From Bacillota bacterium (GTDB lineage Bacteria > Bacillota > Clostridia > Saccharofermentanales > Fastidiosipilaceae), in contig JASGUW010000240.1 in assembly GCA_030055235.1 (NCBI GenBank), positions 1 through 38,000 on the forward strand: a stretch of 38,000 bases of DNA. The letters are read 5' to 3'. Made by a program: the position numbers and the translations under genes. Below, one piece after another: positions 1 through 38,000 of this stretch. The notes below the pieces were generated by a model. That model searched no databases and was not told the DNA's origin. It saw only the letters and a list, made by a program, of their open reading frames with translations. Position 1 is the stretch's first letter. Each line of letters begins with the position of its first letter.

Positions 1-2823
1 CAGCTGCTCCACCGAAATGGTCTCGTCCGCCTTCGTCTCAGGAATCTCCTGATCCGCCGTCAGAGTGGCCACGTTCTTAATCGCCTGGCCGGCATCAATG
101 TCATCCTGGGTGACATAGTAGGTCTTGGTACCGGTAGTGGACTCACCGGGCGCCAGTGTCGTCTTCTTCAGCTCGACATCGCCCAGCTTGTCGTCGCTCA
201 CTTTGAGACCGGTCAACGTGACGTTACCCGTATTCTTCACCGTGTAGGTATAGGTCACCGTACCCGGCTTGGTGAAGGTCTTCGGGTCCGCCACCTTCGT
301 GATTTCGGCCGCAGGCGTCTGCTTCACCGTAATGGTCTCGTCCGCCTTCGTCTCAGGAATCTTCTGATCCGCCCTCAGAGTGGCCACGTTCTTGATCGCC
401 TTCCCGGCATCAATGTCAGCCTGGCTGACCTGATAGGTTTTGGCACCCGTAGCAGACTCGCCGGGCGCCAGTGTCGTCTTGTTCAACGTGACAGCACCCA
501 GCTTGTCGTCGCTCACTGTAAGACCGGTCAACGTGACATTGCCCGTGTTCGTTACCGTATAGGTGTAGATCACCGTACCCGGCTTGGTGAACAGCTTCTG
601 ATCTGCTTCCTTCGTGATCTGGGCTGCGGGCAGCTGCTCCACCGAAATGGTCTCGTCCGCCTTCGTCTCAGGAATCTCCTGATCCGCCGTCAGAGTGGCC
701 ACGTTCTGGATCGCCTTACCGGCGTCAATATCGGCCTGGCTGACCTTATAGGTTTTGGTCCCTGTGGCCGACTCACCGGGCGCCAGAGTCGTCTTGTTCA
801 ACGTGACTGTACCCAGCTTGTCGTCGCTCACCTGAAGACCGGTCAACGTAACATTGCCCGTGTTCGTGACTGTGTAGGTGTAGGTCACGGTACCCGGTTT
901 GGTGAACGTCGTCGGATCCGCCACTTTCGTGATCCTGGCCTTGGGCGTCTGCACCATCGTAATGGTCTCGTCCGCCTTCGTCTCAGGAATATTCTGATCC
1001 GCCCTCAGAGTGGCCACGTTCTTAATCGCCTTGCCGGCATCAATATCGGCCTGGGTGACGTTATAGGTTTTCGTACCGGTAGTAGACTCACCGGGTGCCA
1101 GTGTCGTCTTCTTCAGAGTGACCTCACCCAGCTTGTCGTCGTTCACCGTAAGACCGGTCAGGGTAACATTGCCCGTGTTCTTCACCGTGTAGGTATAGGT
1201 CACCGTACCCGGCTTCGTGAAGGTCTTCGGATCCGCCACCTTCGTGATCTCAGCTGCCGGCGTCTGCACCATGGTAATGGTCTCGTCCGCCTTCGTCTCA
1301 GGAAGCTCCTGATCCGCCGTCACAGTGGCCACGTTCTTGATCGCCTTGCCGGCATCGATGTCTGCCTGGCTGACATTGTAGGTTTTGGTACCGGTAGCAG
1401 AATCTCCGGGTTCCAGAATCGTCTTGTTCAGTTCTACCTCGCCCAGCTTGTCGTCGATCACCTTAAGACCTGTCAGCGTGACGTTGCCCGTGTTCGTGAC
1501 CGTATAGGTATAAGTCACCGTACCCGGCTTCGTGAAGGTCTTCGGATCCGCCACTTTCGTGATCTCGACCGCAGGCCCCGCCGTTGCCGTGATCGTCTCC
1601 TGTGCCTTTGTCTCGGGAATACTCTGATCCGCCTTCAAAGTGGCCACGTTCGTAATCGTTACACCGGCATTGATGTCGGTCTGGGTCACCTCATAAATTT
1701 TTGTTCCGGTAGTGGACTCACCGGGCGCAAGTGTCGTCTTCTTCAACGTGACAGCACCCAGCTTGTCATCGTTCACTTCAAGGCCAGTCAACGTGACATT
1801 GCCCGTATTCGTTACCGTATAGGTGTAGGTCACCGTACCCGGCTTCGTAAAGGTCTTCTGATCCGCCACCTTCGTGATCTTCGCAGCGGGCAGCTGCTCC
1901 ACCGTAACGGTCTCGTCCGCCTTCGTCTCAGGAATCTCCTGATCCGCCGTCAGAGTCGCCACGTTCTTGATTTCCTGGCCGGCATCAATATCGTCCTGGG
2001 TGACGTTATAAGTTTCCGTACCGGTAGTGGACTCACCAGGCGCCAGTGTCGTCTTCTTCAACGTGACAGCACCCAGCTTGTCGTCAATCACTTCAAGACC
2101 AGTCAACGTGACATTGCCCGTATTCTCCACCGTGTAGGTATAGGTCACCGTACCCGGCTTCGTGAACGTTGTCGGATCCGCCACCTTCGTAATCTTTGCC
2201 GCAGGCGTCTGCTGCACCGTAATGGTCTCATCCGCCTTCGTCTCAGGAATCTCCTGATTCGCCGTCAGGGTGGCCACGTTCTTGATATCCTTGCCGGCAT
2301 CAATATCGGCCTGGCTGACCTGATAGGTTTTGGTACCCGTAGCCGACTCACCGGGCGCCAGGGTCGTCTTGTTCAACGTGACGGCACCCAGCTTGTCGTC
2401 GTTCACCTGAAGACCGGTCAGCGTTACGTTGCCCGTATTCTCCACCGTGTAGGTGTAGGTCACCGTACCCGGCTTGCTGAAGGTCTTCGGATCCGCCACC
2501 TTCGTGATCGTGGCAGCAGGTGTCTGCTGGATCTTAACCGTCTCTTTCGCCTGTTTCTCAGGCAGCCCCTGATCCGTTGTCACCGTTGCGACATTCACGA
2601 TATCCTTGCCGGCATCAATATCGCCCTGGGTGACGTAATAGGTTTTGCTGCCCGTAGTGGACTCACCGGGCGCCAGAGTCGTCTTGCCCAACGTGACAGC
2701 ACCCAGTTTGTCGTCACTTACCTTGATACCTGTCAACGTGACATTGCCCGTATTCTTCACCGTATAGGTGTACGTCACCGTACCCGGCTTGGTGAAGGCC
2801 TGCAGGCTCGCCACCTTCGTGAT
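1..2823 (-). repeat. Nine tandem 315-bp coding repeats (DUF11/DUF7507-type units)
   Basis: The same boundary (the codons for ITKVA, read on the minus strand) recurs at 301, 616, 931, 1246, 1561, 1876, 2191, 2506 and 2821, always 315 bases apart with no insertion or deletion. Units are very similar in DNA; for example the 20 bases at 1 recur unchanged at 631. Each encodes a 105-residue beta-sandwich-like unit. The left-most unit is cut by the window edge. Confidence 0.93.
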
Positions 2824-5298
2824 CTCAATGGCACCCCACATGGCGTACAGGGCGTTGGTCTCGGGTTCAATGTTGTCGACCATGATATTGTCACCGGGCT
2901 GCAGCATCTGCCCGGAACCATCCGCACTGGTGTTCCAGCCCACCAGGGTATAGCCGGGATTGGAGATGCCGGTATCCCCGGACGTCAGCACCGTGTGCGT
3001 CGCGTTATTGGCCAGGGCAACACTGTGAGGACCACCCACACCACCGTTGGCATAGTACGTAAGACTGACAGGCTGCGGCACGGGTCCCCATTGGGCGACA
3101 AGTTTCGCATTTTCCTGCATCAGAAGGGATTCGCCCGGATAGTAGATTTTCCCGCTCGTATCCCCGTCCAGCTTCCAGCCCAGGAAGACCTTGTCTGTGT
3201 CAGGCGGCGTTACGCCGGCCGCGGATTTGACAACGGCCGATGTACCGGGAACGTAATCATGGCTGTCCACAACACTGCCGGTGCCACCATTCAGATCATA
3301 GGTGACGTTAAGCGGGTTTTGCTTCCAGACGGGATAAATGTGGGTATCCTCCATGACCGCGGGGAAGCTGTAGGGAACAAACTTGCCATCGGAATACCAG
3401 TACCAGCCAACCCAGTCAGCCTCTGTCAGGCCCGGCGGCGGCGGCGTGGGATAGGGACCAATGTTAGGAGCCACTGCGCCTGGAGAGACCGTCTCCGTGT
3501 GGATCACCGCGCTGTCCTGATTCTGAGCTTCATGGTAGTAGACCTTGTAGGTGGGCGGCGTCCACTTGGCATAGAGCAGGAGATCACCGGCGGGCATCGT
3601 CTTCCCGGCAAAACTATACGGATCTCCGACTAAGCCGTCGTTGTCATACCAGCCGGCGAAGACGTAGGTCATACCATCCTTTTCATAGGTGGTCTCCCCC
3701 ACGGTAAAGCCGTCGAGCGCCTTGTCAGAGATATCTGCCTCATAAAGAATAGACGGCAGAGTCGTAACAGGATCGCCGTTGTTCTTGTGGAACACAATGT
3801 CGTAGGAGTTGCGCGTGTAATAGATGGTACCCCGGTATTTATTATACTTGGTACCGTTATAGTAATAGTATCCATAGTATGCGAAGTCATCCCAGGTACC
3901 GACAAGTGTTGCCGTGAATCCCTTAATGGCGATCCCCGCTTCCTGAATATAACGTCTGTTTATACTGGCGTAGAAGACGTAGTCCGGATGAATCTCAATT
4001 GTGGTGTTCTTACCGTTGATTCGCTCACGATAGCGCGATGTATACTGGTGGTAGCCGCTGTAGGCGCCATACATGGTCAGATTCTTGTTGGGCATATCCG
4101 GCGCTTCGCCATAGGCCTCATTAAAGTTATTCTTATAGATAAAGATCAGGTTCCGCTTGTCGGCTATGTAGGCATTGTAGGGGACGGCCGTTGACTCGCC
4201 GTACTTAAGCTGTGTTGTGCTGTAGGTTATCCAGCTGTTATAAGAACCGGTGTGGTGCATGATCGTCAAGGTATATACCTTGCGGCTGTAGTAGACATTG
4301 CGTACGGTGGAGCCATCTGCCTTTATGTTGGTAGCGGCAGCAGCCGTTTTAACTGTGTTGAGTTCAAAGCCGGTGTAGTTTTGATTTGCGAAGGTTGCAT
4401 CCGTGCCCGTCAGCCCGGCATTGTCGACGACATCCACCGGGGTATAGCCGTCATCGTTGGGGTTTTCCTGCCAGTAGGCGACAATGTACGGCACCATCGC
4501 CGGCTGCCACACCGCATGCAGGGTAATGGCCCCGGTAACAGGTGTGGTGAAGTCATAGGCCAGACCACCCGCCGTCAATGACCAGTGGCTGAAGCTGTAG
4601 CCCATGCGCGTCGGGTCAGTGGGTTTGTTGGCGGTAGCGTTCGCCTCCACATGCTGCATCGGTACATAGGTGCCGCCGCCAGTGTCAAAGATCACCGTGT
4701 AACGGCCCATCAGCACCAGATAGAGATTGGTGTTGCTGTTAATCGGCTGCGTAAAATCAAAAGCCGGTCCGTTGATCGTAGCTGACCAGTGGCCAAACGT
4801 CCTGTCAGGAACCGTAATCACGGGCTGGACATCACTGGGATCGACCTGCTGTCCTGCGACCAGTTTCTTGGTTTTGATGATCTGGTAGTTTTCCACCCCA
4901 TCATCCGTGTTGTCATGCAGGAAATGCACATGGATGAGATCGGTATAGCGCGCCTCCACCGTGAAGGTCCCGCTTTCTTCAACCTGAATGGCTTTGGTGA
5001 AATCAAGGGGCTCGCTGCTGCTCTCAAGATACCATCCTGTGAAGTGCTTATTCGGCAGCTCCGGAGCGGCTGGTTCGAAAAGATATTCGCCGTTCTTCAC
5101 GATTTGCGTGCTGACTGTTGATCCGTTACTGACGAAGTTATAGGTATGGGTCTTGGTCACGGGGAGCAGGCCCATAAGAGAGTAGCCCCCGGAATAGTCT
5201 GTCGTAATCAGAGCCGCCTGAAGCTTAACAGGGACCAGGGAAAACAGAATCACAGCGCTTATGATCAGTGCCGTGAGATTCCGCAGTTGTTTTTTCAT
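1..5298 (-). CDS. Giant repeat surface protein (adhesin-like), 3' end outside window
   Basis: The frame is open from an ATG at 5298 to the left window edge (1,766 codons visible, no stop), so the gene is partial. The start fits because a Shine-Dalgarno-like GGAGGATAG lies just upstream and the protein opens with a signal peptide (MKKQLRN, a hydrophobic run, then LQA as a likely cleavage site). Residues about 40-820 hold several InlB B-type (Listeria/Bacteroides) repeats, seen as FTGWY, FGHWS, FSHWS, FAGWY and FLGWK followed by TLHAVW, LLYAKW or LVAQW. From residue about 826 come nine DUF11/DUF7507-type units of exactly 105 residues with the core PGTVTYTYTVxNTGNVTLTGL. The protein is therefore exported and probably wall-anchored, but the sorting signal would lie outside the window. 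It lies 99 bases downstream of the small B-repeat protein gene and probably shares its transcript. The specific ligand is unknown. Confidence 0.9.
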   Translation of the reverse strand, partial: MKKQLRNLTALIISAVILFSLVPVKLQAALITTDYSGGYSLMGLLPVTKTHTYNFVSNGSTVSTQIVKNGEYLFEPAAPELPNKHFTGWYLESSSEPLDFTKAIQVEESGTFTVEARYTDLIHVHFLHDNTDDGVENYQIIKTKKLVAGQQVDPSDVQPVITVPDRTFGHWSATINGPAFDFTQPINSNTNLYLVLMGRYTVIFDTGGGTYVPMQHVEANATANKPTDPTRMGYSFSHWSLTAGGLAYDFTTPVTGAITLHAVWQPAMVPYIVAYWQENPNDDGYTPVDVVDNAGLTGTDATFANQNYTGFELNTVKTAAAATNIKADGSTVRNVYYSRKVYTLTIMHHTGSYNSWITYSTTQLKYGESTAVPYNAYIADKRNLIFIYKNNFNEAYGEAPDMPNKNLTMYGAYSGYHQYTSRYRERINGKNTTIEIHPDYVFYASINRRYIQEAGIAIKGFTATLVGTWDDFAYYGYYYYNGTKYNKYRGTIYYTRNSYDIVFHKNNGDPVTTLPSILYEADISDKALDGFTVGETTYEKDGMTYVFAGWYDNDGLVGDPYSFAGKTMPAGDLLLYAKWTPPTYKVYYHEAQNQDSAVIHTETVSPGAVAPNIGPYPTPPPPGLTEADWVGWYWYSDGKFVPYSFPAVMEDTHIYPVWKQNPLNVTYDLNGGTGSVVDSHDYVPGTSAVVKSAAGVTPPDTDKVFLGWKLDGDTSGKIYYPGESLLMQENAKLVAQWGPVPQPVSLTYYANGGVGGPHSVALANNATHTVLTSGDTGISNPGYTLVGWNTSADGSGQMLQPGDNIMVDNIEPETNALYAMWGAIEITKVASLQAFTKPGTVTYTYTVKNTGNVTLTGIKVSDDKLGAVTLGKTTLAPGESTTGSKTYYVTQGDIDAGKDIVNVATVTTDQGLPEKQAKETVKIQQTPAATITKVADPKTFSKPGTVTYTYTVENTGNVTLTGLQVNDDKLGAVTLNKTTLAPGESATGTKTYQVSQADIDAGKDIKNVATLTANQEIPETKADETITVQQTPAAKITKVADPTTFTKPGTVTYTYTVENTGNVTLTGLEVIDDKLGAVTLKKTTLAPGESTTGTETYNVTQDDIDAGQEIKNVATLTADQEIPETKADETVTVEQLPAAKITKVADQKTFTKPGTVTYTYTVTNTGNVTLTGLEVNDDKLGAVTLKKTTLAPGESTTGTKIYEVTQTDINAGVTITNVATLKADQSIPETKAQETITATAGPAVEITKVADPKTFTKPGTVTYTYTVTNTGNVTLTGLKVIDDKLGEVELNKTILEPGDSATGTKTYNVSQADIDAGKAIKNVATVTADQELPETKADETITMVQTPAAEITKVADPKTFTKPGTVTYTYTVKNTGNVTLTGLTVNDDKLGEVTLKKTTLAPGESTTGTKTYNVTQADIDAGKAIKNVATLRADQNIPETKADETITMVQTPKARITKVADPTTFTKPGTVTYTYTVTNTGNVTLTGLQVSDDKLGTVTLNKTTLAPGESATGTKTYKVSQADIDAGKAIQNVATLTADQEIPETKADETISVEQLPAAQITKEADQKLFTKPGTVIYTYTVTNTGNVTLTGLTVSDDKLGAVTLNKTTLAPGESATGAKTYQVSQADIDAGKAIKNVATLRADQKIPETKADETITVKQTPAAEITKVADPKTFTKPGTVTYTYTVKNTGNVTLTGLKVSDDKLGDVELKKTTLAPGESTTGTKTYYVTQDDIDAGQAIKNVATLTADQEIPETKADETISVEQL

Positions 5299-5397
5299 GC
5301 GTCTATCCTCCAGAAAAGCGCTTCAGCCTGCCGCTGCAGGCAATCTTGTGTCGAAAGAACCGGGGTCAGCATATCGATGCCGAAAAACCTGGAATCG

Positions 5398-6267
5398 CTA
5401 GTCCGCATCGATGATGTCGACCGCCACCCGGAAGTTCCAGTCAAGGTTTTCTTCGCTGAGGGTCAGCGTGTAGCTGTCGCCCTCGGCTCCGACATCCTGC
5501 CAGGAACCCGCTTCCGATTCTTTGACCTGCCAGCGGATGCGGTATTCAAGTCCCTCATAGCCGGCGAGCACGGCATGGAGCGTAACGGGATCCCCGATCT
5601 CGGGAACATCCTTCTCTCCCCAGCTGGCGTAGATGCTGACCGTTCGATCGGGATTTTTCCTGTCAACGTCTTCCTTCTCTGGAACATCCGTTTCCGCCTC
5701 CTGCGGCGGCACAGCGTCAGCCGGCTCTCCCGGAACCGGATTCGCTTCCTCTTCACCCCCGGGACACGTAGCAGACAGAAGATCCGTCCCGACGGTTTCG
5801 TCAGTTACAGGCAGTTCCGCATCCGCCCCGGAAGAAAGGCCTGCTTCCGGCGCAGTCGCTGACGGGTCCACGGTCGGATCCGGAGGGGTCGTTTCTGTTT
5901 CAGCAGGAGGGGCTGGGTCTGCCGCTTCGTAATAGCAGGGCATCAGATAGAGCGCTTCGCTGACGGGACGGTCAAAGAGGTACGGCTCATTCACATTTCC
6001 CTCAAGCGCTGCATCCACCTGATACCAGTGAGAAAACTCCATGCCGTCCAGCTCAGGTGCGGCAGGAGGCAGCGGTATTTCGTCGTCGGCCAGTTCTACC
6101 ACCTCAAGGAGTTCACCATCTGCCCGGTAATACGAGCAGCTGAAGCGAGTTTGCGGTTTAGCTTCCGGCTCTGATCCCGCGCGGAGCGCACCGGTCGAAT
6201 GGGTCAGCAACACCAGTCCGATAAGCAGCGCCAGGTAAACAAAAACCGTTCTTTTTGTTAGTTTCAT
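5398..6267 (-). CDS. Small membrane-anchored or secreted B-repeat/Ig-like protein
   Basis: The 289-residue protein starts at the ATG at 6267, which has a good ribosome binding site (AGGAGG about 7 bases upstream). A longer reading from 6315 would precede this site and is unlikely. Residues 1-30 form a signal peptide or signal anchor (MKLTKR, then a hydrophobic run). Residues about 40-115 resemble one InlB B-type repeat (YYRADGELLEVV ... FSHWYQVD ... LYLMPCYYE). Residues about 116-205 are rich in Pro, Glu, Thr and Ala and look like a flexible linker. Residues about 207-289 resemble a bacterial Ig-like domain (GDPVTLHAVLAG ... YRIRWQV ... SYTLTLSEENLDW). There is no sortase motif and the protein ends abruptly after the domain. 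It is the first gene before the giant repeat protein and probably part of the same surface locus. Function is unknown. Confidence 0.82.
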   Translation of the reverse strand: MKLTKRTVFVYLALLIGLVLLTHSTGALRAGSEPEAKPQTRFSCSYYRADGELLEVVELADDEIPLPPAAPELDGMEFSHWYQVDAALEGNVNEPYLFDRPVSEALYLMPCYYEAADPAPPAETETTPPDPTVDPSATAPEAGLSSGADAELPVTDETVGTDLLSATCPGGEEEANPVPGEPADAVPPQEAETDVPEKEDVDRKNPDRTVSIYASWGEKDVPEIGDPVTLHAVLAGYEGLEYRIRWQVKESEAGSWQDVGAEGDSYTLTLSEENLDWNFRVAVDIIDAD

Positions 6268-6569
6268 TCGATCAACCTCCTGAAGAATGCTTTGCCCTTT
6301 CGGGCGCGCCTGCACCGGTTCTTAGACGGCGGCAATCGACAAACAGGAAACAGGCATTTCCCTAGAGTGAAGTGCAGATTTAAACGAACCTGCAAACCGC
6401 CTCATTCAGCGACATTCGTCGCAAATCAGGCAGTCAATCAATTGTGACAATTTAAATTTAGGGACTAAAAAGAAGCGTTACAAGATGTGAACCCGGAATT
6501 CACACACGCATAACAAACAAAAGGGTGGGTATTGATTCAAATTTGGATAATTTTGTAGCAAATATGTTC
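6268..6569. other. Intergenic region with candidate operator
   Basis: No gene was seen in these 302 bases. The region must hold the promoter for the minus-strand surface genes that follow, but no convincing -35/-10 pair could be picked. An inverted repeat TGTGAA-N7-TTCACA lies at 6486-6504 and is a plausible operator for an adjacent regulator. Confidence 0.45.
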
Positions 6570-7778
6570 TCAGAGGTTAGCATATTTAAGAGGCGGCAAC
6601 GAAATATCCCCGCGATAAATGGAGTCCAGATAGTGATATACGGCTCCGGCGAGCTCTTCCTGGACCACTTCATTCGCAACCCTTGTCAGATGGTAGCGTT
6701 TATTCACGTTGGTGCGAATCAGCATGCTGTGTTTGGGCTCGCTGTAGATCATGATCTTGGGAATATCCAGCTTCAGAGACTTTTCACTGCCTAGAAACAG
6801 GGTTCCCTTATCCTGCAGAAAGCGGTGCGCCCAGTCCATATCCTTCAGAAAGTCATTTTTGTATTTCTCAAGCTGCATCATGCCGCCATGGACTTTGACG
6901 ATTCCCTGCTCATAGGCGTCAGAAACCGCTTTCGCCGAGACGATATATCTGGCATTTTCGATTTTTTCTCCCACCAGAAAGGTGTGAAACATGCCCCAGA
7001 TCTCATACTCCGCTCTGTCGATGGCATGCTCTGTGTACATTTTCTCTCTTAGTTCCTGGCTGCCCATATAAAGATAAATATATGGTACATATCCATAGGC
7101 ACGGACCTGTCCGCCTTTTTCTTCCAGAACCTGCCTGAAGTCCGAAAACTCTTCTCTCAGGCACATGATCTTCCTGCGTTTCGCGAAGCTTTCCTGCAGC
7201 TCTTCCAAAGCCAGCTGCCCCAGCCTTTGATTCATGGAGAAACACAGACCTTCCAGATTACCGTTTTTACAAAACGTTACCCCATTAAAGGTGTCTTCAT
7301 ATGAAAAGAGCGCGGTGTCCTTCTCCTCCCCACGGTCCATGATCTCGATATCAAAGGCCGGTATCTGGGCAATCAGACGCAGGAGATTGTGGATATACAG
7401 ATTGGAGCGCTTAGGGTCGCGACGATAGTCAATAAGTTTCTCATTGAGCACGAAACGCAGTTGAATACGAATGGGTCGATCGATACGAAAATTCGTGCGT
7501 TCACAGAAATACGACCAGATATTGTCGTTGAAATCATCGTCATAATAGACTGAGTAATCTTTTTCTCCCTTCGCAATCTGCTCCAGCATAAGCTGAACCA
7601 CCGGGAAGAATTCTCTGCTTTCTTCAATCCTCACCCGGCTGTCCGAGCTGGCGAAGATCTCTTCCCAAATGCGAAGCATGCCACCCGCTTCCGGCATTCC
7701 CAGAGAGGGTATATTGCCAAGCGAGTCCAGGTAATCATCTTCTACGTGTAAGATAAATAAGCCCTTTCGCCTGTTCAT
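6570..7778 (-). CDS. HTH-less paralogue of the tandem regulator family
   Basis: The 402-residue protein belongs to the same unrecognised family as the next two genes. Shared landmarks run in order: a YGYVPYIYLYMGSQELR block, then AEYEIWGMFHTFL, IENARYIVSAKAV, GIVKVHGGMMQLE and KIMIYSEPKHS. The paralogues carry equivalents such as EYEMWGRLQTVL, IRKARILVPRTT and TAIIYSDRQNS. It lacks the N-terminal helix-turn-helix of the other two and begins at about the point where their second region starts. The start at 7778 has AGGTGA upstream, and the 108 bases before it are too few to hold a missing domain. It is last in the three-gene set. It could be a partner or modulator of the two DNA-binding paralogues, but that is inference. 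Confidence 0.85.
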   Translation of the reverse strand: MNRRKGLFILHVEDDYLDSLGNIPSLGMPEAGGMLRIWEEIFASSDSRVRIEESREFFPVVQLMLEQIAKGEKDYSVYYDDDFNDNIWSYFCERTNFRIDRPIRIQLRFVLNEKLIDYRRDPKRSNLYIHNLLRLIAQIPAFDIEIMDRGEEKDTALFSYEDTFNGVTFCKNGNLEGLCFSMNQRLGQLALEELQESFAKRRKIMCLREEFSDFRQVLEEKGGQVRAYGYVPYIYLYMGSQELREKMYTEHAIDRAEYEIWGMFHTFLVGEKIENARYIVSAKAVSDAYEQGIVKVHGGMMQLEKYKNDFLKDMDWAHRFLQDKGTLFLGSEKSLKLDIPKIMIYSEPKHSMLIRTNVNKRYHLTRVANEVVQEELAGAVYHYLDSIYRGDISLPPLKYANL

Positions 7779-7886
7779 ACTTCACCTGCCCATTTATTAT
7801 TGCCTCTGCATAATAAGCCAGAATGCCAGTCTTAATACAGAGGTGAATCCTTTTTTCACAACTACTTCACGGCACATCAAAAACTA

Positions 7887-9293
7887 TTATAGGTCAAAAT
7901 GATTACAGCTAAGCGAACACAGCTCCGTCAGGTAAGAATGAATAACTTCGGCCAGAGCGGGATGGACAACAGGATAAAACAGGCGCTTTCTGAGATAGGC
8001 ATGAATCTGGTTCATCGGCAGATAAAAGGCAGTGCGTCCATCGGAGTAAATGGCTGTCCTGGGAAGACGGCTGCTGTTCGCGGCTTTTCCCGGAATAAGC
8101 AGGAGTTCTCCATGGGCCTCTTTGGCCTCCAGATGCTTCGTCATGTCGGCCCTGTAGGCAGCCAGTTCCTCACCCTCCAGCCGTAAATAGCCCTCACTGC
8201 ATTTCACCAGTCCTTCCTCTGTGGTGCTCTCGATGGCTGTCTCCGGTATGAGGAGGGTGGCGTGCCGTATTTTCTCCTCCCCGCCAAGGGCTGTTTGCTG
8301 CGGCCAGATATCGTAATCGGCCTGTGAAATCCGCCGCTTCGCGTGAAGAAGGTCCCGCAGTCCAGGGCCCGCCAGATGCAAAGGCATAACAGGCAGGTAA
8401 AAAAGAGGCCGACGGAGTGGCTCTTCCTGGCTCAGCCAGTGACTGAAGCCCTCAATGGAGGGCTCCATACGAATCAGGCAGGGCAGGCCGGTAAAGATTT
8501 CCTCTAGCTTTCTCTTCCCTTTTGCCAGCACCTGAGGATGCTGCGTGACAAAGACCTTCGGAACGCCCTCAAAGGCTGATGGCGTTGCGTAGGCGAAGAA
8601 AATGTTTTCGAAAACACAGCGAAAGCCCGCCAGTTCATCATGGAGATAGGGCACGAATTCTGCAAAGGGCAGCAGAGAGACCAGACGGAAGAAATAGTGC
8701 AGCTTTCGCAGAGACAGATTTCCCTCATTGGCTAAAAAGGTCGAATCTACGGTGAAGTGGAAGCGATATTTGTTGTTGCTCGTGTAAAGAAAGTGCAGAT
8801 TGTCCAGAAACTCTGCCGTGATCTCATCCAGCATGGCTCCATGAATATGGATATCGCGGGTAATCTCCATGCTGGTAGTCTCTCTGTCAAGGGTGTCAAT
8901 GAGATAGGCCATAAACTCATGAATCCCATCCATGCTCATGGAAACATTGGCCGCCGGAAGCATTTCCTCTCTGGGATAGACTTCAAGATAACTGGTCTTC
9001 AGAGCATCATCCAGGAGAGACTGGAGCAGATCCATATCGCTGAATGCGAAACGCTCTACCTTAAGGCGGGGAAACAGTTCCGCCAGCTCGTAAAAGTCTG
9101 TCTCAGCCATTTTCTCGGAAAAATACCGTGCCAGCTGTGGCCTGACTTCACTCCAGGTCTCCATTGAGGGCAGCAGTTTGTCGTTATACCATTTGCTGAC
9201 ATAGGAGCGATCATAGGCAATGGTTCTGGCCAGGTCGGATATGGATGAACGGGTCATATCCATGAGCAGACGGAAAAAGTCGCCAAAATTCAT
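7887..9293 (-). CDS. Putative HTH transcriptional regulator, tandem paralogue 2
   Basis: The 468-residue protein starts at 9293 with GGAGG upstream, 12 bases after the stop of the preceding paralogue, so the two are probably co-transcribed. Residues about 15-45 (SSISDLARTIAYDRSYVSKWYND) look like a Cro/XRE-type helix-turn-helix and match the same segment of the upstream paralogue (SSVQEFANAIMYERSYISKW). The remaining 400 residues form the family-specific region, with FYLPVMPLHLAG, DYDIWPQQTAL, IRHATLLIPETA, EGLVKCSEGYLRLEG and RTAIYSDGRTAF. No transmembrane segment or known ligand-binding motif was seen. Its position between two surface-protein loci suggests control of those genes. The family itself is not one I can name. 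Confidence 0.85.
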   Translation of the reverse strand: MNFGDFFRLLMDMTRSSISDLARTIAYDRSYVSKWYNDKLLPSMETWSEVRPQLARYFSEKMAETDFYELAELFPRLKVERFAFSDMDLLQSLLDDALKTSYLEVYPREEMLPAANVSMSMDGIHEFMAYLIDTLDRETTSMEITRDIHIHGAMLDEITAEFLDNLHFLYTSNNKYRFHFTVDSTFLANEGNLSLRKLHYFFRLVSLLPFAEFVPYLHDELAGFRCVFENIFFAYATPSAFEGVPKVFVTQHPQVLAKGKRKLEEIFTGLPCLIRMEPSIEGFSHWLSQEEPLRRPLFYLPVMPLHLAGPGLRDLLHAKRRISQADYDIWPQQTALGGEEKIRHATLLIPETAIESTTEEGLVKCSEGYLRLEGEELAAYRADMTKHLEAKEAHGELLLIPGKAANSSRLPRTAIYSDGRTAFYLPMNQIHAYLRKRLFYPVVHPALAEVIHSYLTELCSLSCNHFDL

Positions 9294-9305
9294 GTCGAGC
9301 CTCCG

Positions 9306-10718
9306 CTACCTCAAAAAGTCATTCTGCTCAATGTTCATGACTGCCTCCAGCCAATCGTAAACAAGAGCAGTAAAAAGCGAATTCAGCGACTGGTACATGA
9401 TATTTTCTGTTTTATATGGTGCAAACTGATTAAAATGCAGTGCGAAGCTGTTCTGCCGATCGCTGTAGATAATGGCTGTCGGCAGGTACCGGAAATTCGT
9501 AACCGTCTCATTTTCCAGAATGACGATGTTTTCCCGGGGAAGAATATTGAACAAGTCATCCATATATCTTCTGAATTCCCTGCCAAAGAGCTGCTGACCC
9601 CCGTTCGACTTATAAATCCAGCCACGGGTAAAGGTGTCGTTAAAAGTCGTCCTGGGAACCAGAATCCTGGCCTTCCTGATCTCAGGTCGTGATAAAACCG
9701 TCTGCAGCCTGCCCCACATCTCATACTCTTTCATGGTGATGTAGTGCTCCTGGAGCTGTTGCTCCCTGAATTCATTGGAAGCAAAGTAGAGATACATGCG
9801 GGGAACATAGAGGATGGGGGTGGTGTCCGTAACAGTCTCGCCTTTCTGGGCGAAAATCTTCCCAAAGTCCTCCTGCAGAGACCAGACAGGCTGTTTTGCC
9901 TCGAAAAAGCTGCCCAGGCGCTGACAGCTTTCGCTGACACTTGTTTCGTCCTCAAGCACGAAAAGGACATCCGGAACGCCATCTTCCAGCTCAAAGCCCC
10001 AGGCCGCCATACTCCCATTTTTGGCCATCTGGACCAGACTGGCCGTCTCTCCGGCGGACTGGAAGATCTCCAGATTAAGAAAGGGCAGGGCTGAAAGCAG
10101 ATGAAAGTACAGGGTGATGTATTTCAGGCTGTCGCCTCTTTCTCTGCTCAGCCTGTCCAGATCCAGTGTTGACTTCACGCGAAGGCTGCCGGGATTCATG
10201 TAGTTTACGTACACTCTGTCCAGAATCTCATCGTTGAAACAGCGGACTATGTCGCCCATATAGTAAAAACAGGCATCCTCAGAGGATGTGTGAGTATCCT
10301 GTGTCAGAAAACTGATCAGGTAATCCACCACATTTCTGACGCCCGTATAGGTAACGGCAAGGTTTTTTTCCGGATCACGCTTGCGTATTTCATCCCTGTC
10401 GATGGTCCGGGCATAGGACTTTTCCAGAAGGGCCGAGATGAGCTCCAGCTTCGACCTGGTCACATCCTCCTGAACCGTCATTTGAATATAGGGATACTGT
10501 ATCGCCAGATACGCCATGTCATGGCCCGTGAGCCGGCTGTCCAGGAAACGGGCTATGCTGCCCTTTGTCTCCCGCCAGCCGGATAGGGACGGCAGCGCGC
10601 TGTCGCTCAACCACTTTGAAATGTAGGAGCGCTCATACATGATGGCATTCGCGAATTCCTGAACACTTGATCCGGAGGCACCCAGCAGGATGTCCAAAAT
10701 CTCATTGAACATCATCAT
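9306..10718 (-). CDS. Putative HTH transcriptional regulator, tandem paralogue 1
   Basis: The 470-residue protein is the first of the trio. Three ATGs in a row (10718, 10715, 10712) follow a GGAGG, so the exact start is uncertain by two codons. Residues about 14-45 carry a Cro/XRE-like helix-turn-helix (SVQEFANAIMYERSYISKWLSD). The large C-terminal region shares conserved blocks with both paralogues: LYVPRMYLYFASNEFR, EYEMWGRLQTVL, IRKARILVPRTTF, GWIYKSNGGQQLFG and TAIIYSDRQNSF. It is transcribed divergently from the Trp T-box/trpBA unit, with about 220 bases between them. It probably autoregulates the cluster or senses a signal through the large domain; this is inferred from architecture only. 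Confidence 0.86.
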   Translation of the reverse strand: MMMFNEILDILLGASGSSVQEFANAIMYERSYISKWLSDSALPSLSGWRETKGSIARFLDSRLTGHDMAYLAIQYPYIQMTVQEDVTRSKLELISALLEKSYARTIDRDEIRKRDPEKNLAVTYTGVRNVVDYLISFLTQDTHTSSEDACFYYMGDIVRCFNDEILDRVYVNYMNPGSLRVKSTLDLDRLSRERGDSLKYITLYFHLLSALPFLNLEIFQSAGETASLVQMAKNGSMAAWGFELEDGVPDVLFVLEDETSVSESCQRLGSFFEAKQPVWSLQEDFGKIFAQKGETVTDTTPILYVPRMYLYFASNEFREQQLQEHYITMKEYEMWGRLQTVLSRPEIRKARILVPRTTFNDTFTRGWIYKSNGGQQLFGREFRRYMDDLFNILPRENIVILENETVTNFRYLPTAIIYSDRQNSFALHFNQFAPYKTENIMYQSLNSLFTALVYDWLEAVMNIEQNDFLR

Positions 10719-10892
10719 GGAAACCCCTCCTCACGCCCTGCAACTAAGCAGCAGGCACAGCAGATTGCGCGCGGCATCTTATTTTAACGCATTTCTTAAG
10801 CCGGCTCCGGATACGAAACACAATATAAGTTATTTTCGTTCGCGTTTCTTACGAAGAACTTTCTGGAGCTTCTTTTCGCTGCGGGAAGCTGC

Positions 10893-10921
10893 TTGACGCT
10901 CCTCCTGTTCCCGTGTTAGAT
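10893..10921 (+). promoter_or_regulatory. Candidate sigma-70-type promoter of the trp T-box transcript
   Basis: TTGACG at 10893-10898 and TTAGAT at 10916-10921 are separated by exactly 17 bases and lie about 25 bases before the first T-box stem. The -35 is good and the -10 is weak (3 of 6 positions). Confidence 0.45.
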
Positions 10922-10944
10922 TCGCCACCAGATTCTAATCAGAA

Positions 10945-11234
10945 CAGCAAACCGTTGAGACGGAGATAAAGGTGATCAAAGCGCCCCCAGAGAGCCTGTC
11001 GTGCTGGAAGCAGGCGGTAAGCGGATCATCAAATGGACCGTTGAGGGCGTGGATAAAAGGGGCGCAGCAGCCCCCCCGAGTCTTCCACGACGTCAGGACA
11101 GGCGTCATCTGTCCAGGATATGCCAGTATCCATGAAGCGCACGGGATCGTCTGTGATTCTTCCGTGAATAGAGGTGGCACCGCGGGTTCAGTCGGACTCG
11201 TCCTCACAAGAACAGCTTGAGGACGAGTTTTTTT
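10945..11234 (+). ncRNA. T-box riboswitch, tryptophan-specific
   Basis: The canonical T-box antiterminator element GAGGTGGCACCGCGGG lies at 11171-11186, followed by the terminator hairpin. Stem I can be folded: ACGG at 10960-10963 pairs with CCGT just after the specifier loop, and GGTGATC at 10971-10977 pairs with GATCATC before it. The distal AGAGAGC and GCTGGAAGC elements of stem I are also visible (about 10990-11012). The specifier loop reads AAATGGACC, with TGG (Trp codon) at 11034-11036. Uncharged tRNA-Trp would stabilise the antiterminator and allow transcription of trpB and trpA, which fits the downstream genes exactly. Confidence 0.95.
11196..11234 (+). terminator. T-box intrinsic terminator
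   Basis: ACTCGTCCTCA (11196-11206) pairs perfectly with TGAGGACGAGT (11218-11228) and is followed by a run of T. It is the OFF state of the Trp T-box. Confidence 0.93.
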
Positions 11235-11282
11235 ATGTCCTCTCCGCCGTTACGCATAACAGCCAGAAAGGAAGACTCCTGC

Positions 11283-12494
11283 ATGAGCCTGATATCCTCT
11301 CCCGCCACGAGCCGCCCTGGTCGCTTCGGCGTCCACGGCGGTCAGTATGTCCCTGAGACGCTGATGCCCGCCCTTGCCGAGCTGGAGGCCGCCTATCTCC
11401 ACTACCGCCAGGACCCCGACTTCCAGGCGGAGCTGCTTGGCCTGCAGCAGGACTACGCCGGCCGCCCCTCCCGCCTCTACTTCGCCCGCCGGCTGACTCA
11501 GGCCCTCGGCGGCGCCCGCATCTACCTCAAGCGTGAAGATATGAACCACTCCGGCTCCCATAAGATCAACAATGTTCTGGGACAGGCCCTGCTGGCCAGC
11601 CGCATGGGAAAAAAGCGCCTCATTGCGGAGACCGGAGCCGGCATGCACGGTGTGGCGACGGCCACCGCTGCCGCCCTGCTTGGCATGGAATGTGAGATCT
11701 ATATGGGCGCGAAAGACATCGAGCGTCAGGCGCTGAACGTCAACAAGATGCGTCTGCTCGGTGCCGCGGTACACGCTGTTCACAGTGGCACGGCGACGCT
11801 GAAAGATGCCGTTAATGAGACCATGCGGGAGTGGACCCGCCGTCTTGAGGACACCCACTACTGTCTGGGTTCAGTGATGGGGCCGCACCCCTTCCCCACC
11901 CTGGTCCGTGACTTTCAGGCTGTTATTTCACGCGAAATCCGCAGCCAGATCCTGGCGGCAGAAGGACGTCTGCCGGATGCCGTACTTGCCTGCGTCGGCG
12001 GTGGCTCGAATGCCATCGGTGCCTTCTATGACTTCATACCCGACACCCAGGTCCGCCTCATCGGCTGCGAGGCCGCCGGGCGCGGCGTCGACTCCTTCGA
12101 CACCGCCGCCACCCTGACCGTCGGGAAGCCCGGCATCTTCCACGGCATGCGCTCCCTCTTCTGCCAGGACGATCAGGGACAGATTGCTCCGGTCTATTCG
12201 ATTTCCGCCGGCCTGGATTACCCCGGCATCGGCCCCGAACATGCCTGGCTCAGAGACAGCGGCCGCGCCGAATATGTGGCTGTGACCGACGACGAAGCAG
12301 TCCACGCCTTCGGCTATCTGCCCCGTCTTGAGGGCATCATCCCCGCCATCGAAAGCTCCCACGCCCTCGCCTACGCACTTCGCCTGGCCCCGACACTCGA
12401 CAGTAATCAGCTGCTGGTCGTCAATCTGTCCGGCCGCGGCGACAAGGACGTCGCCGCCATCGCGCGCTATCGCGGAGAGGAGATCGAAGAATGA
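11283..12494 (+). CDS. trpB: Tryptophan synthase beta subunit
   Basis: The protein of 403 residues joins indole and L-serine to make tryptophan, using pyridoxal phosphate. The start at 11283 ([10 protein letters not shown]) is chosen because an earlier ATG at 11217 lies inside the T-box terminator. The PLP lysine is K94 in GSHKINN, the catalytic Glu is E116 (E109 in E. coli numbering), the phosphate-binding loop GGGSN is at 239-243, and the C-terminal SGRGDKD is present. One oddity is GAGMHG where the family usually has GAGQHG (M121 for E. coli Q114). Otherwise the subunit looks catalytically intact. It overlaps trpA by four bases (ATGA), so the two are translationally coupled, and it is controlled by the Trp T-box. 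No other trp genes are present here. Confidence 0.97.
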
Positions 12495-13261
12495 AACTTT
12501 ATGATATCTTTACGTCCGATCGTCCTGCCCTCATAGCCTATCTCAGCTGCGGCGATCCCGACCTGGAAACCACACTGAAGCTGGCCCGCGTCCTCGCCGC
12601 CGAAGGCTGTGACCTGATCCAGCTGGGTATCCCCTTCTCGGATCCGGTTGCCGAAGGCCCCATTATTGAGGCCGCACAACTGCGTGCCCTGGAAGCCGGC
12701 ACAGCAGACACCGACTTAGTCTTCGACCTTGTCCGTCGCCTCCGTGAAGGTGAGGATGGCGAGCCTCAGGTCACTGTTCCTGTCGTCATCATGACCTACG
12801 CCAATACCGTCTTCGCCCATGGCATCGAGCGCTGGGCCAGGGACGCCTCTGCTGTCGGCATCTGTGGCCTCATCCTGCCCGACGTGCCGCTCGAGGAGCG
12901 TCAGGAATTCTCTGTCCCACTGGCGGCCCACGGCATTGAGCTCATCCCCCTGATCGCACTGACGGCACTGGATCGCGTCAGCCGCATCGCGCAGCAGACG
13001 GCCGACCTCAGCTTCGTCCAGCTCATCGCTCCAGCTGCTGAAGTCAAAGGGCAGCTGGCTGCCATCCGCTCTGCCGCCCCGGAACTCGCCGTTGCCGTGA
13101 GTCTGGAGACGGTGAGCGTGGCTCAGGCCCTGGCCGCCGGAGCCGACGCCATCGTAGCCGCAAGCACTGTGGTGGAACTTGTCAGCATACATGGCCGCCA
13201 GGCAACAGAGCCCCTTGGCGCGCACATCCGCGCAGTTCTGGCCCAGATCTCGGAAGCTTGA
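12491..13261 (+). CDS. trpA: Tryptophan synthase alpha subunit, catalytic residues altered
   Basis: This 256-residue TIM-barrel protein of normal TrpA length would release indole from indole-3-glycerol phosphate. TrpA features such as [29 protein letters not shown] and LPDVPLEE identify it. The catalytic pair is not intact: E. coli E49 is Q44 here (DLIQLGIP, codon CAG) and D60 is E55 (PVAEGP, codon GAA). The flexible active-site loop that normally reads SRxGVTG is [14 protein letters not shown] (174-187), and the phosphate-binding GFGIS and SGSA segments read AVSLE and AASTV. The reading frame is otherwise full length. It may bind and activate TrpB for use of free indole rather than make indole itself; that is inference. 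Confidence 0.93.
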
Positions 13262-13564
13262 AACCCCCATACCTTATCCGCCCCCTCGCAGAGGGGGACA
13301 GCGATCACGTCGCCGCTCTGGCCGCCCGTATCCGGGAGCTCAAATACAGATGAAAGCCGCCGCCTCTTCGCCGCCGTTACAGAGTCGGTCAGAGGCGGCC
13401 TGTCCCCGATCGCCAGCCTGGGCGGTCAACTTTCCTGGCTTTGCCGGCTGTCGTCTGCGCCATGAGGATGTAGAAGACTGCCGTCCCGCAGCTTATCTTG
13501 AAGGGATCTCTGTCGAGTCTGATTGGCGCGGACAGGGCGTCGCGGCTGCATGGCTTCTGTCAGA
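13258..13564 (+). pseudogene. Decayed GNAT acetyltransferase, AAC(6')-like
   Basis: A TTG overlapping the trpA stop opens a 31-codon frame ([20 protein letters not shown]) that resembles a GNAT N-terminus and ends at a TGA at 13351. In another frame, at about 13425-13560, comes a clear acetyl-CoA-binding motif A: CRLRHEDVEDCR followed by YLEGISVESDWRGQGVA. This is similar to aminoglycoside 6'-N-acetyltransferases in the R-G-Q-G-x-A signature. The middle is shortened and frameshifted, and the end is cut off where the convergent ATPase gene stops. It is therefore a remnant and cannot make an enzyme. Confidence 0.65.
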
Positions 13565-14791
13565 TCACAGAACACTTATCGGGCAGTACCAGACGTCACG
13601 CTTGTACGGGATAAGCTCGTCGCTCATGCAGAGTACGACGCCCGGCTGAACGTCTAAATGGAATTTTTGAAGAACACCAAAATTCCTGTCGGGCCTGGAA
13701 GGCTGCTTGCTTTTCTTAATTTCTATCGGATAAATCCTGTCCCCCTCTATGATGAGAAGGTCGATCTCTTTTTTGTCGATGTCCCGGTAATAATATAGAT
13801 CGACAGCCTTACCGGCATTTAAGTAGCTCTTGACAATCTCAGAAACCGCATAGGTCTCAAAGAAAGCTCCATCCATGGCTCCGTTTTCCAGCGTTGCGGC
13901 GTTTGGCCAGCGACAAAGATACGCCGCCAGACCCGTGTCCAAAAAATAAACTTTTGGTGTTTTGACCAGACGCTTGGTAATATTGGAATAATAGGGACGT
14001 AGCATGAATATGACGCCGGAGCTCTCCAGAATGGATACCCAGGCTCTGGCTGTAGGAGCGGAAACACCAATGCTGTTGGCAATGTCGCTGTATTTCAGTT
14101 CCTGACCGCTTCTGGCCGCCATATAGACCAGAAAGTCATAAAATTCACCGAACTTTCGAGGCTTCGCCAGATCCCTTATGTCCCGCTCAATATAGGTATT
14201 GACATAATCCATATAGAAGCGATCGCGATCGAGTGTACTGGAGTGCAGCCTGGGCATAGCTCCGCGAAATATATCTGCATATACCTGGTGAACAGTTTTC
14301 TGTCTGGCATGCTTCATTCGTTCGGTCAAAACTCTGAGATCGGGGTGAAAGACATCGGCTGGACGCCCCTCAATCTCCGCAGAGGAAAGGCTTGACATAT
14401 CAAAGACAGCGATACGGCCGGCCAGAGACTCGGGGACATCCTTCATCATTCTGAATCTTTGTGAACCAGTAAGCCAGAACATGCCGTTGTTATCCTCGCC
14501 GGAGAGAGCCTTCTGATCGACAATATTTTTCATTTCCAAAAGAATCGAAGGGGCACGTTGAAATTCGTCGATGAGCAGGGGGTAGCCATATGTCTCAAAG
14601 AACAGCGCAGGGTCGTTTATGGCGAGGCGACGTGCATTTCCATCGTCCAGACTGACATAGCGACGCCCCGGCTCTCTGATGTGATTCAACATGGTTGACT
14701 TTCCAACCTGGCGCTGTCCACCAAGCATGACCACAGGATAGTGACGAGAGGCCTCCAGAACCTGTTCTTCCAAGTGTCGTTTGATGTACAG
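13565..14791 (-). CDS. ATP-binding protein, AAA/DUF4143 type
   Basis: The protein has about 408 residues. The N-terminal AAA domain has a Walker A GGQRQVGKST (about residues 24-33) and Walker B-like PLLIDEFQ. A winged-helix segment follows (YSDIANSIGVSAPTARAWVSIL). The C-terminal DUF4143 region ends in a PD-(D/E)xK-like motif (EIDLLIIEG ... YPIEIKK). Members are common, often horizontally acquired, and of uncertain role. The start is unusual: with CTG at 14791 the protein begins (M)YIKRHLEEQVLEA, the usual opening of this family, and a GGAGGTG lies six bases upstream. A TAA directly precedes the CTG, so there is no ATG in frame; TTG at 14773 is the alternative but lacks a good ribosome binding site. 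The neighbouring decayed sequence suggests insertion into this place. Confidence 0.9.
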   Translation of the reverse strand: MYIKRHLEEQVLEASRHYPVVMLGGQRQVGKSTMLNHIREPGRRYVSLDDGNARRLAINDPALFFETYGYPLLIDEFQRAPSILLEMKNIVDQKALSGEDNNGMFWLTGSQRFRMMKDVPESLAGRIAVFDMSSLSSAEIEGRPADVFHPDLRVLTERMKHARQKTVHQVYADIFRGAMPRLHSSTLDRDRFYMDYVNTYIERDIRDLAKPRKFGEFYDFLVYMAARSGQELKYSDIANSIGVSAPTARAWVSILESSGVIFMLRPYYSNITKRLVKTPKVYFLDTGLAAYLCRWPNAATLENGAMDGAFFETYAVSEIVKSYLNAGKAVDLYYYRDIDKKEIDLLIIEGDRIYPIEIKKSKQPSRPDRNFGVLQKFHLDVQPGVVLCMSDELIPYKRDVWYCPISVL

Positions 14792-14814
14792 TTATAACAC
14801 CTCCATTTCGAGTT

Positions 14815-15519
14815 TTATAAACTGTCAATTTACTTTAATCGCTTTCCTCTGCGGGATCAATCGCCCTGTCCATTCGTCAATCCATTTGAGCTTTTGCTGC
14901 TCGGTGTTGATACACCTCCATATAGCTGTCAGGTTCAAGCACATCAGCTTCATGTATGTTTTGACAATCTGTACCTGCAGCGCGTTGATCTTCTGATTCG
15001 CTTTCCAGCCTCGATCCTGCAATCTGATAATGCGGTGATTTATTGAGCCACTCCTTCTTCGGTACAGTGCTCAACAGCTTTTTGCTTTGCCCATCACAAG
15101 CACTCACCTTCTGCCGTGATCGTCTGCTGGCTTCTCACTGATTCTTTGAAAGAATAAAGTACCAGACCCACTGACACTTCCCCCGCGGGAATCGACGATT
15201 CGTCGTTCTCGTCCAAATGGCTACATATTTCAGAGGCTTCCCGATACGTTCAGAGCTGTTTTTCCTGCAGTCCTCACTAGCTCGAAGATCCTGTTGGCTT
15301 CTCCCTCAGACCGCTTTAATGCCGCCATACACTTGAGCATATACCCTGTGGCGTGATCACCTTGTTCCCGGCGCCGGCCTCCCCGGTCAGCTAGCCCGTA
15401 TGGAGGACCTTAAGGTTCTTTTTGACAGCCAAGTTCAGCGGACGAAAGAGGAGCCGGACCGAAGTCCAGCTCCCCCGTGATGTGCCAATAGCTTTGTCAG
15501 CTGACGCCGACCTGGCGGT
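14815..15519. other. Intergenic region with decayed coding remnants
   Basis: No intact gene was seen in these 705 bases. On the minus strand at about 14825-15107 two overlapping frames look like parts of one broken protein: KKLLSTVPKKEWLNKSPHYQIAG in one frame and ALQVQIVKTYMKLMCLNL plus LKWIDEWTGRLIPQRK in the other. I do not recognise the family; a mobile-element protein is possible. The stretch 15140-15440 shows nothing clear. Confidence 0.4.
15450..15473 (-). terminator. Candidate terminator of the giant wall protein gene
   Basis: GGAGC-GGAC (15450-15459) pairs with GTCC-GCTCC (15464-15473), with a CGAA loop and one mismatch. On the minus strand a short T-rich TCTTTC follows. It lies about 50 bases past the stop at 15520. 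Confidence 0.35.
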
Positions 15520-18500
15520 CTACCGCTCGTCGTTCGCGTCCAGGAATCCCTTCTTCCGCAGCAGCACCAGCACCGCACCAGCCGACAGAAGGATCAGGCC
15601 AAGCCACAGACTCCAAGGGCTATCGTCTCTGCCGGTTCTCGGTACCGGTGTAGGCTCGTTCGGATCCGGAACCCTGGGCGTGATGACTTCATCCGTCGGC
15701 GGGTTCTCCGGCGGTTCTTCTCCCTCAATGAGCTCGGTCACGATGACCTTGTTCAGCACACTGCCAGCGACTGCATCCGCCTCTGTCACGGTATAGGTGT
15801 AGGTCAGAACCCAGGTCTCTCCCACATCCAGGATGCCGTTCGCAGCAACGCTTTCCACCAGCTTCATGTTGTCCAGGGCCACCAGGCTGTCTTCCACGAC
15901 GAGGTCGCCAATCGCCACCTCACCCGTGTTCGTCACGGTAATCGTGTAGTGCAGGATATCGCCGGCTTTGTAGAATTCTGTCTCAATGACTTCCTTCACA
16001 ACCGTGTAGCTGGACTTCGGAACTGTTTCCTCATCCTCTTCCGGATTCTCAGGATCGGCCGGGTCAGTCACTGTCACCTTGTTCAGCACGTGGCCGGCGG
16101 CGGCATCCGCTTCCGTCATGGTGTAGGAATAGGTCAGGGTCCAGGTTTCATCGACATCCAGAATACCGTTCTCCAGGCCGTCCTCCACAAGCTCCATCTC
16201 TTCGAAGTCTGCCAGGCTGTCCTCAATCTCAAGGTCATGGATATCGAGTTCGCCTGTATTGCTCACCGTAACCGTGTAATGGATCGTATCACCGGCTCTG
16301 CAGAAGCAGGCCTCATCTGCCTCCTTGGTGACCGTGTAACTCGGCTTGAAGACTTCTTCCTCATCTTCGACGGGCTTATCCGGATCGGCGGGATTTGTCA
16401 CCGTCACCCGGTTCAGCACGCTGCCTCTTGTCACGTCTTCTTCCGTGACCTCATAGCTGTACGTCAGAGTCCAGACTTCACCCACGTCCAGATCGCCATT
16501 CGTATTCACGGACTCCGTGAGTTCCATGTCGGCGAAATCGACCAGGCTGTCTTTAACGGTGAGGCCTTCTACTGTGACATCTTCCAAATTCGTCACGGTC
16601 ACAGTGTAGTGAATCGTATCCCCTGCGTTGAAGTATCTGTCTTCCGTTGCGGTCTTCTCGACCAGGTAACGGGGTTTGACAACCACAACCTCATCTTCAG
16701 GCGGCGGATTCTCAGGATCCTCGTCTGGAATGTCGGGGTTCCACGCCTTGACGGCATTCTTCACAAAGCCGGCGTCCACGTCTTCCTGGGTCACCGCATA
16801 GGTGTACTTGTAGGTCCAGGTCTCGCCGACCTCAAGATCGCCGTCTGCATTCATAGACTCCTCTGGCGTGACCTTTTTCGTCAGCTCTGGAACCAGGCTA
16901 TCCTCCACCTCTACGTCTTTCAGCGTCACGTTGCCCGTGTTCGTCACGACAATCTCATACTCGATCTCATCGCCAACCACGGTATATTTCTCCGTCTTGG
17001 CCGTCTTCTTGATCGACATACCGGGGTTTTGCTCGCCTGGTACATCAACCTCATCCTCAGGGGGCGGATTCTCAGGATCGCCGTCCGGAATGTCGGGGTT
17101 CGTCACCTTAACGGCGTTCTTCACGAAACCGGCATCCATGTCTTCCTGGGTCACCTCATAGGTGTACGTGTAGGTCCAGGTCTCACCGACCTCAAGATAG
17201 CCGTCTGCATTTATCGACTCCACAAGCTCGGCTTCTGTCTCCAGATCCACATCAAGGCTGTCTGTAACCTTAACGTCTTTCAGTGTCACGTTGCCCGTGT
17301 TCGTGACAACAATCGTATATTCGATCTTGTCACCAGCCGCCGTGAACTTCGTCTCCGGAGCTACCGTTTTCTTAACTGTCATTCCGGGATTCTGCTCGCC
17401 GGGTACATCAACCTCATCCTCAGGAGGCGGGTTGTTGGGGTCGTCATCCGGGAAGTTGGGGCTCGTCGCCTTAACGGCGTTCCTCACGAAGCCAGCGTCC
17501 ATGTCCGCCTGGGTCACCTCATAGGTGTACGTGTAGGTCCAGGTCTCACCGACTTCAAGATCGCCGTCCGGGTTCATCGACTCCACAAGCTCAGCTTCTG
17601 TCTCCAGATCCACATCAAGGCTGTCAGTCACCACAAGCTTTTTCAGTGTCACGTTGCCCGTGTTCGTCACGACAATCTCATACTCGATCTCATCGCCAGC
17701 CGCCGTAAATGTATCCGTCTTGGCCGTCTTCTTGATCGTCATACCGGGATTCTGCTCACCGGGTACCTCGACCTCATCCTCCGGCGGTGGATTGTTGGGA
17801 TTTTCGACCGGGATGTCGGGGTTCCACGCCTTGACAGCGTTCTTTACAAAGCCGGCGTCCATGTCCGCCTGGGTCACCTCATAGGTGTACGTATAAGTCC
17901 AGGTCTCACCGACTTCAAGCTCGCCGTCTGCATTTATCGACTCTTCGAGCGTGGCCTTTGTCTTCAGGTCTGGAACAAGGCTGTCCGTCACCTCAACGCC
18001 TTTCAGCGTCACGTTGCCCGTGTTCGTGACTACAACCTCATACTCGATCTCATCACCAGCCGCCGTAAAGGTATCCGTCTTGGCTGTCTTCTTGATCGTC
18101 ATACCGGGGGCATAGTTGTTCGTCAGATCTACGGTGTACTCGTTCTTGCTGGCTTCCATCACAGGCTGCGTGATCGCCATCGGAGTATAGGGTTCGTAGC
18201 CCGTCTCCTCAATCGTGTACACGATCAGTTCGCCCGCGGCGTATTTCGGAAGATCCGTGAACTGATAGGTCCAGGCTGCGATCTCACCTGTGGCATCTGC
18301 TACCCCGTCCAGCGTGACGGACTTGACCACAGTTGCGCCATTCTTCACATGGATGACCAGCGTCGCGGGACGCTTGCCATCCCGGTTTTCGGCATCAGCC
18401 CAGGTCTTTTTACCGCTGATCTTGATCACTTCAGGTGTGTAGCTGTTCTTCAGATCTACGGTGTACTCGTTCTTGGCAGCATCCATCACCGGCTGCGTGA

Positions 18501-21500
18501 TCGTGGCCGGAGTATAAGGATCGTAGCCCGTCTCCTCAATCGTGTACCCGATCAGGTCGCCCGCGGCGTACTTCGGAAGATCCGTGAACTGATACGTCCA
18601 GGCTGCGATCTCACCCGTTTCGCCGGCGGCAGCGTCTGCCGTGCCGTCCAGCGTGACGGACTTGACCACAGTTGCGCCATTCTTCACATTGACGACCAGC
18701 GTCGCAGGACGCTTGCCATCCTGGTTTTCGGAATCATCCCAGGTCTTTTTACCGCTGATCCTGATCACTTCAGGTGTGTAGCTGTTCTTCAGGTCTACCG
18801 TATACGCATTCTTGCTGGCTTCCATCACCGGCTGCGTGATCGCGGTCGGAGTATAGGGGTCGTAACCCGTCTCCTCAATCGTGTACTTGATCAGTTCGCC
18901 AGCGGCGTATTTCGGAAGATCTGTGAACTGATAGGTCCAGGCTGCAATCTCACCTGTGGCGTTGGCTGCAGCGTCAGCTGTACCGTCCAGCGTCACCGTC
19001 TTGACCACAGTTTCGCCGTTCTTCACATTGACGACCAGCGTCGCGGGACGCTTGCCATCCTGGTCTTCGGCATCATTCCAGGTTTTCGTGCCGCTGATCT
19101 TGATCACATCAGGCGTGTAGCTGTTCTTCAGATTTACCGTGTACTCGTTCTTGCTGGCCTCCATCACCGGCTGCGTGATCGTCGGTGTGTAGGGATCGTA
19201 ACCGGTCTCCGCAATTGTGTAGGAAATCAATTTCCCGGCGGCATATTTCGGAAGGTCGGTGAACTGATAGGTCCAGGCTGCGATCTCGCCCGTTTTGTCG
19301 GCGGCAGCGTCTGCCGTGCCGTCCAGCGTAACGGACTTGACCACGATGTCACCATTCTTCACTTGAACGACCAGCGTCGCAGGACGCCTGCGATCCTGAT
19401 CCTCGGCATCATCCCAGGTCTTTTTACCGCTGATCTTGATCACTTCAGGCGTGTAGCTGTTCTTCAGATCTACCGTGTACTCGTCCTTGCTGGCTTCCAT
19501 CACCGGCTGCGTAATTGTGGTCGGAGTGTAAGGAGCGTAGCCCGTCTCCTCAATCGTATAGGAAATCAGTACACCGGCGGCGTATTTCGGAAGACCCGTG
19601 AACTGATAGGTCCAGGCAGCGGTCTCACCTGTGGAATCTGCTACCCCGTCCAGCGTGACGGACTTGACCACAGTTTCGCCGTTCTTCACATTGACGACCA
19701 GCTGCGCAGGACGCTTGCCATCCTGGTCTTCGGCATCATTCCAGGTCTTCGTACCGCTGATCCTGATCACCTCAGGGGTGTACTTGTTCATCAGATCGAC
19801 GGTGTACTCGTTCTTTCCGGCTTCCATCACCGGCTGCGTAATCGTCGGCGTGTAGGGATCGTAACCGGTCTCCGCAATCGTGTAGGAAATCAATTTCCCG
19901 GCGGCATATTTAGGAAGGCCGGTGAACTGATACTTCCAGGGTGCAACCTCGCCGGTGGCATTCGCAGCAGCATCAGCTGTGCCGTCCAGCGTCACCTCCT
20001 TGACTACGATGTCGCCATTCTTCACCTGGACGACCAGTGTCAGAGGACGCTTGCGATCCCGGTTCCCGGCATCATCCCAGCTCTTCGCACCGCTGATCGT
20101 GATCACTTCAGGTGTGTAGCTGTTCTTCAGATTTACGGTGTACTCGTCCTTGCTGGCTTCCATCACCGGCTGCGCAATCGTGGTCGGAGTGTAAGGAGCG
20201 TAGCCCGTCTCCTCAATCGTATAGGAAATCAGTACACCGGCGGCGTATTTCGGAAGACCCGTGAACTGATAGGTCCAGGCTGCGATCTCACCCGTTGCGT
20301 CAGCGGCAGCGTCAGCTACCCCGTCCAGCGTGACGGACTTGACCACAGTCTCGCCGTTCTTCACATTGACGACCAGCGTCGCGGGACGCTTGCCATCCTG
20401 ATTCCCGGCATCATCCCAGGTCTTTTTACCGCTGATCTTGATCGTGTCTGGTGTATAGCTGTTCTTCAGATTTACCGTGTACTCGTTCTTTCCGGCTTCC
20501 ATCACCGGTTGCGTGATCGTCGGTGTGTAGGGATCGTAACCGGTCTCCGCGATCGTGTAGGAAATCAATTTGCCGTCGGCATATTTCGGAAGGCCGGTGA
20601 ACTGATAGGTCCAGGCTGCGATCTCGCCCGTTTCGTTGGCTGCAGCGTCAGCTGTGCCGTCCAGCGTGACGGACTTGACTACGATGTCGCCATTTTTCAC
20701 CTGGACGACCAGTGTCAGAGGACGCCTGCGATCCCGGTTATCGTCATCATCCCAGCTCTTCTGGCCGCTGATCGTGATCACTTCAGGTGTGTAGCTGTTC
20801 TTCAGATTTACGGTGTACGCGTTCTTGCTGGCTTCCATCACCGGCTGCGTGATCGCGGTCGGAGTATAGGGTTCGTAACCCGTCTCTGCAATCTCGTATT
20901 GAACCAGTTCCCCCTTAAGAAATTTCGGAAGATCCATGAACTGATACATCCAGTCTGCTATCTCGCCCGTTGCGCCAGCTCCCGCGTCGGGGACGCCGTC
21001 CAGCGTCACCGACTTGACCACGCTGTCGCCCTTTTTCACCTGGACGACCAGCGTCCCGGGACGCTTGCCATCCTGATTCCCGGCATCATCCCAGGTCTTC
21101 GTACCATAAATCTTGATCCGGGCATATAGACCCGAGTCGTTGCATACGGATGCATAGAGCGAGCTTGCCATTTCATCCTTGGGCGGCATCTTGATGCCCG
21201 TGATGATTGTAGACTCTAATTTGCCACCCGCACTGAACTCTGGCGCCGCGTCGGAGTCGGTATAGTCATTGCCTACATTTTGTGGAGATGCTGTAAATAC
21301 ATCAATATTGTCAGTTGTAAAGCGTACGCCAAAGTTACCCGCCGGCAGGCCGACAAACTTGTATTTACCAGGCTCATAGTCCGATATGGTTCCGGTTGCC
21401 AGATCAAGCTGTTTGCCCAGTGGGATAACCGCAGGATTCTCATATGAATCCATGGTTACGTTATATGTGCCATCCGGGAACTCCATCAACAGGCTTACAG

Positions 21501-23277
21501 TGCCTTCGGCGAACAGAACTTCTCCTGATTGACGGGTACCATCAGCGTTGTCGTCATGCCACAGGAGGCCTTCCAGCGTACGCTGCAGCACGTAGACAGG
21601 TGAGTCGGTTACATCCTTGCCACGCGACAGATTGTTGGACAGAATATCTCCCGCCTTCAAGTCATAAGGCGGCTGATCGTAATAAGGATCCAGCTTAATG
21701 TTTTGTACCAGAGTCTGGCCACCCTTCAGGGTTCCCAGGAAGGCAAGAGCCGTGACATTTCCTGTCACCCCACTCACTTTTCCGCTTACGGGATCGAAGG
21801 TAGCTGGCTTCCAGATGACAATATCTCCATTATCCAGAGTCGATTTGAGATTCAGGATATCATCGTAAACGTAGTCATCAGAACGAGTGCCCCGAACTGT
21901 CTCATCGGTGGTGTAGAAGGCCAGCCAGGTGTCCAGATTGTCAAGGGTGGTTTCCCCTTTGTTCACTGACCAGTCGATCAAATCGAGCTTGACAGCAGGG
22001 TTAGCTAATTTCGTTCCTCCGGAATCCCCGACGTAGGGCAGGACATCCAGAATAACGGTATTTGTGTAGGGGTTGACTCCGTTGTTGGATACATAGGCCT
22101 TCCAGCAGATATCGTCACTTGTTTCGACATATTTGCTTTCGGCAAGCTTGGCAAGTGATGTGGCCAGCAGCTTAGAAACTCTGATGCCAACTTCATCATA
22201 ATTGCCATTTGACTTGATCTTTGCGCGATTGTCATGAGTGGCTCTGATCCATGTCCTGTTTAAAAGCTGCTGGTTGTTGATGACATCGTCGGGTGAGCCC
22301 ACCGTTCCGATCGCTGCCGAGAAGATGATGTTAGGTATCGGGTCGTTCACACGAAAATTATCAAGTTTCCAGGTGAGGGTGGTTTCTCCTGTACTGGGGT
22401 TCAATACCGCGATGGGATCAGCTGGTGTGCCACCGGTAACGGTTCCCTGACGGCCCGGTGTCGGATTCTGTGTATAGCTGCCGCCAAAGTAAGCGGAATT
22501 GTCGATGTAGCGAAGACCCTTCGGCAGGACATCGACAATCTCCACATCGGTATACAGGTTGCTGCTTGAGCTGACCAGAGTCTTAATGGAAGAACTCAGC
22601 TTAAAGTCAACCGTTCTCTGGTTTGTGTCCAGGTCAAAGTTCTTCTTTTCATCGCCACCGGCGGTTTGAGCTACCGCCTTTTTGATGGCTACGATATAAG
22701 GCGTTACGTAGACCGAATCCCCTATGTTGCAGCTGCCACGATGGCCTTCCTTATAGACACCGTCAGTGTAGACAGCCTTGACATACGGACCAGGCGACCA
22801 GTTATCCAGGGTATGCGGGTTGCCCTTAAGATCATAATAAACAGGAATAAGCGGGTATGAAACGTCCTCTCCATCATCATAGCGGCGTGGGATCAGGCCA
22901 CCTGCTTCATCGTATTGGGCCTTCTTCCAAACCTTTGAACGTGTAACGATCTGGTAGACCTTGCTCGTTTCAGCATCTTCCCTCACCTTCACCGGTACGG
23001 AGAAGAAGATATGAGTCAGATCGACTTTGGGATCATCATTCCTGGCTTCAGCCAGAATGCCAACCACCACTCCCTTTGCCCGGGCTTTTTCAAGGGTATC
23101 GTAGTAATCCAGTTCGGTTTCAACAGTGGCATCCATTTCGGCATCATCTGCCCAGGTTAAACCATTCTTTTTTACAGCGTACAGGAAGGTCGCTGTTTGC
23201 TTGGGATCACGATAGTACGTATTCAAATGAATAGCAGGATCGCCAGTAAGTTCCAGGCCATCGGGGTCAAACTTCAT
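15520..23277 (-). CDS. Giant LPXTG-type wall protein, C-terminal part (frameshifted)
   Basis: This frame encodes 2,585 residues from the first Met at 23277, but it continues in coding-like sequence up to a frameshift at 23407-23409 and is really the continuation of the upstream frame. In order it holds: isopeptide/DUF11-like backbone domains (about 1-560); an SdrD B-like domain (GLLWHDDNADGTRQSGE, about 575-690); nine Cna-B-type repeats of about 112 residues (ISGKKTWDDAxxxDGKRP ... YQFTxLPKYAAG ... YTIxETGY ... VNLKNSYTPE); four DUF7507-type units of about 120 residues (TIKKTAKTDTFTAAGDEIEY); and three shorter DUF11-like units. The end is VPRTG, a hydrophobic helix (WLGLILLSAGAVLVLL) and RKKG, a sortase sorting signal. 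It is anchored to the cell wall and probably mediates adhesion; the target is unknown. Confidence 0.9.
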   Translation of the reverse strand: MKFDPDGLELTGDPAIHLNTYYRDPKQTATFLYAVKKNGLTWADDAEMDATVETELDYYDTLEKARAKGVVVGILAEARNDDPKVDLTHIFFSVPVKVREDAETSKVYQIVTRSKVWKKAQYDEAGGLIPRRYDDGEDVSYPLIPVYYDLKGNPHTLDNWSPGPYVKAVYTDGVYKEGHRGSCNIGDSVYVTPYIVAIKKAVAQTAGGDEKKNFDLDTNQRTVDFKLSSSIKTLVSSSSNLYTDVEIVDVLPKGLRYIDNSAYFGGSYTQNPTPGRQGTVTGGTPADPIAVLNPSTGETTLTWKLDNFRVNDPIPNIIFSAAIGTVGSPDDVINNQQLLNRTWIRATHDNRAKIKSNGNYDEVGIRVSKLLATSLAKLAESKYVETSDDICWKAYVSNNGVNPYTNTVILDVLPYVGDSGGTKLANPAVKLDLIDWSVNKGETTLDNLDTWLAFYTTDETVRGTRSDDYVYDDILNLKSTLDNGDIVIWKPATFDPVSGKVSGVTGNVTALAFLGTLKGGQTLVQNIKLDPYYDQPPYDLKAGDILSNNLSRGKDVTDSPVYVLQRTLEGLLWHDDNADGTRQSGEVLFAEGTVSLLMEFPDGTYNVTMDSYENPAVIPLGKQLDLATGTISDYEPGKYKFVGLPAGNFGVRFTTDNIDVFTASPQNVGNDYTDSDAAPEFSAGGKLESTIITGIKMPPKDEMASSLYASVCNDSGLYARIKIYGTKTWDDAGNQDGKRPGTLVVQVKKGDSVVKSVTLDGVPDAGAGATGEIADWMYQFMDLPKFLKGELVQYEIAETGYEPYTPTAITQPVMEASKNAYTVNLKNSYTPEVITISGQKSWDDDDNRDRRRPLTLVVQVKNGDIVVKSVTLDGTADAAANETGEIAAWTYQFTGLPKYADGKLISYTIAETGYDPYTPTITQPVMEAGKNEYTVNLKNSYTPDTIKISGKKTWDDAGNQDGKRPATLVVNVKNGETVVKSVTLDGVADAAADATGEIAAWTYQFTGLPKYAAGVLISYTIEETGYAPYTPTTIAQPVMEASKDEYTVNLKNSYTPEVITISGAKSWDDAGNRDRKRPLTLVVQVKNGDIVVKEVTLDGTADAAANATGEVAPWKYQFTGLPKYAAGKLISYTIAETGYDPYTPTITQPVMEAGKNEYTVDLMNKYTPEVIRISGTKTWNDAEDQDGKRPAQLVVNVKNGETVVKSVTLDGVADSTGETAAWTYQFTGLPKYAAGVLISYTIEETGYAPYTPTTITQPVMEASKDEYTVDLKNSYTPEVIKISGKKTWDDAEDQDRRRPATLVVQVKNGDIVVKSVTLDGTADAAADKTGEIAAWTYQFTDLPKYAAGKLISYTIAETGYDPYTPTITQPVMEASKNEYTVNLKNSYTPDVIKISGTKTWNDAEDQDGKRPATLVVNVKNGETVVKTVTLDGTADAAANATGEIAAWTYQFTDLPKYAAGELIKYTIEETGYDPYTPTAITQPVMEASKNAYTVDLKNSYTPEVIRISGKKTWDDSENQDGKRPATLVVNVKNGATVVKSVTLDGTADAAAGETGEIAAWTYQFTDLPKYAAGDLIGYTIEETGYDPYTPATITQPVMDAAKNEYTVDLKNSYTPEVIKISGKKTWADAENRDGKRPATLVIHVKNGATVVKSVTLDGVADATGEIAAWTYQFTDLPKYAAGELIVYTIEETGYEPYTPMAITQPVMEASKNEYTVDLTNNYAPGMTIKKTAKTDTFTAAGDEIEYEVVVTNTGNVTLKGVEVTDSLVPDLKTKATLEESINADGELEVGETWTYTYTYEVTQADMDAGFVKNAVKAWNPDIPVENPNNPPPEDEVEVPGEQNPGMTIKKTAKTDTFTAAGDEIEYEIVVTNTGNVTLKKLVVTDSLDVDLETEAELVESMNPDGDLEVGETWTYTYTYEVTQADMDAGFVRNAVKATSPNFPDDDPNNPPPEDEVDVPGEQNPGMTVKKTVAPETKFTAAGDKIEYTIVVTNTGNVTLKDVKVTDSLDVDLETEAELVESINADGYLEVGETWTYTYTYEVTQEDMDAGFVKNAVKVTNPDIPDGDPENPPPEDEVDVPGEQNPGMSIKKTAKTEKYTVVGDEIEYEIVVTNTGNVTLKDVEVEDSLVPELTKKVTPEESMNADGDLEVGETWTYKYTYAVTQEDVDAGFVKNAVKAWNPDIPDEDPENPPPEDEVVVVKPRYLVEKTATEDRYFNAGDTIHYTVTVTNLEDVTVEGLTVKDSLVDFADMELTESVNTNGDLDVGEVWTLTYSYEVTEEDVTRGSVLNRVTVTNPADPDKPVEDEEEVFKPSYTVTKEADEACFCRAGDTIHYTVTVSNTGELDIHDLEIEDSLADFEEMELVEDGLENGILDVDETWTLTYSYTMTEADAAAGHVLNKVTVTDPADPENPEEDEETVPKSSYTVVKEVIETEFYKAGDILHYTITVTNTGEVAIGDLVVEDSLVALDNMKLVESVAANGILDVGETWVLTYTYTVTEADAVAGSVLNKVIVTELIEGEEPPENPPTDEVITPRVPDPNEPTPVPRTGRDDSPWSLWLGLILLSAGAVLVLLRKKGFLDANDER
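16655..18106 (-). repeat. Four tandem about 360-bp DUF7507-type coding repeats
   Basis: The PGM(T/S)IKKTAKT boundary recurs at about 18101, 17741, 17381 and 17018 (spacing 360-363). Units encode about 120 residues with VTNTGNVTLK and EVGETWTYTYTYEVTQ, joined by Pro/Glu-rich linkers (NPPPEDEV). Three diverged shorter units follow down to about 15680. Confidence 0.85.
18107..21117 (-). repeat. Nine tandem Cna-B-type coding repeats (about 336 bp)
   Basis: Nine units of 109-113 residues start with ISGxK(T/S)W and end with Y(T/A)P(E/D/G). Units 2, 4 and 6 share QVKNGDIVVK and a one-residue-shorter PYTPTITQPV; units 3, 5 and 7 share NVKNGETVVK and in general the longer TPTxITQPV. This points to growth by copying two-unit blocks. 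Confidence 0.9.
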
Positions 23278-23285
23278 CAGGGCAT

Positions 23286-26093
23286 TCAGGCCATAGACTG
23301 TGTTGGCCTTGGCTCCTTGAGGGTCATAAATCCCTCCCCAAAGAATGGCGAATTCCTGGCCCCGCGTAGCCGTGTCTTCGCCATTATTGATATTCTCAAG
23401 TGTTGCTTTAATGTCAGTTCAGTATTGTAGTTATGACTGACGGATTTAATATACCGGATCATGTTGGTCCACGTGCCAGGCATGGACAAATATACGGTAT
23501 TGGACAGTCTGTCATCCTTTAGTGGCACTCGAGTCGGTTTAGTCTGGTTGGAATTATCGGTTACAATATCCAAAGATCCTGCATTGGAGTTGGCACGCAA
23601 ATTGGAGTCTACAATATCCATCTGGATCGTTCCGTTACCCGCATAGCGAACCGGCAGGTAATTGGCGCCCTCACCAAATGGGGTTATGACAAAGATTTCA
23701 CCTCCTGAAATCGCTCCAATATTCGTGGAGCGAACTCCGTTTGCCGGATCGAAATAGGTTGCTGCTGAAGTGGTGTTGCCCGCATCAGTATTAGGGAAAT
23801 AATTGGGGTTCACCACATAATTATCTACTTTAAAGGATACCTTGCTATCAGTTATTTGAGTGGCTGTCCAGTTCCCCCCATTCCAGACACTGCCAGAACC
23901 GGTTAAAGGAGAGTAGGCAGTCGAGGGACCGTTGGTGTTGGGGGAATAAGGAGCTCCTCCTACCGCATACTGCAGCGGTGCATAGGTGGCAATACTTCTC
24001 CCATCAGACTGTCCGCTCCCACTCTTGTTTCTTTCGTAAGACCAGACAAGGGGAGTGTATTCGGGAGGCAAATTATCGATAGTGGTTCCGTCATCCCTCT
24101 GATATTTCACAGCAAAGTCAATATCGAAGGTGATCTCTCCTTTGGGAAAGGCTACTCCCTTCAGACCGTCGTTGGGATCCGGGTTATAGACCTGGAGGGT
24201 AACGCCAAAAGCTGTAAGCCTGCCATAGACATTGCCCTTGTCCCTATTTAGGGCCAACTCATTGCCGGTAGTGAAATTAAAGGTATCAAGGCCATTTGCA
24301 TAGCCCAGGGGAACGCTCTTCAGTTGAACATTCATCCGCAGTTCAGAAGTTACGGTAACAGGATCTGCAACGAAGGATTTAACTTCTTCTCTGCTATGGA
24401 CTGGGCACTCGCCATCCGTATGGTTATGGTCGAGCCAGGCTCGAAACACAGGCTTCAGTTGGGCATTGTTGTCGGCATTCAGGACACGCATGACTGCATT
24501 TAAGGTGCCTGCACCCGGGATGGCAGCCGGGTTCGGGGCAACCGGGGCCAGGAATCTTTTACCCGTAATGACCTGGGACATGACCCCGTCAACTTCCCTG
24601 ACCTCATAGTGGTAGTAGCCTTCACCATCCTTCTTGGTGGCCAGGTCAGCCTTGTTGGCAAGTTTTCTGCCTATCCAGGCCATGCCGGTGAATTCCCATT
24701 CCGCCTGATCTGTTGGATAGGGAAGAATGAACTCATAGTACAGGTAACCGTTTGTAATACCCAAATACTCGCCGGAAACATCTGTCTGATAGGAAAGGTC
24801 ATAGGAAACCGTATCAAAGGTCCTTACCTTACCGTTATTGGGACCGTCATCGTTTCCCGGACGGTTGCAGTAACTCGGGTCATCGGGATCATTGGAGGTA
24901 TCAAAAGGACCTGTTCCATCCTGGATGCCATCCAGTTCGAAGTGGCGGAGATAGGCCCAGTCACCATCAAGAAAGTCGGCAATACTGTAGTCTCCTCCTG
25001 ACACATAGGTGCCATAGAGTTCCTGATACTTGTCCATTTCAGGAGCACCCAGATAGGCTTCCAGTGCCGTCATTTCGTCAGGACCAAAATCGGAAAGGGC
25101 GTTTGAGATCGCGATCAGCTGGGATCGCAGCGTGTCCTTTTCTGCCATTTGCAGGTTGGCTGCATCGGCCACCGACGGAAGGGCCTCGATCTCATCGGCT
25201 ACAGCCTGTCCCTGAACGGTCACTGTTACATTTGGTCCGACCTGGTCTTTCAGACTGTCATCTGTAAACGTCGCCTTAAGGGTATAATCGCCGTCCTTCT
25301 CAGGGTCGTAGGGTGCAGCCGGATCTGCGGCAGCCCAGGTAACGTCTTCATCACGCGCTTCTTCCGTACCATCTGTCTTGTTGTAGACCACTTTGATCGT
25401 TGCCGGCAGGCCGATCGCACTTAACGCGGTTCCAACCATGACCTTAAAGGTATTGGGGACAGGAGCCTGGATCTCTTTTATGGTCTCTCCGGGATTAAGC
25501 TTTTGCGGGGAAATGCCAAAGCCTCTGATACCGAAGTCTGAGAAAGGTGCAGGTGCGCCAGGATTTTGAGAAGCTTCGGCTTCCGTTTCAGCATCTTCAG
25601 CGGCATCGGTTTCATTATCCGGTGCCGGAGGAGCAGAAGTTTCTCCTTCTGTCCCTGCTGCTGCTTCTCCTGCATCGCCTGCATCCGAAGCCTCTTCTGA
25701 TGCAGAAGTACTATCTGTTTCATCAGCAGCCTCTTGGCTAGCGTCAGCCTCCTCATCCGGAACATCAGCGGGAAGCGTCTCAGCTGCTTCTGAATCGTCC
25801 GTCGCAGCTGTTGCTTCATCCGGAAGCTCGGGAGCACTAGAAACCTCACCCGAAACAGCGGAGTCTCCAGTGGCAGCCGCGTCTTCGTCCGGAGCTTCTG
25901 CTGGAGGAGCTGCTTCGCCGTCACCGGCAGATCCGGCTGTACTGCTTCCCTCAGTCAGACCTTCAGACACAGCCGTTTCGTCAAGCGTCTCAGCACGAAC
26001 AGCGCTAATGTTCACAATATTGGCTCCAAGTTGAGCCATCAACATGAACAAAACGACTGCCAGACTGAGAAGCCTCTTCATTTTGCGGTTCAT
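23286..26093 (-). CDS. Giant wall protein, N-terminal part (frameshifted)
   Basis: The start is ATG at 26093 (MNRKMKRLLSL), with GAGGAG about 9 bases upstream; an earlier in-frame ATG at 26174 has no such support. Residues 1-34 are a signal peptide ending near AVRA. Residues about 35-185 are an acidic low-complexity stalk of Ala, Glu, Asp, Ser and Thr. An Ig-like domain follows (PATIKVVYNKTDGTEE ... YTLKATFTDD), then large adhesin-type beta domains (YEFILPYPTDQAEWEF, SVPLGYANGLDTFNF). The last 28 residues before the stop at 23286 are basic and unlike the rest. Reading one base back at 23407 instead gives LENINNGEDTATRGQEFAILWGG, which joins smoothly to the downstream frame. The two frames are therefore one gene broken by a single-base change. 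Confidence 0.88.
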   Translation of the reverse strand: MNRKMKRLLSLAVVLFMLMAQLGANIVNISAVRAETLDETAVSEGLTEGSSTAGSAGDGEAAPPAEAPDEDAAATGDSAVSGEVSSAPELPDEATAATDDSEAAETLPADVPDEEADASQEAADETDSTSASEEASDAGDAGEAAAGTEGETSAPPAPDNETDAAEDAETEAEASQNPGAPAPFSDFGIRGFGISPQKLNPGETIKEIQAPVPNTFKVMVGTALSAIGLPATIKVVYNKTDGTEEARDEDVTWAAADPAAPYDPEKDGDYTLKATFTDDSLKDQVGPNVTVTVQGQAVADEIEALPSVADAANLQMAEKDTLRSQLIAISNALSDFGPDEMTALEAYLGAPEMDKYQELYGTYVSGGDYSIADFLDGDWAYLRHFELDGIQDGTGPFDTSNDPDDPSYCNRPGNDDGPNNGKVRTFDTVSYDLSYQTDVSGEYLGITNGYLYYEFILPYPTDQAEWEFTGMAWIGRKLANKADLATKKDGEGYYHYEVREVDGVMSQVITGKRFLAPVAPNPAAIPGAGTLNAVMRVLNADNNAQLKPVFRAWLDHNHTDGECPVHSREEVKSFVADPVTVTSELRMNVQLKSVPLGYANGLDTFNFTTGNELALNRDKGNVYGRLTAFGVTLQVYNPDPNDGLKGVAFPKGEITFDIDFAVKYQRDDGTTIDNLPPEYTPLVWSYERNKSGSGQSDGRSIATYAPLQYAVGGAPYSPNTNGPSTAYSPLTGSGSVWNGGNWTATQITDSKVSFKVDNYVVNPNYFPNTDAGNTTSAATYFDPANGVRSTNIGAISGGEIFVITPFGEGANYLPVRYAGNGTIQMDIVDSNLRANSNAGSLDIVTDNSNQTKPTRVPLKDDRLSNTVYLSMPGTWTNMIRYIKSVSHNYNTELTLKQHLRISIMAKTRLRGARNSPFFGEGFMTLKEPRPTQSMA
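23407..23409 (-). other. Frameshift site in the giant wall protein gene
   Basis: The minus-strand sequence reads ACA TTA AAG CAA CAC in the upstream frame. Restoring one A (TTA AAA GCA ACA CTT) joins the two frames as LTLKATLENINNGED. A TGA lies four codons upstream in the downstream frame, which confines the shift to this spot. Confidence 0.85.
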
Positions 26094-26963
26094 TGTTAAC
26101 TCCTCCTCTTTCCCTATCAGGCAGATGGATTGGGGGCATACTGTGCGAATACGACGGAGCACCTCGTCAGACAATTACAGCTCGTATTCACCGGTTCTTC
26201 GTGATTTATAACATAAAACGGAAATATATAATGATCTCTTGGGCGAACCTGCAGAGACAGCGCCCAGGAATAAAGCCGCAGGCGGCTGACACTCTTCCTC
26301 TGTATCCAGGTCATGAGCGGAGCGCAGACGAAGCGACACGTCGCTTTGAGAAGAATTCACAAAATGACATCTTCTTTGCTTCCTCCCGTCAGCAGCATTG
26401 CCAAAGAATAACCATCTATATATAAAGCCTGTCCCGCAAGTGCTACCAGGCGGTAGAACACACGTGCACACGGAGCCGATCCGTACACGACCGACCAGGC
26501 AGTCTGGACCACTCCCCGCTCTCAGCGCTAAGCTTCGGTGGAGCTCATCTCTTCATGCGTCGTCCCAGGGAATCTACACAAGTATGTATACGCAACAATG
26601 ATCAGCATCCAAAAGAAAGCCGGAACAGCCACATCGTGATTGCCATTTTCGATTATATAAGCACAAACATGTTAACTCAAGTTAACTATGCTTCCATTGT
26701 CATTTTGAGGAAGCGCGTGACTTCAGTTTTCCGACCCTCAGAACTCCAGCAGATCTGATTCCGGCTATCTATTCATCATATCGTAGTAACCTGCTTACGT
26801 CCTATCTATGTATTTGGACGTAGGATTGCAGCTCATAGCAGCAGGAAAGATCAACGTCCCTGTCACCGGCTTTATAGTCAGCACCTGGCTCTTCACATCA
26901 AGAAGAGGAGCCGTCTCCATTGAGACAGCTCCTCTTTTACACAATGACCTCTCTGGAATCAGA
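26094..26963. other. Non-coding region between the wall protein and the catabolic operon
   Basis: No credible gene was found in 870 bases. It must include the promoter of the minus-strand wall protein; an AT-rich stretch near 26205-26235 is the likeliest place, but no clear -35/-10 pair stands out. A 16-base palindrome GTTAACT-CA-AGTTAAC is at 26671-26686, and a looser inverted repeat (TACGTCC ... GGACGTA) spans 26796-26822. Confidence 0.5.
26903..26938 (-). terminator. Intrinsic terminator at the end of the catabolic operon
   Basis: AAGAGGAGC (26903-26911) pairs with GCTCCTCTT (26928-26936). An inner GTCTC/GAGAC stem and a CATT loop complete the hairpin. T-rich flanks occur on both sides, so it may work in both directions. 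It lies 25 bases past the last operon gene. Confidence 0.75.
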
Positions 26964-27308
26964 TCAGATGCTGATCACCTGATAGCCCTCGGCGGTGAAG
27001 GGGCGCACGCTGGCATGGCCGTTCATGTCACGCAAAAGAGGGATCCCTGACTCCTGATTTGCCTCCAGAACACCCAAAACCTTCGAGCAGCCAAAGCAGA
27101 TACCGGCCAGCAGCCCCTGGTCACGGCACTTCGCAAAGAGGGGATTCTTCTCCTCCAGCAGCTGCGGCACAAGCGTCACCGAGCGGCCCTCAAGCACGAT
27201 GCGCACGGTCGCTCCTCCTTCGCTGAGGTCAAGGGCGTTCATCAGGATGTGCTGGAAGCACATTTTTTCGCCGGTCATGGCATAAAAGAGATACTTTTCC
27301 TGGTTCAT
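26964..27308 (-). CDS. DsrE-like small cytoplasmic protein
   Basis: The 114-residue protein starts at ATG 27308 with AGGAG upstream. The layout KYLFYAMTGEKMCFQHILMNALDL, then TVRIVLEGRSVTLV, then ICFGCSKVLGV, then GHASVRPFTAEGYQVISI matches the DsrE/DsrF-like fold of small cytoplasmic proteins. Four cysteines are present (C17, C61, C71, C74), with C71-x-x-C74 a possible redox or sulfur-carrying pair. No transmembrane segment is seen. It is the last gene before the strong terminator, 71 bases after the Asp-box protein gene, so it may be the tail of the operon or have its own promoter. Its role is unknown; sulfur transfer or redox sensing are possibilities from the family. Confidence 0.82.
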   Translation of the reverse strand: MNQEKYLFYAMTGEKMCFQHILMNALDLSEGGATVRIVLEGRSVTLVPQLLEEKNPLFAKCRDQGLLAGICFGCSKVLGVLEANQESGIPLLRDMNGHASVRPFTAEGYQVISI

Positions 27309-27379
27309 ACTGAAATTCTCCTGTGTAAAAGTGATTGCTCAATTATTGTCCGGCCCGACAAAGCAGAGGGGCCAAAATG

Positions 27380-28480
27380 TTACAGATTCTGCTCAAGCGC
27401 CCAATGGGTCCAGAGCAGCGAGGTCTGGTGATCGCCCGGCACACGCTGGTAGTAGACCGTCAGCAGAGAGCCATCACCCAGCTCGACACTCGAAGGGTAG
27501 CCAAGGTCGCTGTCGGGTCCGTCTTCGCGCAGAGCAAAGTCCTGCCAGCTCTCCCCTTCATCCCGGCTCAGGATGACCCGCTGTCCGAAGGGCTCCCGGC
27601 GGCGGCCGAAGACCGAAATCAGGGTACCGGAGGAATGCCGCAGCAGCGCCGGCGGCGAGCCGTTGACGCCCAGGAAGCGAAAGGGGCTCCAGGAACGGCC
27701 GCCGTCGCCTGAAAGCGTCTGGGCGATGGAGAACGAGGGCCGATACGGGGTCTCCCCCTCAGGGTCCTGGAAGCGGATCTGGCCGAGCAGGCGGCCGTCA
27801 CTGAGCTCCACCAGATGCGGCTCATGGAAGTTGTACAGCCCGCTGTCTACAGGAATCGCCAGATCCGTGACAAAGTCCCAGCTGCTGCCGCCGTCCCGGC
27901 TGCGGTAGAAGCTGATGGCGCCATCGCCTTCCTTATCCAGATAGCGTTTCCCCAGGTAGAGGAGGTCACCGTTCGCGGCCAGAATAGGGCCGTGCGGGGC
28001 ACTGACGGGAACACGGATGGTCTCCCCCCAGCTTGCCCCGCCGTCAGCGCTGAGGCGGACGAAGGAGCCGGCATGGGCCCCAAGCTCCGGCGTGTAGCGG
28101 TCGATCACGTCGGTGATCAGGGCGAAGTCCCGGTCATCGTAGTCGCGGCGCAGGACACTGTCGCGGCAGCCAAGGTAATAGGAGGGCTGGAGATTGAACC
28201 AGCTGATCAGGAGGCGCCGGCCGCCCAGGGCGGTGAGGCCGACGTCACGGTCGTCCAGCGGGCTATCATTCACGATCCGCGGGTCTGACCAGGAACGGCC
28301 GTCGTCATGGCTGAAGAAAAGAACGGTTTTGCCAAAGGGACAAAGATGACCCAGGCGAAAGCCGGAGGCTCCGACCACCAGCTGCCCGTCATCCAGACGG
28401 GCGATGCTGGGCCAGCCGAAATAGCCGTGGCGCTCCGTGGGCCGGCGGCAGACGACACCGTGTTCCAGGATGCGAATCAC
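27380..28480 (-). CDS. Sialidase-like Asp-box (BNR) protein, intracellular
   Basis: The 366-residue protein uses a GTG start at 28480 with GGGGGA upstream, three bases after the preceding stop. Five Asp boxes of the SxDxGxSW type are visible, starting at residues 57, 144, 194, 257 and 305 (SHDDGRSW, SADGGASW, SRDGGSSW, SGDGGRSW, SRDEGESW). This marks a beta-propeller of the sialidase/neuraminidase superfamily. There is no signal peptide, so it works in the cytoplasm, unlike typical host-glycan sialidases. I cannot place a full arginine triad with confidence, so sialidase activity is not assured. Its position in an aldolase and dehydrogenase operon suggests it hydrolyses or binds an imported glycoside or sugar-acid derivative. 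Confidence 0.85.
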   Translation of the reverse strand: MIRILEHGVVCRRPTERHGYFGWPSIARLDDGQLVVGASGFRLGHLCPFGKTVLFFSHDDGRSWSDPRIVNDSPLDDRDVGLTALGGRRLLISWFNLQPSYYLGCRDSVLRRDYDDRDFALITDVIDRYTPELGAHAGSFVRLSADGGASWGETIRVPVSAPHGPILAANGDLLYLGKRYLDKEGDGAISFYRSRDGGSSWDFVTDLAIPVDSGLYNFHEPHLVELSDGRLLGQIRFQDPEGETPYRPSFSIAQTLSGDGGRSWSPFRFLGVNGSPPALLRHSSGTLISVFGRRREPFGQRVILSRDEGESWQDFALREDGPDSDLGYPSSVELGDGSLLTVYYQRVPGDHQTSLLWTHWALEQNL

Positions 28481-28483
28481 GGT

Positions 28484-29776
28484 CTAGTCCCCCAACTTAA
28501 ATGCGACATCAATGTCGGCAATGTCGTCCGCGCCGATATGGACCACAGGCCCCAGGTCGCGGGATTCCAGAATGGACTTGGCGGTGAATTCGGCCACCTC
28601 AAGGCGGTCAAAGGCATTCAGCAGGCTCTGTCCAGTGACGATGACGCAGTCGTTTTCGCAGATGATGAGAGGACGACGGGCACTGAACTCCGCGGCGGTC
28701 CATTCGGGCTTGAGGAAAGAGGCGCCGAAGGGGATTTTGCCCGGATCACGCAGCAGAATGTAGGACTCCGGAATCGTCCGCGGGTCGAAGACGGTGTCGG
28801 TCACCGCAAAGGCCATGATGTGCGGCGGATGGGCGACCAGGATGGAGCGGACATCCGGGTGCGTGCGGTAGATCAGCTCGTGGAGGCCGACCGAGCGGCT
28901 GGGGGTCTTCCCTGCCTCGCGCATGTCACCGCGGATCAAAATGAGGTCTTCGACCTCCAGGTAGGCACGGTCCTGACCATAGGGCGTGATGAGGAAGGAG
29001 CCGTCGTCCAGGCGCGCCGAATAGGTGCCCTGCGTCGAGCTGAAGAGCCCCTGCTCATAGGAGCGGCGGATCAGGGTGATGAGCTCGCGGCGCAGGGCGC
29101 GTTCCTCGCTCGAGTGGCGGCTCGGGATGAACTCGGAAAGCTCAGGGCGGCGCTTGGCATCGGCGAAGCGGATATGTTCCTGGCTCAGCGGGCGCAGGGG
29201 GCCAAGCCGCAGGGCATTGATCTGGAGGCGGCAGCTGTTCTCCAGGGTCTCAAAGCGCATGAAGGCACGGAAGATTGTGTCCGCACCGATGACGACGCCG
29301 TGGTTCTCCAGCAGAACGACATCATGGCCTTCGGCGAAGGAGTCGGCGATGACGTCGCCCAGAGCCGCGCTGCCGGGCAGGCGATAATCCGCCATCGCGA
29401 TGGAGCCGCAGACCGACTCAAGTTCGGGGGTCAGGCGCATTTCGGGCAGGACGCGGGCAATGCTGAAAGCCACCAGGCCCGGCGAATGGGCGTGGAGAAC
29501 GGCCGAGATCTCCGGGCGGCGGCGGTAGACCTCCAGGTGAAAGGGGTACTCCGAGGAGGGCTTGTGCGGGCCGACGAAGCTGCCATCCGGACGGATGCGC
29601 ATGATGTCGTCGCGGGTCAAAGAGCCCTTGTCCACACCGGAGGGAGTGATCCAGACATCGCCGCCGGCATCACGGATGGAGAGGTTGCCGCCGGAGGTTG
29701 TGGTCATCCCGCGTTTGTAAATACGACTCATCATCATGACGAGCTGATCAGCCGGATGTAAAAGATCAAAGCGCAT
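28484..29776 (-). CDS. Tandem class II aldolase/adducin-family protein, two domains
   Basis: The 430-residue protein starts at ATG 29776 (MRFDLLHPAD), behind GGAGG; an earlier ATG at 29836 would overlap the upstream gene and lacks a site. It is a fusion of two class II aldolase/adducin domains. The first (about 1-210) has TTSGGNLSIRD, E76, the metal-binding H95-A-H97 and H159 in ENHGVVIG, so it looks catalytic. The second (about 225-430) has SSTQGTYSARL and E300, but the metal site reads V314-A-H316 and D376 (ENDCVIVTG), so two of three metal His are lost. The family cleaves sugar phosphates or sugar acids by retro-aldol chemistry or isomerises them. It is four bases from the preceding aldolase gene and three from the next. 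Confidence 0.9.
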   Translation of the reverse strand: MRFDLLHPADQLVMMMSRIYKRGMTTTSGGNLSIRDAGGDVWITPSGVDKGSLTRDDIMRIRPDGSFVGPHKPSSEYPFHLEVYRRRPEISAVLHAHSPGLVAFSIARVLPEMRLTPELESVCGSIAMADYRLPGSAALGDVIADSFAEGHDVVLLENHGVVIGADTIFRAFMRFETLENSCRLQINALRLGPLRPLSQEHIRFADAKRRPELSEFIPSRHSSEERALRRELITLIRRSYEQGLFSSTQGTYSARLDDGSFLITPYGQDRAYLEVEDLILIRGDMREAGKTPSRSVGLHELIYRTHPDVRSILVAHPPHIMAFAVTDTVFDPRTIPESYILLRDPGKIPFGASFLKPEWTAAEFSARRPLIICENDCVIVTGQSLLNAFDRLEVAEFTAKSILESRDLGPVVHIGADDIADIDVAFKLGD

Positions 29777-29780
29777 GCTA

Positions 29781-30869
29781 CTAAGCCTCCCTGCTTCCGA
29801 CAGAACGTCGGTAGGACTCGACCTCCCAGCCGGCAATGAAAGACTGTCCGGCCTGGTCCATCGGAACTATAGTGAATTGCTGGCGGGCCAGCTGGTCACG
29901 GATAAAGAGGACAGCGACAAGCGTCTCCTCAATGGTGCGGGCCTGGGCCTCTGTGGCACGGTAGCACACCTTGCCCGTGGCCGGGTCGATCAGGGCCTGC
30001 AGCTCGGGATCCTGATCAAAGAGGGCCAGGTCCGCCCCTGCCGCCACATGGCCACGGAGGAAGACCAGCTGATCGGGATAGAGGGCCTCATCGACAAACC
30101 AGCCAGGCTCCCAGGCACCGTCACGCAGGCGCTCCTTGAGCCAGGGAGTCGCCGAGCGCCAGCTGCGCTCATCGCCCTCAATCTGGATGGCGGGCCAATC
30201 GGAGAGTGTTAGACCGAAGCGGCGGGCAGCGGCTTCATTGACCCGGTCGTGAAGACAAAGCGCAGTGTCGGCATCGTCCGCCGTCACAATCAGGCCATGG
30301 TTCTGCAGGAAGATCACCCGCGGATTCGCGGCTGCCGCACGGGCCCGGGCAATCGCAAAAGTCAGGGCAGTGCCGGGATTGATATAGGGTACGAATGCGA
30401 AGCTCTCTCCGACCTCCGCCATCACCGCGGCCGCCAGTTCGGGACCGTTTGCCGCCGTACAGATGAGATTGGCCCAGACGGCGTGGCTGTGGAGGACGAA
30501 GCGCTCCAGAATGGCGTGGAAACCTGTCTCTACCGAAGGCCGCAGCGGCTCCAGGCCGGGAACCGCCTGTGTCGCGGCGCGGGCCGCAGCGGAGCCAGCG
30601 GCTTCAACGTCGTCGAGCGCGGCCGGGTCGCTATCCCGGTAGAAGCTACGCAGCTCGGCGTAGTCGACCACCGCATAGGCCCGTTCCGGCGTAATCTGGC
30701 TCAGGCGGAAGCCCGAGGCCTTGATCGCCATGAGGCGTTCGTCCAGCTTGACCGAGGTATTGCCGCCGCCGCCCTGGACATAGTCTGAGCGGGCGCCGGC
30801 CGTCTGTGAGAGCCGGCTGAAGGCGGCGAGGGCCGCCTGATGGCGGCCGGTGAAGTCATTTCTTGTCAT
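29781..30869 (-). CDS. Class II aldolase-family protein (RhaD-like)
   Basis: The 362-residue protein starts at ATG 30869 with GGGAGG directly upstream; a longer reading from 30983 would run far into the upstream gene. It has YVQGGGGNTSVKL (30-42), AIKASGFRL (48-56), the catalytic Glu E115, metal ligands H127-S-H129 and H191 in LQNHGLIV. This is the pattern of the larger class II aldolases related to rhamnulose-1-phosphate aldolase-type proteins. About 140 residues follow the core and include no second recognisable domain. It overlaps the PHP gene by 14 bases and is followed four bases later by the tandem aldolase, so the genes are co-translated. The expected reaction is retro-aldol cleavage of a phosphorylated sugar or sugar acid; the substrate is not evident. 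Confidence 0.9.
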   Translation of the reverse strand: MTRNDFTGRHQAALAAFSRLSQTAGARSDYVQGGGGNTSVKLDERLMAIKASGFRLSQITPERAYAVVDYAELRSFYRDSDPAALDDVEAAGSAAARAATQAVPGLEPLRPSVETGFHAILERFVLHSHAVWANLICTAANGPELAAAVMAEVGESFAFVPYINPGTALTFAIARARAAAANPRVIFLQNHGLIVTADDADTALCLHDRVNEAAARRFGLTLSDWPAIQIEGDERSWRSATPWLKERLRDGAWEPGWFVDEALYPDQLVFLRGHVAAGADLALFDQDPELQALIDPATGKVCYRATEAQARTIEETLVAVLFIRDQLARQQFTIVPMDQAGQSFIAGWEVESYRRSVGSREA

Positions 30870-32115
30870 TGAAACCTCCCAGTTCGGCATAGTGGGCGAT
30901 ACGCGCCCCGAGATCGGGGAAGGCCTGCTTCGCACCCGGCGAAAAGAAACCCGCCCCCGTCTGCCGTGTCGCCGCCTGCTCATGGCCGATGAGAGCCCAG
31001 GCGGCCTGCTTCAGGTGTGAAAACCAGGGATCGCGCATGCGTTCGCAGACAAAGGGCTGGCGGGGCTGGTTGATATCTTCGCCCGAAATTTCAAAAAGGC
31101 CACGAGCGACGGCGTGCCCGCGCAGGCGCTCCAGCTGGGCGCGGGTATTGCGCGAGGGCATGTAGGTGATGGCGCCGAAACCCAGGGCGTCGAGCACCTC
31201 AAAGAGCTCGTCGAGCCAGGGATCCTCAAAGCTCTGTGTGCGCTTGTCGCCGGTCACGGAGATGCCGACGTCGCCGAGATAAGGATAGGCCGCAATGATC
31301 TCGTGCGCGGCGGCGAAGGCGACAACTTCCGCAATTGGGGGACACTCGACCTCATCGGCATCAATATAGAAGGCCGCGACGAGGTCGCTCTTCAGCACGC
31401 CAAGGAGGTCGTAGGCCCGGTGGGGATTCGCGGCGTCGGCGAGGCGCGCCCGGGCACTGTCCGTCAGCGGCAGTCCCAGCTGTTCCACGAAAACGAGCGG
31501 ACGCCCGAGCTCGATCATGCGCAGTGCGAGCGCGTAGAGCAGGTGGCGCTCGGTGACCTGGCCGCCCTTCGCCTGCATGGACAGAGGCAGCACATCACAC
31601 TCATAGTCGAGCATGAGTTCAGCGGAGACGGGGGCCGTCACCTGATTCAGGCGCTCTATCATGGCGCGGTTGCGCCGGTCACGGGCGCGGCGGATCGGCC
31701 GCAGCCAGCCGTCCAGGGCCTCAATCTGCGTGTGCGGCACGCCGTGGAAGGCGATGTAGCCGATGCCCTCCTGGTCGGGGTTGTTGATGCGGCGCGTGGC
31801 CAGGGGCGTACGGGCGAAGCTGGCCCTGATTTCCGCCCCCACCGTGACCGGCAGGCCGAGCAGTTCACCGGCACGGATGAACTCGCGGGCGCCCAGAATC
31901 GCGTCGTGGTCCATCAGGCCGGCGGTGGCCAGGCCCGCCTGCCAGGCCCGCCAGGCCGCAGCGGCGGGCGTGTAGGGTGAGAAGGAGTAGGTCGTGTGGA
32001 TGTGGCTGTTAACGTCACCCTGTGATGCAGGGCGCGCAGCCCCGGCGGCGAGGCGGGCGAGGGCGTCGAGGCGGTCGACGGAGTCGAGCTTCGCATCGAA
32101 AAGACGTGTCAGCAT
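30856..32115 (-). CDS. PHP-domain metal-dependent hydrolase
   Basis: The 419-residue protein starts at ATG 32115 (MLTRLFDAKL), one base after the stop of the E1 gene. The earlier in-frame ATG would lie inside that gene and give a low-complexity Ser/Pro/Arg extension typical of a shadow frame. PHP motifs are present: H38-I-H40 (NSHIHTTYSFSPY), D69-H70-D71 (GLMDHDAI), E95 (VGAEIRA) and H124/H128 (FHGVPH). The PHP family holds phosphatases and phosphoesterases with a trinuclear metal site. In this operon it could remove a phosphate or open a cyclic phosphate in the sugar-like substrate. The C-terminal half (about 200-419) contains no other domain I recognise. Confidence 0.88.
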   Translation of the reverse strand: MLTRLFDAKLDSVDRLDALARLAAGAARPASQGDVNSHIHTTYSFSPYTPAAAAWRAWQAGLATAGLMDHDAILGAREFIRAGELLGLPVTVGAEIRASFARTPLATRRINNPDQEGIGYIAFHGVPHTQIEALDGWLRPIRRARDRRNRAMIERLNQVTAPVSAELMLDYECDVLPLSMQAKGGQVTERHLLYALALRMIELGRPLVFVEQLGLPLTDSARARLADAANPHRAYDLLGVLKSDLVAAFYIDADEVECPPIAEVVAFAAAHEIIAAYPYLGDVGISVTGDKRTQSFEDPWLDELFEVLDALGFGAITYMPSRNTRAQLERLRGHAVARGLFEISGEDINQPRQPFVCERMRDPWFSHLKQAAWALIGHEQAATRQTGAGFFSPGAKQAFPDLGARIAHYAELGGFNDKK

Positions 32116-32116
32116 G

Positions 32117-34606
32117 CTAGACTCCGGCACGGTGGCGGCGCAGGATCTCTGCATCACTGAAGCTGCGGCGGGGTTCATGGCCGGCGAGCGGGAGCATGCG
32201 GCTGTGAACGAGGTCAATGTACCAGTCGGGCTGCGGGAAGAACTCCTCCTCCAGCTCATGGGCCGGCGTGATCCAGTTGCGTGAGCCGAGGACGGCCACC
32301 GGGGCGTCGAGGTGGTCGAAGGCCAGATCCTGGATGTTGCGGGCGAGTTCGGAGAGATAGGAGCCGCGCTCGCAGGCGTCACCGGTGACGATGATACGGC
32401 CGGTCTTTTTCACCGACTCGATGACGGGGGCGTAGTTGAAGGGCACGAGGCTGCGGGCGTCGATGACTTCGACCGAGAGGCCGTGGTCGCGCTCGAAGAT
32501 CTTCGCCGCTTCCAGGGCGCGATAGAGCGTCGCCCCGATTGAGAGGATGGTGAGGTCCGTGCCGACGCGCTTGACGTCGGGTTCGCCGAAGGGAATTTCG
32601 TACATTTCGGTGGGGACGCCGCCCTCATGGAACTGCTCGCCGACATCGTAGATGCGCTGTGACTCGAAGAAGATAACCGGGTCGGTGCCGCGGAGGGCCG
32701 TGGTCATCAGGCCGCGGGCGTCGTAGGGGGTAGCCGGGAAGACGACCTTCAGGCCGGGGATGTGGGTGCAGAGGGAAGTCCAGTCCTGGGAGTGCTGGGC
32801 GCCGTACTTCGAGCCGACCGAGACACGGACGACGACCGGCATGCGCAGGATGCCGGCGGACATGGCCTGCCACTTCGGCAGCTGGTTGAAGATCTCGTCG
32901 CCGGCGCGGCCGATGAAGTCGCTGTACATCAGCTCGACCAGGGCGCGGCCGCCGGCCATGGCGTAGCCGACCGCGGAGCCGACGATGGCGCCCTCGGCGA
33001 TGGGGGCGTTGAAGAGGCGGTGATAGGGCAGGGCTTCGGTGAGGCCGCGGTAGACGGCGAAGGCGCCGCCCCAGTCGCGGTTTTCTTCGCCGTAGGCGAC
33101 GAGGGTGGGGTCGGTTTTAAAGGCGTCGAGGATGGCCTCAAAGAGGGCGTCGCGGAGCTGGAACATGCGGTTCTTCGAGACGGCTTTGCCGTCGGCATCC
33201 TGATGAAAGCGGATGCGGCGGGCGATCTGGGCGATGCGGGGATTGTCGGGGCTGGTGTCGAGAAGGTCGGGTTCGCGGGCGGGATCGCTGCCGGACAGGC
33301 GCGGGGCGTTGGTGTTCGAGAACATCAGGCGCTCGACGGCAGCGGGGTCGGCTGCGAGGTCCATGCGCGGTGAGATCTCCTCGTCGACGGCCAGGCGGAC
33401 AGCGCGGGTGACGGTGGCAGTGACGTCGGCATCGATGGCGGCGAGGTCGGCGGCGGTGGCGATGCCGGCCGCCAGGAGTTCTTCGCCAAAATGAACAATC
33501 GAATCCTGGGCCTCCCAGAGCTCCTTCTCCTCCTGGGTGCGGTAGGAGTCGGCATCCGAGGGCGAGTGACCGGAGTAGCGGTAGGTCATGGTCTCAAGCA
33601 GAACCGGGCCGCGGCGCTCCGTGAGGATCGCGAGCTTTCTTTCCATGGCTTCGATGACGGCGAGGGGGTTGTAGCCGTCGACGCGCTCGGCGTGCATGGC
33701 GTCGGGGTTGATGCCGGCGCCGATGCGGGCGGGATAGCCGTAACCCATCGTCTCACCGCGGGTCTGGCCGCCCATCGCATACTGGTTGTTCATGACGTTG
33801 GGCATGAAGGGCAGGCCGCCACGCATCTCCTCATCCCAGAGGGTGCGGTACTGGTCCATCGCAGCCAGCATCAGGCCCTCCCAGACGGGTCCACAGGCCA
33901 TGGCGCCGTCGCCGATGTTGGCGATAACGACACCGGGCTGGCGGTTGATGCGCTTATAGAGGGCGGCGCCGACGGCGATGTCGGCCGAACCGCCGACGAT
34001 GGCGTTGTTGGGATAGATGCCGAAGGGCAGGAAGAAGGCGTGCATGGAGCCGCCGAGGCCGCGGTTGAAGCCGGTGCGGCGGGCAAAGATCTCGGCCAGC
34101 GCTCCGTAGAGCAGGAAGTCTGTGGCCTGCTGTTTGAGACTGCGGTTGCTGTCGCGGTTTTCGTTTTCGACCACGCGCCAGACGTCACCGTCGAGGAAGT
34201 CCTCCATGACACGAAGGAGCGGGGCTTCATCCATTTTCCGGATGGAGGAGAGGCCCTTCGCCAGGATCTCGCCGTGGCTGCGGTGCGAGCCGAAGATGAA
34301 GTCGTCGTTGGTCAGGAGCCAGGCCTGACCGACCGCCGCCGCCTCCTGGCCCATCGAGAGATGGGCGGGACCGGGGTTGGTGTAGTCGATGCCGTTGTAG
34401 TGGCTCGTGGTCTTGATCGCGAGCAGCATCGACTCGAACTCACGGATGAGGCGCATGTCGCGGTAGATCGCGAGGAGCTCTGTGTCTGTGTAGTTGCTGC
34501 GCTCTTCGGCGAAACTGCGGCTGTACTGGTTGACGGGAATGGTGGGAAACGTGATGCGGCCGGAGGCGCGGACGGCTTCAGGGATGACGGGCAGTTGTTT
34601 TGGCAT
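32117..34606 (-). CDS. 2-oxoacid dehydrogenase E1, fused alpha and beta subunits
   Basis: The 829-residue thiamine-diphosphate enzyme starts at ATG 34606 behind AAGGAG. Residues about 40-420 are the alpha subunit (HLSMGQEAAAVG, FGSHRSHGEILAKG, and YRYSGHSPSDADSYR in the regulatory-loop region). The TPP motif runs from GDG (232-234) to NN (273-274), about ten residues longer than usual because of an extra TLWDEEMRGGLPF segment. Residues about 475-829 are the beta subunit (YGEENRDWGGAFAVYRGL, NAPIAEGAIVGSAVGYA, VIDARSLVPF, ITGD-like VTGDACERGSYLSE). It decarboxylates a 2-oxoacid and passes the acyl group to the lipoyl arm of E2. Such fused E1 proteins exist in several bacteria. The substrate (pyruvate, branched-chain or other) cannot be read from the sequence. 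Confidence 0.93.
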   Translation of the reverse strand: MPKQLPVIPEAVRASGRITFPTIPVNQYSRSFAEERSNYTDTELLAIYRDMRLIREFESMLLAIKTTSHYNGIDYTNPGPAHLSMGQEAAAVGQAWLLTNDDFIFGSHRSHGEILAKGLSSIRKMDEAPLLRVMEDFLDGDVWRVVENENRDSNRSLKQQATDFLLYGALAEIFARRTGFNRGLGGSMHAFFLPFGIYPNNAIVGGSADIAVGAALYKRINRQPGVVIANIGDGAMACGPVWEGLMLAAMDQYRTLWDEEMRGGLPFMPNVMNNQYAMGGQTRGETMGYGYPARIGAGINPDAMHAERVDGYNPLAVIEAMERKLAILTERRGPVLLETMTYRYSGHSPSDADSYRTQEEKELWEAQDSIVHFGEELLAAGIATAADLAAIDADVTATVTRAVRLAVDEEISPRMDLAADPAAVERLMFSNTNAPRLSGSDPAREPDLLDTSPDNPRIAQIARRIRFHQDADGKAVSKNRMFQLRDALFEAILDAFKTDPTLVAYGEENRDWGGAFAVYRGLTEALPYHRLFNAPIAEGAIVGSAVGYAMAGGRALVELMYSDFIGRAGDEIFNQLPKWQAMSAGILRMPVVVRVSVGSKYGAQHSQDWTSLCTHIPGLKVVFPATPYDARGLMTTALRGTDPVIFFESQRIYDVGEQFHEGGVPTEMYEIPFGEPDVKRVGTDLTILSIGATLYRALEAAKIFERDHGLSVEVIDARSLVPFNYAPVIESVKKTGRIIVTGDACERGSYLSELARNIQDLAFDHLDAPVAVLGSRNWITPAHELEEEFFPQPDWYIDLVHSRMLPLAGHEPRRSFSDAEILRRHRAGV

Positions 34607-34618
34607 AGAGCTGACTCC

Positions 34619-36016
34619 TTAGCGGCTTTCTGGCCAGGCGTGCCAGATGGCTTCGCGGATGATCTCGGCGACGGTCGGATGGGGGAAGATCTGGCGCTTC
34701 ATCTGCTCAACCGGGAGCCCGGTCGAGATCAGGAGGCCGGCGGAGATGATGATCTCTGAGGCGTAGCTGCCGAGGAGGTGGCAGCCGATGAGGGTGCGGC
34801 GGCGCTCGTCAAAGATGAGCTTTGCCTGGCCGGGGCTGCGCTCGGTCTCGGCAACGAAGCGGCCGGCGTAGGCGAAGGGCAGGCTGGCTGTGCGGGTAGT
34901 GATGCCGCGGGCTCTGGCTTCGTTTTCGGTCAGGCCGGCCCAGGCGAGCTCGGGCTGGGTGTAGAGGACGGAGGGCATGGCGTCGTAGTCCATGCGGTCG
35001 GGGCGGCCGAGGATGGTGGCGACGGCGACCTCCGCCTCGCGGTAGGCGGCATGGGCGAGCATCCATTCGCCGGTGACGTCGCCGACGGCGTAGACGCCCG
35101 CGACGTTCGTGCGGCAGCGGTCGTCGACCGGGATGCGGCCGCGCTCCGTGGCGACGCCGATGGTCTCGAGGCCCAGGCCGCTGGTGACGGCGCGGCGGCC
35201 GACCGAGAGCAGGACGTGGGTCGCAGGGGCACGGTGGGTTTCGCCGTCCTGTGTGTAGACGACGGCGTCGGGCTCGACGGCGGTGACCCGGGCGCCGAGG
35301 GCGAAGCGGATACCGTCGCGCTCGAAGCTCTGTTTGAGGGCGAGGGCGAGCTCGGGGTCGGCGGCTCCGGCGATGTGGTCGAGCATCTCGATGACCGTGA
35401 CTTCGCTGCCGACACTGCGGAAATAGGCTGCCATCTCGAGTCCGATGACACCGCCGCCGATGACGGCGAGGCGTTCGGGGATCGTGCTGAGGTCGAGGAT
35501 CTCCCGGTTTGTCAGGACGCGGCCTGAGGCCAGGCCCTCGGCGACGCCGGGCAGCGGCAGGCGGACGGCCTCTGAACCGGTGGCGATGATGAGGTTCGGG
35601 GCCTGGTAGGCGATGCCGTCAGCCGTCACGGTGACGCGGCCGTTGTGGCGGCCCGTGATCCGGGCAGCTGCGTTGACGACGGTCACTCCGGCGGTTTTCA
35701 GAGTCTGGCCGACACCGGCGACGAGGCGGCGGACGACGCGGTCCTTCCGCTTGATGACGGCGGACTGGTCGAGCTTCGCATCATTCGTCGTCACACCATA
35801 GGGCTTACCGTTCCTGGCGTGGTCAAAGACCTTGGCCGAATGCAGGAGTGTCTTGGAGGGGATGCAGCCCTCGTTGAGGCAGACACCGCCAAGCTTGTTC
35901 TTCTCAAAGAGGACGACGCTGAGGCCGGCCTGGCCGGCGCGTTCGGCGGCCAGATAACCGCCGGGTCCGCCGCCCAGGACGATGAGGTCAAAGTTTGTTG
36001 TGGTGGTTTCGGGCAT
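34619..36016 (-). CDS. lpdA: Dihydrolipoyl dehydrogenase (E3)
   Basis: The 465-residue flavoprotein reoxidises the dihydrolipoyl arm of E2 and reduces NAD+. It has an FAD-binding GGGPGG (15-20), the redox disulfide C46-LNEG-C51, a second nucleotide-binding segment LAVIGGGVIGLEMAAYF, the FAD motif VYAVGDVTGE, and the C-terminal HPTVAEIIREA with the catalytic His-Glu pair. Length is normal for the family. The start at 36016 follows GGAGGGGG and lies three bases after the E2 stop. It is therefore the dedicated E3 of this complex; a second, housekeeping E3 elsewhere is possible but not visible. Confidence 0.96.
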   Translation of the reverse strand: MPETTTTNFDLIVLGGGPGGYLAAERAGQAGLSVVLFEKNKLGGVCLNEGCIPSKTLLHSAKVFDHARNGKPYGVTTNDAKLDQSAVIKRKDRVVRRLVAGVGQTLKTAGVTVVNAAARITGRHNGRVTVTADGIAYQAPNLIIATGSEAVRLPLPGVAEGLASGRVLTNREILDLSTIPERLAVIGGGVIGLEMAAYFRSVGSEVTVIEMLDHIAGAADPELALALKQSFERDGIRFALGARVTAVEPDAVVYTQDGETHRAPATHVLLSVGRRAVTSGLGLETIGVATERGRIPVDDRCRTNVAGVYAVGDVTGEWMLAHAAYREAEVAVATILGRPDRMDYDAMPSVLYTQPELAWAGLTENEARARGITTRTASLPFAYAGRFVAETERSPGQAKLIFDERRRTLIGCHLLGSYASEIIISAGLLISTGLPVEQMKRQIFPHPTVAEIIREAIWHAWPESR

Positions 36017-36019
36017 GGC

Positions 36020-37369
36020 TCAGACCCCCTCCCAGAGCAGGATGTCGATGTTCGTCAGGGCGCGGGTGAGATCCTGCAGGAAGCGGGCGGCCGGGGCGCC
36101 GTCCACCGCGCGGTGGTCGAAGGTCAGCGAAAGGCCCATGCGCGGATAGGTCTGGGGGCTGCCGTCCGCGTCGCGGATGCCGGTCGTCAGGGTGCCGACG
36201 CCGAGGATGCCGGTCTGCGGGGGATTGATGACGGGCGTGAACTGCTCGACGCCGAGGGTGCCGAGGTTGGTCACGGTGAAGGAGCCGCCGGTCAGCAGGT
36301 CGGGGCTGATTTCGCCGGTCTGGCAGGCGGCGGCGAGCTCACGTACGCGGCTGGAGATCGCACCGAGGCTGAGGCGATCGGCGTCACGCAGCGTCGGCAC
36401 CATCAGGCCGCGCTCGGTGTCGACGGCGACGCCGAGCTGGACGTGGCGGAAGAAGGTGATCTGGCCGGGTCGGCCGGGCTGGCCAGACTCGTAGTTGGCG
36501 TTGAGACGCGGATGGCGCGGCAGCACGCGGGAAACGGCGTAGAGGAGAAGATCGTTGATCGTGGGGACCTGCTCCGTGAGGGTGAAGCCCTCCTCCCTGC
36601 CGAGGCCGTCGGCGGCCGCGGCGCGCAGACGGCGGCGCAGGGCCAGCATCGCCGTGGCGTCGAAGCTGGCATGCAGCGTCAGCTGGGCCATCTCGCTGAG
36701 CGAGCGGTGCATCTGGGTGGCGATGACCTGGCGGATGCGGGTGTCGGGCTCGGTCCAGGTCGCGGGCTCGGCAGCGGGCTCGGTTGCCGGCGGGGCGGGT
36801 GCGGCGTCTGGGGCCGGGGTCGCGACGGGCACCGGGGTCGCCTGGGCGGCAGGGCGGCCGACAAAGCGGCCGGCCGCATGGGCGGCCTGGACGTCGCGCT
36901 CAATGACGCGGCCGCCGGGGCCGCTGCCCGCGAGGCCGGCCAGGTCAACTCCGCCGCGCTCGGCTGCAGCCCGCGCGCGCGGGCTCACCGGTGCGTCGGT
37001 ATCCGTTGTCGCGACAACAGGCACTGCGGCGGTCTGGGTGGCAGTGGTGGTGGCAATTCCGGGAGGTGTTGCCGCCGCCTCAGTCGGCGTGGCTTCAGAG
37101 CCGGCAGGACGGAAGGCCGCAATATCTTCGCCTTCTTCACCAATCACAGCGACGGTCGTCAGAACCGGAACATCCTCGCCTTCTTCAAAAAAGATGGCGA
37201 GCAGCGTCCCGGCCAGCTGGGCGCGCTCATCGAAAGTAGCCTTATCTGTCTCATAGGTAAAGAGCGTATCGCCCTCCGCGATCCGATCGCCAACGCTGAC
37301 ATGCCAGCGTCCGATGATGCAGCTCTCCACCGACTGTCCCTGACGGGGCATGATGACTGCAGTTGCCAT
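36020..37369 (-). CDS. Dihydrolipoyl acyltransferase (E2)
   Basis: The 449-residue core protein of the complex transfers the acyl group to CoA. Residues 1-80 are one lipoyl domain with the target lysine K43 in YETDKATFDE. A long Ala/Pro/Thr-rich hinge follows, with a peripheral-subunit-binding domain at about 126-162 (VSPRARAAAERGGVDL ... GPGGRVIERDV) and a second hinge. The catalytic domain (about 210-449) ends with TFDHRAVDGAPAARFL; H419 and D423 are the active-site residues. It is the first gene of the operon. AAAAGGGA lies close before the ATG at 37369, and GGAGG lies slightly farther. No lipoate ligase is present nearby, so lipoylation must come from elsewhere. Confidence 0.95.
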   Translation of the reverse strand: MATAVIMPRQGQSVESCIIGRWHVSVGDRIAEGDTLFTYETDKATFDERAQLAGTLLAIFFEEGEDVPVLTTVAVIGEEGEDIAAFRPAGSEATPTEAAATPPGIATTTATQTAAVPVVATTDTDAPVSPRARAAAERGGVDLAGLAGSGPGGRVIERDVQAAHAAGRFVGRPAAQATPVPVATPAPDAAPAPPATEPAAEPATWTEPDTRIRQVIATQMHRSLSEMAQLTLHASFDATAMLALRRRLRAAAADGLGREEGFTLTEQVPTINDLLLYAVSRVLPRHPRLNANYESGQPGRPGQITFFRHVQLGVAVDTERGLMVPTLRDADRLSLGAISSRVRELAAACQTGEISPDLLTGGSFTVTNLGTLGVEQFTPVINPPQTGILGVGTLTTGIRDADGSPQTYPRMGLSLTFDHRAVDGAPAARFLQDLTRALTNIDILLWEGV

Positions 37370-37455
37370 AAATCCCTTTTCGACCTCCGCTTCTAATGCT
37401 GCGGCGCTCTCCCGCGCCGACCCTAGTCAATTAAGTTTTACATATATATTAAGGT

Positions 37456-37475
37456 TAAGGTTTTCGAAAACCTTA
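37456..37475. promoter_or_regulatory. Perfect 20-bp palindrome upstream of the E2 gene
   Basis: TAAGGTTTTCGAAAACCTTA reads the same on both strands. It lies about 87 bases before the operon start and next to an AT-rich stretch (37438-37452) that could be the -10 region. It is a good candidate operator for a dimeric regulator. Confidence 0.5.
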
Positions 37476-37509
37476 CATTCGCTGCTGTGCAGCACAGTCG
37501 ATCCTGAGT

Positions 37510-38000
37510 TTTGAGCAAATTTTCCGTTCTGGACAGGTTTCAGCTGCAATCGACGAGCCGCAGTTGTCCCTTGTACAGCTACGCTGTACAAAGGCGTAAA
37601 TTTTGCTCACTTTCTCTCCGTTTCTGTGCAAATTTTACGTTCTGGACGGATTTCAGCTGCAATCGACGGGCTTCAGCTGTCCAGAGCGTAAATTTTGCTC
37701 ACTTTCTCTCCGTTTCTGTGCAAATTTTACGTTCTGGACGGATTTCGACTGCCACCGACGGGCTTCGGCTGTCCAGAGCGTAAATTTTGCTCACTTTCTC
37801 TCCGTTTCTGTGCAATTTTTACGTTCTGGACAGATTTCAACTGCAATCGACGAGCTCCGCTTGTCCAGAGCGTAAATTTTGCTCACTTTCTCTCCGATTC
37901 TGTGCAATTTTTACGTTCTGGACGGATTTCGACGGCCACCGAAGGGCTGCGCTTGTCCAGAGCGTAAATTTTGCTCACTTTCTCTCCGTTTCTGTGCAAT
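37510..38000. repeat. Tandem 92-bp repeat array with a hairpin in each unit
   Basis: The word GCGTAAATTTTGCTCAC recurs at 37594, 37686, 37778, 37870 and 37962, exactly 92 bases apart, and the array runs off the right edge. Each unit has about 62 conserved bases forming an imperfect stem: for example 37679-37698 pairs with 37720-37739 (20-base arms, two mismatches) around a pyrimidine-rich loop. About 30 less conserved bases separate the hairpins. The first unit (from about 37510) is diverged. Open frames through the array exist only because three units make a multiple of three; it is not protein-coding in any convincing sense. Confidence 0.9.
37571..37591. other. Small perfect hairpin inserted in the first 92-bp unit
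   Basis: TTGTACAGC-TAC-GCTGTACAA replaces the short CAGA-type junction found at this place in the other units. It lengthens this left arm and looks like a small insertion. Confidence 0.6.

Follow-up and report, generated by a model that had tools for sequence, protein, structure and literature searches.

The position of three adjacent, related open reading frames (ORFs) beside genes for large surface proteins raises the question of whether they control the expression of these proteins and, if so, through which DNA site. The three ORFs, here termed A, B and C, are located in a stretch of 38,000 nt (the window) that represents one contig of the 3.42-Mb draft genome G000 of a Clostridia bacterium. 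Their positions are listed in Table 1, together with those of the proposed regulatory sites and targets.

Table 1. Regulator genes, candidate operators, predicted promoters and likely target genes in the window.
Feature	Position	Strand	Description
Regulator A	9306-10718	minus	470 aa; Cro/C1-type helix-turn-helix (HTH; about aa 1-62), predicted PLD-like/TrmB-type domain (aa 118-280) and putative second alpha/beta half (about aa 300-461); AlphaFold2 (AF2) pLDDT 81
Regulator B	7887-9293	minus	468 aa; architecture as A; 12 bp after A
C	6570-7778	minus	402 aa; paralogue of A/B without HTH; own short N-terminus kept in orthologues; 108 bp after B
Candidate operator 1	7843-7859	minus	GTGAAAAAAGGATTCAC; upstream of C; same dyad before C in G049 and G025
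Candidate operator 2	6487-6503	minus	GTGAATTCCGGGTTCAC; upstream of the surface-protein operon, between C and the operon
Predicted promoter of C	7811-7839	minus	-35-like 7834-7839 (TGTATT, poor); -10-like about 7811-7816 (TTATTA)
Predicted surface-operon promoter	6455-6483	minus	-35 6478-6483 (TTGTAA), 17 bp, -10 6455-6460 (TAAATT)
Secreted/surface protein, likely target	5398-6267	minus	289 aa; signal-peptide-like start; RBS-like aggagg before ATG 6267
Giant surface protein, likely target	1-5298	minus	at least 1766 aa; Flg_new and DUF7507/DUF11 repeats; runs off contig

The homology of the three ORFs goes beyond chance in every pairwise comparison (A/B, E=5e-44; A/C, E=3e-22; B/C, E=4e-15), and G000 contains no close copies of them besides the trio itself. 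The HTH turn is near-identical between A and B (DRSYISKW-type), whereas the HTH is truly absent from C: in-frame stops close the frame upstream, and the C orthologues in two other genomes (G049 and G025) have the identical start point. The original prediction of three paralogous genes, two with an HTH and one that has lost it, is borne out by these data. Of the motifs it described as common to all three, the first is present in A, B and C in the form (E/D)Y(E/D)xW, but IRxAxxLVPxT is found in A, loosely in B and not in C (IENARYIVSAK), and the third block, IYSD in A and B, reads IYSE in C.

When 188 genomes of the order were searched with a profile, the A-B-C order was found again in G049 and G025, and an A-B pair without C in G044; comparable similarity to the trio was found nowhere else among these genomes. 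Together with G000, this gives four carrier genomes, two of them of one genus; the named relatives bearing the trio are Clostridiales/Clostridiaceae metagenome genomes. In a single alignment, orthologues share 42-70% identity and paralogues 17-25%, and a maximum-likelihood tree places A, B and C in separate clades of 100% bootstrap each, with stems longer than the tips. Because the three clades are fully separated on long stems, the triplication and the loss of the HTH are judged from the tree to predate the split of two families. The local, recent event of tandem duplication plus domain loss that had originally been envisaged is ruled out by the three clades and the recurring A-B-C order; by the same evidence, the triplication is an old one that has been kept 1:1:1.

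In keeping with the initial designation as an unnamed family, searches of Pfam, NCBIfam, PHROGs, PADLOC and PDB sequences yielded no match covering A, B or C. In many Bacillota, searches at the level of the class and the phylum matched proteins of about 480-570 aa through their N-terminal HTHs. With the HTH removed, the C-terminal regions of the trio and of this wider family proved homologous in an HHalign profile-profile comparison (E=2e-12, 372 columns). These sequence comparisons place the trio as a divergent branch within a larger, unnamed family of Bacillota proteins of about 500 aa, whose members (e.g., loci L019-L041) have both the HTH and the homologous C-terminal region in common with it. 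Distant members occur as single genes in the loci seen, whereas the trio forms its own long-stemmed branch, and no HTH-less member was seen outside the trio. The distant members that were scanned show no named C-terminal domain in Pfam or NCBIfam; the HTH_3 cut-off was reached in one of them and narrowly missed in others. A double-HTH variant also exists, as another member of the broad family in G000 (contig C184, about 2165-2731; 668-aa frame) has two HTH matches and locus L031 likewise carries two HTHs. A relationship to phage or toxin families, which would have pointed away from a local control module, was not found: PADLOC gave no match, the weak PHROGs matches were confined to the HTH region, and a phage or plasmid origin was rejected, as no phage, plasmid or viral-contig relative was detected.

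Structure prediction, suggested along with the original prediction, was successful for A (mean pLDDT 81) but not for C, for which AF2 gave a pLDDT of 35 from three sequences, so that the fold of C rests on homology to A. In Foldseek searches with A, the best match was TrmBL2 (E 3e-5), followed by phosphatidylserine synthase, TrmB and Nuc-type PLDs, while the N-terminus matched the structures of Cro/C1 HTHs such as C.BclI, HigA and SinR. VIA-align yielded moderate Z scores of 8-9.5 for aa 118-280 against TrmB and PLD structures (for TrmB, Z 8.7-9.1 over 121-124 residues, rmsd 3.4). A conserved H.K motif, as in the catalytic HKD motif (HxKx4D), was not found across 27 family members. A is predicted to consist of a Cro/C1 HTH and a TrmB/TrmBL2-type phospholipase-D-like (PLD-like) domain without HKD motif. 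After aa 300, the order of strands and helices resembles that of the preceding PLD-like part, from which we infer a possible second PLD-like half; the sequence evidence for a repeat of two sensor halves is weak (E=0.004 over 80 columns).

In TrmB and TrmBL2 of Archaea (PF01978 and PF11495; PMC4158304), an N-terminal HTH is likewise joined by a helix to a PLD-like regulatory domain. The HTH of the TrmB family is winged, whereas that of A is of the Cro/C1 type; A further has a longer C-terminal region resembling a second alpha/beta half, and A and B come as a trio with an HTH-less member. With a limit of E=1, Pfam detected neither PF01978 nor PF11495 in any of the trio proteins or in the distant members, and the literature searched contained no paper describing a PLD-like sensor joined to a Cro/C1 HTH. 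A Cro/C1 HTH followed by a large sensor domain, as in A and B, is also the arrangement of the RRNPP regulators (Rgg, ComR, PlcR and PrgX), several of which bind dyads near -35. The RRNPP sensor, however, is built of TPR helices, while that of A is predicted to be alpha/beta and PLD-like and has no Pfam TPR match. No conserved short ORF with RBS, as expected for a signal peptide or pheromone, was found in the intergenic gaps of four genomes.

Can the genomic context indicate what the trio controls? The surface operon follows directly after C and runs from the ATG at 6267 past base 1. A, in contrast, is parted from a giant adhesin gene (15520-23277) by trpBA and an AAA ATPase gene; the description of the trio as lying between surface loci is right in a loose sense. 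A 962-aa protein that matches Big_4 weakly is encoded ahead of the giant Cna_B/DUF7507 adhesin (2585 aa, minus strand; together window 15520-26174), and a 1726-aa ORF antisense to the adhesin (15949-21129, plus strand) is probably a shadow ORF. A T-box leader (10946-11208, plus strand; 83.3 bits, E 1.6e-18, slightly below the Rfam gathering score) precedes trpBA (11217-13261) and has its intergenic space in common with the start of A. Genes for a 2-oxo acid dehydrogenase complex (E1, E2 and lipoamide dehydrogenase) and two class II aldolase-like genes make up a catabolic cluster on the minus strand (28484-37369). At 37594-38000, a 92-bp unit is repeated in tandem (4.4 copies, 91% alike); the repeat gives rise to three shifted 90-aa ORFs and runs off the contig end.

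In relatives, the surroundings differ. The trio neighbours in G049 and G044 are housekeeping genes (citrate synthase/aconitase and RapZ/MurB/pyrG genes), and distant family members adjoin transport, chemoreceptor and catabolic genes. The same-genus genome G001 has 33 Cna_B matches without a trio, and A-B is present in G044 without any Cna_B. An adhesin link drawn from gene neighbourhood or Cna_B co-occurrence is therefore unsupported, and the location between surface loci, originally offered as evidence, is weak alone. C of G025 is succeeded by a signal peptidase I gene, after which the contig ends (L017, 1-573); elsewhere in that genome, a Cna_B pilin-like protein is followed by a sortase-like gene (L069, 277-1924), and the two loci may be one operon split by the assembly. 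By gene position, homologues of the trio lie mainly far from surface genes, a result named at the outset as one that would refute the proposal, but the link to surface genes survives via a DNA site.

This site is a 17-bp perfect dyad, GTGAA-N7-TTCAC, which is found ahead of C in every genome that carries C (G000, G049 and G025), within DNA that has otherwise diverged among them. Its stringent form, GTGAAN6ATTCAC, has two matches in the whole of G000 (3.42 Mb), one before C and one before the adjoining surface operon. By chance, a genome this large would hold about 1.6 matches if its base composition were even; the count is ordinary, but the placement is not. G049 exhibits three stringent dyads, found before C, before a 1232-aa Cna_B adhesin gene and inside a gene; the last (C3:9405) was taken as chance and rejected as an operator. 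The adhesin gene of G049 is situated on another contig than the trio and is preceded, at a distance of 280 bp, by tandem dyads spaced 40 bp apart. Between C and the signal peptidase I gene of G025 lie tandem dyads with one mismatch each, spaced 39 bp apart; the chance of one such site in this interval is about 0.9%. No dyad and no shared inverted repeat or k-mer was found upstream of A, and the other adhesin loci of G000 (26174 and C65) have no dyad. A genome search allowing two mismatches was too lax to use.

Six dyads share one arrangement relative to promoter-like hexamers: dyad-3bp-(-35)-17bp-(-10). At that offset, the joint hexamer score of the six promoter regions is 42 of 72, and none of 5000 shuffles was as good; the -35 boxes before C are poor. 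On balance, we favour the reading that A, B and C together make up a conserved regulatory module of the one-component type, which controls the surface-protein operon and C via the dyad. A and B would be cytoplasmic DNA-binding proteins whose Cro/C1-type HTH dimer reads the dyad, and binding of the dyad by A/B is quite likely. Given the near-identical HTH turn, A and B may both be able to recognise one and the same dyad, and the retention of A, B and the dyad but not of C in G044 suits A/B rather than C as the binders. There is equally good reason to regard the surface genes as the target. The C-terminal region of A/B, a catalytically dead PLD-like fold as in the regulatory part of TrmB, would sense a ligand, which is likely as well.

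The promoters of C and of the surface-protein (adhesin) operon are the two that A and/or B would most likely switch on. Class II activators, which contact sigma, usually sit immediately before the -35 hexamer, and activation is considered probable because the dyad occupies this very position, 3 bp upstream of -35. The dyads end before the -35 hexamer without overlapping the core promoter, and the poor -35 before C suits an activator-dependent promoter. Both features speak against the main rival to activation, namely that A/B repress the surface operon and C until a ligand frees them from the dyad, with C acting as an anti-repressor that titrates A/B in a SinR/SinI-like manner. Repression is unlikely, although Cro/C1 HTH proteins often are repressors, an HTH-less paralogue controlled by the same operator could naturally serve as an anti-repressor, and the tandem dyads could support cooperative repression.

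Under the favoured reading of A/B as activators, feedback is the simplest role for C, since it retains the sensor region, is devoid of the HTH and seems to be co-expressed with the surface operon. C would be made together with the surface proteins and would form mixed oligomers with A/B or compete for the ligand, resulting in a damped switch (negative feedback). This role as an antagonist is a possibility somewhat short of an even chance. The SinR/SinI/SlrR system of Bacillus subtilis, in which a DNA-binding regulator of surface and matrix genes has a related partner that does not bind DNA, resembles A/B and C in logic only: SinI is a short antagonist, whereas C comprises 402 aa with the full sensor region, and there is no sequence relation beyond the HTH fold.

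The distribution of the dyad across the 188 genomes of the order bears on whether it belongs to the trio at all. The tandem-dyad pattern is found only in G025 and G049, the two genomes from which it was built. A pattern of dyad, TTG and TANNNT occurs only in G000, G049, G044 and G170; the site in G170 coincides in part with an ORF start and was taken as chance. G044, which carries A-B, had been left out of pattern building; at its site, another dyad lies 40 bp upstream and the dyad-promoter spacing is identical. This site lies in a 96-bp block conserved with G049, with diverged flanks and apart from the flanking conserved genes, and the two sites are orthologous rather than independent. In G044, a P-type ATPase gene is located about 330 bp past the dyad promoter, and the adhesin is missing at that locus. 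The contrast between carriers (4/4) and other genomes (1/184; p=1e-7) is inflated because three of the four carriers defined the patterns, G044 alone giving p of about 0.01. The dyad is nearly confined to carrier genomes.

This near-confinement makes it rather improbable that the dyad is read by another regulator, global or two-component, which controls C and the surface genes while the trio has its targets elsewhere. Such a regulator would explain the lack of a dyad upstream of A, and the G049 and G044 sites are close to a response regulator and a histidine kinase gene, which are possible true regulators there. The sites in G000 and G025, however, have no adjoining two-component genes, and the half-site spacing is unlike that of CRP and Rex sites. 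It is more improbable still that the trio is an ordinary metabolic regulator set lying near adhesin genes by chance: the housekeeping neighbours, the Cna_B-rich genome without a trio and the catabolic surroundings of distant members would fit, but the dyad precedes the surface operon in G000, the Cna_B adhesin gene in G049 and the signal peptidase I gene in G025.

A control link between the trio and surface genes, as first proposed, is thus backed by the operator-like dyad shared with the surface operon here and with surface or secretion genes in relatives, whereas gene order elsewhere speaks against it. More tentatively, the proteins may represent a new one-component family with a Cro/C1 HTH and a dead, perhaps double, PLD-like sensor, which in one order of Clostridia would have become a three-part adhesin switch, with an anciently HTH-less paralogue placed under the adhesin's operator as a feedback antagonist. 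For surface-protein control in uncultured Clostridia, this provides a concrete, testable circuit of regulators, operator and targets. It also brings to light a wide, unnamed family of Bacillota regulators whose predicted sensor fold resembles that of archaeal TrmB, and the conserved HTH-less partner raises the question of how paralogous antagonists arise and persist.
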